NCBI GenBank assembly: GCA_900318465.1
Contig: ONKQ01000016.1
Location: 1 to 55,793 of the forward strand
Direction: 5' to 3'
Source: an uncultured Bacteroidales bacterium
GTDB taxonomy: Bacteria > Bacteroidota > Bacteroidia > Bacteroidales > F082
DNA length: 55,793 nt
The translations under genes and the position numbers were made by a program. Below are positions 1 through 55,793 of the stretch, in pieces. Below the pieces are notes generated by a model that saw nothing but the letters and a program-made list of their open reading frames with translations, was not told the origin of the DNA and did not search any database. Within the stretch, counting starts at the first letter, position 1. Every line of letters starts with the position of its first letter.

Positions 1-261
1 AAAATCACTGCGTTTACCGTGTTACAATACATCAACAAAACAAACAACAAACCTATTGGTCAAATTAAATATGCGCTACTTTAATTCCGCCAACGAGTTT
101 CTTTATATGTAACGGCAGCTAAAAACACCGAAGGCTATGACCGTTTTATTCAATTAGCTAAAAATGAAAAATTTATAAAAGATGACGATTGCCTTTTCTT
201 TTTACATCAATGCGCTTCTTATTGTCTTCAACAGTACGATGTCTACGAAGATGAAGGGCTG
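1..261 (+). pseudogene. Upstream in-frame remnant of the TerB-C protein gene, interrupted by TAA
   Basis: Reading in the same frame as the TerB-C gene that follows, positions 1-81 give 27 sense codons, then TAA at 82-84, then an open stretch from 85 straight into the ATG at 262. The 59 codons between the stop and that ATG have no ATG, GTG or TTG, yet read like normal protein (for example NTEGYDRFIQLAKNEKF and DDDCLFFLHQCASYC). The simplest reading is that the real gene starts left of the window and that CAA or TAT became TAA, or that there is a sequence error. Alternatively an unrelated gene ends at 84. Confidence 0.5.
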
Positions 262-1254
262 ATGAAATATAATAAATACGAAGGAAAAGATGAAGTTGCT
301 TTGGCTTTTGAAAGGTCTATGCAAGGCGTCAAATTGGAGTATGATAAAGAAGTTGTTCGTGACATTAATGAGTTATATGGAAAACGATCCATGTTTTTGG
401 CAGTTAAAAGGATAAAAGACGAATTTATCCAGAACAATAATGTGATGAGATTTGTAGTTCAATTTGATTTTGTCATAGACTATTTCATTAGAAATAAGAC
501 TGGAATTAGAGAAGTATGTTTGGATGCTGTTCGCTTAATTGCAAAACAAGATAAGTTTGATGCGCTTCGATATTATTTTTTGTCATGTGTACTATACGGC
601 AAACAGGATGTACCTTTAGCAAAATCAATTGTCGATATTCTTTTTCCAACTCTACAACATAAAGAAAAGTTTTCTCTATTATTTGAAAAAAACCGTAATT
701 GTAACGATTATTACAAATTATGGGATGCTTTGAAAGGCTTTTATAATGAGTTTGATAAATGGAGAGGCCCTACAAAATTGTTATCGGAGGATTTCTTATT
801 GAAGATGGCAAGAATTGAGAAATTTGATGAAAGTCAATTTGAAATAAGAACTGTTGATTCTTATTGCGTACCAGAAAGAAAAGTTGTTTTAATTGATAAA
901 TCAGAAGTGGAAATAAGAAAAGAAAAATTTGAGAAAACTGCATCAGATTTATCAGAATTATTAGATGAGAGCGACAATCAGGATGAGGCTTTGAGACCTG
1001 TTGGAAAACCAGAAAGGATATTTGACCGTGTTGTTGCTGATTTGATTTCTTTGTTCAAGCGGGAGAATTTCATCTTATCATCGGTACAATTAAATGATTT
1101 TGCCGCAGATAAAGCTTTAATGACCAATTCTATAGTCAATCAAATCAACGAAGCCTATTTTGAAACACTTGATGACAACTTGATTGAAGAAACTGAAGAT
1201 GGCTGGGCTATGAATAAAGATTATTACGAACAAATCAAAAAGAATATACAATGA
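262..1254 (+). CDS. TerB-C domain protein (C-terminal part)
   Basis: This 330-residue product ends in what looks like a TerB-C domain: the last ~60 residues (DKALMTNSIVNQINEAYFE, an acidic turn, then WAMNKDYYEQI) follow the pattern of the TerB-C terminus found in proteins with TerB-N and TerB-C domains. The N-terminal part is mostly helical and charged and I do not recognise it. ATG 262 is only the first available start after the stop at 82-84; the natural protein is probably longer. The stop codon overlaps the start of the ATPase at 1251 (ATGA type), so the two are translationally linked. TerB-C proteins are known to occur with helicases and ATPases in predicted stress or phage-response modules; the exact role here is unknown. 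Confidence 0.65.
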   Translation: MKYNKYEGKDEVALAFERSMQGVKLEYDKEVVRDINELYGKRSMFLAVKRIKDEFIQNNNVMRFVVQFDFVIDYFIRNKTGIREVCLDAVRLIAKQDKFDALRYYFLSCVLYGKQDVPLAKSIVDILFPTLQHKEKFSLLFEKNRNCNDYYKLWDALKGFYNEFDKWRGPTKLLSEDFLLKMARIEKFDESQFEIRTVDSYCVPERKVVLIDKSEVEIRKEKFEKTASDLSELLDESDNQDEALRPVGKPERIFDRVVADLISLFKRENFILSSVQLNDFAADKALMTNSIVNQINEAYFETLDDNLIEETEDGWAMNKDYYEQIKKNIQ

Positions 1255-2561
1255 ATGTGAAACCCAAAGAAGCAACAGAAATTATCAACTCATTGATTAG
1301 CGGCACGGTTCCGCGAATTGGCATTCAGCACATTGCCGTGGGGCGTGATGAAGAGATACAGGCCATGCTACGCACGCTGGAAGATGTGAAAAACGGACAT
1401 AATGCCGTCAAATTTTGGATTGGGGAATTTGGGTCTGGAAAGTCTTTCATGCTTCACTTGATGAAAGTTGTGGCAATGAAGCAGAAATTTGTCGTTTCGC
1501 AAGCGGATTTCAGTCCTGAAGTAAGGTTATATGCCTCGGATGGAAAATCATTGGCATTGTATAAAAATCTGATGGACAACATTTCCATTCAGACTAAGCC
1601 CGAAGGTGGTGCATTGCCAACTTTGATTGAGAAATGGATAGACCAAGTAGTTGTGAAAACTGCTTTGGATTTGGGAGTAGGTATGGAACAAATACTTTCT
1701 CCTCAATGTTGCAAGAAAGTTGAACAGCGTATTTTGGAAACTCTCAATCAAATTTCAAGTGCGGATAGTTTTGATTTTGGCGTTGTCATTGCAAAATATT
1801 TTGAAAGCCATATTAATAGCGATGACAACATGAAAAGGAACGCTTTAAGATGGTTGAAAGGCGAATACAAGAACAAAACAGACGCAAGAATGGACTTGGG
1901 AGTACGGGATATTGTAAACGACCAGAACTGGTACAATATGATAAAGAACTTTTGTCACCTGTTTGTCTCCATTGGTTATAGTGGGTTTATGGTGAATCTA
2001 GATGAAGCAACCAACCTATACAAGATACCAAGTTCAGTAGTTCGGCAAAAGAATTATGAAAAGATTCTGACCATTTACAATGACTGTTACCAAGGGAATT
2101 GCAGCAACTTATTCGTGAATTTTGCAGGTACAAATGAGTTTCTTGAAAGCCAAAAAAGAGGATTGTATAGTTACAATGCATTGAAGAGTAGAATAGAACC
2201 TAACAAATATGCAGTCAATGGAATCAAGGATTTTGCGCAGCCTGTAATAAAGATTACCCCTATAGATCATACCAATATCTTTATTTTGCTGAAAAACCTA
2301 AAAGAGATTTTTGATTTCAATTATTCAGTTCGGATGGAAGTGACTGATGAAGACATTCGTGCCTTTATGGAGGAAATCTATAACAAACCTGGAGCATTGG
2401 AATTTTTGATGCCGAGAGATGTAATTCGTGATTTCCTCAATGTTTTGAGTACTTTACGGCAAAACCCATCGTTGACTTTTGGCGATTTGTGCAAAAAAAT
2501 AGAGATCAAGGACGAGAGGCCTATGGAAGACATTTTACTTGATTCAATCACCGAACTATGA
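1251..2561 (+). CDS. BrxD-like P-loop ATPase (DUF2791 family)
   Basis: A 436-residue ATPase. The Walker A motif GEFGSGKS lies at about residues 58-65 and a Walker B-like hydrophobic strand ending in NLDEA at about 245-250. The start, with SGTVPRIGIQHIAVGRDEE before the P-loop, is typical of the DUF2791 family that includes BrxD of type 2 BREX. The protein is soluble, with no signal or membrane segment. It overlaps the TerB-C gene upstream by 4 bases and the helicase downstream by 4 bases, so the three form a tight operon. In BREX, BrxD pairs with the Lhr-like helicase BrxHI and the same pair is present here, but none of the other BREX genes (pglX, pglZ, brxA, pglW, pglY) is in the window. Confidence 0.8.
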   Translation: MNVKPKEATEIINSLISGTVPRIGIQHIAVGRDEEIQAMLRTLEDVKNGHNAVKFWIGEFGSGKSFMLHLMKVVAMKQKFVVSQADFSPEVRLYASDGKSLALYKNLMDNISIQTKPEGGALPTLIEKWIDQVVVKTALDLGVGMEQILSPQCCKKVEQRILETLNQISSADSFDFGVVIAKYFESHINSDDNMKRNALRWLKGEYKNKTDARMDLGVRDIVNDQNWYNMIKNFCHLFVSIGYSGFMVNLDEATNLYKIPSSVVRQKNYEKILTIYNDCYQGNCSNLFVNFAGTNEFLESQKRGLYSYNALKSRIEPNKYAVNGIKDFAQPVIKITPIDHTNIFILLKNLKEIFDFNYSVRMEVTDEDIRAFMEEIYNKPGALEFLMPRDVIRDFLNVLSTLRQNPSLTFGDLCKKIEIKDERPMEDILLDSITEL

Positions 2562-4666
2562 CAGCCTACGAATTGTTGTCAGAGCCGATTCGTCGTTATG
2601 TCAAGGATAGAAAATGGGAAAAGCTCACCCCTATCCAGTCGGCGGCTATCGTCAAAATTATGACGACCGACAATAACTATGTGTTGGCTTCACGGACTGC
2701 TTCAGGCAAAACCGAGGCCGCTTTCTTGCCTATTTTCTCGAAAGTGGATTTCAACCAACCGGGAGTGCAAGTGCTTTATATTTCGCCTTTGATAGCGTTG
2801 ATTAATGACCAAATGGAACGAGTAGAGGAATTATGTTCCTATTTGGATGTGACGGTTACAAAATGGCATGGTGAAGCGAGTGCAATAAAGAAAAACAAAT
2901 TGTTGGAATCGCCCGATGGCATTGTGCTCGTCACCCCAGAATCCATTGAAGCAATGTTCCAAAACAAGCCGAAATATATCAGAAAACTCTTTTCAAGTCT
3001 GAAGTTCATTGTCGTAGACGAAATCCATCATTATTTCGGTACGGAAAGAGGTGTGCATTTGCAATCGTTGTTGTATAGGTTGTCAAAGATAAATGTTGGT
3101 AAATGTAGATATGTAGGACTATCGGCTACGATTGGAGATTTTACTTTGGCAAAAGAGTTTTTTGGTCAACCAGAAAGCACTAAAGTTTTGATTGATAATA
3201 CGCCGAAACCTCATAAAGTAGAAATCAAATATTTCCCGTCGGAACCTTTTCAACTCTCTGTTGATTTGCTAAAAGATTTGTACAAGAAAACACGAGGCAA
3301 GAAAGCCCTCGTTTTCGCTAATACAAGAACTCTTGTTGAGAATGCTTCGGTAAAATTGTCTCAAATTTCGGAGTTGGTAGGTGGTCACTCCAATTACTTT
3401 TCCCATCATTCTTCGGTAGATAGGGGTATAAAGGAGTATGCAGCCTTCTTCGCTAAACATTCTCGTTATGAGCCATTCACAATTTGTTGTACTTCAACAT
3501 TAGAATTGGGTATTGACATCGGGAATGTGAATACAGTAGTTCAGATAAATTCACCACATAGTGTGTCTTCAATGGTTCAAAGAATGGGGAGAAGTGGTCG
3601 AGGACAGAATTCAACGAGTGAGTTGACAATTTATGCAACGAATAAATGGGACTTGCTCCAGGCTTTGGCTTGTTGGCGACTTTTCGAAAAGGGTGTTCTT
3701 GACATTTCAGAACGGATAAAACGACCTTATGACATTTTGCTTCACCAAATGCTTTCGATAGTAAAAGAAAGAATAGAAATAGGTGCTGAAGAACTTGTTC
3801 GTGAACTGCACGAAAACATAGCCTTTCGTGATTGTGATATTGATTCGGCAAAAATGATTATTCGAAAATTGGTTGATGAGGATATGCTTGAAGAGATTGG
3901 CAAAAAACTCATTGTGGGACTGAAAGGCGAAAAGTTTTTTGATGCCGGTGAGTTGTATACTGTATTTTGGAGTTCTTTTGAATATGAAGTTTTTTATAAC
4001 GACCAAGCCATTGGCAGTTTGTGTCCAGATACGAATGTCGAAATTGGTATGACCGTTTTCCTTGCTGCCAAAATGTGGAGAATTGTTGAGATTGATTACG
4101 AAAGAATGAGAATCTATGTTGATACCGCTTCTGTAGGTAATGCTCCTATATTTACGGGTTCGGGGGGATACAATGTCAGTTATGAAGTGGAAAAAGAAAT
4201 GTCGCAAATTCTGCTTGATGATGAAATCTATCCTGTTTTGGATACACAAGGGGCTGAAGCTTTAAAAGAGTTGAGAGATGAATACAATAATTATCAACAA
4301 ATTGGACATTCGAGCATTCCATTTTTGATAAATGATGATTCAATATCATTACTTCTGTTGTGTGGTACAAAAGCAGCGAAAACGCTTTTTTCTCTAATAA
4401 GTTCATATCAGCGAACAGGATTTGGACGTGATGGAAAAATTGTCGTTTATGGCGATTTGGATAGATATAGGAGCACTTTGTCAAAAATCAAAGAAATTGG
4501 AAGTGAAAACGAGAAATTATTGATTCAGAGTATAGAAAAAATTTCATGGGATAGTGTTGCAAAATTTAGCATCAATCTTCCCAAAAAATTACAAGTTCGT
4601 CTGGCTTATGATAGATTGTTTGATTTGGATACAGCATTGAAAGTAATTAGAGAAATGTTGGATTAA
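2558..4666 (+). CDS. Lhr/BrxHI-like DEAD/DEAH-box superfamily 2 helicase
   Basis: A 702-residue SF2 helicase. Visible motifs are a Q-like motif LTPIQ (23-27), Walker A SRTASGKT (45-52), DEIHH (about 153-157), SAT (about 189-191) and the arginine-finger motif QRMGRSGRG (about 340-348). The DEIHH box with the spacing of SAT and the GRSGRG motif fits the Lhr family. At about 700 residues it matches BrxHI better than full-length Lhr (~1,500). The C-terminal half has no domain I can name. It is the last gene of the TerB-C/ATPase/helicase operon; a hairpin about 120 bases downstream is the likely terminator. Predicted role: ATP-driven nucleic-acid unwinding together with the BrxD-like ATPase. Confidence 0.85.
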   Translation: MTAYELLSEPIRRYVKDRKWEKLTPIQSAAIVKIMTTDNNYVLASRTASGKTEAAFLPIFSKVDFNQPGVQVLYISPLIALINDQMERVEELCSYLDVTVTKWHGEASAIKKNKLLESPDGIVLVTPESIEAMFQNKPKYIRKLFSSLKFIVVDEIHHYFGTERGVHLQSLLYRLSKINVGKCRYVGLSATIGDFTLAKEFFGQPESTKVLIDNTPKPHKVEIKYFPSEPFQLSVDLLKDLYKKTRGKKALVFANTRTLVENASVKLSQISELVGGHSNYFSHHSSVDRGIKEYAAFFAKHSRYEPFTICCTSTLELGIDIGNVNTVVQINSPHSVSSMVQRMGRSGRGQNSTSELTIYATNKWDLLQALACWRLFEKGVLDISERIKRPYDILLHQMLSIVKERIEIGAEELVRELHENIAFRDCDIDSAKMIIRKLVDEDMLEEIGKKLIVGLKGEKFFDAGELYTVFWSSFEYEVFYNDQAIGSLCPDTNVEIGMTVFLAAKMWRIVEIDYERMRIYVDTASVGNAPIFTGSGGYNVSYEVEKEMSQILLDDEIYPVLDTQGAEALKELRDEYNNYQQIGHSSIPFLINDDSISLLLLCGTKAAKTLFSLISSYQRTGFGRDGKIVVYGDLDRYRSTLSKIKEIGSENEKLLIQSIEKISWDSVAKFSINLPKKLQVRLAYDRLFDLDTALKVIREMLD

Positions 4667-4782
4667 AGTTTCGTTGGTCGTATTAATTGAATTTAGGATG
4701 TAAAAAAATCGCAGATAGTTTTTAGAAATGCCCTCTAATCAATCACATTCAAAATGTTGCCTACAGACAGCAGTTTTTATGG

Positions 4783-4810
4783 AAAAGTGTTGGTTGGAGG
4801 CAACACTTTT
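4783..4810. terminator. Bidirectional terminator hairpin between convergent genes
   Basis: A perfect 10-base stem (AAAAGTGTTG at 4783-4792 and CAACACTTTT at 4801-4810) with an 8-base loop and a T run on either strand. It sits in the 252-base gap between the helicase (ends 4666, +) and the DUF4143 ATPase (ends 4919, -), where one hairpin could serve both. Confidence 0.7.
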
Positions 4811-4918
4811 TCAAATCGCACCTCCTCCAAAGAAAGTCCTTCCATCAGGATTTTATTAGCAGAAAACTCCAACGAGAAGGTGGGAGTTTTTCATACTCAG
4901 CCACTTCTTCCCATCAAG

Positions 4919-6010
4919 TCAGATTCTGCCAGTTACAAAGTCCTGGTAATTATCTGGATTGACAACCGTGAAGGTATGCTCAGGATAATTGTGGGCGAAA
5001 GTTTCGGTATGCAAAACACCGTCGATGTCTTCTATATAATCGACTTCCTGTTGCTGCTGGGTTCGCCAAAAGTAACTTTTACCATAGAAAAGGCTATAGG
5101 AATTGTGCTTCAAGCGCTCACTCACAAGAAAGTTTTCCCACAACGCCCCCGCGTCTTGTCGAAGTTGAAGCGGCTTGAAATCGCCAAGAATCGCATTGCG
5201 CACCCCATTGTCGTAGAAATAGATTTTCCGACTTTTCTTCAACTCATTTCTCAAATTGCGGCTGAACGAACGCAGATGAAATAAGATGTATGACTTCTCT
5301 AACAAATCAATGTAGCGCTGTACCGTTTGTGAATTGAGACCCAACAACTTGGATAGTTCATTAAATGACACCTCGCTACCCATTTGCAGAGCCAAAGCCT
5401 GCAGCAATTGCTCAATAATCTCAGGCTTCCGCACATCCTGAAAAGCGAAGACGTCCTTGTAAAGATAACTATTGACGAGATTCGACAAAGTTTCGCGCTC
5501 CTCCCCTTGCGAATTGGCCACTTCAGGATATGCGCCATACACCAATCTACGTTCCAAAAGTCTCTTTTCATCCATAGAGCCGTGATTGTCAATAAGTTCC
5601 TCTGAAGAAAAAGGAAACACATTGTATTCATATTTCCTTCCTGTCAAGGGCTCGTTAATGGAATTGGAGAGTTGCAAAGCCGACGATCCTGTGACAACGA
5701 TTTGTTTCATCGGAAGATTGTCGATGAGCAATTTCAGCGTAACGCCTATGTTTGGCACACGTTGCGCCTCATCTATGAAGACGAGTTCATATTGGGCAGT
5801 TTCAGCCTGTAGTTGCGTTGAGGTAGGATTTGTCAGTTTTTGCCGTATGTCAGGTTCATCACAATTCCAGAACAGTGTTTTTTTGTCCGTCTCAGCCATC
5901 AACATTCGGAGCAAAGTGGTCTTTCCTACCTGACGAGGTCCCGTCAGCACAATGGCTTTCCCCTTAAAAAGCCGTGGAAGAATGAGTTGCTTCAGTCGTC
6001 GTTCAATCAT
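4919..6010 (-). CDS. AAA-type ATPase with DUF4143 domain
   Basis: A 363-residue protein of the large Bacteroidetes and archaeal AAA/DUF4143 family. Walker A is GPRQVGKTT at residues 24-32, Walker B FIDEA at about 78-82, and a TGSSA sensor-1 type stretch follows. The middle has a winged-helix-like segment (FNELSKLLGLNSQTVQRYIDLLEKSY) and the C-terminal third carries the DUF4143 region (FYDNGVRNAIL, then ALWENFLVSE, then YFWRTQQQQEVDYIE), which resembles a nuclease fold. Members are often many-copy, strain-variable genes; their function is not established. It converges on the helicase operon and is transcribed alone from its own promoter with an inverted repeat. Confidence 0.85.
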   Translation of the reverse strand: MIERRLKQLILPRLFKGKAIVLTGPRQVGKTTLLRMLMAETDKKTLFWNCDEPDIRQKLTNPTSTQLQAETAQYELVFIDEAQRVPNIGVTLKLLIDNLPMKQIVVTGSSALQLSNSINEPLTGRKYEYNVFPFSSEELIDNHGSMDEKRLLERRLVYGAYPEVANSQGEERETLSNLVNSYLYKDVFAFQDVRKPEIIEQLLQALALQMGSEVSFNELSKLLGLNSQTVQRYIDLLEKSYILFHLRSFSRNLRNELKKSRKIYFYDNGVRNAILGDFKPLQLRQDAGALWENFLVSERLKHNSYSLFYGKSYFWRTQQQQEVDYIEDIDGVLHTETFAHNYPEHTFTVVNPDNYQDFVTGRI

Positions 6011-6032
6011 ATTTTAATGTGTTAGACAACAG

Positions 6033-6040
6033 CAAAAATA
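6033..6040 (-). promoter_or_regulatory. -7 promoter box for the DUF4143 ATPase gene
   Basis: On the minus strand this reads TATTTTTG, a full match to the Bacteroidetes -7 consensus TAnnTTTG. It lies 22 bases before the ATG at 6010, leaving a very short leader. Confidence 0.6.
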
Positions 6041-6053
6041 CAACTTTTTATGA

Positions 6054-6089
6054 TATAACGGAAAAAAAATATAATATTTTTCCATTATA
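6054..6089. repeat. Inverted repeat upstream of the DUF4143 ATPase promoter
   Basis: TATAACGGAAAAA (6054-6066) and TTTTTCCATTATA (6077-6089) are inverted copies with a single mismatch around a 10-base AT centre. The element covers the -33 region of the promoter at 6033-6040, as a repressor operator would. It could equally be a hairpin. Confidence 0.5.
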
Positions 6090-6145
6090 ACAAGAAAATC
6101 ACCATAGTTCCATCTTCTTCCACGCTTCATCAATCCCCACAGGTT

Positions 6146-7783
6146 TTATTCCACCGTAACCAATTTATTCTCAACGCCTTTCGCAGTTTCCATCTTAATC
6201 AGATAAACCCCGGCATTATGGCCGCTGAAATCATAGTCGAAAACATCGCCATTGACGTTGCTTTCAAACACCTTCACACCTATTATATTATAGATGCTGA
6301 TGTGGCGGATGCCCTCCGCCGTGATGGTCACGCGGCCTTGGGTCGGGTTGGGATAGACAGCCGTTCCCTTGGCTTCCATTTCCGGAATCGCCACGCAATC
6401 ATCAACAATGTTTGTGAACTGCTCGCTCCAGTCGGAGTTCTCGTAAACCGAAACACAGCCGCAAGGCACGATGAGTTTGTTGCTGCCGAAGCCACCGAAA
6501 GGAAACATATCAAGCGTGGGCGGCGTTTCGGCCAAAATGACTGCCTCTGTGAAACCCGAACAACTTGCAAAAGCGAAACCTCCTACATATTCCAAGCTCT
6601 TGGAGAGGGTCAAGGTGCCTTCGAATCCGTGGCAGCCTTCAAACGCGCTGGAACCGATTTCTGTCACCAAATTGGGTATCACCAATGAACCTTTGAAACC
6701 GGCACATTCCTCAAAAGTCCAGCCTCCGATGAAAGTCAAACTCTCGCTGATGGTCAAAGTGCCATCGAAACCAGAGCAATAGGCAAAAGCCGACTCGCCG
6801 AGTTCTAAGACGGTGTTGGGGATGACCAAAGAACCCGTCAAACCCGTGCATCTTTCAAAGGCATATCCTCCGATGGAAGTGATGTTTTCGGGAATCACCA
6901 ATTCGCCCGTGAGGGTGCTGCAATAGTAAAAAGCGTTGTCGCCGATACGAGTAACGTCGTCAGGAATCACGGTGTTTTGGCAGCCGGCAAGCAGTTCGTT
7001 GGTGTTCGTCCTGATGATGGCGTTGCAACCGTTTCTTGAGTCGAAAACCGTGTTGCCGCTTTCCACGGTGATTTCTGTCAGTTCGGCGCATCCTCCAAAC
7101 GGGTTTGTGCCGATGTAAGTCACCGAAGCGGGGATGTTGATGCTCGTCAGCCCTGTGAACCAAAACGACCATCCGCCGATTTCGGTGACCGAACTTGGGA
7201 TGGTGATGGAAGTCAGGCCGCTGCAACGGTTAAAGGCATCTTCGGCGATAGACACCACGCCGTCAGGAATCGTCGAGTTTTTGCAACCGACAATCAGCTC
7301 GTCGTTGTATTTTTTGATGATGGCGTTGCAGTTGTCGCGCGAGTCGTAGTCCTCGTTGGCTGGATCCACCACAAAGCCCTCAATGCCATCACAACCATAG
7401 AAAGGCGTGTAGCCAATCCATTCCACCGAGGCGGGAATGGTCACCACGCCAGTAAAGCCGCAATAGTCAAAGGCATCGTCGCCGATTTCCTCAAGGGTGT
7501 TGGGAAGAATCAAAGTGCCTTCGAGTCCCCTGCAATAGCTAAAAGCATAGCCGTCAATGATGGTGACAGCATAGTTGTTTCCATTATAGACCACATAGTC
7601 AGGAATGGTCAATGTACCCGTGGCATCGGTGCCATCCACGTGTTCCAAAACGGTTACGGAAGCGCCGCCGTAATTGACTTCATAAATCAAGTCGCCGTAA
7701 GTGAAGGTTTGAGCATTCAATTGGGTCAGGCCAAAAGCCAACAAGACCAGCAAAACAACGTGTTTCAAGTAATTCTTCGTCAT
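6146..7783 (-). CDS. BspA-type leucine-rich-repeat protein, T9SS cargo
   Basis: A 545-residue secreted protein. Residues 1-24 are a Sec signal peptide (basic start, VVLLVLLAFGL, then LNA). From about 60 to 440 it is made of repeated LRR_5 units of the form TIPSSVTEIGGWSFWFTGLTS, the Treponema/Bacteroides BspA type. The C-terminal ~75 residues are a type A type IX secretion sorting domain: YPNPTQGRVTI at about 477-487, then a beta-rich segment and GVYLIKMET near the end. It should therefore be exported by T9SS and anchored on or released from the cell surface. BspA-like proteins often bind host or matrix proteins; that role is inference here. It is a single-gene unit with its own promoter, divergent from prfB. 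Confidence 0.9.
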   Translation of the reverse strand: MTKNYLKHVVLLVLLAFGLTQLNAQTFTYGDLIYEVNYGGASVTVLEHVDGTDATGTLTIPDYVVYNGNNYAVTIIDGYAFSYCRGLEGTLILPNTLEEIGDDAFDYCGFTGVVTIPASVEWIGYTPFYGCDGIEGFVVDPANEDYDSRDNCNAIIKKYNDELIVGCKNSTIPDGVVSIAEDAFNRCSGLTSITIPSSVTEIGGWSFWFTGLTSINIPASVTYIGTNPFGGCAELTEITVESGNTVFDSRNGCNAIIRTNTNELLAGCQNTVIPDDVTRIGDNAFYYCSTLTGELVIPENITSIGGYAFERCTGLTGSLVIPNTVLELGESAFAYCSGFDGTLTISESLTFIGGWTFEECAGFKGSLVIPNLVTEIGSSAFEGCHGFEGTLTLSKSLEYVGGFAFASCSGFTEAVILAETPPTLDMFPFGGFGSNKLIVPCGCVSVYENSDWSEQFTNIVDDCVAIPEMEAKGTAVYPNPTQGRVTITAEGIRHISIYNIIGVKVFESNVNGDVFDYDFSGHNAGVYLIKMETAKGVENKLVTVE

Positions 7784-7825
7784 AATTCAAAGGTTTAATG
7801 GGTGATACAATGTATTTCAGAGGGA

Positions 7826-7833
7826 CAAAAATA
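7826..7833 (-). promoter_or_regulatory. -7 promoter box for the LRR protein gene
   Basis: Minus-strand TATTTTTG matches TAnnTTTG exactly. The expected start of transcription is about 35-40 bases before the ATG at 7783. Confidence 0.55.
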
Positions 7834-7863
7834 CAAAATCCACGCAATTCGCGCAAAAATATT

Positions 7864-7871
7864 TACCTTTG
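7864..7871 (+). promoter_or_regulatory. prfB: -7 promoter box for prfB
   Basis: TACCTTTG matches TAnnTTTG. It predicts a leader of about 100 bases before the prfB ATG at 7979, holding a strong inverted repeat (7904-7963). It is back to back with the LRR gene promoter. Confidence 0.55.
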
Positions 7872-7903
7872 CAGCCTGAAAACCAAAGACACGAGACTTC
7901 AAG

Positions 7904-7963
7904 ACTCGGGACAAGGGACTTTTTGACCCTCGCCTCGCGTCCCGCAGTCCCGTAGTCCCAAGT
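7904..7963 (+). repeat. Inverted repeat in the prfB leader
   Basis: ACTCGGGACAAGGGACT (7904-7920) can pair with AGTCCCGTAGTCCCAAGT (7946-7963) with only a few mismatches. The segment is made of repeated GGGAC/GTCCC words. It ends 15 bases before the prfB ATG. Confidence 0.5.
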
Positions 7964-7978
7964 CAAAAGGAAAAAAAT

Positions 7979-9095
7979 ATGATTACCCAAGACCAACTTA
8001 AAGACTTATGTAAGAGGATTGATGCCTTGAGGAGGTATCTTTGACGTCGATAGACGTACCATCGAAGCACAGGAATTAGACGAAAAGACCCAAGACCCGC
8101 AGTTTTGGGCCGACCCCAAAGCCGCCGAAGCCACAATGAAAAAGGTGCGAGAGGTGAAAGGCTGGCTCAACGGCTACAAGGAAGCCTCTGATGCCTACAA
8201 CGACCTCGCTGTGCTGTTCGACTTCGCCAAGGAAGGCGAAGCCACCGAGGAGGAAGTGGACGAGCAATACAACGCGGCCATCCAAATTGTGGAGAATTTG
8301 GAGTTCAAGAATATGCTTCGCGAGGAAGCCGACCCGATGAGCGCAGTGCTGAAAATCAACGCGGGCGCGGGCGGCACCGAAGCCCAAGATTGGGCACAGA
8401 TGCTGATGCGTATGTATATGCGCTACGCCGAAAACCACAAATACAAACTTACCATCTCGAACCTTTTGGAGGCCGACGACGCTGGTATCAAGCAGGTGAC
8501 GATGAAGATCGAGGGCGACTATGCATACGGCTACCTGAAAGGAGAAAACGGCGTTCACCGTCTGGTGCGCGTCAGCCCATACAACGCCCAAGGCAAGCGA
8601 ATGACTTCCTTTGCCTCGGTGTTCGTCACTCCGCTTGTCGACGACACGATCGAGATTGTGGTCGAGCAGTCGCGTTTGTCGTGGGACACCTTCCGCAGCG
8701 GCGGTGCAGGCGGCCAAAACGTGAACAAGGTGGAGTCAGGAGTGCGTTTGCGCTACCAATACAAAGACCCCTACACGGGCGAGGAAGAGGAAATCCTTAT
8801 CGAAAACACCGAAACCCGTGACCAGCCCAAGAACCGAGAGAACGCCTTGCGCCTCCTGAAGTCGCAACTCTACGACCGCGAGATGCGCCACCGTATGGAA
8901 GAGCAGAACAAAATCGAGGCGGGCAAGCTGAAGATTGAATGGGGCAGCCAAATTCGCAGCTACGTATTCGACGACCGCCGCGTAAAAGACCATCGCACCA
9001 ACTACCAAACATCTGATGTCCAAAGTGTTATGGATGGAAATATTGATGCTTTTTTGAAGGCATATTTGATGGAATTTGGTGGGAAGAAGGAATAA
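7979..9095 (+). CDS. prfB: Peptide chain release factor 2, with programmed +1 frameshift
   Basis: Release factor 2 reads UGA and UAA stops and triggers peptide release. The gene starts at ATG 7979, runs 21 codons to an in-frame TGA at 8042-8044, and continues in the +1 frame from GAC at 8043 to the stop at 9095, giving about 371 residues, normal for the family. The slippery site has all known parts: AGGAGG, then TAT, CTT and TGAC, so RF2 shortage raises frameshifting and synthesis (autoregulation known from this family). The GGAGGQ catalytic loop is present at about residues 240-245. The stop-recognition tripeptide, SPF in most RF2 proteins, reads SPY here. An annotation starting at ATG 8136 would miss the N-terminus. 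Confidence 0.95.
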
Positions 9096-9103
9096 ACTAA
9101 GGA

Positions 9104-9134
9104 TTTTTGGTACGGAATTTGCAAAATAGGTTTC
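9104..9134 (+). promoter_or_regulatory. Possible promoter of the PepSY-like gene
   Basis: TTTTTGG at 9104-9110 and TAGGTTTC at 9127-9134 (seven of eight positions of TAnnTTTG) are 16 bases apart, 40 bases before the ATG at 9174. The match is imperfect. Confidence 0.3.
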
Positions 9135-9173
9135 ATTTACCATATTATTATTAACACACAAAATCAACTAAAA

Positions 9174-9602
9174 ATGAAGAAATTAGGCATTATTACAGCA
9201 TTTGTCGCCATTCTTTGCTTTGGCATGACTTCGGCGATGGCGCAAAACAACAACAGCAACCCGGAAATCACCAAGTTTGTTGGGCAGTATTTTCCCCAGG
9301 CCAACATCCTTTTGGTGAACGCTGAATGGGACGAGTACGAAGTGAGGCTGAGCGACGGCACACAAATCGACTTTACTCGCAAGCCCGAATGGAAAAAAAT
9401 CGACTGCGAACATTCCAACGTCTATACAAGTGTTCCCGCAGAACTCGTCCCGACACAAATTGCCTCATACGTGAGCAGTAATTTTGCCGGCGCTGAAGTC
9501 ATCAAAATTGATAGGGACCGCAGGGATTGGGAAATCGAGTTGAACAACGGCATTGAAGTCAAGTTCAACAAAAAATTTGCTGTGATCGAAATCGGTGATT
9601 AA
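9174..9602 (+). CDS. PepSY-like (DUF2874) periplasmic protein
   Basis: A 142-residue exported protein. Residues 1-23 are a clear signal peptide (MKKLGIITAFVAILCFGM, then SAMAQ). The mature part holds two copies of a PepSY-like fold: each has a helix with FVGQYFP or YVSSNFAG, followed by a strand pair such as EYEVRLSDGTQIDF or DWEIELNNGIEVKF. This is the pattern of the Bacteroidetes DUF2874 family, labelled 'putative beta-lactamase-inhibitor-like, PepSY-like'; the name describes the fold, not a shown activity. It is a single-gene unit between prfB and a strong terminator. Confidence 0.85.
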   Translation: MKKLGIITAFVAILCFGMTSAMAQNNNSNPEITKFVGQYFPQANILLVNAEWDEYEVRLSDGTQIDFTRKPEWKKIDCEHSNVYTSVPAELVPTQIASYVSSNFAGAEVIKIDRDRRDWEIELNNGIEVKFNKKFAVIEIGD

Positions 9603-9635
9603 GCTTGATTGCTTGATTTCAAATGAATTATGACA

Positions 9636-9665
9636 AAAACGGACGACCGAAAGGCCGTCCGTTTT
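9636..9665. terminator. Bidirectional terminator with GAAA tetraloop
   Basis: A perfect 10-base stem AAAACGGACG (9636-9645) and CGTCCGTTTT (9656-9665), with an inner CC/GG pair closed by a GAAA tetraloop. It separates the convergent PepSY-like gene and ftsZ, and ends in T runs on both strands. Confidence 0.85.
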
Positions 9666-9693
9666 CGCATCAAGTAGTTTGCAAAGATAAAGT

Positions 9694-11370
9694 TCAGTCC
9701 ACGTTGTCGTGGAGGAAAGAGTTTTGTCCGCATATACCGCTTCCCGAGGCTGAGTAATGCGACAGGTCGTTGTCGGCTTCGCTGTTGATGTCGACGTCGC
9801 GGCGCAGGTAGGCGGGCTGGTTCTCAAGGGTTTCCAAGCCTCGTGCTGTGCGATAGTTCATGCTCAGGGCACGGAGGCGTTGCTTGCGTAGCTCTTCCTT
9901 CGGGTCGGTCTCCTTGGCTTTCTTGGCCTCAAGGACGGCGACTTCTTGGGCAGCCTTTGCTGTGACTTCCTCCTGCGTCATGATGCGTGAGGTGATTTCA
10001 AAGCCTTCGTCGTCGTTGCTTTGGTGGAAGGGGTTGTCGAAGATGCGCACCACAGGCTTCTCGTCCTCGCGCGGAATAAAGGTTGTCCTTTCGGGTTCGG
10101 GCGTGAAAGAAGGCGTGTTTTCCACAATCAACGGCTCGTCTTCAATGGGTTCTGGTAAGCTTTCTTCAGTGTCGAAGAGGTTGTGGATAACGCGCTCTTC
10201 TGGCAAAGGTTGCGGCTTGGTCGCTGGTTCGGCAGGCGTTTCGTTGACGATGGGTTCGGGTGTGGTTTCGGGCACGACGGTTTCAACTGGCTTTTCTTCC
10301 TTCACTTCGCCGCCAAGGGTGTGAACCGTTTTCTTCACTTCGGTCTTGGGTTCGATGCCTTGCACGGGCTTGTTGACCATTACATTGGGTCTTGGCTCGT
10401 GGTTGAAACCTGTGGCTATAAGGGTGACGCTGATGGCGTTCCCGAGGCTCTCGTCGGTGCCATTTCCCCAAATGACGTCGGAGTTGTTGCCGCAGGCGGT
10501 CTGTGCGATTTCAAGGATTTCGTCCACCTCGTCCAACGACACCTCATCGGTGCCGGAAGTGATGTAAAGCAGGATGTTCTTCGCACCTTCGATGTTGGAG
10601 TCGTTGAGCAGGGGAGAGTGGATGGCGGCGCGGATGGCTTTCTCGGCGCGACCTTCGCCCTCGGCAATACCGGAGCCCATGATGGCTTTGCCGCTGTCTT
10701 TCATCACTGTGGTGACATCTTCGAAGTCGACGTTGACGTAACCCGGCACAGTGATGATTTCGGCAATGCCTTTGGCGGCGGTGCCCAACACGTCGTCGGC
10801 CTTGCGGAAGGCTTCGGAGAGCTTCAGGTCGCCGTATTGGTCGCGCAGCTTGTCGGTGCTGATAAGGATGAGCGTGTCGACGCATTTCTTCAGCTCGTCG
10901 ATGCCCGACAGTGCCTGCATCTTGCGGCGGCGGCCCTCACGTTCCATGGGCAAGGTGACGATGCCGACGGTGAGGATGCCTTTGTCCTTCGCAAGTTTGG
11001 CGATGACGGGAGTGGCACCGGTGCCAGTGCCACCGCCCATTCCAGCGGTGACGAAGAGCATTTTTGTGTTTTCGTCAAGGAGTTTCTCGATTTCGTCCTT
11101 GCTCATCTCGGCGGCTTCACGCCCTTTGGCGGGGTCGTTGCCGGCACCGAGGTCGCGCTGGCCGAGGTGAAGTTTGGTCTTCACGTTGCTTTTCATCAAG
11201 GCCTGATAGTCGGTGTTGCAGAGGATGAAGTCGACGCCTTGTATGCCTTCCTCCATCATGTGGTTGACGGCATTGCCACCACCTCCGCCCACGCCGATGA
11301 CCTTGATGTAGTTGGGCATCTCGGTCCCCACAGGCTTGAACAATTCGTTGTTATCGTATTGGTTTTCCAT
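9694..11370 (-). CDS. ftsZ: Cell division GTPase FtsZ with long C-terminal linker
   Basis: The tubulin-like GTPase that forms the division ring. The N-terminal GTPase core is complete: GVGGGGGNAVN at 26-36 and the tubulin signature GGGTGTG at 112-118. At 558 residues it is much longer than E. coli FtsZ (383): after the core (ending near 330) there is a ~200-residue linker rich in Pro, Glu, Thr and Val, then a basic segment (RKQRLRALSMNYR). The very C-terminus NSFLHDNVD matches the conserved tail of Bacteroidetes FtsZ that binds FtsA. It is the last gene of the dcw operon, 11 bases after ftsA, followed by a strong terminator. Confidence 0.98.
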   Translation of the reverse strand: MENQYDNNELFKPVGTEMPNYIKVIGVGGGGGNAVNHMMEEGIQGVDFILCNTDYQALMKSNVKTKLHLGQRDLGAGNDPAKGREAAEMSKDEIEKLLDENTKMLFVTAGMGGGTGTGATPVIAKLAKDKGILTVGIVTLPMEREGRRRKMQALSGIDELKKCVDTLILISTDKLRDQYGDLKLSEAFRKADDVLGTAAKGIAEIITVPGYVNVDFEDVTTVMKDSGKAIMGSGIAEGEGRAEKAIRAAIHSPLLNDSNIEGAKNILLYITSGTDEVSLDEVDEILEIAQTACGNNSDVIWGNGTDESLGNAISVTLIATGFNHEPRPNVMVNKPVQGIEPKTEVKKTVHTLGGEVKEEKPVETVVPETTPEPIVNETPAEPATKPQPLPEERVIHNLFDTEESLPEPIEDEPLIVENTPSFTPEPERTTFIPREDEKPVVRIFDNPFHQSNDDEGFEITSRIMTQEEVTAKAAQEVAVLEAKKAKETDPKEELRKQRLRALSMNYRTARGLETLENQPAYLRRDVDINSEADNDLSHYSASGSGICGQNSFLHDNVD

Positions 11371-11381
11371 ATCTTGTTGTT

Positions 11382-12722
11382 TTATTTGATGTTGTCGGGT
11401 TTGAAAAGCTCTGAGAGGCGGGTGATGATTTTCTTGCCGAAGCCGAAATCCTCATCGTCTTCCGTTTTTCCTTCAACGGATGTTTCAATTTCAACAGTCT
11501 CAACGAGTTGCTTCTTCATCTTTTTCTCGTCTTCCTTTGCCTTTTGGGCGAGGCGCAGACGCTCGTCGTGGTCCATGCGGCCTAAGGTTTCGATGACAAG
11601 TCCGATACCGGTCGAATACATCGGGTTGACCATGTCTTTCGGCGTGCCTTGGGCGAGGTGCTCGTCGGGATGCCCGATGCGCACTTCCATGCCGGTGCTG
11701 AACTCGGCCAACTGCTGGATGTGTTTCATCATGGCGCCGCCGCCCGTCAGCACGATGCCGGCAATGAGTTTGTTGTCGGAGCGGGCCTTCTGGATTTCCA
11801 TGTTTACCAACTCGAAGATTTCCTCAAGACGGCTCTGGATGATGCTGGCCAAATTCTTAAAAGAAATTTCCTTGGCGGCATGGCCCTTGATTCCGGGGAT
11901 GGAAACCACCTCGTCGTCGCGGTTCTTTTCGGCAAGGGCTGAACCGAACTTCACTTTCACCTCTTCGGCGTAGTGGCGGATGATGGAGCAGCCCGCACAG
12001 ATGTCTTCCGTGATGATGTTGCCACCAAAGGGAATGACTGCGGTGTGTTGTATCTTGTTTTCCTTGAAAATGGCGATGTCGGTGGTGCCGCCTCCGATGT
12101 CGACGAGCACGACGCCGGCTTCCTTCTCCTCTTCGTCAAGCACGGCCTGAGCGGAGGCGATGGGTTCCAGAATCATGTAGTCCATGGCGAGGCCTGCGTT
12201 CTCGATGCACTTCACGATGTTTTTCGCTGCCGAGGTCTGGCCGATGATGACGTGGAAGTTGGCTTCAATTTTGCTGCCGAGCATACCCACGGGGTTGTTG
12301 GCCTGCTCGCCGTCGACGTAGGTGTCTTGCCTGATGATGTCGATGATTTCCTCACCGGGCATCATGTTGATTTTGTAGGTGTCGTTGCGCAGCTCTTCTA
12401 ATTCGGCCTCGGTGATTTCGGTTTCGCGGTTGTCGCGCATCAATACGCCGCGATGTTGCAGGCTCTTGATGTGAGAACCAGCGATGCCTACGCTGACGCG
12501 GTTGATTTCGACGCCCGACTGGTCGGAGGCCTGCTGTACGGCGTGCTTAATGGCGTCGACGGTTTCAAAAATATTCGTGACTACGCCACGTTTCACTCCT
12601 GTCGATACGGTTTTGCCGTATCCGAGGATTTCGATTTTGTTGTTCTCTGTCTTGCGGCCCACAATGCAGGCCACTTTGGTTGTGCCGATGTCTAATCCGA
12701 CGATGATTTTTCCTTCGTTCAT
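11382..12722 (-). CDS. ftsA: Cell division protein FtsA
   Basis: The actin-like membrane tether for FtsZ. The 446 residues show the phosphate-binding loops of the actin/Hsp70 fold: GLDIGTTKVACIVG at 9-22 and VDIGGGTTDIAIF at about 205-217, with the adenosine loop GGGAMMKHIQ at about 324-333. The last ~20 residues (GKKIITRLSELFKPDN) form the expected amphipathic membrane-targeting helix. The length is slightly above E. coli FtsA (420). It lies between ftsQ (4-base gap) and ftsZ (11-base gap) in the order conserved in bacteria. Confidence 0.97.
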   Translation of the reverse strand: MNEGKIIVGLDIGTTKVACIVGRKTENNKIEILGYGKTVSTGVKRGVVTNIFETVDAIKHAVQQASDQSGVEINRVSVGIAGSHIKSLQHRGVLMRDNRETEITEAELEELRNDTYKINMMPGEEIIDIIRQDTYVDGEQANNPVGMLGSKIEANFHVIIGQTSAAKNIVKCIENAGLAMDYMILEPIASAQAVLDEEEKEAGVVLVDIGGGTTDIAIFKENKIQHTAVIPFGGNIITEDICAGCSIIRHYAEEVKVKFGSALAEKNRDDEVVSIPGIKGHAAKEISFKNLASIIQSRLEEIFELVNMEIQKARSDNKLIAGIVLTGGGAMMKHIQQLAEFSTGMEVRIGHPDEHLAQGTPKDMVNPMYSTGIGLVIETLGRMDHDERLRLAQKAKEDEKKMKKQLVETVEIETSVEGKTEDDEDFGFGKKIITRLSELFKPDNIK

Positions 12723-12726
12723 AACT

Positions 12727-13497
12727 TTATCTTTTTGTGCAAACTACTTGGTTTTTATACTTGAGATTGATGTTTTTCATGGTTTTGAGTTCTGCGCTGC
12801 CGGCCTTTTGCTTGATGAAGATTTCGGCACGGCGCAGCTTGTCGCTGATTTGGCAGGTGTCGCCGACAATGACCTGTGCGTCAATGTCTTTCACGACGAT
12901 GTCGAAACTGCCTTTTCCGTTGCGGTATACCTGCCCGATGCAGCTTTGCATGAAGGCGTTGCTACGGATGGCTTTGTAGAGGTGCAGAGCTTCGAAAAGG
13001 GCTTGGTCTTCTGTGATGGTGTCGTTCAGCGGATAGGAAGTGGAGTCGTTGCGAAGTGCGAAACTGCCGTTGGCAACGAGGACATAGGGTGTATAGAGAC
13101 GGTTGGTGGGAATGCTGATGCCGTCTTCGGTGAGATAGACCGAGCGACCGTTTTTGTCGAAAATGCGCAGCACGGGGTTGTATTCCTTGAGATTGATGCA
13201 AAGCGTACCGTCGAGGTCGACGTAGGACGTGCTGCTTTCAATCCACGGGTTGCTTTCTAAATGCCTTTGGATGGAAACCATGTTGATTGTACCGATGTTG
13301 GCTTGGCCGCGCAGGTTGTTGATGTCATCCAAAAGCAGTTGCTCCTTGATGAAACCGTTGTCGCCTTCACGCTCAATGTTCACCTTGATTGCCTTAATGG
13401 GCGAGGTAAGGTAGTTTTCGCGGGCAAAGACGAACAAGGCGACCAATGCCGCTGCGGAAATCACCCAGGCTACTATGCATAAAATCTTCTTTACCAT
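12727..13497 (-). CDS. ftsQ: Cell division protein FtsQ
   Basis: A 256-residue bitopic divisome protein. Residues 5-26 (ILCIVAWVISAAALVALFVFA) form the single membrane segment; the rest is periplasmic, starting with a POTRA-like region (SPIKAIKVNIE, then FIKEQLLLDDINNL). Sequence conservation in the family is low, so the call rests on topology, the VYLTEDG-type beta domain, and its position between murC and ftsA. It overlaps the end of murC by 7 bases. Family role: links early and late divisome proteins. Confidence 0.9.
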   Translation of the reverse strand: MVKKILCIVAWVISAAALVALFVFARENYLTSPIKAIKVNIEREGDNGFIKEQLLLDDINNLRGQANIGTINMVSIQRHLESNPWIESSTSYVDLDGTLCINLKEYNPVLRIFDKNGRSVYLTEDGISIPTNRLYTPYVLVANGSFALRNDSTSYPLNDTITEDQALFEALHLYKAIRSNAFMQSCIGQVYRNGKGSFDIVVKDIDAQVIVGDTCQISDKLRRAEIFIKQKAGSAELKTMKNINLKYKNQVVCTKR

Positions 13498-14831
13498 GTC
13501 GTTATCAGTTTTTCAAGGGGTTCAACAAAACGGTCGATGTCGCCTGCGCCCATCGTGACCAAAAGGTTGGGCTTCTCGTTGTCAATCAATGAAATAAGCT
13601 CTGATTTTGGGCAGCATTTCTTGTCGCCCAAATTCACTTTTTCGAGCAATGCCGCCGAGGTGATGCCTTCGATGGGATTCTCACGGGCGGGGTAGATGTC
13701 TAAAAGGATGAGCTCATCGGCTGCGCCCAAAATCTGCGCAAACTCATTCATGAAGTCACGGGTGCGCGAATAGAGGTGGGGCTGGAAGACGAGGGTTAGC
13801 TTTTTGTTGGGGAACGCGCTTCTCACGGCTTGCAAACAAGCCCTGATTTCTTCTGGATGGTGGGCGTAATCGTCTATATAGCAGTGGTTTTCGTTTTTTA
13901 CTCGGATGTCGAAACGACGCTTCACCCCTTTGAATGTTGCCAAAGCCTCAGCTATCTCAGTTGGTGCAATGCCGACCTGACGTGCCGCAACGAAAGCAGC
14001 CGTGGCGTTCAGCACATTGTGGCGGCCTGCCATCGGCAACCGTATCTCGGTCTTGTTGCCTTCACCGATAATCACGAAATCAGTGACACCGCCTTCTGAA
14101 GTGAGGATTTCGGCGCGATAGTCGTTGCCGTCGCCAAAACCGAAACGAAGGATGCCTTCGCCCTCTATTTCAAGGCCTTCTTTTACGATAAGCTGTTTTT
14201 CAGTCAGTTGTGCAAATTCGTTGAAGCTCTTCACCAAATGCTGACGGTCGCCGTAGATGTCCAAATGGTCGGCATCGATGGAATTGATGACGCTGATGTC
14301 GGGTTTCAGGCGAAGGAAGGAGCGGTCGAACTCGTCGGCCTCCACGACCAAGATGCTGTCATCGCCATTGCCGAACAACAGGTTGCTGTCGAAATTGTTG
14401 GCGATGCCCCCGATGAAAGCGGTGGTGTTGCGTCCACAGGTCTTGAGGATGTGGGCAGTCATGGCCGTGGTGGTGGTCTTGCCATGAGTGCCTGCTATGG
14501 CGAGTGTGAAATGTTGCTCCGAAATCTTCCCCAAAGCCTCTGAGCGTTTCATTATCAGTAGGTTGCGCTGACGCAGTGCTTCCCATTCTTGTAAGTCTTT
14601 CGGCACGGCGGGCGTGTAGATTACAAAATCAATGAGGGCAGGCAATAAAGCTGGATTGTCTTCATAATGGATCGCCATGCCCTCATTTTCAAGTTGACGG
14701 GTGAGCGGGGAAGGGGTGCGGTCGTAGCCGGCAATGGTGTAGCCCAGGCTATGGTAATACCGTGCCAAAGCACTCATTCCGATGCCGCCGATGCCCAAAA
14801 GGTAAATCGTATGTCCTTCTCCGTTTTTCAT
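13491..14831 (-). CDS. murC: UDP-N-acetylmuramate--L-alanine ligase MurC
   Basis: Adds L-Ala to UDP-MurNAc, the first stem-peptide step. The 446-residue protein has the three Mur ligase domains: UDP-binding GIGGIGMS at 13-20, ATP P-loop AGTHGKTTTT at 113-122, and a C-terminal domain with YDDYAHHPEE-type motif (IDDYAHHPEEIRA). It starts immediately after the ftsW stop. In most Bacteroidales operons murG lies between ftsW and murC; there is no room for it here. Confidence 0.97.
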   Translation of the reverse strand: MKNGEGHTIYLLGIGGIGMSALARYYHSLGYTIAGYDRTPSPLTRQLENEGMAIHYEDNPALLPALIDFVIYTPAVPKDLQEWEALRQRNLLIMKRSEALGKISEQHFTLAIAGTHGKTTTTAMTAHILKTCGRNTTAFIGGIANNFDSNLLFGNGDDSILVVEADEFDRSFLRLKPDISVINSIDADHLDIYGDRQHLVKSFNEFAQLTEKQLIVKEGLEIEGEGILRFGFGDGNDYRAEILTSEGGVTDFVIIGEGNKTEIRLPMAGRHNVLNATAAFVAARQVGIAPTEIAEALATFKGVKRRFDIRVKNENHCYIDDYAHHPEEIRACLQAVRSAFPNKKLTLVFQPHLYSRTRDFMNEFAQILGAADELILLDIYPARENPIEGITSAALLEKVNLGDKKCCPKSELISLIDNEKPNLLVTMGAGDIDRFVEPLEKLITTW

Positions 14832-16109
14832 TTATTCTGTTGTTGTAAGTTGTTGGTTTTCTTCAGTTATGGTAACCGCTTCAAGGGCTTCTTCTTCCAT
14901 TTCCATGTTGCGCGTCACGCTGAGTATCATGCCGATGATGATGCCTGTTGCCATCATGGAGGTGCCGCCCATGCTGACGAAGGGTAGCGGTTGTCCCGTC
15001 ACGGGCAGCAAGCCGATGGAAACGCCCATGTTGATCATGGCCTGCATGATGACCAAGAAACCCAAACCGAATGCAAGATAGGCGCCAAAGGTCAAGGGGC
15101 GTTTGAGCATGATGCGCAGCACTCGCGTGAACAGGATGATGTAGAGCATCAACACGAACAAGGCTCCGAAAATGCCGTATTCTTCGACGATGATGGCAAA
15201 GATGAAGTCGGAGTAGGGGTGGGGCAGGAAATTGCGTTGCTCGCTCTTGCCGGGTCCTTTGCCGAACACCGAACTTGTCGCGACGGCGATTTTGGCGTAG
15301 GTCTGCTGATAGTGGTGTTTGTCGAAAGGGTCGTATTCTTCATCCTTGCTTTCGCCCATGGCCTCGATGCGGTTGATCCAAGTGGCGATACGGGTCTGTT
15401 TTTCACGATATTCCGTAGGTTTCCCATCGACCACCATCTCTTGCTCGGCGGCGGTTTTTGCGTGTTTATTGCTGATGTTGGTGCGGATTACATCAAACGC
15501 GATATAGAGTCCAAGTCCCACCACGCCAATGCCCAAAATGGCGAGGATGTGTAGGAACTTGACACGTCCGATGAACAGCAATACCAAGCAAACCACCAAG
15601 AGGATGGCGGCTGTCGAGAGGTTTTCGGGGAAAATCAAGGCTGCCGTGAATAAGATGGGCAGGCCAAGCCAAAGGATGACATCCTTGAAATTCTGTAGAC
15701 GGTCGCGCATCATGACGAGTTGTCGCGCCAAATAGGTGATAAGGATGATTTTGGCCAACTCGCTCGGTTGGAACGAGAAGAACCCCAAATTGATGGTACG
15801 GTTGGCTTGGTTGAGGTTTTGCCCAAAGAGCAAAGTGTAGGCCAACAGCGCAAGGCAAGGGATGAGCAATAGCCAGGCGGCCTTGGCATAGTGCTGATAG
15901 TTGATGCGGTAGAAAATGAAGATCATCACAAAGCCGATGAGCAGTGTGCCGCCGTGTTTCAGCAGGACGCGTCCGGTGTTGCCACCGAAGTTGTTGACCG
16001 CCAAGGCACTCGATGCACTGTAAACCACTATCAGTGAGACGATGCCCAACAATAGGGCAACAATCCAGATGACCTTGTCGCCGCGCATTATTTTATTGAT
16101 GACGTTCAT
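14832..16109 (-). CDS. ftsW: Septal peptidoglycan polymerase FtsW (SEDS family)
   Basis: The SEDS-family glycosyltransferase that polymerises lipid II at the septum with FtsI. The 425 residues hold about ten membrane segments and the SEDS signature PVTGQPLPFVSMGGTS at about 366-381. The start at 16109 overlaps the end of the murD fragment by 17 bases; a second ATG seven codons in (MRGDKVIWIV) is an alternative. A large soluble loop around residues 205-280, rich in charged residues, sits between membrane segments, as expected for the long external loop. Confidence 0.95.
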   Translation of the reverse strand: MNVINKIMRGDKVIWIVALLLGIVSLIVVYSASSALAVNNFGGNTGRVLLKHGGTLLIGFVMIFIFYRINYQHYAKAAWLLLIPCLALLAYTLLFGQNLNQANRTINLGFFSFQPSELAKIILITYLARQLVMMRDRLQNFKDVILWLGLPILFTAALIFPENLSTAAILLVVCLVLLFIGRVKFLHILAILGIGVVGLGLYIAFDVIRTNISNKHAKTAAEQEMVVDGKPTEYREKQTRIATWINRIEAMGESKDEEYDPFDKHHYQQTYAKIAVATSSVFGKGPGKSEQRNFLPHPYSDFIFAIIVEEYGIFGALFVLMLYIILFTRVLRIMLKRPLTFGAYLAFGLGFLVIMQAMINMGVSIGLLPVTGQPLPFVSMGGTSMMATGIIIGMILSVTRNMEMEEEALEAVTITEENQQLTTTE

Positions 16110-16656
16110 TTTGCAAGGCTTTTACGGATTCAATGAAACGCTGGCCGCGCTTTTCAAAATTCTCTCTGCGGTTCTCGGAATGGCTGGCAGGCGAAAACAA
16201 CACAATGTCGTCCTTTTTGGCCAAAAGCGTGGCCACATTGACGGCTTCCTCAAGGCTCTTGGCCTCATAAATCTCGCCAACTGCTTTACTGAAGGCCTCT
16301 TTTATCCGCGAGTTGTCCTTTCCGATGCAGACCAAAGCCCTCACGTTTTCGCGCACGGATTTGCGCAATTCGCTGTAATCGGTGAGGGTGTCGTTGCCGC
16401 CGGCAATCCACACCACGGGCCGCACCAAGTTCTCCATCGTGAACCACGTGGCATTCACGTTCTCGGCTTTCGAATCGTCGTAATACATCACGTCGTCGAT
16501 GGTGGCCACGTATGCCTGCCGATGCCCGACGGTGTCCCAGTCGCTGAGGCTCCGCTTGATGTTTTCCTTGCGGATGTCCAAAATCATGGCGTTGAGGCTT
16601 TGGGCCATGCTTTCCGAACTGTGTCTCGAGTTAGTCAATGTTTCTAAATATGTCAT
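16093..16656 (-). CDS. murD: MurD C-terminal-domain-only protein (truncated murD)
   Basis: These 187 residues match only the third domain of MurD, the ligase that adds D-Glu. Preserved: DDSKAENVNATW (60-71, family DDSKATN) and WIAGG (83-87). The segment that reads SPACASxDxF.NFE.RG in normal MurD is SPASHSENRRENFEKRG at 155-171, so several substrate-side residues differ. The UDP-binding domain and the ATP P-loop domain, about 270 residues, are missing; the ORF starts 11 bases after mraY. It has no stops or frameshifts, so it is either a recent in-frame deletion, a domain kept for another use, or an assembly error. It cannot be an active ligase alone. Confidence 0.8.
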   Translation of the reverse strand: MTYLETLTNSRHSSESMAQSLNAMILDIRKENIKRSLSDWDTVGHRQAYVATIDDVMYYDDSKAENVNATWFTMENLVRPVVWIAGGNDTLTDYSELRKSVRENVRALVCIGKDNSRIKEAFSKAVGEIYEAKSLEEAVNVATLLAKKDDIVLFSPASHSENRRENFEKRGQRFIESVKALQNERHQ

Positions 16657-16667
16657 AAGGATTCGAT

Positions 16668-17945
16668 TTATCTGATTTTGAAAGTCAAAAGGGTGAATGC
16701 GGCCAAAAGTATGGTCACAATCCAGAAACGGATGGTGATTTTCACCTCATGGTGTACCGTGTTGAAGCCCTCGCCGCGACCTTTGAAAGTGACGCGGGTG
16801 TTGGGATATGCCTTTTTGAAATCACTATAGCTGGTGCGGTAATGATCATGGAGCGGAGCCTTTTTCCAAATGCGATGCTTGTGCCCGTTTTTCTTGAAGA
16901 TTTCGACATCGATGTTGGAGAAAATCTCGAAGAGGAACACGCCGCAAAGCAAGGGCAGCAGTAGCTCTTTGTGCATGATGATTGCTGAAACGGCGATGAT
17001 GCCGCCTATCGTGAGACTGCCCGTGTCGCCCATGAAGATTTGGGCAGGGAAGGAGTTGAACCAAAGGAAACCGATTAAGGCACCTACGAAAGCAGCCAGA
17101 AAGACCACCAACTCTTCGCATCCTGGTATGTACATTACGGTGAAGTGGCTGGCTGTCACGGCATTACTGGAGATGTAGGCCAGAATGACTAAAGTGATTC
17201 CTATGATTGCGGAGTTGCCTGAGGCCATGCCATCCATGCCGTCGTTGAGGTTCGAGCCATTGCTGACGGCTGCCACCACAAATACGGTAAGCAGGACCAG
17301 AAAGACCCACGCAAGGTTGTACATCCATTTTGGGCCTGCCCAACGGAACAGGTCGGCGTAGTTGAGGTTGTGGTTTTTCAGGAAAGGAATGGTGGTGCGC
17401 GTCGATTTCACGTCGGGACTTTTCACCACGATTTCCTTGTTGTTCTCGATTTTCAGGTGTACCGTTTCGTTGATTTGCACGGCTGGACTGAAACGCAGCG
17501 TCAGGCCTACGATGAGACCGAGCAGGATTTGTCCGCCAAGCTTTACTCTGGGTTTGAGGCCGTCTTTTCTCTTCTTGAAAGTCTTGATGTAGTCGTCGGC
17601 GAAGCCTAAGATGCCGAGAATCAATGTGGTGACAATCATCAAGAGGGTGTAGACGCTATGGAGCTTGCAAACCAGAAGAACGGGGATGAGTATGGCCGTG
17701 ATGATGATGACACCGCCCATGGTGGGGACGCCAACTTTCTTCTCGTTGTAAGGGTCGATGGATGCATCTCTTTGTGTCTCAGAGATTTTCTTGCGTTTCA
17801 GCATCTTGATAAACCAGTTGCCAAACCACACTGCGATGACGAGTGAGAGGATGACAGCCACGGCAGCGCGGAAAGTGACGTAATTGAACATGCCCGCGCC
17901 GGGGAAATCGTGCTTGTCTAAATAATTGAAGAGATAGTATAACAT
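16668..17945 (-). CDS. mraY: Phospho-MurNAc-pentapeptide transferase MraY
   Basis: Makes lipid I from UDP-MurNAc-pentapeptide and undecaprenyl phosphate. The 425-residue membrane protein shows the family's conserved cytoplasmic motifs: ADDYIKTFKKR (first Asp pair), NLNDGMDGMASG, MGDTGSL, and the histidine loop PLHDHYRTS near residues 370-380. Length is typical of the Bacteroidetes form, which has an extra periplasmic loop (here about 165-215, charged). It sits 3 bases after murE. Confidence 0.97.
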   Translation of the reverse strand: MLYYLFNYLDKHDFPGAGMFNYVTFRAAVAVILSLVIAVWFGNWFIKMLKRKKISETQRDASIDPYNEKKVGVPTMGGVIIITAILIPVLLVCKLHSVYTLLMIVTTLILGILGFADDYIKTFKKRKDGLKPRVKLGGQILLGLIVGLTLRFSPAVQINETVHLKIENNKEIVVKSPDVKSTRTTIPFLKNHNLNYADLFRWAGPKWMYNLAWVFLVLLTVFVVAAVSNGSNLNDGMDGMASGNSAIIGITLVILAYISSNAVTASHFTVMYIPGCEELVVFLAAFVGALIGFLWFNSFPAQIFMGDTGSLTIGGIIAVSAIIMHKELLLPLLCGVFLFEIFSNIDVEIFKKNGHKHRIWKKAPLHDHYRTSYSDFKKAYPNTRVTFKGRGEGFNTVHHEVKITIRFWIVTILLAAFTLLTFKIR

Positions 17946-17948
17946 GGT

Positions 17949-19448
17949 TTAAGCCTCCTTGAATGCGTTCGACAATTCTTCCTTGTCATCAAAATGATTC
18001 TTGATCCCTTTGATTTCTTGATAGTTTTCGTGTCCCTTGCCTGCCAAGAGGATGATGTCGCCAGCTTTGGCCAAAGCTACAGCGGTACGGATGGCCTCAC
18101 GACGGTTGCTGATGCTCAACACTTTATGGTTGTTTGCCGCATCAATCCCTGCTTTCATCTGGCGGATGATTTCGTCGGGGTCTTCGTTGCGTGGGTTGTC
18201 TGAGGTAAGGATGACACGGTCGCTCATCCTGACGGCGACAGCGGCCATTTCGGGTCGTTTGGTGGTGTCGCGGTTGCCCCCGCATCCTACTACGGTGATG
18301 AGTTGAGAGTTTAGAGTTGAGAGTTTAGAGTTTTTGGTTGGATTTTTGAGGGTTCCTGTTTTCTTCACTTCGTTGATGGTCTTCAACACATTTTCCAAGG
18401 CATCAGGGGTGTGCGCATAGTCAACGATGCCGATAATGCCTTTGTCGGAATAGACCATGTCAAACCTGCCGTTGGCACCGCGTAGTTTGCTGATTTCCAC
18501 CAATAATTCGTCCTTGTCGAAACCCAAAGCAATGGCCGCGCCATAGATGGCTAACAGGTTGCTGGCATTGAAGCCGCCCACCAATTGGGTGAACACTTCG
18601 GTGCCATTCACCTTGAGCATCATGCCGTCGAAGTGGCTCTCCATGATGACGCCCTTGAAGTCGGCGTCATGTTTCAGAGCGTAAGTGAGTTTCTTGGCTT
18701 TGGTGTTTTGCAGCATGACCAAGCCGTTCTTGTCGTCTATGTTGGTGAGGGCGAAGGCACTTTGCGACAAGTCGTCGAAAAACTTCTTCTTGGCGTCACG
18801 ATAGTTGGCCATCGTTTTGTGATAGTCTAAATGGTCGTGAGTGAGGTTGGTGAAAATGCCGCCTGCGAAATGCAATCCGGCGATGCGGTCTTGTGCCACG
18901 CTGTGCGAACTCACCTCCATGAAAGCATATTGGCAGCCTTTCTCTACCATTTTGTGCAGCAATGCGTTAAGCTCGATAGGGTCGGGGGTGGTATGGGTTG
19001 ATGGAATCACTTCGGTTCCAATAATGTTTTCTATCGTCGACAGCAGTCCGCACGTATGGCCTGCATCGGTGAAGAGCCTATATAATAAGGTGGCGATGGT
19101 GGTTTTGCCGTTGGTGCCGGTCACGCCGACCAAACGCAGCTTCTCCGACGGGTTGCTGAAGAAGTTGGACGCGGCCATGCCCAAAACGTAGGCTGAGTTT
19201 TCCACTTGGATATAGGTCACGTTATCCGCCAAATTCTCAGGCAACGTTTCGCAAACTATTGCGGTTGCGCCGTTCTCTACGGCTTTGCCGATGTAGTCAT
19301 GCCCGTCAACTTGGGTGCCCCTGACGGCGAAAAACATCATGCCTTCGGTGGCTTTGCGCGAGTCGAAGGTGATGCCCGCGAGGTCGAGGTCTTTCTCGCC
19401 TTTGAGGTCAAGCAGGTTGCAGTTCTTTAGTATGTCTTTGAGTTTCAT
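17949..19448 (-). CDS. murE: UDP-MurNAc-tripeptide synthetase MurE, with repeat-derived insert
   Basis: Adds the diamino acid (meso-DAP in Gram-negatives) to UDP-MurNAc-L-Ala-D-Glu. The 499 residues show the P-loop [10 protein letters not shown] at about 110-119, the EVSSHS motif after it, and the DNPRNEDP motif typical of DAP-adding enzymes near residue 414. Just before the conserved VVGCGGNRD strand there is an insert (about residues 368-383, rich in Lys, Asn, Ser, Thr, Leu) encoded by a 14-base direct repeat. It overlaps ftsI by 4 bases. Confidence 0.96.
18302..18329. repeat. Two 14-base direct repeats inside murE
   Basis: GTTGAGAGTTTAGA occurs twice in perfect tandem (18302-18315, 18316-18329) with a partial third copy on the right. 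Such CTCTAAACTCTCAAC-type words are usually intergenic filler in Bacteroidetes; here the repeat is read in frame as [10 protein letters not shown]. Confidence 0.8.
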
Positions 19449-21610
19449 TTCATTGCAAGTTTAAGGTTCATGACGCTGTTTTGTCTCAGGGTGTCGCCGG
19501 CGGGCAATGATTGTTCGGTCACCACGCCCTGCCCGTTGAATCGGGTCTCGATGCCCATGCCTTCCAAGAGGTAAACGGCATCGGTAACGTTCATCCCAAC
19601 CACATTTGGAATGGTCTTTTCTCCGATGATGGCATTGCTGATGAGCTTCACGCCTTCGGGATTTGTTTCCACCATGACCCATTCCGACTGGCTTGATATG
19701 TCGTTGAAGTCCTTGTTGAGTCCTTCAAGAAAGGCATGGGCTTGGTCGCTCCGCATGATGACAGGGGAGGTGCTTTGCCCGTGGTCAAATCCGTCTTGAC
19801 TGTTGTCGTCCAAGATGCCGTAATGGTGTGCGTACACTTTTTCGGCAATTTCACGGAATCCAGGGGCTGAAACGCTTCCCGCCGCCCAATGAGCTCCTCG
19901 CGCACGGCTGACCACGACAATGCAACTGTATTTGGGTTTGTCGGCGGGGAAATAACCGACAAAGGTGGTGTTGTAGAGCTTGTGGGGAACGTTTGGCTCG
20001 CGGTATTTGTATTTGAGTACCGGGTCGCAATATTGTGCCGTTCCCGTCTTGCCGGCAACGGGGAAGCTGCATCCTATGAATTGCTTTTTTGCCGTTCCGC
20101 GAATGGTCACTCCCTCAAGCATGGTTTGCAGCATCTTGATGGCCTCGGGCGGGGCGATTTGTTCGTTAAGCACAACAGGCTCAAACTTTTCGATGACATG
20201 GTTGCCGTTGCGTATTTCGGTCACAAACAAGGGTTTCATCATTTTGCCTCCGTTGGCGATGGCGTTGTAGAGCGTGATAAGTTGCAAAGGCGTTACGTTT
20301 ACTTCATAACCGATTGACATCCAAGGTAGTGATACGTTTGACCAGAGCTTTCTGCCGTCTTTCGTTTTGTCGGTTGGATGCTTGATGTAAGGTTGTGCTT
20401 CCGAAGCCAAGCCTGTCCCGATTTTCTTGTTCAACCCCAAGGCGTACAGACCGTCCACGTATTTTTCGGGATGCGCCATAAACGATTTGGTGATGAGCAC
20501 CGCTGTGCCTTTGTTGGACGACTGCTCAATGACTTCTTGGATGGTGCAAATGCCGGTTTTCGTGAAAGTGTGGTCGTCCTTCATGATGCGGTTTGAGAAT
20601 TTGATGGAACCCGTGCCGATGTTTACCTTGTCCTCGAGCGTGAGCTCGGGATGATGGTTGAGCAGCACTATCATCGACGCGATTTTGAAGACCGAACCTG
20701 GTTCGTATCGGGCGGACAAGGCGAAGTTGTAGGTCTCCTCGTATTTCCCTGTTTTGTCGTTGCGTTGCAGGTTGGCCATGGCTCGGATGTAGCCGGTCTC
20801 CACGTCCATCAAGATGGCGCAGCCTTGTTGGGCCTTGTTGGTGGTCATGGTGTTGAGGAGGGCACTTTCCACAATGTCCTGAAGCCTGATGTCGAAGGTG
20901 GTGACAATGTCTGAACCGTCTCGCGGGTCGATGTCTTCTTCCGATTCAACGGGCATACTGCCCCAGTGGTGGATGCGCCTGACGAGCCGCCGTCCGTCTT
21001 GCCCTTTTAGATATTTGTTGTAGGAGGCTTCAAGACCGCCATAATAGGTCGTCCCATCAATCTCGTTGACGTAGCCGACGACGCAACCTGCCAAATCGTT
21101 GTAAGGTCTGATGCGTTTTGTTTCTTCGTCCTTGGCCAATCCTCCAGTGTAGATTCCTGTCTTGAAAATGGCGAATTTTTGCATCTTTCTGAGATTAGGA
21201 AGCGTCACATCGCGCGCTATCGCACATTGCCGTCCGTCTTTTCTTGCGTTTTCCAAATACTGTTTCCACTGTCCGGCAGTTCGTTTGGGAAACAAGTTGG
21301 CCAATTGTGCACTAAGGCTGTCGATGCCTTTGGCGAAAGTTGTGTCGGCCACCACGCGTGTGTCGAAGTAGGTGTGATAGATGGGTATGGTGGTCGCTAT
21401 CAGGTCGCCGTTGGCCGCGTAAATGTTGCCTCGGTTGGCCTTCAAAGTGTCAACGCGATACTCTTTTTGCTTCGCAAGCTCAATGTATTGCTTGCTCTCT
21501 TTGGTTTGGACCAAAATGATTTGCGTGATGATGGCAATGCCAAAAACCAAGATGAGGAAGTAAACCAAATATGTCCTCCAAAGCATGTCTATTTTAGGGT
21601 CCATCTTCAT
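19445..21610 (-). CDS. ftsI: Penicillin-binding protein FtsI with PASTA domain
   Basis: The septal transpeptidase. Of 721 residues, about 16-38 form the membrane anchor, followed by the dimerisation domain ([15 protein letters not shown], the usual RGxIxDRxG-type start) and the transpeptidase: SVFK (active Ser, about 304-307), SSN (about 362-364) and KTGT (about 520-523). The last ~65 residues ([21 protein letters not shown] onward) are one PASTA domain, as in Bacteroidetes and Gram-positive PBP2x/SpoVD but not E. coli FtsI (588 residues). Overlaps ftsL and murE by 4 bases each. Confidence 0.96.
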
Positions 21611-22002
21611 TCTTGCTCCTCCTTGTCAACGGTGTTGTCTTTATACTCAATCCTAATCAGCGGGTCGAGAGATTCCTTGATGCCTGTGCCGTCGAGTTTC
21701 TTGATGAGCGCCGATTGCAGCGAGGCTTCCATGATGTTGGCTTTCAACTCTACGTATTTTGCTCGCAAGTCGCTGAGTTGCTTGTTGGCATTGGCGATTT
21801 CACGGGTGCGCGATTCGGCGATGTATGTGTTGGTAATCAGCACCATAAGCAATACGGTGATGGTCACCATGAAAGGGAATTGCTTCAAGAAGTTTTCCCT
21901 GACCAGGAAGCTTCCGCCCAAAACGTTCATCACCTTCTTGACGCTGTTGCTGTCATTCGATTTCTTCTTCTCTTTCCGTTGTTTTCTGCTCTTTCTGCTC
22001 AT
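21607..22002 (-). CDS. ftsL: FtsL-like cell division protein
   Basis: A 131-residue small bitopic protein: a very basic N-terminus (RKSRKQRKEKKK), a membrane segment at about 43-61 (FPFMVTITVLLMVLITNTYIA), then a coiled-coil-like stretch (IANANKQLSDLRAKYVELKA). The size, topology and position between rsmH and ftsI are those of FtsL; the sequence itself is poorly conserved in this family. Expected role: periplasmic scaffold with FtsQ for FtsW/FtsI activation. Confidence 0.85.
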   Translation of the reverse strand: MSRKSRKQRKEKKKSNDSNSVKKVMNVLGGSFLVRENFLKQFPFMVTITVLLMVLITNTYIAESRTREIANANKQLSDLRAKYVELKANIMEASLQSALIKKLDGTGIKESLDPLIRIEYKDNTVDKEEQE

Positions 22003-22005
22003 GTC

Positions 22006-22899
22006 TCATTTCCTTTCCGCTATCCTGAGTTTTGCGCTGCGGGCACGGCTGTTGCTTTCGATTTCCTCGTCGGAAGGCACCAACGGCTTGCGCGTGATTA
22101 ATATATAAGGTGTAAGCAGGTTGCCGTAGAAGTCTTTTTCCTCGCGGCCTTCGGCGTTGCCTGTTTTCATGAAGCACTTTATAAGTCTATCTTCAAGGGA
22201 GTGGTATGAAAGTACGACCAATCTGCCTCCTGGTTTCAACACGTCGGGGCATTGTGAGAGGAAGGCTGTGAGGGCATCCAACTCTTGGTTGACCTCGATG
22301 CGCAGAGCCTGAAAGATTTGCGCCAAAACCTTGTTTTCCTTGCCTCGGGGCAGACGACGTTGCACGGCCTGCTTCAACTGTGTGGTGGTCTCGATGGGCT
22401 CGGCATTGCGAGCCATGACGATGTCGGAAGCAATGAGATGTGCTTGCTGAACCTCACCGTAAAGGCTCAAGATGCGGGTCAGGTCGGCTTGGTCGTAGGT
22501 GTTCACCACAGTGGCGGCGTCGTTGGGCGTGGTTTGGCTCATGCGCATGTCAAGCTCACCGTCGAAACGGGTCGAGAAGCCCTTTTCAGGGGTGTCGAAC
22601 TGGTGCGACGATACGCCCAAGTCGGCAATGACGCCGTCAATCTGTCCACCGTGATAGAGTTGGATGAAATTCTTGAAGTACCTGAAATTCTGAGGGATGA
22701 AAGTGAAACGCTCATCATCAAAGGCATTGGCAGCGGCATCTTCGTCTTGGTCGAAGGCGTAGAGATGCCCCGTTGTCAGCCGTTCCAAGATGGCTCGCGA
22801 ATGGCCTCCACCACCAAAAGTGACATCGGCATACACGCCTTCGGGGTTGATGTTCAGGCCCCTGATGCACTCGCCCAACATGACTGGATTGTGATACAT
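22006..22899 (-). CDS. rsmH: 16S rRNA (cytosine-1402-N4) methyltransferase RsmH
   Basis: Methylates C1402 of 16S rRNA using SAM. The 297 residues carry the SAM-binding loop DVTFGGGGHSRAIL at about 25-38, the DLGVSSHQFD motif, the substrate-loop GFSTRFDGELDMRM, and the late motif LVVLSYHSLEDRLIK. It is the second gene of the operon, 14 bases after mraZ and 3 before ftsL, the conserved place of this gene (mraW). Confidence 0.97.
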   Translation of the reverse strand: MYHNPVMLGECIRGLNINPEGVYADVTFGGGGHSRAILERLTTGHLYAFDQDEDAAANAFDDERFTFIPQNFRYFKNFIQLYHGGQIDGVIADLGVSSHQFDTPEKGFSTRFDGELDMRMSQTTPNDAATVVNTYDQADLTRILSLYGEVQQAHLIASDIVMARNAEPIETTTQLKQAVQRRLPRGKENKVLAQIFQALRIEVNQELDALTAFLSQCPDVLKPGGRLVVLSYHSLEDRLIKCFMKTGNAEGREEKDFYGNLLTPYILITRKPLVPSDEEIESNSRARSAKLRIAERK

Positions 22900-22913
22900 C
22901 GCGCCGCCCTCCC

Positions 22914-23363
22914 TTATTTGATGTTTTCAAGGATACTGAAGAACTCTTCGTCGGTGAGCGCGGTGGCGATGGACTCCTCGTAGAGGCTCTTGTCCCAAAT
23001 CTCCATCTTTGTCGTGACCGAGGTGATGATGATGTCTTTTTCGAGCTTGCCCGTCTCGATGAGGTCTTTCGGGATTTGCAAACGACCGCTGCCGTCCAAT
23101 TTGGCGAAACGCGCTCCAGCGTTGTAGCGGCGCAACACGGCTTCCTGTTGGGCCTTGAACTGTGAAAGTTGCTCGCGGAGTTTGTCCTGCAAGTTGTCCC
23201 AATCCTGCCTCGTGTACAACTCAAGACATTTGACGCGCAATCCGGGATGAAGGACGAAACCTTCCTCCACCAGATTGCCTAATTGCTCCTTGAATTCGCT
23301 AGGAAACACTAAGCGTCCCTTGGCGTCAAGCTTGCAATTGAAATGTCCTACAGGGTAGCTCAT
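22914..23363 (-). CDS. mraZ: Transcriptional regulator MraZ
   Basis: First gene of the dcw operon, a DNA-binding regulator with two SpoVT/AbrB-like repeats. The first holds KLDAKGRLVFPSEFK and the second AKLDGSGRLQIPKDL, the typical paired DxxGR motifs. I chose ATG 23363 (149 residues, MSYPVGHF...) because it matches the usual MraZ length and follows the -7 box at 23385-23392; the longer frame from 23408 would begin upstream of the promoter. TGGGT/TGGTT repeats in the promoter look like MraZ's own operator. Confidence 0.95.
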   Translation of the reverse strand: MSYPVGHFNCKLDAKGRLVFPSEFKEQLGNLVEEGFVLHPGLRVKCLELYTRQDWDNLQDKLREQLSQFKAQQEAVLRRYNAGARFAKLDGSGRLQIPKDLIETGKLEKDIIITSVTTKMEIWDKSLYEESIATALTDEEFFSILENIK

Positions 23364-23384
23364 CGTTGTTTGATTTTTCAATTG

Positions 23385-23414
23385 CAAAAATAATACATTT
23401 TCACCCACTTACAA
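23385..23414 (-). promoter_or_regulatory. Promoter of the dcw operon
   Basis: Minus-strand TATTTTTG at 23392-23385 matches the -7 consensus TAnnTTTG, and a TTG -33 element lies at 23414-23412, 19 bases away, the usual Bacteroidetes spacing. The leader to the mraZ ATG (23363) would be about 15 bases. Confidence 0.7.
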
Positions 23415-23417
23415 CCA
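23403..23417 (-). promoter_or_regulatory. Candidate MraZ operator
   Basis: On the minus strand TGGTT (23417-23413), five bases, then TGGGT (23407-23403) form direct repeats with a 10-base period, flanked at the same period by weaker TGTAG and TGTAT. E. coli MraZ binds TGGGN repeats with 5-base spacers. Here the repeats cover the -33 element. Confidence 0.45.
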
Positions 23418-23448
23418 CTTTGCTACACAAAGTTTTCAACGGCGATTG

Positions 23449-23488
23449 TTCATAACTCTGTTCATAACTCGTTAATAATTCGTTAATA
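23449..23488. repeat. Short tandem repeats between the dcw and gls promoters
   Basis: TTCATAACTC occurs at 23449-23458 and 23461-23470 (12-base period) and GTTAATA at 23471-23477 and 23482-23488 (11-base period). They lie between the divergent mraZ and glsA promoters and could bind a regulator or bend DNA. Confidence 0.45.
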
Positions 23489-23588
23489 GTTTCTGTTACA
23501 AACATATATAAAACATCGTTTAGGTGTTGATTACCTTGATTTTGAGTTTTTTGAACAATTTTTTTTCGCTCCCTTCTTTACTTTTTGC

Positions 23589-23596
23589 TAATTTTG
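23589..23596 (+). promoter_or_regulatory. glsA: -7 promoter box for glsA
   Basis: TAATTTTG matches TAnnTTTG and lies 26 bases before ATG 23622. It argues against the TTG at 23604, which would be at about the transcription start. Confidence 0.55.
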
Positions 23597-23621
23597 CGGC
23601 TCATTGAGTGATTGTCGCTTT

Positions 23622-24497
23622 ATGGAAACGCAAGAAAACAACCTAATCGACCTTAGGAAAATCTTCACGGCCAAGGTGCCGAAGCTGATGAAATGGATAC
23701 CCGAATGGCTGTTTCGCAAGATTCAGAAACTGCTGCACGAGGCTGACATCAATGAGATTTTGACCAAATACGGCCATCTGAAAGGTGTCGACTTCATTAA
23801 TGCACTCATCGCCGACTTTAACCTTGAGCTTGAGTTGAAAGGCGTTGACAATCTGATGAGTAGCGATAGGATTCTTGTGGCATCCAATCACCCTTTGGGC
23901 GGTTTGGACGGCATCGCACTGATTGGCGTGGTGGGCAATCATCGTGGAAAGACGCTCACCCCCGTCAACGACTTCCTGATGTTCGTGAAGCCTCTTGAGC
24001 CTATTTTTATCCCTGTCAACAAAGTGGGTAGTGCCACTGCCAATCGCGAGGAAAACATTCAGCTTTTCAACGAGACTTTTGCCGGTGATGCCACCATCTG
24101 CTACTTCCCCTTTGGCCTCTGTTCGCGCAAGACTGATGATGGCAAGATTCAGGACTTGGATTGGAAAAAGACTTTCGTCACCAAGTCGCGGGCCTATCAG
24201 CGCGACATTGTTCCTGTCCACATCGAAGGACGCAACTCAAACTTTTTCTACAATTTGGCTCGTTGGCGCAAGAAGCTGAAGATCAAGGTGAACATTGAAA
24301 TGGCTTTCCTCGTCAACGAGTTCTTCAACCAACGCAACAAGAAGCTGACCATTTCGTTTGGCAAGCCCATTCCTTACACGACTTTTGACCGTCGTTTTAC
24401 CGATGCGCAATGGGCTGAGAAATTGCGCACCTTCTCATATCAGCTCGGTAACGACACAGATTTGATTTTCGACCCTCAAAAAGAATACATCGTATGA
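23622..24497 (+). CDS. glsA: GlsA-like O-acyltransferase (glycine lipid synthesis)
   Basis: An acyltransferase of the PlsC/OlsA superfamily, 291 residues from ATG 23622. The catalytic block SNHPLGGLDG is at about 87-96, followed by an arginine-free PFGLCSRK substrate motif near 168-175. In Bacteroides thetaiotaomicron GlsA O-acylates the N-acyl-glycine made by GlsB to give glycine lipids, which are needed for stress tolerance. The direct overlap with a GlsB-like gene (4 bases) strongly supports this role over general phospholipid synthesis. The start was chosen from the promoter position; TTG 23604 would add six residues. Confidence 0.85.
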   Translation: METQENNLIDLRKIFTAKVPKLMKWIPEWLFRKIQKLLHEADINEILTKYGHLKGVDFINALIADFNLELELKGVDNLMSSDRILVASNHPLGGLDGIALIGVVGNHRGKTLTPVNDFLMFVKPLEPIFIPVNKVGSATANREENIQLFNETFAGDATICYFPFGLCSRKTDDGKIQDLDWKKTFVTKSRAYQRDIVPVHIEGRNSNFFYNLARWRKKLKIKVNIEMAFLVNEFFNQRNKKLTISFGKPIPYTTFDRRFTDAQWAEKLRTFSYQLGNDTDLIFDPQKEYIV

Positions 24498-25462
24498 TGA
24501 AAGAAATAATTGCACCAGTTCCTGTTGAAGCTATTTTGGATGAGCTGACTAAGGAAAAGTTTTTCCGCAAAACCAACAATGCGGGCAACGAGATTTATAT
24601 TCTGACAGCCCACGACTCGCCCAACACGATGCGCGAGATAGGTCGCCTGCGCGAAATTAGTTTCCGCGACTCGGGCGGTGGCACTGGCCTCGACTGCGAC
24701 ATTGACGTTTTCGACACCCGCGACGAGAATTATTTCATGCAGCTCATCGTCTGGAACCCGAATGACAAGGCCATCGTTGGAGGCTACCGATTCTTGCTTT
24801 GCGACACATTGCCACTCGACGAAGATGGTCAGGTCGACACCCCGACGAGTGAATTGTTCCACTATTCCGAACGATTCGTGAAAGAGTATTTGCCCTACAC
24901 GCTTGAATTGGGCCGCTCGTTTGTCCAGCCTGAATACCAGCCTTCGAAAAACCTTTCCAAGGGGATGTATTCTCTTGACAATCTGTGGGATGGCCTCGGT
25001 TCGCTCGTTAATGTTTACCCCAAGGCGAAGTACTATTTTGGCAAGGTGACGATGTATCCACAGCTTGAACGTACCTCTCGCGACATGATTCTCTATTTCA
25101 TGCAAAAACACTTCCCTGATAAGGACGGTTTGGTGACGGTGCGCCCTGAATTGGATCTGCCCATCCTCACCGATAAGGCATGGCTGGAGAGCGTATTTTG
25201 CTGCGACAGCTATCGTGACGACTACAAAATTTTAGTTAAGCAAGTACGTGAACGTGGTTCCGCTGTGCCACCATTGGTGAATGCCTACATGAACCTTTCG
25301 CCTACGTTGCGTTCCTTCGGTACGGCACTCAATCCGGGTTTCGGCAATGTAGAAGAAACGGGTCTTCTGGTGACCATCGGCGACATGTTTGAGGAAAAGG
25401 TGAAACGCCATCTGACCTACGATAAAGACCAAGTTCCGTCGCATCTCATTCAAATCAAGTGA
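24494..25462 (+). CDS. glsB: GlsB-like N-acyltransferase (glycine lipid synthesis)
   Basis: A 322-residue GNAT-fold acyl-ACP-dependent N-acyltransferase of the OlsB/hemolysin-like family. Visible family features are [13 protein letters not shown], the acidic-aromatic core [10 protein letters not shown], the [12 protein letters not shown] block (about 137-148) and a long C-terminal half. GlsB performs the first step of glycine lipid synthesis in Bacteroides (N-acylation of glycine with a 3-hydroxy fatty acid); OlsB does the same for ornithine. It overlaps glsA by 4 bases; engB follows at once. Confidence 0.87.
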
Positions 25463-25467
25463 CCGCC

Positions 25468-26103
25468 ATGAATATTAACAAAGCAGAGTTTTTGATGAGC
25501 AACACGCGCATCGACCGTTTGCCCAACGACAACATTCCTGAATATGCTTTCATTGGGCGTTCCAATGTGGGCAAGTCGTCGCTAATCAACATGTTGGTGC
25601 AACAGCGCGGTTTGGCCAAAACGTCGTCGGTGCCAGGCAAGACGGTGGCCATCAACCATTTCATTGTCAATGATGCATGGTATCTTGTCGACCTTCCGGG
25701 CTACGGCTATGCACAGCATTCAAAGAAGTTGCGCGATGCATGGCGAATCATGATCAACAATTATATCACCCAACGTCGTAATTTGGTGACCACTTTCGTT
25801 CTTGTCGACTCGCGTATTGAGCCGCAGAACAATGACTTGGGTTTTATGGAGTGGTTGGGTGAGAACCGGGTGCCGTTTTGCATTGTTTTCACCAAGGCCG
25901 ACAAGGTCTCAAAGGCAGAGTTGGACAAGAATGTGGAGGCTTTTAAGGCGCGTCTGTCGGAAGAATGGGAGGAATTGCCGCCTATCTTCATCACCTCGTC
26001 GGAGAAAAAGCAGGGTAGGGACGAAGTGCTGGATTATATTGAACAACAAAATGCGGTTGTGGCTGATTTGATGAATAGGAAAGGACATTATTATTTAAAC
26101 TAA
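25468..26103 (+). CDS. engB: Ribosome biogenesis GTPase EngB (YsxC/YihA)
   Basis: A small GTPase for large-subunit assembly. From ATG 25468 it has 211 residues: [13 protein letters not shown] is the usual family start, so I prefer it to the GTG at 25459. G1 is GRSNVGKSS (about 30-38), G3 DLPGYGYA, and G4 TKADK. It directly follows glsB, probably in the same transcript. Confidence 0.95.
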
Positions 26104-26119
26104 TCTAAAATATATCATT

Positions 26120-26365
26120 ATGGTAGGAATTCTTGTATCAGTTCTAATAGGTGCGATTGCGGGCTTTATCGCTGGCAAAATCATGAACAAAGGCATGGGC
26201 CTTTTGGTATGCATTCTAGTTGGTATCGTTGGCGGTTTCTTGGGCAGCTGGCTTTTTAGTTTGCTTGGTGCCGCCCCCAAAACGACTTTCTGGGGCCAAT
26301 TGTTGGTTGGCATCGTAGGTTCTGTAGTGCTGCTTTGGGTTCTTTCTTTGCTCAAGAGGAAGTAA
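26120..26365 (+). CDS. YeaQ/YmgE-type small membrane protein (transglycosylase-associated family)
   Basis: An 81-residue, very hydrophobic, glycine-rich protein with three membrane segments (about 3-20, 27-47, 56-76). The first has GAIAGFIAGKIM, the family hallmark. Databases call this the 'GlsB/YeaQ/YmgE stress response membrane protein' family; that GlsB has nothing to do with the glycine lipid enzyme upstream. The function is unknown; general stress induction is reported for relatives. Start 16 bases after engB. Confidence 0.88.
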   Translation: MVGILVSVLIGAIAGFIAGKIMNKGMGLLVCILVGIVGGFLGSWLFSLLGAAPKTTFWGQLLVGIVGSVVLLWVLSLLKRK

Positions 26366-26381
26366 CCAGAGTTTGGCCTAT

Positions 26382-26500
26382 CTGAAATAAACCCTAGTAA
26401 TTCCCGTACCTCCTGTTTATATCGAAGCGTCGCAGAAGCTTTCTATGTCGCGGTTATGGCTGATTGGATGAATTGGAGATGGTAATACTATTGCTATCGA
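26382..26500 (-). pseudogene. Decayed duplicate of the mutS2 3' end
   Basis: On the minus strand this segment encodes HNRDIESFCDASI, a TAA, then TGGTGITRVYFR and a stop, almost identical to the C-terminus of the intact MutS2 whose gene ends at 28528 (HNRDIERFCDASLE, TGGTGITRVYFR). The DNA has many silent differences, so the copy is old or came from a relative. Similarity fades to the right of about 26480. The rest of the 359-base gap up to 26724 holds a weak hairpin (26556-26572) and a promoter at 26653. Confidence 0.8.
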
Positions 26501-26652
26501 ATTGATTTTCATGAGTTTTAAGGTATGAGCGAAAACGGTAGAATGCATCATTTGACACCTTTTTTACAGGTGATCATCAACCTTTTTTGACGAAGTATCA
26601 AAAATAAAATGAAAAAAAGTGTTTTTTTTAATCATGGTATGTAATAATTCCC

Positions 26653-26660
26653 TATCTTTG
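26653..26660 (+). promoter_or_regulatory. -7 promoter box for the small peptide and lipoprotein
   Basis: TATCTTTG matches TAnnTTTG. It lies 65 bases before the 48-residue peptide gene, which is followed closely by the lipoprotein gene. Confidence 0.6.
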
Positions 26661-26724
26661 CAACGAAATTGGATTGGAAGAATTCATTGGACAATAAATT
26701 AAATATTAACTAATACAAACGAAA

Positions 26725-26871
26725 ATGAAACAAATAAAACAAATGATGTATGAGGCTCCCAAAGTGGAACTCATCGAAATGGAGACACAAGGTGTCCTAT
26801 GCGCAAGCGTAGCGTTCGATGGATCCGTAATGGATCTGGGAAGAGAAATAATAACAGTCACTTGGGGGTGA
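26725..26871 (+). CDS. 48-residue peptide of a Bacteroidales small-protein type
   Basis: ATG 26725 to TGA 26869-26871 encodes 48 residues: a basic start (MKQIKQMM), then YEAPKVELIEME, TQGVLCASVAFDG and a hydrophobic end (EIITVTWG). The pattern 'YxAP.xE..E....VLCAS' followed by a variable tail is a recurrent kind of small Bacteroidales protein of unknown function, often near exported or fimbrillin-like genes. The LCAS word could be a processing or lipid-attachment site, but there is no ordinary signal peptide. It is 36 bases upstream of the lipoprotein gene and shares its promoter. Confidence 0.6.
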   Translation: MKQIKQMMYEAPKVELIEMETQGVLCASVAFDGSVMDLGREIITVTWG

Positions 26872-26907
26872 TTATTTTATGGTTTAATCCTTAAAGAATA
26901 GAGAAAA

Positions 26908-27765
26908 ATGAAAAAAGTAGTAAGAATGTTGGGGCTATGTGCCCTTGTAGCACTTGCATTTGCATCGTGCAAGAAGAATCAGACCAATGGTGTGACTTTC
27001 TCCGCTTCTATAGTCCAGCCTGAGTCGACAAATAGGACACATGGCGAGTTCAATGCTGATCATGAGTACTATTTGGTTTGGGACGATGCCGATGAGATTA
27101 TGGTAGTCAACGCCGATGGCACTGATACTGAGAATTTCGTAGTTACTTCTAACTATGGTAAGAACGCTAACTTCTATGTCAATGAAGCTGATAAAATGGC
27201 CTTCTTGGGTGATCTTGAAAATGAGACATACTATGCATTTTATCCGAATCCCGTCTATAACGACGTGACTAAAAAGGTGACGATGCAAATCAGCAGTTCA
27301 CAAGTAGTTACTGAACAAATATTGGACTGGGGATCATTTGCAGACGATGCGTACCCAATGTATGGAGACAACAGCGCTCAATGGGATAATTTTGCATTTG
27401 ACAGCGATGCTGGTTTCTTGACTTTGGTTATCAAAGGTATGGGACAAAGGTATTTTGATAAGGTGGTTCTGACGACTACCGATGGAATGGAGATTGCTGG
27501 TGAGCTCGTCTATAACTATGATGGTACTGGAGGTACGTTTGTGGGCACTAGTGATGTCATTACCATTACTTCAGACCATCTGATACAAGTAAAACCATCT
27601 TTGCCTGCTGAGATTTCTTTCGTTCTTCCGGAATGCACACTTAATGGTTTCGAGGTGGATGTTTATAATGGTAGCACGCTACTTGTACATAAAGTATGCG
27701 ATGCTACGATTGTGATTGAGGCCAAGAAATATAAGGTGATTATGCCTGAGCTTCTCATTCCGTAA
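26908..27765 (+). CDS. Fimbrillin-like lipoprotein
   Basis: A 285-residue exported lipoprotein. The signal ends in a lipobox (LAFASC, acylated Cys 21). The mature start NGVTFSASIVQPESTNRTHGEF is like the beginning of fimbrillin/Mfa-like proteins of Bacteroidales (a beta strand, then a 'VWDDADEIMVVNADG' type strand). The remainder is beta-rich with acidic loops and no catalytic motif I recognise. No fimbrial minor subunits or usher-like genes are nearby. It ends shortly before a strong terminator. Confidence 0.7.
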   Translation: MKKVVRMLGLCALVALAFASCKKNQTNGVTFSASIVQPESTNRTHGEFNADHEYYLVWDDADEIMVVNADGTDTENFVVTSNYGKNANFYVNEADKMAFLGDLENETYYAFYPNPVYNDVTKKVTMQISSSQVVTEQILDWGSFADDAYPMYGDNSAQWDNFAFDSDAGFLTLVIKGMGQRYFDKVVLTTTDGMEIAGELVYNYDGTGGTFVGTSDVITITSDHLIQVKPSLPAEISFVLPECTLNGFEVDVYNGSTLLVHKVCDATIVIEAKKYKVIMPELLIP

Positions 27766-27814
27766 GAGGAAGAGTAGAGGTAAGTATAAGAAAAGAGTAA
27801 ATTGAAACTCAATT

Positions 27815-27850
27815 AACCGCCGCAAGGATTCCTTGTGGCGGTTTTCTTTT
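27815..27850 (+). terminator. Terminator after the lipoprotein gene
   Basis: AACCGCCGCAAGG (27815-27827) pairs with CCTTGTGGCGGTT (27831-27843) with one G-U pair and a 3-base loop, followed by a T-rich run. Confidence 0.85.
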
Positions 27851-27962
27851 GGATTTTGATTATCACCCTTTGGGAGGTTCATTTTGTGTAATTAGCAAAA
27901 AGATGTAACTTGAACATGGATTTGATGGCTTTCTTAGTCTCAAGCGATTTTTCTCAATAATA

Positions 27963-28005
27963 CAAATCGGAGAACAGTTTTGCTACCGAACTGCTCTCCG
28001 ATTTG
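27963..28005. terminator. Long hairpin, probable terminator of the small membrane protein gene
   Basis: CAAATCGGAGAACAGTT (27963-27979) pairs with AACTGCTCTCCGATTTG (27989-28005), 17 bases with one mismatch and a 9-base loop. It lies 55 bases downstream of the minus-strand gene ending at 28060. Between 27850 and 27962 I see nothing. Confidence 0.7.
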
Positions 28006-28059
28006 TTTGGTTATTCTTTCTTTGAGAAACGATGTGAAATAAACTTGATGGGATCAAAC

Positions 28060-28344
28060 TCATTCTATATCTGGAGAATCGTACCCATAAAAATGACGAA
28101 GACGTTTATCATTTTCACGTATAAACTTCATTCGCTCGGGATTGTATCTTCCGATACTATCAGGAAGCTCGCCTTCGTTCCATTCCGAGTCATAAAACTC
28201 ATCTTGTGAGGTATCACCATATATATATTTGAGAGGGTTGATACCAGAAGCCATAGCCAACAATAGCCCTCCAATAACGACAAATAAAATAAAAAGCATT
28301 GTCGTTCCTGAGAATCGTAAACGTAATTTCCTTCTCCTTCTCAT
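28060..28344 (-). CDS. Small single-pass membrane protein of unknown function
   Basis: A 94-residue protein: a very basic N-terminus (MRRRRKLRLRF), one membrane segment at about 15-33 (TMLFILFVVIGGLLLAMAS), then an acidic, aromatic outer part (DEFYDSEWNEGELPDSIGRYNPER). By the positive-inside rule the C-terminal part faces the periplasm. I do not recognise the family. It has its own promoter about 90 bases upstream and a hairpin downstream, so it is a separate unit. Confidence 0.7.
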   Translation of the reverse strand: MRRRRKLRLRFSGTTMLFILFVVIGGLLLAMASGINPLKYIYGDTSQDEFYDSEWNEGELPDSIGRYNPERMKFIRENDKRLRHFYGYDSPDIE

Positions 28345-28430
28345 TGTTTCAAAACTATTATATAATTGATAATAAGTTAATTAGTTGGTGTTTTAATAGC
28401 TTCTGTGGTACAGCCTTAATATAGACGAGG

Positions 28431-28438
28431 CAAAGATA
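28431..28438 (-). promoter_or_regulatory. -7 promoter box for the small membrane protein gene
   Basis: Minus-strand TATCTTTG matches TAnnTTTG and gives a leader of about 80 bases to ATG 28344. Confidence 0.5.
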
Positions 28439-28527
28439 CAAATTAATTGTGATATGGAAGTCTACAATTGAAAAACTTTTCCTTTTTGATGGATTCTATT
28501 AAAACAACCTTTGCTTACAACTTAAAA

Positions 28528-30918
28528 CTACCTGAAATACACGCGTGTAATCCCGGTTCCTCCTGTTTCCAATGAAGCGTCGCAGAAGCGTTCTATGTCG
28601 CGGTTGTGGCTGAGTTTCTCGCGGATGAGCTTGCGTAAGATTCCGTTGCCCTTGCCGTGAAGGATGCTCACTTCCTTGATGCTCAATAATTTGGCTTCGT
28701 CCAAATATTTGTCGACGATGTCCAAGGCTTCCTCGGCTCGCTTGCCGCGTACGTCGAGTGTGAGTTCGAAATGCTCTGCCTTCTCGCTGAGGTCTTCGGC
28801 GATGCCCGCCTGCCAGCGGCGCTGTGTCTTGCGGGCTTCGGCGCGGCTTACTTTGCGGAGTTTGTCGGGACTGGTGCGAAGTTTTACCGTGTCGAAGAGG
28901 ATGGTGGCGTCGGTGTCGCTGATGGCCAAAATCTCGCCCACCACTTGCATCTCCTCGATGCAGACCGTGTCGCCTATTTTCAACGCCACTTCGCCTTCCT
29001 CCTTTTTCTTGACTTCAGCCACTTCCTTGGCTTTTTGCGCAATTTCCTGTTTGGTCTTTTCGAGGTTCTGGCGAATTTCCTTGGTTTTTGTCTTCTCTGC
29101 TTGCGCCTCCTTGATTTCCTTGATGGTGCGCTCGATTTGGCTGTTGGCCTTCTGAATCAGTTCCTGGGCTTCGGCGGCGGCTTCGCGAAGGTATTGCTTC
29201 TTCTTGCCTTCGAGTTCGGCGAGTAGGCCTTTGTATTTCTCCACTACTTCGGTCAGTAGCTGGTCGGCGATGCGCAAGTCTTGTTCTTTCTTTCGGATGG
29301 TTTTCTTGTCAACCTCGAGTTGTTGCAGTTGTTTCTCAAACTTCAGGTGTTGGTCGCCAGTGATGTTGGCAGCATCGTCCAAGATTTGTTTTGGGAAGCC
29401 TATCTTTTTGGCAATCTCGAAGGCAAAAGATGAACCTGGTTTACCGGTCACCATGAGGTACATGGGCTGCATGAATTTAGTGTCGAATAGCATGGCACCA
29501 TTGATGATGCCCTCGTGGTTATCGGCCAAGAGTTTCAGGTTGGCATAGTGTGTCGTGACCATGCCGAAAGATTGCTTCTTATTGAGTTCCAACAAGATGG
29601 CCTCGGCGATAGCTCCACCTAATTGTGGCTCTGTACCCGTACCGAACTCGTCGATGAGGAACAAAGTGTTGCCATCGGCGTGTTCCAAAAGGGCTTTCAT
29701 GTTAATAAGGTGTGAGCTATAAGTAGAGAGGTCGTCCAAAATGGATTGTTCGTCGCCGATGTCGATGAAAAGGCTCTCGAAAAGACCGCATTGTGAGTCG
29801 ACGCGCATGGGAGGCATAAGGCCGCATTGCAGCATGTATTGGAGCAGTCCGGTGGTTTTGAGACATACCGACTTTCCGCCTGCATTTGGACCACTGATGA
29901 CGAGGATGCGTTCAGTGTTATCAAGCCTTAAATCTAACGGGACGACTTGTTTGCCTTGGGCTTTGAGCTTCTGCTCCAAGAGTGGGTGTCGTGCTTGTTG
30001 CCAATTAATATATGGTGTGTCGTGGATTTCCGGTTTCACGCCGCCGATTTGTTGGGCAAGTAAGGCCTTGGAGCGGATAAAATCGATCTTACCGAGCATG
30101 TTCCAAGCTTTGCGCAACTCCGAGAGATAGGGTCGTAGCAGCCGTGTGAAGGCCATCAGTATGCGGTGAATCTCACGTCTTTCAGCATATTCCAACTCCT
30201 TGATTTCGTTGGAGGTATCGAAAATTTCGGCAGGTTCGATGTAAACGGTCTGTCCTGTAGCTGACTCATCGTGGATGAAACCTCGGATGGCGCGTTTGTC
30301 GCTGGCTTTCACGGGTATGACCAAACGTCCGTCGCGGATGGTGATTTCCGATTTCTGGTCGACCCAACCTGCGGTCTTCGCATCGCCCATAATTTGTCGG
30401 ATGCGTTTTTCGATGCCGCCTTGTTTGCGGCGGATGCTCTGGCGGATCTCCAAAAGTTCGGTGGAGGCGTTATCAGGAATCTCGCCTTTATCGTCGACGA
30501 GTCGGTTGGCCTCCGTGAAGATGCTACGGTCGATGAAGATGTTCTCAATCAGCGACTTGAGCTGTGGAAACTCGTTGGCACTTTCGGAACGCCCGAAGCG
30601 GAGTATGGCCTCCAATACATTCAGTGATGGCTTCAAAGCAAACAAGTCCTCTACGCTCAAACATGTGCCTTCGATTTGTATCTGGTGGAAAGCTTCGCGC
30701 AAGTCGTGGAAGTCGCGCACGGGGAAGGGTACGCCCGTTTGCAGCAGGCGCAGAAACTCCTCGGTCTGCTCCAAGCTCTTTTCGATGAGGGCTTTGTCGC
30801 AGGAAAACGCCATCTCGTCAGCCTTCTCCAAACCCATCTGACTGATACAGAGTCCAGAAAGCATCTCGCGGATGCGCTTGAAGCCGATTTTGTGCTCGTA
30901 GTTGTCGGGGTAAATCAC
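28528..30918 (-). CDS. mutS2: MutS2-family ATPase with Smr domain
   Basis: MutS2 acts on DNA recombination intermediates or on collided ribosomes, not in mismatch repair. The frame opens at a TTG (30939) lying inside the -7 box, so I take the GTG at 30918, giving 796 residues beginning with the IYPDNYEHKIGF start usual in Bacteroidetes. Walker A is SGPNAGGKS at about 338-346, Walker B LIDEFGTGTEP near 418, then a long coiled coil (about 520-640), and a C-terminal Smr domain (LDVRGKRAEEAL, then LHGKGNGILRKLI) in the last 75 residues. Confidence 0.93.
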   Translation of the reverse strand: MIYPDNYEHKIGFKRIREMLSGLCISQMGLEKADEMAFSCDKALIEKSLEQTEEFLRLLQTGVPFPVRDFHDLREAFHQIQIEGTCLSVEDLFALKPSLNVLEAILRFGRSESANEFPQLKSLIENIFIDRSIFTEANRLVDDKGEIPDNASTELLEIRQSIRRKQGGIEKRIRQIMGDAKTAGWVDQKSEITIRDGRLVIPVKASDKRAIRGFIHDESATGQTVYIEPAEIFDTSNEIKELEYAERREIHRILMAFTRLLRPYLSELRKAWNMLGKIDFIRSKALLAQQIGGVKPEIHDTPYINWQQARHPLLEQKLKAQGKQVVPLDLRLDNTERILVISGPNAGGKSVCLKTTGLLQYMLQCGLMPPMRVDSQCGLFESLFIDIGDEQSILDDLSTYSSHLINMKALLEHADGNTLFLIDEFGTGTEPQLGGAIAEAILLELNKKQSFGMVTTHYANLKLLADNHEGIINGAMLFDTKFMQPMYLMVTGKPGSSFAFEIAKKIGFPKQILDDAANITGDQHLKFEKQLQQLEVDKKTIRKKEQDLRIADQLLTEVVEKYKGLLAELEGKKKQYLREAAAEAQELIQKANSQIERTIKEIKEAQAEKTKTKEIRQNLEKTKQEIAQKAKEVAEVKKKEEGEVALKIGDTVCIEEMQVVGEILAISDTDATILFDTVKLRTSPDKLRKVSRAEARKTQRRWQAGIAEDLSEKAEHFELTLDVRGKRAEEALDIVDKYLDEAKLLSIKEVSILHGKGNGILRKLIREKLSHNRDIERFCDASLETGGTGITRVYFR

Positions 30919-30936
30919 GGATTGAGTTTTAGGGCG

Positions 30937-30944
30937 CAAAATTA
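30937..30944 (-). promoter_or_regulatory. mutS2: -7 promoter box for mutS2
   Basis: Minus-strand TAATTTTG matches TAnnTTTG. It overlaps the TTG at 30939, which rules that codon out as a start and supports GTG 30918. Confidence 0.6.
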
Positions 30945-31015
30945 CTTATTTCGCTTGAATTAGCATTTTCAATCCGCTTTTTTTTGGACTTTAAGTTTTT
31001 TTATTGGAAGCCCCC

Positions 31016-32245
31016 CTACAATTCTTTCGGATAGCAGATAAAATGCTTCACTACAGGCTGCGAGAGCACCGAAATGTTCAGTTGGTCGGAGGCCTCGCTG
31101 ATGTCCTTCATCGTGCCGTCCTTGTATAAGATGTTGATAGCCGGCTTCTTGGGATGATAGGCATGATTGGAGGAAACCCCTTGTACCAGCATGAAGTCGG
31201 CTTCTTCCAACGACCAGCCGTAATATTGGGCAATCTTGTTACGGATGTCCTCGATATAGTTAGGGTCAAACTCCGAGTCGCGCATCTCGATTTTGAACAA
31301 ATGCCTGTCGGTCAAGCGTCTACATAGTTCGGAGAGGACACGGTCTGTGTCGTCGCGCCAGACTTTCACGACGGTCATCACATCGTAGTCGTCCAATTGG
31401 CAGAACTTGTCCAAGACGAAATCGGGGTCGGGATGGCTCTCGAAAGGTTTTTGGTTTTTCAGGAAGAACGACAAAGCAGGGGTGGCAAACAAATCGCGCT
31501 CTTGGCTGAGCATCTTGGCACGTTTCAGCACCTTCATCAGCGTGTATTCCGCGCTCAAAACGGCCTTGTGCATATACACTTGCCAATACATGATGCGTCG
31601 CGCCACCAAAAAACTCTCCACAGAATAGATGCCCTTCGCTTCGATAGCAAGTTCATTTCCAACCACTTCCATCATTTCCAACAAACGCTCTGCATTCACG
31701 CTGCCCTCGGCCACACCGCTGAAAAAACTGTCGCGCTTCAGATAATCAATACGGTCAACGTCTAACTGACTGGAAATGAGTTTGCTGAGAAAACCTTTCT
31801 CGTATTCTCCCTTGAACAGTTTGATGGCCAAATCAAGCCGTCTGCCGTGGATTTCGTTGAACTTTTGCATCACTTTCAGCGAGAGTTCTTCGTGCGAAAC
31901 GCCTTGCACAATGCTATTTTCCAAAGTGTGTGAAAACGGGCCGTGACCGCTGTCGTGGAGCAGAATGGCAAGCGAAGCCGCCTCAAGTTCCTCATCTGTA
32001 ATGTTGTAGCCTTTGCCGCGCAGCAGTTGTATGGCACGTCGCATGAGGTGCATGGTGCCGAGGCTGTGGGCGAATCGGGTGTGGTTTGCACCAGGATACA
32101 CCAGATTGGTCATGCTGACCTGCTTAATACGTCTAAGTCTTTGGAAATAAGGGTGTTCTATGATGTCGAAATGCAACTCGTCGGGGATACTGACGAAGCC
32201 GTAAATCGGGTCGTTGAAGATTTTCTTTTTGTTGGAAAGTGCCAT
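31016..32245 (-). CDS. HD-superfamily phosphohydrolase (dGTPase/SAMHD1-like)
   Basis: A 409-residue soluble HD-domain protein. The metal-binding pattern includes TRFAHSLGT (first His), LLHDSGHGPFSH (His-Asp, about 93-104) and a later DVDRIDYLKRD (Asp), as in the YwfO/SAMHD1-like group of triphosphohydrolases. The start KKKIFNDPIYGFVSIP is the usual family N-terminus. I chose ATG 32245; the frame's earlier TTG at 32266 falls within the -7 box. The likely substrate is a nucleotide or dNTP, but this is inference. Divergent from porX. Confidence 0.88.
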   Translation of the reverse strand: MALSNKKKIFNDPIYGFVSIPDELHFDIIEHPYFQRLRRIKQVSMTNLVYPGANHTRFAHSLGTMHLMRRAIQLLRGKGYNITDEELEAASLAILLHDSGHGPFSHTLENSIVQGVSHEELSLKVMQKFNEIHGRRLDLAIKLFKGEYEKGFLSKLISSQLDVDRIDYLKRDSFFSGVAEGSVNAERLLEMMEVVGNELAIEAKGIYSVESFLVARRIMYWQVYMHKAVLSAEYTLMKVLKRAKMLSQERDLFATPALSFFLKNQKPFESHPDPDFVLDKFCQLDDYDVMTVVKVWRDDTDRVLSELCRRLTDRHLFKIEMRDSEFDPNYIEDIRNKIAQYYGWSLEEADFMLVQGVSSNHAYHPKKPAINILYKDGTMKDISEASDQLNISVLSQPVVKHFICYPKEL

Positions 32246-32263
32246 TTGCCACGAAATTTGGCG

Positions 32264-32271
32264 CAAAAATA
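32264..32271 (-). promoter_or_regulatory. -7 promoter box for the HD hydrolase gene
   Basis: Minus-strand TATTTTTG matches TAnnTTTG, 19 bases before ATG 32245. Confidence 0.55.
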
Positions 32272-32341
32272 CTGCTTTTTGTTTCTCGAAAATATAACAA
32301 AATGCCTAATTCTGCGTTCTGTTTCCATAAATCTTCAAATT

Positions 32342-33895
32342 ATGGACAAAACGACAATCCTTTGGGCCGACGATGAGATTGATCTCCTGAAGCCCCATAT
32401 CATGTTTTTGGAACAGAAAGGTTATGAGGTAGTTACGGCCAACAGTGGCTCCGATGCCATTGATTTGGTGGGTCAACAGCATTTCGACATAGTGTTTCTG
32501 GATGAGCAAATGCCTGGCGTTTCGGGCATTGAGGCACTTGAGGTCATCAAGCGGAACTATCCCAACTTGCCTGTGGTGATGATTACCAAGAGCGAGGAGG
32601 AGCGCGTTATGGAGGACGCAATCGGTTCAAACATAGCGGATTATCTCATTAAACCTGTCAATCCGAACCAGATTCTGCTTTCGCTGAAACGCAATCTTGA
32701 GAACCGTAAACTTCGCGACGAGAAATCGACGATGGGTTATCAACAAGAGTTCCGCAAAATCAGCATGGACCTTAACAACAACTTGGGCTTCGATGAATGG
32801 GCTGATTTGTATAAAAATTTGGTACGCTGGGAGTTGGAACTGCAAAAGTCGACCGATGAAGGCATCAAGAGCATCCTTGCCGACCAGAAACAGGAAGCCA
32901 ACACGCAGTTCACGCGCTACATCGAGCGGAATTATGTGGACTGGATTCAAGGAAAGGCCGAGAAGCCTGTGATGTCGCATACCGTGGTGCGCGACAAGGT
33001 GATTCCACGCCTTGACGACAGCGATAAACCGCTGTTTCTCATCGTGATAGACAACCTGCGCTACGACCAATGGAAGGCCATTCAGCCGCTGATTGAGAAC
33101 CATTTCCGCGTGGAGGCTGACGACATTTATTACAGCATTTTGCCCACCACGACGCAATATGCCCGCAACTCCCTCTTTGCCGGACTGATGCCCCTTGAAA
33201 TCCGTCGTCGCTATCCTAAATGGTGGGTTGATGAGGAGGACGAAGGCACGAAGAACCAATATGAAGGCGAACTGCTTGGCGAGCAACTGAAGCGCTTCGG
33301 CAAGAACATCAAGTACTCTTATAATAAGGTGTTGAATTTGCAGGCGGGCAAGAAGCTCTACGAGCAAATGGCCAACCTGATGCCTAGCAAGCTGAATGTC
33401 ATCGTTTACAACTTTGTGGATATGCTCTCTCACGCCCGCACGGAGATGGAGATCATCCGTGAATTAGCCGACGATGAGGAAGCCTACCGCTCGCTGATGT
33501 ATTCTTGGTTCGAGCATTCCAGCCTTTTCGACATGATGCGCTTCATCGCCGAGAAGGGCTGCGACATGATCATCACCACCGACCACGGCTCCACTTACGT
33601 TGAAAAGCCTGTTCGCATTTTGGGTGATCGTGAGGTGAACACTAACCTGCGGTACAAGTACGGCAAGAACCTGAAATACAACCCGAAAGAAGTCTTCGAG
33701 GTGAAAGACCCCGAAAAGATTTTCCTGCCGAAAGTCAACCTAAGCACGACATACGTTTTCGCTGGGGAAAGTGACTTCTTCGCCTACCCGAACAACTACA
33801 ACTATTACGTGAGTTATTACCGCAACACCTTCCAGCACGGCGGCATCTCCATGAGCGAAATGCTGATTCCGGTGACGCATCTTACGGCAAAGTGA
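32342..33895 (+). CDS. porX: T9SS response regulator PorX (receiver plus PglZ/alkaline-phosphatase domain)
   Basis: PorX is the response regulator that, with PorY and SigP, controls type IX secretion genes in Porphyromonas and Flavobacterium. From ATG 32342 it has 517 residues. The receiver domain has the acidic pocket ADDE (9-12), phosphorylated Asp 54 in FLDEQMPG, and the conserved TKS and KPVN. A three-helix middle part leads to a PglZ/alkaline-phosphatase-like domain: DNLRYDQW metal ligand, TTTQYARNS (about 270-278, catalytic Thr) and TTDHGS near 417. The frame is open far upstream but antisense to the HD gene; that part is not coding. It supports the presence of T9SS. Confidence 0.93.
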   Translation: MDKTTILWADDEIDLLKPHIMFLEQKGYEVVTANSGSDAIDLVGQQHFDIVFLDEQMPGVSGIEALEVIKRNYPNLPVVMITKSEEERVMEDAIGSNIADYLIKPVNPNQILLSLKRNLENRKLRDEKSTMGYQQEFRKISMDLNNNLGFDEWADLYKNLVRWELELQKSTDEGIKSILADQKQEANTQFTRYIERNYVDWIQGKAEKPVMSHTVVRDKVIPRLDDSDKPLFLIVIDNLRYDQWKAIQPLIENHFRVEADDIYYSILPTTTQYARNSLFAGLMPLEIRRRYPKWWVDEEDEGTKNQYEGELLGEQLKRFGKNIKYSYNKVLNLQAGKKLYEQMANLMPSKLNVIVYNFVDMLSHARTEMEIIRELADDEEAYRSLMYSWFEHSSLFDMMRFIAEKGCDMIITTDHGSTYVEKPVRILGDREVNTNLRYKYGKNLKYNPKEVFEVKDPEKIFLPKVNLSTTYVFAGESDFFAYPNNYNYYVSYYRNTFQHGGISMSEMLIPVTHLTAK

Positions 33896-33921
33896 TAATT
33901 TTTGCACGCAGAGTTATTTAG

Positions 33922-34008
33922 CACGCAGAATTCGCAGAATCAAATGAAGCGCGAAGCGACGAAAAATTTGTGTCCGATAGGTTCTGCGATTTCAGCGTAT
34001 TCTGCGTG
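33922..34008. repeat. Nested inverted repeat between porX and tsaE
   Basis: CACGCAGAAT (33922-33931) is matched by ATTCTGCGTG (33999-34008), and inside it TCGCAGAA (33932-33939) by TTCTGCGA (33982-33989). GCACGCAGA also recurs directly at 33904-33912. It may terminate porX or be a dispersed intergenic repeat. Confidence 0.6.
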
Positions 34009-34022
34009 AAACAAAAAAAGCG

Positions 34023-34030
34023 TATTTTTG
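34023..34030 (+). promoter_or_regulatory. tsaE: -7 promoter box for tsaE
   Basis: TATTTTTG matches TAnnTTTG, 18 bases before ATG 34048. It shows that the frame open from 33970 is not all coding. Confidence 0.55.
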
Positions 34031-34047
34031 CGGGAAAATACATAACA

Positions 34048-34485
34048 ATGAATTCCAAAGAATTCCATATCAACAGCTTGGAGGCTTTGACTGAGGTTTC
34101 CGAATACCTGATTTCCCTGCGTGACGAAGCCGACATCATAGCCTTTTACGGCGCAATGGGCGCAGGCAAGACCACGCTCATCAAGAATTTATGCCACAAA
34201 ATGGCCGTTACCGACGAGGTGAACAGCCCGACTTTTGCCATCGTGAATGAGTATGTCACTGAGGAAGGCGAGTCGGTCTATCATTTTGATTTCTATCGCA
34301 TTAAGAAATTGGAGGAAGCCTACGACATCGGCTACGAGAACTATTTCGACAGTGGCAATCTCTGCCTCATCGAGTGGCCCGAAATGATTGAACCGCTTTT
34401 GCCCGAAAAATACATTCGCGTGGAGATTCAGCAAGGCGAAACGGATGTCGAAAGAATCATCAAGTGTGAACTGATAAACAATTGA
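34048..34485 (+). CDS. tsaE: tRNA threonylcarbamoyladenosine biosynthesis ATPase TsaE
   Basis: The ATPase partner of TsaB/TsaD in t6A37 modification of tRNA. The 145 residues have Walker A GAMGAGKTT (35-43), the NSPTFAIVNEY switch, HFDFYRIK and LIEWPE (Walker B region) expected of the family. The start at ATG 34048 follows the -7 box directly and gives the normal length. It overlaps the frame of the next gene. Confidence 0.95.
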   Translation: MNSKEFHINSLEALTEVSEYLISLRDEADIIAFYGAMGAGKTTLIKNLCHKMAVTDEVNSPTFAIVNEYVTEEGESVYHFDFYRIKKLEEAYDIGYENYFDSGNLCLIEWPEMIEPLLPEKYIRVEIQQGETDVERIIKCELINN

Positions 34486-34487
34486 TT

Positions 34488-34997
34488 ATGAGAAAATTGT
34501 CTTTTGTGTTCGGAGTTTTGATGATGTTTTTGTTGCATTCCTGTTATTCGGTTGATAATCAGAATTTTGCTGAATACAACAGGCAAGAAGTTGCAGAAGT
34601 GATTGCTTCGCACGACACGACGATTCTCTATTTCATGACTTCGTGGTGCCAGGCTGGGCAGAGCGATTTTGAGAATAACTTGAAGCCTTATCTCGTCAAT
34701 GCCTCTGAAACTAAAGCGATTATTGTCGTTTGTATCGATGAGTTGGAGGAGGTCATGGGTTTGAAGGGACTCAATGACAATGTGTTTTTGTTCAGCAAGG
34801 CATCACGGCAAGGTTTTTTCGACAAAGTTTTCATCAATAGTGAATGTAAAAAACTTCTAAAAGATTATAAACGAGTGAATTATGTTCCTGTTAGATTGGT
34901 CTGTAACGACAAAGGTGAGATTCTGAATTGGAACACTGATGAGGAATCAGGTAGAACATACGGAAGCATTTATCCATGTTTAATGGGCTGGAAATGA
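34488..34997 (+). CDS. Thioredoxin-like lipoprotein without a CXXC pair
   Basis: A 169-residue exported protein. The signal peptide ends in a lipobox (FLLHSC), so it is a lipoprotein. The body has a thioredoxin-like pattern: a strand (TTILYFMTSW), then CQAG where thioredoxins have CxxC, then a helix, VVCIDELEE, and a cis-Pro-like NYVPVRLV near 133. Only the first Cys of the active pair is present, so disulfide exchange of the normal kind is unlikely. Its stop overlaps the aroB start (ATGA), so it is co-translated with shikimate genes to which it has no known link. Confidence 0.7.
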   Translation: MRKLSFVFGVLMMFLLHSCYSVDNQNFAEYNRQEVAEVIASHDTTILYFMTSWCQAGQSDFENNLKPYLVNASETKAIIVVCIDELEEVMGLKGLNDNVFLFSKASRQGFFDKVFINSECKKLLKDYKRVNYVPVRLVCNDKGEILNWNTDEESGRTYGSIYPCLMGWK

Positions 34998-35998
34998 ACG
35001 ACAAACTGCAACAAATCTTTGACAAAACCTCAAAAGTTTTCATTCTCACCGATGAGAATGTGGCCCAGTTTTGGTTGCCAGAAATAGAGTATTGGCTAAA
35101 CTGCAAAAACGCCGTTGAAATCGTCATTAAAGCGGGCGAGCAGCACAAAAACTTGCAGACCGTCCAGCGGATTTGGAAAATTCTGATGAAACATTACGCT
35201 GACCGTAATGCATTGTTAATCAACCTTGGAGGTGGTGTTGTCACCGACTTGGGAGGTTTTGCGGCCTCGACATATAAGCGCGGTATCAAGTTCATCAATG
35301 TTCCGACGACCTTGCTCGCGATGGTGGATGCGGCGATAGGAGGGAAGACTGGCATCGATTTCGGCGGCGGAAAAAACCAAATCGGAACTTTTGCCGAGTC
35401 GGAAGGATTCATTATCTACCCTGTTTTTTTGAAGACTTTGCCTAAAAGGGAACTCCTTTCAGGCTTGGCCGAGATGCTGAAATATGGCTTTATTGCTGAT
35501 GCCAAGTTGTTGGAAATCAATTTGGAAAACTATCGGCAATTCATCACCCATGCGGGAGAAATCAAGCGAGAAATCGTGAAGCAAGACCCTGTAGAAAAAG
35601 GTTTGCGGAAGATTTTGAATTTTGGCCACACTTTGGGTCACGCCATCGAAAGTTATTGTTTGACAACAGATTACCCATTGTTGCATGGCGAAGCCGTGGC
35701 TTTGGGAATGTTGGGTGCTTTGTGGCTTTCCGTAAAGCAGCTTGGTTTGGATGAATCTGTATTGCAAAACTTTGAGAATCAACTCCCTATGTTGCTTTCA
35801 GATGCGGAAATTTCACTTTCGGTAAGCAACATTGAGCCGATTCTATCATACCTCGTCCACGACAAGAAAAACAAAGGTGAAAAGCCACAATTTGTTCTGA
35901 TTGAGGCGGTTGGAAAACCCGTTTGGGATGTGGAAGTGGAACCAGAATTGGTGAAAGAATCTTTGCTGTACATATTAAATAAGGTGTCGTGCCAATGA
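34994..35998 (+). CDS. aroB: 3-dehydroquinate synthase AroB
   Basis: Second step of the shikimate pathway, DAHP to 3-dehydroquinate, NAD- and metal-dependent. The 334 residues show GGGVVTDLGGFAASTYKRGI (NAD loop and substrate contact), TLLAMVDAAIGGKTGID, and the metal ligands in GLAEMLKYG and FGHTLGHAIE. The start is ATG 34994, overlapping the stop of the lipoprotein; an ATG six codons earlier is less likely. Its stop overlaps aroA. Confidence 0.95.
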   Translation: MNDKLQQIFDKTSKVFILTDENVAQFWLPEIEYWLNCKNAVEIVIKAGEQHKNLQTVQRIWKILMKHYADRNALLINLGGGVVTDLGGFAASTYKRGIKFINVPTTLLAMVDAAIGGKTGIDFGGGKNQIGTFAESEGFIIYPVFLKTLPKRELLSGLAEMLKYGFIADAKLLEINLENYRQFITHAGEIKREIVKQDPVEKGLRKILNFGHTLGHAIESYCLTTDYPLLHGEAVALGMLGALWLSVKQLGLDESVLQNFENQLPMLLSDAEISLSVSNIEPILSYLVHDKKNKGEKPQFVLIEAVGKPVWDVEVEPELVKESLLYILNKVSCQ

Positions 35999-37149
35999 AA
36001 CTGCACTGCGACATCCAACTGCCAGCCAGCAAGAGCGAAAGCAACCGCGTTTTGATGATTGCGGCATACGGAGGCTTTGTTCCTGATTGCCAGAACCTTT
36101 CGGATTCAAATGATACACTTGTTTTGGCCAATGCTTTGATGGAAATTCAACAAGGTCACGCTGTCATTGACATTGCCGATAGTGGCACGGCAGCGCGCTT
36201 TTTGACGACCTTTTTGTCCTGTCACTCAGGGAATTGGTTGTTGACTGGTACGGAACGCATGAAACAGCGCCCCATCAAGCCGTTGGTAGAGGCTTTGAGA
36301 AGGCTTGGCGCAAACATTAAATACGCTGAAAAAGAAGGTTTTCTGCCTTTGAAAATCGAAGGAAAGCCAATTCAGGGCGGCAAAGTCCAAATCGACATGA
36401 GTCAAAGCAGTCAGTTCGCTTCCTCTTTGCTTCTTGCCGCTCCGTCGTGGCCTCAAGGTCTCGAAATGGAAATGCTCGGCGACCTCAGCTCTTTACCCTA
36501 TCTTAACATGACTTTGGCCATGATGAGGCATTTTTCCGCTCAAGTTGAACAGGTTGGGCGAACTGTTTTCGTGAAACCTCAACCCTATCAGAATCAGTTT
36601 TTTACGGTTGAATCTGATTGGAGTGCGGCTTCGTATTGGTATGAGATGGCATCGTTTAGCGAGGAATGTGAAATCAAGTTAAAGACGTTGAGTCTGCCGA
36701 AAGGACGTGCCAATCTACAAGGTGATGCCATCATTGCCGATTGGATGACTCAGCTGGGTGTCGGCACTTATGTTGAAAACGATGCCATTGTTTTGAGAAG
36801 GATTCCATTCCAAAGACATGTTGTAAGTTTTGATTTTTCCCAACATCCTGACCTTTATCCCACCATGGCGGCTACATGTGCCGGATTGAATGTTGAAACC
36901 AATTTTACAGGTCTTGAAAATCTCGCTCTCAAAGAATCGAATAGGGTAGAGGCCATGCAAACGGAATTGGCCAAATTGGGCAATTCTACTTTGAACTTTT
37001 GCGCCCACAATGACCACCGCATTGTGATGGCCTTGGCACCACTCGCAATCCTCTATGGCTCAGTTACTTTTGACCATCCCGAGGCGGTCGAAAAATCCTA
37101 TCCTGGCTTTTGGAAAGACGCTTCTTTTTTGTCCATTCGGCAGGGATAA
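35995..37149 (+). CDS. aroA: 3-phosphoshikimate 1-carboxyvinyltransferase AroA (EPSP synthase)
   Basis: Sixth shikimate step, joining PEP to shikimate-3-phosphate. 384 residues from ATG 35995 (ATGA overlap with aroB). The start ASKSESNRVLMIAAY holds the conserved Lys/Ser/Arg; DSGTAARFLTTFLS, QSSQFASSLLLA, LKESNRVEAMQ and HNDHRIVMALA are the family blocks. It is short compared with ~430 residues in E. coli, which is usual for Bacteroidetes members. In place of the common 'NAGT' the motif is DSGT. Confidence 0.95.
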   Translation: MKLHCDIQLPASKSESNRVLMIAAYGGFVPDCQNLSDSNDTLVLANALMEIQQGHAVIDIADSGTAARFLTTFLSCHSGNWLLTGTERMKQRPIKPLVEALRRLGANIKYAEKEGFLPLKIEGKPIQGGKVQIDMSQSSQFASSLLLAAPSWPQGLEMEMLGDLSSLPYLNMTLAMMRHFSAQVEQVGRTVFVKPQPYQNQFFTVESDWSAASYWYEMASFSEECEIKLKTLSLPKGRANLQGDAIIADWMTQLGVGTYVENDAIVLRRIPFQRHVVSFDFSQHPDLYPTMAATCAGLNVETNFTGLENLALKESNRVEAMQTELAKLGNSTLNFCAHNDHRIVMALAPLAILYGSVTFDHPEAVEKSYPGFWKDASFLSIRQG

Positions 37150-37194
37150 AACACCATTTTCTGAATTAGTTGGATTTAGATTAAAGAAATTTTG

Positions 37195-37202
37195 TACCTT
37201 TG
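37195..37202 (+). promoter_or_regulatory. -7 promoter box for the LutA-like gene
   Basis: TACCTTTG matches TAnnTTTG, with a TTGG about 21 bases upstream and a leader of about 18 bases to ATG 37226. Confidence 0.6.
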
Positions 37203-37225
37203 CGCGCTTTTTTACGTCATAAGTT

Positions 37226-37948
37226 ATGAAAGTTGAGTTGTTCGTTCCTTGCGTCATCGACCAGTTCTTCCCTGATGTGGCGGTCAGCACCATGAAGGTG
37301 TTACGCCGTGCGGGTGTTGACGTGGACTATAATCCTGAACAAACCTGCTGTGGACGATTTGCCTACAATGCTGGTTATGTGGAAGAAGCGCAAGCTTTGG
37401 GCGACAAGTTCCTTGACGATTTTTCGTGTGATGTGCCTACAGTTGCTCCTTCAGCAGCATGTGTACATTACATTCGCAAACGCTACCCGCAATTGTTTTT
37501 CAATACTTCCAATCATTTGAATTTCAAGAAGTTGGTAGTCAATATTTTTGAATTGACGGATTTTTTGGTCAACCAGATTCATTTTGATGATTTTGGTGCC
37601 GAGTTTCCGCATAAAGTGACTTTTCACGACAGTTGCAGTGCCTTGCGAGGCATGGGGCTGGGCAAGGAGGCGCGGCAACTGCTCTCGAAGGTGAGAGGAT
37701 TGGAACTGGTGGAAATGAAACAGGCTGACCTGTGCTGCGGTGCCGACCTCTCATTGCAGATGGAGCATGAGCCTATTGCTGTGGGGATGGCTTCCCATAA
37801 AGTCAAGAACGCACTCAATACTGGAGCTGAATACATCGTCTCGACTGACATGACTTGTTTGATGCATCAGAAGTCGTATATTGAACAAGAAAACCTGCCA
37901 ATCAAGGTGATACACATTGCCGATGTGCTTGCCTCGGGTTGGGAATAA
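37226..37948 (+). CDS. LutA/YkgE-like (Fe-S) oxidoreductase subunit
   Basis: A 240-residue protein with two CCG domains: TCCGRFAYNAG at about 45-55 and DLCCGADLSLQ at about 168-178, each preceded by a Cys-containing segment (VPCVIDQFFP, HDSCSALRGMG). This is the LutA/GlpC-type architecture that binds Fe-S clusters or a heterodisulfide-like site. LutA acts with LutB and LutC in lactate oxidation, but neither gene follows; the next gene, 8 bases on, begins the sugar section. The role is thus uncertain. Confidence 0.85.
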   Translation: MKVELFVPCVIDQFFPDVAVSTMKVLRRAGVDVDYNPEQTCCGRFAYNAGYVEEAQALGDKFLDDFSCDVPTVAPSAACVHYIRKRYPQLFFNTSNHLNFKKLVVNIFELTDFLVNQIHFDDFGAEFPHKVTFHDSCSALRGMGLGKEARQLLSKVRGLELVEMKQADLCCGADLSLQMEHEPIAVGMASHKVKNALNTGAEYIVSTDMTCLMHQKSYIEQENLPIKVIHIADVLASGWE

Positions 37949-37955
37949 ACAGCAA

Positions 37956-38528
37956 ATGGAACAACGCTATTATATACACGAAAGCAGCTATGTCGACGAA
38001 GGAGTGACGATTGGCAATGGAACCAAGATTTGGCATTTTTGCCATATCCAAAAGGGTGCCGTGATTGGCGAGAACTGTTCGTTTGGACAGAATGTCAACG
38101 TTGGAAACAACGTGCACATCGGTAATGGTGTGCGTGTGCAGAACAACGTGTCGATTTATGAAGGTGTTGAGATTGAGGACAATGTGTTTTGTGGCCCAAG
38201 TTGTGTTTTCACTAATGTGACCACGCCACGGGCGCATTTTCCGGTGCATGGCGTGTATGCCAAAACCCGCATCTGTGAAGGAGCATCGTTGGGAGCCAAC
38301 AGCACGGTGGTTTGTGGCCATACGGTAGGCAAGAGTGCCCTCGTCGCTGCGGGTGCCGTGGTGACCAAAGACGTGAAACCCTACGCATTGATGGCTGGTG
38401 TGCCTGCCCGACAAATTGGTTGGGTGTGCGAGTGTGGTAAGCGTCTGGATGCCTCACTGCATTGTGAATGTGGACGGAAATACCAAGAAAAAAATGGAGA
38501 GTTAAGTTTATGCAATTCAGAGATTTAA
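37956..38528 (+). CDS. WbpD/WlbB-like sugar N-acetyltransferase with Cys-rich tail
   Basis: A 190-residue left-handed beta-helix acetyltransferase with many hexapeptide repeats (IGNGTKIWHF, IGENCSFGQNV, IGNGVRVQNNV, LVAAGAVVTKDV). The opening YYIHESSYVDEG and the loop PRAHFPVHG are typical of WbpD/WlbB, which acetylate the 3-amino group of UDP-GlcNAc3NA. The C-terminus adds CECGKRL and CECGRKY, four cysteines that look like a small zinc ribbon. The next gene is the matching aminotransferase type (WbpE), overlapping by 19 bases. In Porphyromonas this sugar is part of anionic LPS that anchors T9SS cargo. Confidence 0.87.
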   Translation: MEQRYYIHESSYVDEGVTIGNGTKIWHFCHIQKGAVIGENCSFGQNVNVGNNVHIGNGVRVQNNVSIYEGVEIEDNVFCGPSCVFTNVTTPRAHFPVHGVYAKTRICEGASLGANSTVVCGHTVGKSALVAAGAVVTKDVKPYALMAGVPARQIGWVCECGKRLDASLHCECGRKYQEKNGELSLCNSEI

Positions 38529-39640
38529 AAGCACAATATACCGCCTTGAAGGACGAAATGGACAAGGCTATCCTTGATGTGGTCGCATCCTCGGCTTTCG
38601 TTATGGGGCCGAAAATCAAGGAGATGGAAACGGCTTTTGCCGACTATGTGGGTGTGAAGCACTGCATAGCCTGCAACAGTGGCACCGATGCCCTGCTGTT
38701 AGCTTTAAAGGCTTGGGACGTGAAACCTGGTGATGCTGTTTTCGTGCCCAGTTTCACTTTCTTTGCCTCGGCGGAAGTGATTGCCATGCAAGGTGCGACA
38801 CCAGTTTTTGTCGATGTCGACAAGGACACCTTTAATATTAATGTGGCCGATTTGGAGTGCAAGATTGAGCAGACCTTGAAAGCTGGCAAACTTACACCTC
38901 GTGTCATCATTGCGGTGGATTTGTTTGGCTTGCCTGCCGATTTTACTAAAATTCGCCAAGTGGCTGACCGTCATGGGCTTTATGTTCTTGAAGACGGTGC
39001 CCAAGGTTTCGGTGGACGCATCGGTGAGCGCAAGGCTTGTACTTTTGGTGACATTTCCACCACCTCGTTTTTCCCTGCCAAACCCGTGGGTTGTTACGGC
39101 GATGGTGGCGCAGTGTTCACCAACAACGACGAATGGGCAACTTTGATGGATTCCTATCACATTCACGGCAAGGGCAGCGACCGTTACGACAATATTCGCA
39201 TCGGCATGAACTCTCGCATGGACAGCATTCAGGCGGCCATCCTGTTGGTCAAGTTGAGAGCTTTCAAGGACTATGAGCTTGTCGAAGTAAATAAAGTGGC
39301 GGCACGGTATACGGAACAACTGAAAGATGTGGTGAAGACTCCAATAGTGCCTCAAGGATTTTATTCCAGCTGGGCGCAATATACCTTACAAGTTGAAAAT
39401 AAGGAGGTTAGAAATGGGTTGCAAGCAGCTTTGAAAGCAGTGGACATTCCGACCGCAATCTATTATCCCATTCCGATGCATCGGCAAACGGCGTTCAGCA
39501 ATCTGAACCTTGACGACAATCGTTGTCCCGTTTCTGACCAATTGGCGGATACAGTTATTTCTCTGCCGATACATCCTTACCTTTCCGAGGCCGACCAAGA
39601 CGTGATTTGCGAGGCAGTTCGTAGTTTTCTGATGAAATAA
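38510..39640 (+). CDS. WbpE/PorR-like sugar aminotransferase (DegT/DnrJ family)
   Basis: A PLP-dependent aminotransferase, 376 residues from ATG 38510 (MQFRDLKAQY). Visible family blocks are ACNSGTDALLLAL, the PSFTFFASAEVI loop, EDGAQGFGG and the PLP-lysine motif FFPAKPVGCYGDGG near 194. The opening and its place after a WbpD-like gene suggest WbpE: 3-amination of UDP-3-keto-GlcNAcA. In P. gingivalis the equivalent PorR is needed for anionic LPS and so for retaining T9SS cargo on the surface. Other DegT specificities cannot be excluded. Confidence 0.85.
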   Translation: MQFRDLKAQYTALKDEMDKAILDVVASSAFVMGPKIKEMETAFADYVGVKHCIACNSGTDALLLALKAWDVKPGDAVFVPSFTFFASAEVIAMQGATPVFVDVDKDTFNINVADLECKIEQTLKAGKLTPRVIIAVDLFGLPADFTKIRQVADRHGLYVLEDGAQGFGGRIGERKACTFGDISTTSFFPAKPVGCYGDGGAVFTNNDEWATLMDSYHIHGKGSDRYDNIRIGMNSRMDSIQAAILLVKLRAFKDYELVEVNKVAARYTEQLKDVVKTPIVPQGFYSSWAQYTLQVENKEVRNGLQAALKAVDIPTAIYYPIPMHRQTAFSNLNLDDNRCPVSDQLADTVISLPIHPYLSEADQDVICEAVRSFLMK

Positions 39641-39653
39641 AGCGATAGTTGAC

Positions 39654-40775
39654 ATGGGTGCAAAGTCATTTTTCAACGACATGATTGCTCGCGACAACTA
39701 CGATGAGGTGATGGAATACCTCGCCGTAGCCGAGACGCAACATGCCCCGCGTTTTGACTTTGACGATGCCCCTGAGCAGCTTCGCGAACTGGTTGCAGTG
39801 GCTGAAACGCCGCGTAGCCCTGAACGTTCAAAATGGCTCAATGACTATGCGAACAAAACTTGGGAAGTGCAAGATGGCAAGGCCGAGGTGCTTTTTGCCA
39901 AAGAACATCTGAATGCTATCCGATACCTTAATCGTTACTTGCGTATCGCCAATGCCAAGTTGAAGCAGGATGGTTATTTTGTTTGTGCTTTCGATACGTC
40001 TCAGAAACGTCGTGCGCAAATTTTCAGCCGCTATCCTAAGGTTATAGCGCAAATCGTTTATTTTTTCGATTTTCTGTGGCATCGCGTGTGTCCTAAGTTA
40101 GGATTGACAAGGCGATTCTATTATTTATGTACTCGCAAGGTGAGGATGGTGTTGCCAAGGCCAGAGGTGCTGGGAAGGCTGTATTATTGTGGTTTCGAGG
40201 TCGTCAGTGAGCGCTATATTCACGACCGCTATTGTGTCATTGCACAGAAGAAACGTCAACCAAGTAATGAACACCACACTTATGGTGCTTTGATCAGGTT
40301 GCGTCGCGTTGGCAAGGACGGAAAACTCTTTAATGTGTTCAAGTTTCGTACGATGTACGCTTATTCCGAGTATTTGCAGACCTACGTTTACGAGAACAAC
40401 GACCTTGATGTGGGCGGCAAGTTCAGCGATGATTACCGTGTTACAGAGTGGGGGCGTTTCTTGCGTAAGACTTGGTTAGACGAGTTGCCCATGTTTGTCA
40501 ATATGATTAAAGGACAAATCAAGTTGGTGGGTGTTCGTCCCTTGAGCCAACAGTATTTCAATTTGTACACGCCTGAAATGCAGCAATTGCGAATAAAGAC
40601 CAAGCCGGGACTGTTGCCACCATTTTACGTTGACATGCCCGAAACCCTAGAGGAAATCCAGGAAAGTGAAAAGCGTTATTTGGAGGCATATTTGGAGCAT
40701 CCGTTCCGCACCGATTGGCGTTATTTCTGGCGAATTATGGGCAACATATTCTTCCGTGGCAAACGCTCCAAATAA
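39654..40775 (+). CDS. Bacterial sugar transferase with methyltransferase-like N-terminus
   Basis: The C-terminal part (about 210-370) is a bacterial sugar-transferase (phosphoglycosyl transferase) core: RRVGKDGKLFNVFKFRTM, LRKTWLDELPMFVNM and KLVGVRPLS, the enzymes that load the first sugar-phosphate onto undecaprenyl phosphate. The usual hydrophobic re-entrant segment before RVG is absent. The N-terminal ~200 residues (YLNRYLRIANAKL, DGYFVCAFDT, RPEVLGRLYYCGFEVVSE) resemble the second half of a SAM-methyltransferase fold, without a clear SAM loop. It follows the WbpE-like gene by 13 bases. Confidence 0.8.
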   Translation: MGAKSFFNDMIARDNYDEVMEYLAVAETQHAPRFDFDDAPEQLRELVAVAETPRSPERSKWLNDYANKTWEVQDGKAEVLFAKEHLNAIRYLNRYLRIANAKLKQDGYFVCAFDTSQKRRAQIFSRYPKVIAQIVYFFDFLWHRVCPKLGLTRRFYYLCTRKVRMVLPRPEVLGRLYYCGFEVVSERYIHDRYCVIAQKKRQPSNEHHTYGALIRLRRVGKDGKLFNVFKFRTMYAYSEYLQTYVYENNDLDVGGKFSDDYRVTEWGRFLRKTWLDELPMFVNMIKGQIKLVGVRPLSQQYFNLYTPEMQQLRIKTKPGLLPPFYVDMPETLEEIQESEKRYLEAYLEHPFRTDWRYFWRIMGNIFFRGKRSK

Positions 40776-40812
40776 TTTTCATTTTGTTTATTGATTGTAT
40801 TTGAAAAAATCC

Positions 40813-40820
40813 TATTTTTG
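40813..40820 (+). promoter_or_regulatory. -7 promoter box for the polysaccharide operon
   Basis: TATTTTTG matches TAnnTTTG. A leader of about 140 bases precedes the ABC permease gene at 40969; I see no clear hairpin in it. It marks a second transcription unit in the sugar region. Confidence 0.55.
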
Positions 40821-40968
40821 CAGTTTGATAAGTGCGAAGGGAAAAGTTGTTGGATTCAATGCAAAACAGAGTTTTGTTGGCTCTTATAAAAGGCAGAATA
40901 TTAGTGATTTATGTGCTTTTTAATGGGAGTCAGAACAGCGGAGCTATATAATTTCAGAAAACGACAAA

Positions 40969-41850
40969 ATGGCACAATCTGTTACTGAAAACGAAAATTG
41001 GACTACAGTCATCAAGCCTCGAAACAAATTATTCGAGGTGAATTTAAAAGAAATATGGGACTACCGTGACCTGTTGACACTTTTTGTGAAGCGTACCATC
41101 ACGGTTCAATACAAACAGACCATCCTTGGACCTTTATGGTGGATTATCCAGCCAGCCTTCACAGTCATCATGTACATGGTGGTGTTTGGCGGCATCGCAG
41201 GTATCCCTACAGACGGCATTCCCCAACCATTGTTCTATTTGGGAGGTGTTGCCATGTGGCAGTATTTTTCTGATTGTTTGGGTAAGGCATCCAATACTTT
41301 CGTTTCCAATGCGGGCATTTTCGGCAAGGTGTATTTTCCGAGGATGATTATGCCATTAGCTGATTCTATTAGCAACTTGGTGCGATTCAGCATACAGATT
41401 GGTCTATTCGTTATAGTATATCTTTATTATGTAATTGTAGGCCAATCTCCTAGTCCCAATTGGTATTTGTTGTTGTTCCCATTGTTGGTAGTCATGATGG
41501 CAGGGTTGGCTTTGGGATTTGGCATCATCATTTCTTCCATGACAACAAAGTATCGCGATTTACAGATCCTGTTTTCATTCTTTGTATCATTGTGGATGTA
41601 TGCTACGCCAATCGTTTATCCTTTGAGTCAGGTGGCCGGTAAGCAAAGATTTGGCCTTGATTTGACAACACTGATGTGCCTCAACCCTGTGACCCCTGTC
41701 ATTGAGACTTTTAAACATGGAGCACTTGGTGCAGGTGAGTTCATTGGTTGGGGCTGGTTGGCATATAGTTTCGCCTTTATGATAGTCGTTTTGACTCTTG
41801 GCATCCTAATTTTTAACAAGGTGCAGAAGAGTTTTATGGATACGGTTTGA
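40969..41850 (+). CDS. ABC-2 polysaccharide exporter permease (Wzm-like)
   Basis: A 293-residue inner-membrane protein with six membrane segments. The N-terminal cytoplasmic stretch (EIWDYRDLLTLFVKRTITVQYKQTILGPLWWIIQP) is the hallmark of Wzm/TagG/KpsM-type permeases that flip undecaprenyl-linked glycans or other glycolipids. The ATPase partner (Wzt) normally lies directly downstream but is absent in the 15 kb that follow here; it may be outside the window. It is the first gene of the long sugar operon. Confidence 0.9.
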   Translation: MAQSVTENENWTTVIKPRNKLFEVNLKEIWDYRDLLTLFVKRTITVQYKQTILGPLWWIIQPAFTVIMYMVVFGGIAGIPTDGIPQPLFYLGGVAMWQYFSDCLGKASNTFVSNAGIFGKVYFPRMIMPLADSISNLVRFSIQIGLFVIVYLYYVIVGQSPSPNWYLLLFPLLVVMMAGLALGFGIIISSMTTKYRDLQILFSFFVSLWMYATPIVYPLSQVAGKQRFGLDLTTLMCLNPVTPVIETFKHGALGAGEFIGWGWLAYSFAFMIVVLTLGILIFNKVQKSFMDTV

Positions 41851-41870
41851 GATAGTTGCAAACAAAGAAA

Positions 41871-42986
41871 ATGAACGAAGACAGAATCTTGGTTACGTCC
41901 CCTTTGCTTCCGGATCTTGATGAGTTCCACGAATTATTGAAAGAGATTTGGGAGAGTAAGTGGATTACCAACAACGGGAAGTTCCACCTACAGTTGGAAA
42001 AGGCTTTGTGTGACTATTTGGGTGTGGAGTATTTGAGCCTCTTCACCAATGGCACCTTGCCATTGATTACCGCTTTACAGGCCATGCATATTACAGGAGA
42101 GGTGATTACTACACCATATAGTTTCGTGGCTACCACCCATGCTTTGTGGTGGAATGGTATTAAGCCGGTGTTTGTGGATATAGACCCTTCCAATTGCGGC
42201 CTTGACCCTGATAAAATTGAGGCAGCAATTACTCCGAGAACGACGGCCATTATGCCTGTGCATTGTTATGGAAATCCCTGTGATACGGAACGCATTCAAG
42301 CTATTGCAGACAAGTATGGTTTGAAAGTGATTTATGATGCAGCCCATGCTTTTGGTGTGGAAGTAAATGGAGAGTCAATCCTGAATCATGGCGACATGTC
42401 CACAATGAGCTTTCATGCTACCAAAGTGTTTAACACGGCTGAGGGTGGAGCATTGATTGTTAAAGATGCCGAAACTAAAAAAAGAGTAGATTATTTGAAA
42501 AACTTTGGCTTTGCTGGTGAGACGGAGGTTGTTGCTCCAGGCATCAATAGTAAGATGGACGAGATCAGGTCCGCTTTAGGTTTGTTGAATCTGAAGCAGG
42601 TGGATGAAGCCATTGAGAAGCGTTATCAGGTTGCCATTCGTTATCGTGAGGCTTTGCGTGATGTGATTGGCATCCGTTTCTTTGACGACCTGCCAGGCGT
42701 AAGGCATAACTACAGCTATTTCCCCATTTTTGTTGACGCGGAACATTACGGCATGACACGCGACGAACTCTATTTCAAGATGAAGGAACAAGGTGTCTTA
42801 GGCAGACGATATTTTTATCCGCTTATAAGTACTTTCAGCACCTATCGTGGTTTGCCGAGTGCAAGTCCAGAGAATTTGCCCATAGCGACGCGTATTGCGA
42901 ATGAGGTGATTTGCTTGCCTATGCACCACAAGCTGAGTGATGAGGATATGTCAAGGATACTCGAACTAATTGTTGGAGAAGCATGA
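41871..42986 (+). CDS. DegT/DnrJ-family nucleotide-sugar aminotransferase (VioA/FdtB-like)
   Basis: A PLP enzyme of 371 residues from ATG 41871. It has the FTNGTLPLITALQ motif, TTPYSFVATTHALWW, YDAAHAFGVE and the PLP-lysine motif FHATKVFNTAEGG near 183. The pattern ITSPLLPxLxEF at the start and the FHATKxFxxxEGG motif are typical of aminotransferases acting on dTDP-4-keto or 3-keto-6-deoxy sugars. It should make the amino group that later genes acylate. It overlaps the ATP-grasp gene by 4 bases. Confidence 0.85.
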   Translation: MNEDRILVTSPLLPDLDEFHELLKEIWESKWITNNGKFHLQLEKALCDYLGVEYLSLFTNGTLPLITALQAMHITGEVITTPYSFVATTHALWWNGIKPVFVDIDPSNCGLDPDKIEAAITPRTTAIMPVHCYGNPCDTERIQAIADKYGLKVIYDAAHAFGVEVNGESILNHGDMSTMSFHATKVFNTAEGGALIVKDAETKKRVDYLKNFGFAGETEVVAPGINSKMDEIRSALGLLNLKQVDEAIEKRYQVAIRYREALRDVIGIRFFDDLPGVRHNYSYFPIFVDAEHYGMTRDELYFKMKEQGVLGRRYFYPLISTFSTYRGLPSASPENLPIATRIANEVICLPMHHKLSDEDMSRILELIVGEA

Positions 42987-44191
42987 ATAAACAGAAAAGG
43001 GTTTTAATGTTAGGCGGGTCTTTAGCACAAGTTCCATCTATCAAGAAAGCTAAAGAGATGGGTCTGTATGTGATTACATGTGATTATCTTCCTGACAATC
43101 CAGGACATAGATTTGCAGATGAGTATCACAACATAAGTACTACCGACAAAGATAAAGTGCTGCAATTGGCAAAAACTCTAGATATAGACGGTGTTGTTTG
43201 CTATGCCTCAGATCCCGCAGCTCCAACTGCGGCTTATGTTGCAGAGACTTTGGGGTTGCCCACATCGCCATATAAATCTGTTGATATCTTGTGTAACAAG
43301 TATAAATTTAGGAAGTTTTTGAAAGAACATGGTTTCTGCACCCCTAACACGGTGAGTTCTACAGATTTCGAAGATTTGTTCCGAAAAATCCAACAGTTGA
43401 GATTTCCAGTAATCATCAAACCAGTCGATTCATCTGGAAGTAAAGGTGTTTCTGTAATAACGAAAATAGAAGAATTGAAAGAAAGTTTTGATGCAGCTAA
43501 GCGTTTTACAAAAGATGGAAGGATAATTGTTGAAGAGTGCGTGGAGTCTATAGGTGCTCCTTTAGCTGGTGATGCTTTCTCAGTGGATGGAAAGTTGGCT
43601 TTTTGGGCGTTTAGTGATGACCATTTTGATATGAATTCTAGAAATCCGTTAGCACCCATATCTGAGACTTATCCTTATTCAAAATCAAAGATGATGCAGC
43701 TGAGAATTGTTAATGAAATCAATAGATTATTGGCTCTTCTTGACATGAAAACTGTTGCATATAACCTCGAAGCAAGAATTGATTCGAATGATAATATCTA
43801 TTTGATGGAAGTGGCTCCCCGAAACGGTGGAAATGGTATTCCGGAAGTTACAAAATACGCAACAGGTGTGGATATGATTGAATATACAATCAAAGCGGCG
43901 TTAGGAATGGATTGCTCGGATTTGCAGCAAAAAGAGGTAGATGGCTTTTGGTCCACATATATGGTACATAGCAATAAAGCAGGTAGGTTCGTTCGTATTG
44001 ATATTGATGAGGAATACAAAAGCAACAATTTTATAGAGTTTGAAACAGGGTTTAAACCTGGTGATGAAGTGATTGTTTTTTCGGGCTCAAATGGGGCCAT
44101 GGGAACAATGATTTCGAAATTTTCATCTTACGAAGAGATGATGGAAAAGACTTACAATTTCGAAAAGTACATAAACGTAATAGTGGATTAA
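42983..44191 (+). CDS. ATP-grasp ligase (carbamoyl-phosphate-synthase-like)
   Basis: A 402-residue ATP-grasp protein. The N-terminus KRVLMLGGSLAQVPSIKKAKEMG is a Rossmann-like pre-ATP-grasp domain; the nucleotide-binding core includes FPVIIKPVDSSGSKGV (about 136-151) and EECVESIG; the metal site is NLEARIDSNDNIYLMEVAPRNGG (near 260-275). ATP-grasp enzymes join a carboxylate to an amine through an acyl-phosphate. In a sugar operon the likely action is to attach an amino acid or other acid to an amino sugar. The gene is more AT-rich than its neighbours. Confidence 0.85.
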   Translation: MNKQKRVLMLGGSLAQVPSIKKAKEMGLYVITCDYLPDNPGHRFADEYHNISTTDKDKVLQLAKTLDIDGVVCYASDPAAPTAAYVAETLGLPTSPYKSVDILCNKYKFRKFLKEHGFCTPNTVSSTDFEDLFRKIQQLRFPVIIKPVDSSGSKGVSVITKIEELKESFDAAKRFTKDGRIIVEECVESIGAPLAGDAFSVDGKLAFWAFSDDHFDMNSRNPLAPISETYPYSKSKMMQLRIVNEINRLLALLDMKTVAYNLEARIDSNDNIYLMEVAPRNGGNGIPEVTKYATGVDMIEYTIKAALGMDCSDLQQKEVDGFWSTYMVHSNKAGRFVRIDIDEEYKSNNFIEFETGFKPGDEVIVFSGSNGAMGTMISKFSSYEEMMEKTYNFEKYINVIVD

Positions 44192-44228
44192 GGTTCTTGA
44201 CATTATTCTTTTTATAATTAGTCGAATT

Positions 44229-45197
44229 ATGAGAGACGCAATAGGTGGTTATTTTGAATTGGAATTACCTGACCATGGCGTTTTTCTTCACGATGATGGA
44301 GTGTTGCTCAATAGCGGAAGAAATGCATTGGAATTTGTGCTGATGGCGTTGGGTGACGTAAAATGCATATACGTTCCGTACTATACTTGTGATGTGGTAT
44401 TGGAACCAATACAAAAACTCAATATCCCTTACTCTTTCTATCATATAAACCATTATCTTGAATTAGATGACTTCCCCTCGCTAAAAAATGGTGAATACCT
44501 GATGTATACCAACTATTTTGGAATCAAGGACAAGTATATCAGTAAGTTAGCCGATTTATACGGCTTACGACTGATTATAGATAATGCGCAAGCGTGGTTT
44601 GCTGAACCTATTAAAGGACTTAATACCATTTACAGCCCCAGAAAATATGTTGGCTTGCCAGACGGAGGGGTTGCCTATTGCACGAAGTGCTTGGATGAGA
44701 GTTCCTTTGACCAAGATGTCTCATTTGAACGTTGTTCCCATCTTTTGAAACGCATCGACCTTGGCCCATCAAAAGGTTATTCTGACTTTAAAGAAAACAG
44801 CAATCAATTAGTAGGTCAACCCATCAAATGGATGTCGATACTGACAAAAAAGATGCTTTCTTCCATTGCCAATGAGGTGGTACTTGATAAGAGAAGAAAG
44901 AATTTTGAGTTCTTGCATTCCCGTTTGAAGAATGCGAATCGTTTTGAAATGCCTTCAATGGACTCGTTTGCCTGCCCCATGGTATATCCCTATCTAACAG
45001 ACGATCTGTCCTTAAGGCAACGGCTTATCAATAATATGGTTTTTGTTGCAACTTATTGGCCGAATGTGAAAGAATGGGCACCTAAGGGTGCGTTGGAACG
45101 AAAATTGATGGATAGACTAATTCCAATTCCATGTGACCAACGTTATGGAGAAAAGGAAATGTCAAATATCGTTTCCTTGGTTTTGGGAACGAAATGA
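44229..45197 (+). CDS. Divergent DegT-like PLP aminotransferase
   Basis: A 322-residue, short and divergent member of the DegT/DnrJ group. Visible are LLNSGRNALEFVL (PLP phosphate contact), VPYYTCDVVLEPI, IIDNAQAW (Asp on PLP ring) and SPRKYVGLPDGGV with the likely PLP Lys at about 142. It lacks parts of the C-terminal domain of normal members (~370). The specificity is unknown; a GNAT follows 28 bases on, so it may provide an amine for acylation. AT-rich. Confidence 0.7.
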   Translation: MRDAIGGYFELELPDHGVFLHDDGVLLNSGRNALEFVLMALGDVKCIYVPYYTCDVVLEPIQKLNIPYSFYHINHYLELDDFPSLKNGEYLMYTNYFGIKDKYISKLADLYGLRLIIDNAQAWFAEPIKGLNTIYSPRKYVGLPDGGVAYCTKCLDESSFDQDVSFERCSHLLKRIDLGPSKGYSDFKENSNQLVGQPIKWMSILTKKMLSSIANEVVLDKRRKNFEFLHSRLKNANRFEMPSMDSFACPMVYPYLTDDLSLRQRLINNMVFVATYWPNVKEWAPKGALERKLMDRLIPIPCDQRYGEKEMSNIVSLVLGTK

Positions 45198-45225
45198 TAT
45201 GAAATAATGTAAAAGTAGTAAACCT

Positions 45226-45858
45226 ATGCTAAAAGGAAAGATAGTGTATTTGCGCCTTTTTGAGCCGGGCGATTATGAGAAAACCTATTTATGGCATAAT
45301 GATCACGATTTAATGAGTACCACTTGTGGTCCTTTTCGGTTTGTGTCAAAAGAGATTGAACGGAGTTGGGTGCAGTCTAAATCGGAAAACAATCAAAAAG
45401 ACATTTATTTGGCAATTTGTGCTATAGAGAATGATGAAATGATAGGCTGGTATTCAATCTCCGATATTGATTATCTTAATCGCAAATGCCAATGTAGCGG
45501 TGTGGTGATTGGTGATAAGCGGTATTGTGATGGTGAGGCTTTTCAGGAAGTAGGTCATTTAGCCCTGGGTTATATTTTTAATGAGTTAAACATGAATCGT
45601 GTGACGGGTTCATGCCTTCGAGAACACATCATGTCTAGAGCTCAGATGGAGGCGAAATATTGGATATTGGAAGGTGTTGAGCGTCAAGCTGTGTTTAAAC
45701 TAGGTAAATACCATGATATATGTCATTATTCTCTATTAAGAGAGGAGTATTTATTGCATTTGAATAATGGTGATTATAACGATCGATTGATTATCCGTCG
45801 TGTAGCTGCTAAAATTAAGGAATTAAAAACAGAATTAAATAACAAAGATCAAAAATAA
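45226..45858 (+). CDS. GNAT-family N-acyltransferase (RimL-like)
   Basis: A 210-residue GNAT protein: the opening GKIVYLRLFEPGDYEKTYLWHND, the central strand EMIGWYSISDID and the acyl-CoA/ACP loop region DGEAFQEVGHLALGYIFNELNMNRV resemble RimJ/RimL and sugar N-acyltransferases. Its stop overlaps the start of an acyl carrier protein gene (TAATG), which suggests that it takes its acyl group from that ACP rather than from acetyl-CoA. Confidence 0.8.
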   Translation: MLKGKIVYLRLFEPGDYEKTYLWHNDHDLMSTTCGPFRFVSKEIERSWVQSKSENNQKDIYLAICAIENDEMIGWYSISDIDYLNRKCQCSGVVIGDKRYCDGEAFQEVGHLALGYIFNELNMNRVTGSCLREHIMSRAQMEAKYWILEGVERQAVFKLGKYHDICHYSLLREEYLLHLNNGDYNDRLIIRRVAAKIKELKTELNNKDQK

Positions 45859-46091
45859 TGAAAACATTAGAAGAATTCGTGTCTCTTTTTGCAGAACAAT
45901 TTGATGAAACAGATCCGAACGAAATCACAGCCAATACTGAATTTCACGATTTAGACGAATGGTCTTCTTTAATTGGCCTCTCGGTCATTGCAATGGTGGA
46001 TGAAGAATTTGAAGTTGCCTTGAAAGGAGACGACATGAGATCCTCTATTACGGTCGAAGACTTGTATAACAAAGTGTTAGCTCACCTCTGA
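45858..46091 (+). CDS. Acyl carrier protein (first of two)
   Basis: A 77-residue acidic protein of the ACP fold. The phosphopantetheine site is EWSSLIGL (Ser 37) in place of the standard DSL. It has helix II features (LSVIAMVDEEFEV) and ITVEDLYNKV at helix IV. It begins in the GNAT stop codon and ends at the KAS III start codon, so the three are made together. It is a dedicated ACP, not the housekeeping AcpP, which has a different sequence and sits with fabF. Confidence 0.85.
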   Translation: MKTLEEFVSLFAEQFDETDPNEITANTEFHDLDEWSSLIGLSVIAMVDEEFEVALKGDDMRSSITVEDLYNKVLAHL

Positions 46092-47152
46092 TGGCTTTTT
46101 TTGAAGTAAAGAATGTTAGGATTGCTGGCATGGCTGCCGGAGTGCCAGAGAAGGTGGTTTGTAATCTTGAGATTGAGAATATCTCCAACGATTATGATGC
46201 GGCCGCTTTTGTAGAGGTTACTGGAGTCAAAGAACGTAGGTTCGATGAACTTACCGTGTCGGATCTGGCTGTGCCTGCAGTTGAACGTCTTCTTCATGAC
46301 CTGGGTTGGTCGAAGGATGAGATTGAGGGGCTGTTCGTCGTTACCCAACATGGTGATTATATTGTTCCTGCCACTTCATGCATCATGCAAGATGTGTTGG
46401 GCTTCACAAAGGAATGTATGGCCATGGATATTTCCTTGGGTTGTTCTGGTTGGGTTTATGGTTTGAGTAGCGTGGCGAGTTTGATGAGTAATGGCATGTT
46501 GAAAAAATGCCTTCTCGTTAGTGGTGATGCTAGAAGACGGGTTGAGTTTGAAGATCCGTTGTTTGGTTATGCTGCTACTGTGACAGCACTTGAGTATCAT
46601 GAAGGCAACACAGGCTTTAAGTTTCATTTTGGTACAGATGGAAGTGGGTACGATGCCATAATCATTCCTGATGGTGGTGCCAGAAATCAGATTTCCGCGT
46701 CATCCTTTGTGCCTCAACAAGTGGAAGGGCGGTTTTATACCCCTTTGCAGTCTCGTATGAAAGGGATGGACGTGTTTTCGTTCGGCATTTCTATAGTACC
46801 AAAATCAGTAAAGAAGTTGGCCGAACAATTTGGGTTCGACTATTTGTCGTATGATTATCTAGTGTTGCATCAAGCCAATATGAAGATGAACAATATGATT
46901 GCCAAGAAATTGAAGTTTGAACCCTCCAAGGTTCCTTCTTCCATGTGGAATTTTGGCAATACTTCATCCGCTTCAATACCGTTGACAATTGTAACCCAAT
47001 TGAAGGATTCATGCGAAAAACATAGTGTTAATTTATTGTGTTGTGGATTTGGTGTTGGGCTTTCATGGGGTACGGTGGCCTTTAACTTGGATCATATTGT
47101 AATATCAAGCTTGGTTGAAGTAAATCAAAAGTGTAGATCGCAATGGGTGTAA
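46091..47152 (+). CDS. 3-oxoacyl-ACP synthase III-like protein (first of two)
   Basis: A 353-residue thiolase-fold enzyme of the FabH group. The Cys-His-Asn triad is present: Cys 118 in SLGCSGWVYG, His ~260 in VLHQAN, Asn ~290 in NFGNTSSAS. These start fatty acid chains by joining acyl-CoA or acyl-ACP to malonyl-ACP. The sequence is unlike housekeeping FabH and is near the form found in sugar-acyl and secondary metabolite clusters. It overlaps the following SDR gene by 10 bases. Confidence 0.88.
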   Translation: MAFFEVKNVRIAGMAAGVPEKVVCNLEIENISNDYDAAAFVEVTGVKERRFDELTVSDLAVPAVERLLHDLGWSKDEIEGLFVVTQHGDYIVPATSCIMQDVLGFTKECMAMDISLGCSGWVYGLSSVASLMSNGMLKKCLLVSGDARRRVEFEDPLFGYAATVTALEYHEGNTGFKFHFGTDGSGYDAIIIPDGGARNQISASSFVPQQVEGRFYTPLQSRMKGMDVFSFGISIVPKSVKKLAEQFGFDYLSYDYLVLHQANMKMNNMIAKKLKFEPSKVPSSMWNFGNTSSASIPLTIVTQLKDSCEKHSVNLLCCGFGVGLSWGTVAFNLDHIVISSLVEVNQKCRSQWV

Positions 47153-47895
47153 GTTATAATCCTTTTTCATTGGAAGGAAAGACCGTACTTGTTACAGGTG
47201 CTTCGTCAGGCATTGGTCAAGAGACGGCAATCCAGTGCTCTAAAATGGGTGCTAAAGTGATTGTGACAGCTAGAAATGAAGATCGGCTGAAAGAGACTTT
47301 GTCGCAATTGGAAGGCGAAGGTCATAGTATGTTTATCGCAGAACTGACTCAACAAGAAGAGTTGGAGAAGTTGGTGGGATCGATAAACGTACTTAATGGG
47401 GTTGTGCTTTGTGCAGGAAAAGGAATGACATCGCCATTTCCCTTCTCAACCCGTGGCAAATATGATTCTATCTTTGAGGTGAATTTTTTTGCTCCTATTG
47501 AGTTGTTACGACTTCTTGTCAAGAAAAAGAAACTTGAAAAAGACTCGTCGGTAGTTTTTGTTTCATCAATAGGTGGAGTCGATTCATTTCAAATGGGGAA
47601 CGGAGTATACGGTGCTTCAAAAGCAGCGTTGAATTCAATGATGAAGTTTTGCGCTAAAGAGTTGGCAGCAAAGAAAATAAGAGTGAACACAGTCAATCCG
47701 GGGATGGTGAATACCAAATTGATACAAGGTGGTGCCATTTCTGAAGAGCAACATAAAATGGATATGGAAAAATATCCACTGAAACGCTATGGCGAGCCCG
47801 AGGATATTGCTTATGGCATCATTTATCTTCTGTCAGATGCATCCTCTTGGGTGACCGGTCACTCGTTGGTGATTGATGGCGGTGTAACTATATAA
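47143..47895 (+). CDS. SDR oxidoreductase, FabG-like (first)
   Basis: A 250-residue short-chain dehydrogenase: VTGASSGIGQETA (cofactor loop, about 17-29), Ser in FVSSIGG, and the active YGASKAALNSM (about 154). The C-terminal IDGGVTI is typical of FabG-type ketoreductases. In this context it may reduce a 3-oxoacyl-ACP to the 3-hydroxy form. Confidence 0.88.
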   Translation: MGVSYNPFSLEGKTVLVTGASSGIGQETAIQCSKMGAKVIVTARNEDRLKETLSQLEGEGHSMFIAELTQQEELEKLVGSINVLNGVVLCAGKGMTSPFPFSTRGKYDSIFEVNFFAPIELLRLLVKKKKLEKDSSVVFVSSIGGVDSFQMGNGVYGASKAALNSMMKFCAKELAAKKIRVNTVNPGMVNTKLIQGGAISEEQHKMDMEKYPLKRYGEPEDIAYGIIYLLSDASSWVTGHSLVIDGGVTI

Positions 47896-47903
47896 TAAAG
47901 GTT

Positions 47904-48623
47904 ATGGGATTGTTAGATAATAAGGTTGCAATTATCACGGGTGCAGGCCGAGGAATAGGTAGGGTGATTGCCGAACAGTTTGTTGCCGATGGAGCAATAG
48001 TTTATGCTAATGATTTGAACGAGCCAGAGATTGATGGTGTGAGATCGATTTGCTTTGATGTTACTGATTCAAGCGCTGTCAAAGCTGGTTTGATGCAAGT
48101 CTATAAGGCGGAAGGCCGTATTGATTGTGTGGTGAACAATGCTGCCATTATTGCCAACCAGAAACTTGGTATGGTGACGAAGCCTCTATTGGAAAAAATG
48201 TATGCAGTTAATGTGTTTGCGGTTATTGAAATAATTCAAATAGCATCTCGTTTAATGGCACGGAATGGTGGCGGTTGTATTGTAAATATGGCATCTTTGA
48301 CAGGTGTGGTCGGTTCACCTGGTCAGGTGGCTTATTCGGCTTCAAAAGGTGCTGTGATAGCTTTGACCAAAAGTGCTGCTAAAGAGCTGTCACCAATGGG
48401 CATAAGAGTTAATGCTGTGGCACCAGGAATAATAAAAACAGAACGTTTTGAAGAGTTGTATGAAGCCAGTGGCGACAAAATAGATCAGCGTATCAGTCGA
48501 ATTGCACTTGGACGTCTTGGAACGCCTCAAGATGTAGCTAATGCAGTCGCGTTTTTAGCTTCTGATAGGGCTTCTTATATCAGTGGACAGATTATGGGAG
48601 TGGACGGTTGCGCATCAATATAA
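47904..48623 (+). CDS. SDR oxidoreductase, FabG-like (second)
   Basis: A 239-residue SDR: ITGAGRGIGRVIA at 11-23, NNAAI, Ser in NMASLTG and YSASKGAVIAL (about 149). It ends in GVDGCASI. It is closer in form to FabG than the first SDR. Two ketoreductases in a row suggest either two carriers or two substrates. It starts 8 bases after the first SDR. Confidence 0.88.
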   Translation: MGLLDNKVAIITGAGRGIGRVIAEQFVADGAIVYANDLNEPEIDGVRSICFDVTDSSAVKAGLMQVYKAEGRIDCVVNNAAIIANQKLGMVTKPLLEKMYAVNVFAVIEIIQIASRLMARNGGGCIVNMASLTGVVGSPGQVAYSASKGAVIALTKSAAKELSPMGIRVNAVAPGIIKTERFEELYEASGDKIDQRISRIALGRLGTPQDVANAVAFLASDRASYISGQIMGVDGCASI

Positions 48624-48629
48624 AGTTGT

Positions 48630-50018
48630 ATGTTCCTTGATTTAGACAAAAAGCCGAAAGATAAGGTTGCTGCCATTGACGACAGTGGAGCAAGCTTGAC
48701 TTATGGGGAAATATGTGGTTTTATTTCACGTTTTACTCATGCTTTACCGCAACGTTCTTTGTTTTTCATATTTGCCGAAAATAAAATTGGTTCATTGTTG
48801 GGTTATGTCGGTGCGTTGTCGTCAAGTGTTGTGCCTTTGGTGATTAGTGCCAAAACCGAAAAAACGCTGTATGAGACCTTGCGTGACAAGTATTCACCAG
48901 CCTATCTGTGGGCACCTAATGAAATGCTGCCAGGTTTGGGTGGTGAAATAACAGACTTTTCTGAAGCAGGGTATACTTTGGTGAAAACTGGCTTGCAGTC
49001 TCCCGCTTTGTATGAGGATTTGGCCTTGTTGCTTCCCACATCGGGAAGTACGGGTAGCCCTAAATTGGTTCGACATTCCTATCGTAACATCGAAGCCAAT
49101 GCGTTCAATGTATTGCGCTTGTTTGGCCTGACGGAGAATGAACATCCTATGGCCGTTTTGCCAATGCACTATACAATGGGTCTATCGGTGATTTCCAGTC
49201 ACTTGTTGGCAGGGGCAACCTTGATTCTTTCGGGTCGCTCGCTCTTGGATAAAGGCTTTTGGCAGATGATGCGTGAACATCGTGTCACTTCTTTTACCGG
49301 TGTGCCATACAGTTATGAGCTATTATCGAAGTTACGTTTCTTTCGAATGGATTTGCCGGATTTGTATACCATCACACAAGGTGGTGGCAAAATGACGGAA
49401 GAACTGTTTAAGGCTTATGCCGATTATGCGGAACAGAAAGGCAAACGATTCATTGCCACATACGGACAAACGGAATGTACTGCGCGCATGGCTTATCTGC
49501 CTGCCGAACTTGCCACGACGAAAACTTGTAGCATTGGCATAGCCGAGCCTGGCGGTCAACTCTCCATTATTGACAAGGATGGGCGTGAAACCTTTGAAGG
49601 AGAAGCAGAAGGCGAGATGGTGTATCGTGGCGAAAATGTCACTTTGGGTTATGCCACTTGTGCTGAAGACCTTTTGAAAGGAGATGAGAATTATGGCGTG
49701 ATGCACACTGGCGACCTTGCCCGCCGCGATGCTGATGGTTGTTATTTCATCATCGGACGCCTTAAACGGTTTTTGAAAATCTATGGCTTACGCATTGGAC
49801 TGGATGAAGTGGAGCAAATGGTCAAGGCTGAATTCAACACCGATTGCCATTGTAAGGGCGATGATGAAAAGTTAATAGTGTTGGTGACCGATGCCAGACT
49901 CAAGGAAGTGTTGCCTGCATTCATTGAGGGAAAAACCCATTTATTCCATCAACGAGTTGAGGTGCATGTGGTGAAAGAGATTATGAGAAACGAAACAGGG
50001 AAAGTGATAGACCAATAA
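48630..50018 (+). CDS. AMP-dependent acyl ligase (acyl-ACP synthetase-like)
   Basis: A 462-residue adenylate-forming enzyme. The phosphate loop LPTSGSTGSPKLV is at about 133-145, ATYGQTE near 283, HTGDLARRD near 355, GRLKRFLKIYGLRI near 375, and the C-terminal Lys in ETGKVI. It activates a carboxylic acid with ATP and may load it on one of the two ACPs, providing an unusual starter unit. The length is short for acyl-CoA synthetases (~550), closer to ACP-loading forms. Confidence 0.85.
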   Translation: MFLDLDKKPKDKVAAIDDSGASLTYGEICGFISRFTHALPQRSLFFIFAENKIGSLLGYVGALSSSVVPLVISAKTEKTLYETLRDKYSPAYLWAPNEMLPGLGGEITDFSEAGYTLVKTGLQSPALYEDLALLLPTSGSTGSPKLVRHSYRNIEANAFNVLRLFGLTENEHPMAVLPMHYTMGLSVISSHLLAGATLILSGRSLLDKGFWQMMREHRVTSFTGVPYSYELLSKLRFFRMDLPDLYTITQGGGKMTEELFKAYADYAEQKGKRFIATYGQTECTARMAYLPAELATTKTCSIGIAEPGGQLSIIDKDGRETFEGEAEGEMVYRGENVTLGYATCAEDLLKGDENYGVMHTGDLARRDADGCYFIIGRLKRFLKIYGLRIGLDEVEQMVKAEFNTDCHCKGDDEKLIVLVTDARLKEVLPAFIEGKTHLFHQRVEVHVVKEIMRNETGKVIDQ

Positions 50019-50025
50019 AAACAGC

Positions 50026-50265
50026 ATGACTAATTTAGAGAAACTGAATAGGATTTTTTGCGAGGTGTTCAATGTTGAGGAATCTGCTTTGGATAGCGGG
50101 TTCGATAAATGCAATATTGAAGGCTGGGATTCGGTGCGCCAGTTGAGTTTGTCGACGGCGGTTGAGGATGAGTTTGACATCATGCTCGATGCAGAGGACA
50201 TACTTGAGTTCACCTCATACGACAATGTTAATAGAATATTGGCCAAATACGAAATAGAACTCTGA
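50026..50265 (+). CDS. Acyl carrier protein (second of two)
   Basis: A 79-residue ACP with the phosphopantetheine site GWDSVRQL (Ser 36) and typical helices (LEKLNRIFCEVFNV, EFDIMLDAEDILEF). The stop overlaps the next KAS III start, exactly as for the first ACP/KAS III pair. Confidence 0.88.
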   Translation: MTNLEKLNRIFCEVFNVEESALDSGFDKCNIEGWDSVRQLSLSTAVEDEFDIMLDAEDILEFTSYDNVNRILAKYEIEL

Positions 50266-51332
50266 TGGCGTATTGGAGGATAAAAAATGTGGCTTTAAGG
50301 GGCGTTACAGGCACTGTGCCCAACAACCCTGTGAAGACGGCTGATTTACCCATATTCACACAAGAAGAGGCAAATCTGTTTGATGCTACTGTAGGCATTA
50401 AAAACAGATACATAGCACCAGAAAACATCTGTGCATCTGATTTGTGCTTTGATGCTGCTGAACGATTGGTTTCAGGATTGGGATGGGATAAAGAATCAAT
50501 TGATGTTTTGCTTTTTGCTTCTGTGACAGGAGATTATAAAACGCCTCCCACTTCTGCGATTCTTCAAGATCGGTTGGGACTTCCTGCAAGTACTTTTGTG
50601 CTTGATGTTCCTATGGGATGTTGTGGTTGTATGTATAGCATCAATGTAGCAGGTAATCTACTTTCGGCTGGATCTGCAAAACGGGCTTTGATGCTTGTTG
50701 GGGATACTGCCATGCGGATGGGCTCTCCCAAAGATAAGAGCCGTATGCCCTTGTTTGGCGATTGTGGTACTGCGTTAGCATTGGAATACGATACTTCGGC
50801 TGCAGATATCATTATTGATTTCAACACAATGGGTTCGGGCTATAAAGCGTTGATGACTCCTCATGGTGGGTATCGCTATCCCATAACAAAGGAATCTTTT
50901 GAGTATGAGGACTTTGGAGATGGTATTATCCGTGCTCCAAAAGATGCCTTGATCAACGGCATGGATGTGTTCTCTTTCGCGATTACCAAGCCTGCCATCA
51001 GCTTGAAAAAAATGCTTAATGATTTGGGGATTGACAAAGACAACGAGGTGGATTATTATCTGATACATCAAGCCAACAAATTAATAATAGACCGTATTGT
51101 TAAAAAATTAAAACTCCCTGTGGACAAAGTACCGTATAATCTTCATAGATTCGGAAACTTGGGAGGAGCTTCTCTCTTGATGCTTATGGTTTCGGAGATA
51201 GCTGATGAATTGCAATCAAGACCATTGACTTTGGTGTGTTCTTCGTTTGGACTGGGATTGACTTGGGGGACAATGGTGTGGAGGACAAAACCTTTATTAG
51301 TATTGGAAATGAATAAGATAAATGATTTATGA
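50265..51332 (+). CDS. 3-oxoacyl-ACP synthase III-like protein (second of two)
   Basis: A 355-residue FabH-like enzyme. Cys 119 in PMGCCGCMYS, His in LIHQANK and Asn in RFGNLGGAS make the full triad. It is related to the first KAS III (the starts WRIKNVALRGVTGTVP and FEVKNVRIAGMAAGVP line up), so the ACP/KAS III pair was duplicated long ago. It overlaps the next gene by 4 bases. Confidence 0.88.
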   Translation: MAYWRIKNVALRGVTGTVPNNPVKTADLPIFTQEEANLFDATVGIKNRYIAPENICASDLCFDAAERLVSGLGWDKESIDVLLFASVTGDYKTPPTSAILQDRLGLPASTFVLDVPMGCCGCMYSINVAGNLLSAGSAKRALMLVGDTAMRMGSPKDKSRMPLFGDCGTALALEYDTSAADIIIDFNTMGSGYKALMTPHGGYRYPITKESFEYEDFGDGIIRAPKDALINGMDVFSFAITKPAISLKKMLNDLGIDKDNEVDYYLIHQANKLIIDRIVKKLKLPVDKVPYNLHRFGNLGGASLLMLMVSEIADELQSRPLTLVCSSFGLGLTWGTMVWRTKPLLVLEMNKINDL

Positions 51333-52714
51333 GTGAGTTAGAGCATGATAAGTTGTTAAAAGAAGTCTGTTCGCGAGAAATAGGATGTGGTTTATACGAA
51401 GTCAAAATCGATGGCATTAGTGTCTATAATTATATTCGCCGAGATTGCCGTAATCGATTTATGAGTGAGTTTGGCCGTGGTGAAGGCATAAAGGATCCGT
51501 ATGTTCCACTAAACGAACGTAGAAAAAGTATCCTTATATCTTTTTGGCATTTTATTGAAATTGCATTTGGGAGGATTAGAGCCAATAATGTGATACGTTC
51601 TTTCGAGCGTATAGAATTTGTTAATGGTTCGTATGTGGATAAATTTACAGATCCAATTGTTGATTTTTCTAGTATTAATGAAAGTTTTTTAATTATCGAT
51701 CCTGGACGAAACGGAAGACATTTAAAGCCAAGAGCACATCAGAACAACATCGTTTATCCAGATGTGATTTATTGGCTGTCTTCTCGCTTGTTGAGGTTTA
51801 AGTTCATTAAAAAGAGATATATTAGGGAAAATGCAAAAGCGTTGGATGAACTATTCATTAAATTGAATAAGGCATTTCCAGAATATTTTATTGATATGGA
51901 TGGTATAACCCGTGCGATTCTTGAGCAGTCCTATATCAGATACTTTTATAGATGTCTTTTTAAGAAATTAAAAGTCAAAAGGCTATTTGCACCAGCTAGA
52001 GGAAGCTTTATGCATATGATACCAGCAGCCAAATTAGAGAATATTTGTGTATTTGAGCTACAACATGGGGTTACTTATGGTGAGTCACTTACATATTCAG
52101 GGTATATTGACCCTATGTTCTCTCCAGATTACTTTCTCGCTTTTAGCAAAATCACCAATCCACATAATTATGGCATGGAAGGAGATAGAATCGTTGAAAT
52201 CGGATGGGCATTTGAAAAGTATTTAACTTTGGTTGAGGGACAGGATTCCGGAAATAGTGTTCTTGTTATTTCTTCGCCTGAAATATCAGAGAAGATGATT
52301 GTTGTAACAAGTTTCTTGGCCTCACATAATCCGAGCGTAAAATTCTCTTTTAGGCCACATCCAAATGAGGTGTTGAATGAGGAAAAATTAAACGAATTGG
52401 GCAAATATGACAATATTGAGATTAATAATAACCTTGAGAATTTAAGCGTAACTTTGACAAAATTTTCATATATCATAGGAGAGAACTCTACGGCATTGTA
52501 TGAAGGATTAAATATGGGGAAAAATGTTGGAAAGCTTTTTTGGGGAGGGCTTCAGTCTAGGTATCTCAATGAAGATGATAAAAAGTATTTCTTTACCATT
52601 TCCAACAATGAAGACTTCAAGAATTTTATTAGAAGTCCGAAAGGCATTAAGCCTTCAAGAAAACTATATGAAACTTTTAACAAGAGGGCTTTTGAGAGTA
52701 TAATATTAAAGTAG
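51329..52714 (+). CDS. Putative GT-B-fold capsule/polysaccharide glycosyltransferase
   Basis: A 461-residue soluble protein. The second half looks like capsule or CDP-glycerol type transferases: FELQHGVTYGE, PDYFLAFSK, FRPHPNE near 348, and IGENSTALYEGLNMGKNV near 385. The N-terminal ~180 residues are charged and I do not recognise them. Function is inferred from motifs and the operon. It is AT-rich. Confidence 0.6.
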   Translation: MSELEHDKLLKEVCSREIGCGLYEVKIDGISVYNYIRRDCRNRFMSEFGRGEGIKDPYVPLNERRKSILISFWHFIEIAFGRIRANNVIRSFERIEFVNGSYVDKFTDPIVDFSSINESFLIIDPGRNGRHLKPRAHQNNIVYPDVIYWLSSRLLRFKFIKKRYIRENAKALDELFIKLNKAFPEYFIDMDGITRAILEQSYIRYFYRCLFKKLKVKRLFAPARGSFMHMIPAAKLENICVFELQHGVTYGESLTYSGYIDPMFSPDYFLAFSKITNPHNYGMEGDRIVEIGWAFEKYLTLVEGQDSGNSVLVISSPEISEKMIVVTSFLASHNPSVKFSFRPHPNEVLNEEKLNELGKYDNIEINNNLENLSVTLTKFSYIIGENSTALYEGLNMGKNVGKLFWGGLQSRYLNEDDKKYFFTISNNEDFKNFIRSPKGIKPSRKLYETFNKRAFESIILK

Positions 52715-52715
52715 T

Positions 52716-53738
52716 ATGTTAAATAATAAAACGGTTTTGATCACGGGTGGTACAGGCTCCTTCGGCAAGAAATTTGTTGAAGTTATCCTTCGCGATTATC
52801 CCAATGTGAAGAAAATCATCATTTATTCTCGTGATGAGCTTAAACAATACGAGCTGAAACTCAAGTATCCTGAGACCAATTATCCGATGATGCGCTATTT
52901 CATCGGGGATGTCCGTGATTTGGAACGTTTGATTCGTGCCTGCGAAGGGGTGGATGTCATCATTCATGCAGCTGCCATCAAACAAGTTGATACCGCTGAG
53001 TATAATCCCGAAGAGTGTATCAAGACCAATGTGCATGGAGCACAAAATGTCATTAAAGCTGCATTGGCCTGTGGCGTTCATGATGTGGTTGCCCTCAGTA
53101 CAGACAAGGCATGTGCTCCCATCAATCTTTATGGTGCCACCAAACTCACCAGCGACAAGCTTTTCACGGCGGCCAATAATATCAAAGGCTCAAAAGACAT
53201 TCGCTTTTCGGTAGTGCGCTATGGTAACGTCATGGGTTCGAGAGGAAGTGTGATACCGTTCTTCATCAAGCTTCGCGACCAAGGTGCCAAGGAAATCCCG
53301 ATAACGGATATGCGCATGACGCGGTTTAACATTTCGCTTGAAGATGGTGTGCAGATGGTGATGTATGCACTCGCACATCATATTGGAGGAGAGATATTTA
53401 TCCCCAAGATTCCATCATACCATATCAAGGATGTGGCCACGGCTATAGCGCCAAATATTCCTCAAGTGGAAGTGGGTATTCGTCCTGGAGAAAAGCTGCA
53501 TGAGGAGATGATCACTGTCACAGATGCGTTGGATACGATTGATTTGGGTAAGTATTATGTTATCATGCCTTCAGTTTCATTTGTACACAAGAGAGAGGAT
53601 TTCATCAAGCATCATAAAGCAAAGATGGTACCCGAGGGGTTTCACTATAGTTCGGATAACAATTCCGAATGGGAAACGGTGGAATCGATGCGCGAAAAGA
53701 TTCGTAGGTATGTTGACCCTGGTTTTTTGGTAAAATGA
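52716..53738 (+). CDS. pseB: UDP-GlcNAc 4,6-dehydratase (inverting) PseB
   Basis: First step of pseudaminic acid synthesis: UDP-GlcNAc to the 4-keto-6-deoxy-L-sugar. The 340 residues have NAD loop TGGTGSFGKKF (10-20), HAAAIKQVDTAEYNP, LSTDKACAPINLYGATK (the Lys catalytic form) and VRYGNVMGSRGSV. The inverting enzymes have this short, soluble form, unlike the membrane-bound retaining type. It is followed by PseC with a 4-base overlap. Confidence 0.92.
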   Translation: MLNNKTVLITGGTGSFGKKFVEVILRDYPNVKKIIIYSRDELKQYELKLKYPETNYPMMRYFIGDVRDLERLIRACEGVDVIIHAAAIKQVDTAEYNPEECIKTNVHGAQNVIKAALACGVHDVVALSTDKACAPINLYGATKLTSDKLFTAANNIKGSKDIRFSVVRYGNVMGSRGSVIPFFIKLRDQGAKEIPITDMRMTRFNISLEDGVQMVMYALAHHIGGEIFIPKIPSYHIKDVATAIAPNIPQVEVGIRPGEKLHEEMITVTDALDTIDLGKYYVIMPSVSFVHKREDFIKHHKAKMVPEGFHYSSDNNSEWETVESMREKIRRYVDPGFLVK

Positions 53739-54898
53739 TAGATCATATTATTCCATACGGCCACCAGTTTGTTACAGAAGAAGATATTAATGCTGTAATA
53801 GAGGTATTGAAGTCAGACTACATGACCCAAGGCCCTCGTATTGGGCAATTTGAGAAACAGTTTTCAGACTATCTTGGATGCCGATATGCTTGTATGGTCA
53901 GTAACGGCACAGCTGCACTGCATCTTTGTGCTATGGCATTAGGTATTAAGCAAGGCGATAAGGTGATTACTACACCGATTACTTTTGTGGCCAGCGCCAA
54001 TGGCTTCCGTTACTGCGGTGCAGAAGTCACATTCTGTGACATTGATGCCAAGACCTACTTGATGGATTTGGATAAATTGGAGCAAATTCTCAAAGCTTCA
54101 CCGAAAGGCACATACAAAGCTGTAGTTCCAGTTGACTTTGCTGGTTATCCTATAAATGAGGAACGCTTGCGCAAACTGGCCGACGAGTATGGTTTTGCCA
54201 TTGTGGTGGATGCTTGCCATGCACCAGGTGGCACCTTTATCGACAGCAAGGGTGAAAAGCAAAAGGTGGGCAACTGCAAATATGCCGACCTTACAGTTTT
54301 CTCGTTCCATCCTGTGAAACATATTGCTACAGGTGAAGGCGGTGCGGTTACTACCAACCGCAAGGATCTTTACGATAAAGTGGCGCTGTTCCGCACGCAC
54401 GGTATTACCAAAGACCCTGCGTTGTTGGAAAAGAATGATGGAGGCTGGTACTATGAAATGCAGGGACTAGGCTATAACTACCGCATCACCGAAATGCAGG
54501 CTGCTTTGGGTATGACCCAAATGTCGCGTCTGGATTGGAGTGTGAAACGCCGCAATGAGATTGCCATGCGCTATGATGAGGCTTTCAAGGGGACGGAAGT
54601 GACAACACCCTATAGACAGGATAATGTTGTTCATGCTTTTCATCTGTATGTCATTCAAGTAGAGGCGGACAAACGTAAAGGCCTGTATAATTATTTGAGA
54701 ATGAATAAGGTATATTCTCAGGTGCTTTATATTCCAGCTCACCTCATGCCTTACTATCGTCAGTTTGGTTGGAAGATTGGGGATATGCCAGTGGCAGAAG
54801 AATATTATGCTAAATGCCTTGCTCTGCCAATGTTCCCTACATTGACTGATGAGGAGCAGAATTGGGTGATTGAAAGTGTCAAGGAAGGTTTGAAATAA
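53735..54898 (+). CDS. pseC: UDP-4-amino-4,6-dideoxy-N-acetyl-beta-L-altrosamine transaminase PseC
   Basis: Second step of pseudaminic acid synthesis, PLP-dependent. The 387 residues have the start MIDHIIPYGHQFVTEED and MTQGPRIGQFEK, SNGTAALHLCAMAL, VDACHAPGG and FSFHPVKHIATGEGG with the PLP Lys near 193. The order pseB-pseC is the usual one. The later steps (pseH, pseG, pseI, pseF) are not in the window; they may lie beyond the insertion sequence. Confidence 0.92.
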   Translation: MIDHIIPYGHQFVTEEDINAVIEVLKSDYMTQGPRIGQFEKQFSDYLGCRYACMVSNGTAALHLCAMALGIKQGDKVITTPITFVASANGFRYCGAEVTFCDIDAKTYLMDLDKLEQILKASPKGTYKAVVPVDFAGYPINEERLRKLADEYGFAIVVDACHAPGGTFIDSKGEKQKVGNCKYADLTVFSFHPVKHIATGEGGAVTTNRKDLYDKVALFRTHGITKDPALLEKNDGGWYYEMQGLGYNYRITEMQAALGMTQMSRLDWSVKRRNEIAMRYDEAFKGTEVTTPYRQDNVVHAFHLYVIQVEADKRKGLYNYLRMNKVYSQVLYIPAHLMPYYRQFGWKIGDMPVAEEYYAKCLALPMFPTLTDEEQNWVIESVKEGLK

Positions 54899-54905
54899 AT
54901 CAATA

Positions 54906-55700
54906 ATGATGAAAACTCCGATTGTCAGCGTAATTGTGCCGGTTTACAATGTGAGCCAATATCTGGATCAGTGTTTGGATTCTTTAGTCAATCAAACACT
55001 TTCTGATATTGAAATCATTTGTGTTAATGACGCATCAACTGACAACAGCTTGGAAATCTTGAAGTCATGGGGACAAAAGGATGAACGAATCCGAATCATC
55101 GACCTTCCTGAGAATCGGATGGTGGGAGCAGTTAGAAATATTGGAATGAAGACTGCAAGCGGAGAGTATTTGGGATTTTTGGATTCAGATGATTATGTCT
55201 CGTATGACTTCTATCAATCTTTAGTGGATGCATTAAAGCCTGGTATAGATGTCGTCACCACAAAATATACCATGAGATTTGTTGAGCATTCAGAACAACA
55301 GTTGCTTCAATTCAATGACACGGTTGATCTTGATAATCAAGACTGCGTTAAAAGGTCCATTGCAGCATACGGTTGCCGGTTATGTGCTAGTATTTATAGG
55401 AGATCTTATGTCGTTGAGAATCAATTCCAATTTCCTGAAGGTGTCTTTTTTGAGGATAATCCGATAGTTCAGTGCATGTTTTTGGTTGCCAATCAGATTG
55501 TTGTTATTGATAACAAGTCTTCATTTTGGTGGTATCGAATCAATCCTTCATCCATTGTTCATAGCAGTTTTTCTGACAGAAAATTTTCAGATAGACTTCC
55601 CATGCAGTTGCTGATGTTGGAGAATTATCGAAAGTATCATCTTGCGGATATTTATAAGGAAGAATTCAGCTATCGTTTTTTTATAACTTTTTACCATTAG
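54906..55700 (+). pseudogene. Family 2 glycosyltransferase, truncated by an insertion sequence
   Basis: The 264 residues begin as a normal GT-A family 2 transferase: SVIVPVYNVSQYLDQCLDSL, CVNDASTDNS, and GFLDSDDYVS (metal-binding DxD). The reading frame ends abruptly in FITFYH and TAG, where an IS-end-like sequence starts (about 55698). Normal members run ~320-340 residues, so the C-terminal part is lost. The catalytic domain could still be made, but I would treat it as disrupted. Confidence 0.75.
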
Positions 55701-55793
55701 TGTCCCGTTAAAATTGGGACGGTTAAATATTAGTCAAATAGCCCCGGTATTAGGGGGTCAAGTTGTTCTTTGACGTCGTTGATATTGGTCTTG
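55699..55793. mobile_element. End of an insertion sequence
   Basis: At the right edge TGTCCCGTTAAAATTGGGAC (55701-55720) holds a small hairpin (GTCCC and GGGAC around 9 bases), followed by the 3' end of a minus-strand transposase-like frame. It interrupts the GT2 gene. The family cannot be named from 95 bases. Confidence 0.6.
55730..55793 (-). CDS. Transposase C-terminus (partial)
   Basis: The minus strand reads KTNINDVKEQLDPLIPGLFD and a TAA stop (55732-55730). It is only 20 residues, so the assignment rests on its position within the apparent IS end. Confidence 0.45.
   Translation of the reverse strand, partial: KTNINDVKEQLDPLIPGLFD

Follow-up and report, generated by a model that had tools for sequence, protein, structure and literature searches.

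A two-part ACP and KAS III gene cassette in a Bacteroidales polysaccharide locus, probably making an acyl group for an amino sugar

Described systems and the Bacteroidales cassette

The O-polysaccharide R-group genes wfpC-wfpG of Flavobacterium psychrophilum have been assigned to a 3,5-dihydroxyhexanoyl group; the presence of this group on the 4-amine of Qui2NAc4N was determined chemically, while the roles of the genes are the authors' predictions (PMC6519341). Differences in R-group genes between strains of this species go along with differences in LPS antigenicity (PMC6519341), which illustrates the antigenic importance of acyl groups on amino sugars. In P. syringae, vioS, vioR, acp and vioB are assigned to 3-hydroxybutanoyl-viosamine, and deletion of vioR removes the modified viosamine from flagellin (PMC3927599). 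The original prediction for the DNA analysed here had named this 3-hydroxybutanamido-viosamine as its precedent, and it had described the system correctly (PMC3927599). The flagellin islands of Aeromonas (PMC7874193) and Enterobacteriaceae (PMC4875605) are described with an ACP, a 3-oxoacyl-ACP reductase and an AMP-dependent ligase amid glycan genes, and the Aeromonas island also contains pse genes (PMC7874193).

We analysed a 55,793-nucleotide stretch of DNA (the window) from an uncultured Bacteroidales bacterium, in which eight genes at 45226-51332 form a cassette in the order GNAT, ACP, KAS III, SDR, SDR, AMP ligase, ACP and KAS III. The wfpC-wfpG genes, from an O-polysaccharide cluster likewise found in Bacteroidota, share with it two KAS, a dedicated ACP, a ketoreductase and an N-acyltransferase for the sugar. 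Compared by description only, wfp has one ACP, one reductase and a PglD homologue without an AMP ligase, whereas the cassette adds a second ACP, a second SDR and an AMP ligase and uses a GNAT (PMC6519341). The P. syringae genes vioA, vioS, vioR, acp and vioB likewise comprise a dTDP-viosamine aminotransferase, a KAS III, a reductase, an ACP and an acyltransferase; that island, however, has one KAS, one reductase and VioB, serves a 3-hydroxybutanoyl group on a flagellin glycan in another phylum, and is reported with no ligase among its seven genes (PMC3927599). The Aeromonas and Enterobacteriaceae islands differ in carrying LuxE and LuxC, and their descriptions as cited do not name a KAS (PMC7874193, PMC4875605); neither LuxE nor LuxC matched any of the 19 window proteins scanned.

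We estimate a probability of roughly 70% that the cassette is a dedicated line of discrete FAS II-like or polyketide-like enzymes, which makes one short hydroxylated acyl group for N-acylation of a nucleotide-activated 4-amino-4,6-dideoxyhexose of a surface polysaccharide. This figure applies to the outline, and the order of the steps is much less certain. The general idea is known from one fish pathogen and one plant pathogen, while the two-part form with its own acid-loading module looks new. For Bacteroidales with ATP-grasp and Pse genes, the original prediction knew of no description; a precedent from Bacteroidota is published, namely wfpC-wfpG (PMC6519341), and for this gene order in Bacteroidales no description was found in the open-licence literature searched.

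Organization of the cassette

All eight ORFs are intact, lie on the + strand in the predicted order, and overlap their neighbours or are at most 8 nt apart (-1, -1, -10, +8, +6, +7 and -1 nt from GNAT to KAS2). The first gene (45226-45858) encodes a GNAT acyltransferase (Pfam Acetyltransf_3, 40.5 bits). It is followed by ACP1 (45858-46091), the proposed elongation carrier, whose PP-binding score of 20.7 bits is 0.1 bit below the Pfam cut-off and which is absent from the eight PP-binding matches of the whole-genome search. KAS1 (46091-47152), the proposed partner of ACP1 and SDR1, retains Cys-His-Asn, and SDR1 (47143-47895), immediately 3' of it, is a FabG-like ketoreductase according to profile matches and motifs. 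SDR2 (47904-48623) is tied to the AMP-forming acid ligase (48630-50018; AMP-binding, 140.8 bits), which would load a carboxylic acid onto ACP2 (50026-50265; PP-binding, 23.2 bits), the proposed starter carrier. KAS2 (50265-51332) belongs to a KAS III group linked to AMP ligases. The nearest solved relatives of the ligase include oxalyl-CoA and feruloyl-CoA synthetases and luciferases, but since all of them score below 90 bits, its substrate cannot be inferred from them.

Sequence comparisons bore out the earlier observation that both KAS III retain their catalytic residues and both ACPs their serines. Cys118-His260-Asn290 of KAS1 is invariant across 21 aligned KAS including KAS2, and among the non-FabH KAS in the tree set Cys is present in 207 of 207, and His and Asn in 206 each, the remaining one being a gap in both cases. 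The ACP serines are at the canonical place (W-S-S-L and W-D-S-V; another ACP of this genome has A-D-S-L here), and Ser and Tyr-x-x-x-Lys are retained in both SDRs. Thus, of the features typical of the wfp and vio sets, the cassette has a dedicated ACP with its Ser, a non-FabH KAS III with its triad and an SDR beside the KAS. The acyltransferase is the exception, a GNAT standing in place of a PglD/VioB-type enzyme. VioB has a hexapeptide fold. Because of this replacement, the cassette is regarded as a variant and not a plain member of the wfp/vio kind.

KAS loci in other genomes

KAS1 and KAS2 fall outside the FabH group in the tree, with a support of 1.0 for the separation, and score 168.2 and 155.7 bits against the FabH model TIGR00747 (cut-off 292.1). 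Since both separate from a fully supported FabH group, their identity as housekeeping FabH was rejected. At the other loci of this genome, the names FabF, FabG and FabZ were assigned by reading the sequences.

The gene neighbourhoods of 136 distinct KAS loci, selected by similarity and including the window, were surveyed; five of an original 141 had been left out as exact duplicates of another locus in their best KAS. The controls were 20 FabH loci out of 35 TIGR00747 matches above the cut-off. This model replaced an earlier control, the genome's own FabH-like gene, which found matches in only 2 of 45 genomes, its own included. In this comparison, which favours the test set because the test loci themselves supplied the sequences for the family profiles, an ACP and an SDR were present within 8 kb of the KAS at 117/136 loci and at 0/20 controls, and together with a GNAT or hexapeptide acyltransferase at 101/136 and 0/20. 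An aminotransferase, sugar-phosphate transferase or sugar dehydratase was found within 8 kb at 65/136 loci and one control; under a looser rule that accepts any GT2, GT4, hexapeptide, aminotransferase, sugar transferase or dehydratase label, the counts were 85/136 and 2/20. A GNAT was present at one control locus. The KAS lie outside the FabH group, and their relatives occur among sugar genes more often than the FabH controls do, indicating that the cassette is not a housekeeping set.

Beyond the 85 loci with sugar genes by the looser rule, 37 more are GT2-GNAT loci and 14 of the 136 are of neither kind by the labels applied. Two loci used here as support (L158 and L194) are among these 14, with their sugar genes further away or beyond the stretch read. 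The ACP-KAS-SDR order was seen in 102 of the 136 loci, and the KAS-SDR-GT2-GNAT order in 39, the latter representing another conserved locus type, which weighs against the outline proposed here. FabD lies within 8 kb of the KAS in six of the 136, which points to malonyl extension. The 80 loci that were named are the best 80 of at least 581 relatives, and many of these 80 are, judging by their record titles, from gut and rumen samples.

The survey also bears on the alternative that the product is a free lipid or polyketide-like metabolite, with the sugar genes as incidental neighbours. The combination of AMP ligase, ACP and KAS does resemble small polyketide loci, and relatives of the ligase are accompanied by transketolase genes in L273-L275 and by LuxE/LuxC-type genes in L274-L276. 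However, sugar genes and acyltransferases recur near the KAS and are rare around the FabH controls, L277 repeats the exact gene order next to genes for PglD, an aminotransferase and a dehydratase, and sets of ACP, FabG, AMP ligase, LuxE and LuxC are themselves reported in flagellin glycosylation islands in the descriptions cited (PMC7874193, PMC4875605). We consider a free metabolite very unlikely, and a lipid-only locus was rejected on the company of the KAS loci relative to the FabH controls. The genes were not found mainly in lipid or polyketide loci devoid of sugar genes, one of the two findings that would have spoken against the original prediction.

Acyl transfer and the acceptor sugar

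Among the genomes searched, the relative that scores highest with the GNAT (143.5 bits, 40% identity) is the first gene of another cassette with several KAS and an AMP ligase (L260); counting its stop codon, it shares 8 nt with the gene that follows. This, together with the 1-nt overlap between the GNAT and ACP1 genes, supports the assignment of the GNAT to the cassette on genomic grounds. None of ten other GNAT neighbourhoods (L091-L100) has an ACP or KAS label, and in five of them (L091, L092, L094, L095 and L099) the GNAT lies just 3' of a PseC-like gene, in some cases separated from it by an ATP-grasp or DegT-like gene. These relatives suggest that the GNAT could be an ordinary acetyl-CoA enzyme. 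It might then be part of the upstream aminotransferase-ATP-grasp block and use an acyl-CoA simply to acetylate the amino sugar or to cap an amino acid attached to it, while ACP1 to KAS2 would make a separate product that a different enzyme, such as an O-acyltransferase, transfers. Such a division is in keeping with L095 and L099, where GNAT relatives follow PseC-like and ATP-grasp genes without a KAS label, and with the same-genus locus L271, where a 154-aa protein with a GNAT match of just 13 bits (E 0.13) occupies its place. Against it stand the overlap with ACP1, the position of the L260 relative, and the company of ACP, SDR and a GNAT or hexapeptide acyltransferase at 101/136 loci; we therefore regard it as rather unlikely. 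Loss of the CoA pyrophosphate motif in the GNAT, which would favour an ACP donor, was also considered; the alignment to 1nsl leaves a G-x-A remnant by eye, from which nothing follows.

Upstream, a DegT_B aminotransferase (41856-42986, + strand) is the likely maker of a 4-amino sugar. It is followed on the same strand by an ATP-grasp ligase (42983-44191), which may perform an amino-acyl step between the amine and the acyl group, and by a DegT-like protein (44229-45197) with no Pfam or NCBIfam match and with relatives in L158, L068 and L094. The cassette had been placed directly after two DegT aminotransferases and an ATP-grasp ligase. The gene immediately before the GNAT is in fact the DegT-like gene without a family match; one clear DegT gene is nearby at 41856, whereas the other, DegT_A at 38468, is not, and adjoins a hexapeptide gene at 37917 outside the cassette. 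Downstream on the + strand, a putative 461-aa glycosyltransferase (51329-52714) overlaps KAS2 by 4 nt and matches the BFO_1060 family weakly (23.6 bits, cut-off 200); its single-sequence structure model was discarded (mean pLDDT 30). PseB (52716-53738) and PseC (53735-54898), both on the + strand and above their NCBIfam cut-offs, come next, so that the pse genes do lie downstream as expected, with the putative glycosyltransferase between them and KAS2.

The proximity of pseB and pseC (52716-54898) raises the alternative that the PseC product is the acceptor, the cassette making a 7-N-acyl pseudaminic acid with the GNAT as a divergent PseH. 3-Hydroxybutyryl groups do occur on Pse, and the GNAT weakly matches the PseH model TIGR03585. 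This match is 24.9 bits with a cut-off of 93.1, and a plain PseH was rejected on that score. Moreover, contig C123, the apparent continuation of the cluster, has PseF, a 336-aa protein and PseI grouped at its end. The C-terminal half of the 336-aa protein is PseH-like (92.2 bits, 0.9 below the cut-off), and the Pse pathway, judged from these matches, seems to have its own PseH-like enzyme. Within the 20 kb read at L271, identity to PseB and PseC reaches no more than 29% and 28%, respectively. Pse as the acceptor is thus considered unlikely. Since PseF, the PseH-like gene and PseI are together at another contig end, the product of DegT_B is the likelier acceptor than that of pseB/pseC, and the 4-amino sugar from the aminotransferase at 41856 is the likeliest candidate. 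DegT_B is 75% identical to its counterpart in the cassette locus L163 and 84% in L271, L160 and L167 likewise pair a DegT_B with the KAS1 set, and rmlB is found in the genome above its cut-off. As a counterpoint, of the two 4-amino-sugar aminotransferase candidates at the locus PseC is above its cut-off, whereas DegT_B scores 302 bits, far below the cut-off of 650, with its best NCBIfam model, DesI (dTDP-4-dehydro-6-deoxyglucose aminotransferase).

Related cassettes and the proposed pathway

The exact seven-gene order from ACP1 to KAS2 recurs in L277, from another family of the same order, with a PglD-type enzyme in place of the GNAT (PglD-ACP1-KAS1-SDR1-SDR2-ligase-ACP2-KAS2-sugar transferase-aminotransferase-dehydratase). 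Close versions are present in L158, in L163, where DegT_B and a PglD type precede ACP-KAS-SDR-HEX-SDR-AMP-ACP-KAS, and, minus KAS1, in L271. L272 has SDR2 and the AMP ligase side by side as well; the 20 kb read there showed no KAS. What is new here looks like a conserved block of SDR2, AMP ligase, ACP2 and KAS2 beside ACP1-KAS1-SDR1. An unusual starter supplied by the ligase had been considered possible; the acid-loading role is retained in our proposal, but the ligase is part of this block and not an optional feeder.

In the proposed pathway, the AMP ligase would load ACP2 with a small carboxylic acid that SDR2 makes or trims, and KAS2 would join this starter to malonyl-ACP1. SDR1 would reduce the keto group to a hydroxyl, and KAS1 would add a second malonyl unit, followed by another reduction by SDR1. 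The hydroxyls would be retained, since no dehydratase or enoyl reductase was found among the 19 cluster proteins scanned. Finally, the GNAT would hand the completed chain over from the ACP to the DegT_B-derived amine. With acetate as the starter, this scheme would yield 3,5-dihydroxyhexanoyl, the group described in F. psychrophilum. The genes with their motifs, conserved order and neighbours are observed directly, whereas we infer the substrates, the number of rounds, the ACP-KAS pairing, the transfer and the acceptor. The original prediction of a short 3-hydroxyacyl chain transferred by the GNAT is partly supported: the polysaccharide locus does contain a FAS II-like set of its own, to which the GNAT belongs; a plain 3-hydroxybutyryl group, by contrast, appears less likely than a longer or differently started chain, given two KAS and two SDRs of different groups.

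The number of KAS genes beside the SDR2-ligase pair is zero in the L272 stretch, one in L271, two in the window, L163 and L277, and three in L158, which suggests that the number of KAS genes sets the chain length. If this is true, the KAS gene count predicts chain length, a testable rule, and Bacteroidota would diversify their surface glycans with custom acyl groups from small, swappable polyketide-like modules. More tentatively, and with the odds against it, the whole may be a plug-in line: a fixed SDR2-AMP ligase-ACP2 starter module, two-carbon units set by the KAS III count, and unrelated GNAT- or PglD-type transferases that hang the chain on the locus's own 4-amino sugar, with an ATP-grasp ligase in some strains inserting an amino acid to link the chain to the sugar. 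E. coli O123 has an N-[(S)-3-hydroxybutyryl]-D-alanyl group, which makes such an amino acid conceivable. The ATP-grasp gene adjoins an acyltransferase also in L157 and L168, and is present in L095 and L099.

A tightly packed acyl cassette within a polysaccharide cluster

The window is contig C54 of a draft genome of 3.67 Mb, and its right edge coincides with the end of the contig. The polysaccharide cluster spans positions 37917 to 55700 and begins with genes for a hexapeptide transferase, the aminotransferase DegT_A (38468), a sugar-phosphate transferase, an ABC-2 transporter, the aminotransferase DegT_B (41856), an ATP-grasp protein and a DegT-like protein (44229), followed by the eight-gene cassette (45226..51332), a putative glycosyltransferase gene, pseB, pseC and a GT2 gene. 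The row of GNAT, ACP1, KAS1, SDR1, SDR2, AMP ligase, ACP2 and KAS2 in the original prediction was borne out, with successive spacings of -1, -1, -10, +8, +6, +7 and -1 nt. The catalytic residues claimed for both copies were likewise found: Cys-His-Asn is retained in KAS1 and KAS2, and the carrier Ser is present in ACP1, which scored 0.1 bit below the Pfam cut-off, and in ACP2. SDR1 and SDR2 contain the catalytic Ser and YxxxK, and both match the model labelled 'Enoyl-ACP reductase', which is Pfam's name for a general SDR C2 model. No match to a dehydratase family was detected among the 19 cluster proteins scanned.

The cassette had been interpreted as a mini fatty-acid synthase making a short 3-hydroxyacyl chain, which the GNAT would move to a sugar amine. 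This interpretation is right in outline, with substrates, chain length and transfer as predicted features, and a cassette of this kind is already known; the interpretation is amended by a two-module structure, a conserved ligase block, an exchange of PglD and GNAT, and a likelier acceptor.

The KAS proteins and their gene company

For the FabH model, whose cut-off is 292 bits, KAS1 scored 168 bits and KAS2 156 bits, and a tree built from 227 KAS sequences placed the 20 control FabH proteins in a group apart (support 1.0), which sets the cassette enzymes off from housekeeping FabH. Two further FabH-like genes are present elsewhere in the same genome, with neighbours read as FabF, ACP and FabG. 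In one genome (G000), contigs C8 and C16 carry two near-alike loci with FabH-like, ACP and SDR genes; their FabH-like proteins are 96% identical, reflecting either duplication or mixed assembly.

Among 295 genomes of the order, 61 had KAS2 relatives (E <=1e-40), and 21 of the 395 genomes in the phylum search had KAS1 relatives (E <=1e-60), the window's own genome being counted in both; in the named-genome scan, the best 80 of 581 relatives were kept. Together with 40 neighbourhoods from the KAS2 order search and 20 other genomes from the KAS1 phylum search, this gave 141 loci including the window, or 136 once identical KAS copies were dropped. An ACP lay no more than 8 kb from the best KAS in 129 of these 136 loci, an SDR in 123, both in 117, and both with an acyltransferase (GNAT or hexapeptide) in 101. 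Within the same distance, an aminotransferase was present in 48 loci, and at least one of aminotransferase, sugar-phosphate transferase and dehydratase in 65; a second KAS, an AMP ligase and FabD occurred in 72, 39 and 6, respectively. The FabH controls showed ACP in 0/20, SDR in 1/20, a GNAT acyltransferase in 1/20, an aminotransferase, sugar transferase or dehydratase in 1/20 and a sugar locus by the loose rule (any GT2, GT4, hexapeptide, aminotransferase, sugar transferase or dehydratase label) in 2/20; this contrast is somewhat inflated, since the family profiles were built from the test loci. The loose rule classed 85 of the 136 loci as sugar loci, 37 as GT2-GNAT loci and 14 as neither, the last including L158 and L194, both of which are cited here as support. 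The order KAS-SDR-GT2-GNAT occurred in 39/136 loci, where flippase, sulfotransferase and MBOAT genes are frequent companions. A widespread Bacteroidota locus of this type (L048:3880-17634, also L038, L044 and L052) consists of a TPR/PMT-like protein, AMP ligase, ACP, a ligase-ACP fusion (the fusion on the other strand), KAS III, SDR, GT2, GNAT, sulfotransferase, Wzx flippase and MBOAT genes.

Two modules

The KAS1 group comprises 16 sequences (support 1.0, inner branches weaker); an SDR follows KAS in all 16, and an ACP directly precedes it in 13. The KAS2 group comprises nine sequences (support 0.916). In 7/9 of the KAS2 group, an AMP ligase is no more than two genes away from the KAS, versus 2/16 for the KAS1 group and 9/147 for other KAS in sugar or unlabelled loci, the 147 including the KAS1 group; because the sequences are related, no p-value is given for this contrast.

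The identities to the window's SDR2, ligase, ACP2 and KAS2 were, in this order, 83, 74, 87 and 86% in L158, 65, 66, 57 and 72% in L163, 80, 79, 67 and 77% in L271, and 63, 45, 47 and 62% in L277. L271 is the window's chromosomal place in a genome of the same genus: the left-hand genes match (DegT_A 86%, DegT_B 84%), KAS1 is absent, and a 154-aa protein stands where the window has the GNAT and DegT-like genes. The three other same-genus genomes listed yielded no match to KAS2 or the ligase under the thresholds applied. L277 repeats the exact order ACP-KAS-SDR-SDR-ligase-ACP-KAS with a PglD-type transferase in front; the sugar transferase, aminotransferase (best-scoring model that of the LegC family, at 346 bits for a cut-off of 420) and 644-aa dehydratase that follow are read as bacillosamine-type genes. 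L272 showed PglD-SDR2-ligase-ACP2, and the 20 kb read there contained no KAS.

An AMP ligase relative was present in seven other genomes of 393 searched. LuxE/LuxC-type genes lie behind it in three of the seven (L274, L275, L276), and a transketolase pair accompanies it in L273, L274 and L275, the transketolase being split in L274 and L275. In L275 the LuxE and LuxC models scored above the Pfam cut-offs, in L274 below those of NCBIfam; LuxE/LuxC in L276 were called from sequence, position and length, as were the transketolases in L273 and L274. Split-transketolase-like genes, judged by sequence, also occur in L061, L194 and L273, inside acyl cassettes that include ACP and AMP ligase genes.

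Published systems and chain length

In the F. psychrophilum O-polysaccharide, Qui2NAc4N bears 3,5-dihydroxyhexanoyl, for which the authors assign wfpC and wfpE (KAS), wfpD (ACP), wfpF (reductase) and wfpG (PglD homologue) (PMC6519341). P. syringae vioS, vioR, acp and vioB are described as serving N-(3-hydroxy-1-oxobutyl)-2-O-methylviosamine, which is reported to be missing in vioR mutants (PMC3927599). The idea on chain length has a two-point basis in these accounts: one KAS and one round for vio, two KAS and two rounds for wfp. Flagellin islands of Aeromonas and Enterobacteriaceae are described with ACP, reductase, AMP ligase, LuxE and LuxC genes (PMC7874193, PMC4875605). A review lists E. 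coli O123 Quip4N with N-[(S)-3-hydroxybutyryl]-D-alanyl (PMC10609480); on this precedent, ATP-grasp loci could conceivably place an amino acid between the sugar and its acyl chain.

Candidate sugar acceptor and acyltransferase

DegT_B resembles dTDP-4-keto-6-deoxyglucose aminotransferases, though its score is far under the model cut-off; the best solved relative is 2po3. Its relatives (554-692 bits) occur at cassettes L160, L163 and L167, and rmlB is present in the window's genome. The window's PseB and PseC both score above their NCBIfam cut-offs. The end of contig C123 (L106) encodes PseF, a PseH-like protein and PseI; the PseH-like protein (336 aa) has a PseH-like C-terminal half and, by eye, a GNAT-like N-terminal half. 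These genes probably complete the window's pse set on the far side of a contig break, and a separate transferase would then probably serve Pse.

The cassette GNAT was ruled out as PseH by score. A GNAT relative was detected in 3 of 14 cassette genomes searched. The best (40% identity, 143.5 bits versus 131.1 for the best elsewhere) heads the L260/L194 cassette and shares 8 nt, counting the stop codon, with the gene that follows; the other two had no cassette gene in the 10 kb read. The proposed link between the GNAT and the cassette draws on the gene overlap, on L260 and on how regularly a GNAT or PglD gene accompanies cassettes of this sort. Neither an ACP nor a KAS label was found in the ten GNAT neighbourhoods (L091-L100). 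Five of them have the GNAT after a PseC-like gene, and among these five it comes after an ATP-grasp gene in two and after a DegT-like gene in one. Four tandem relatives of the window GNAT lie behind a PseC-like gene in L092:8927-11445.
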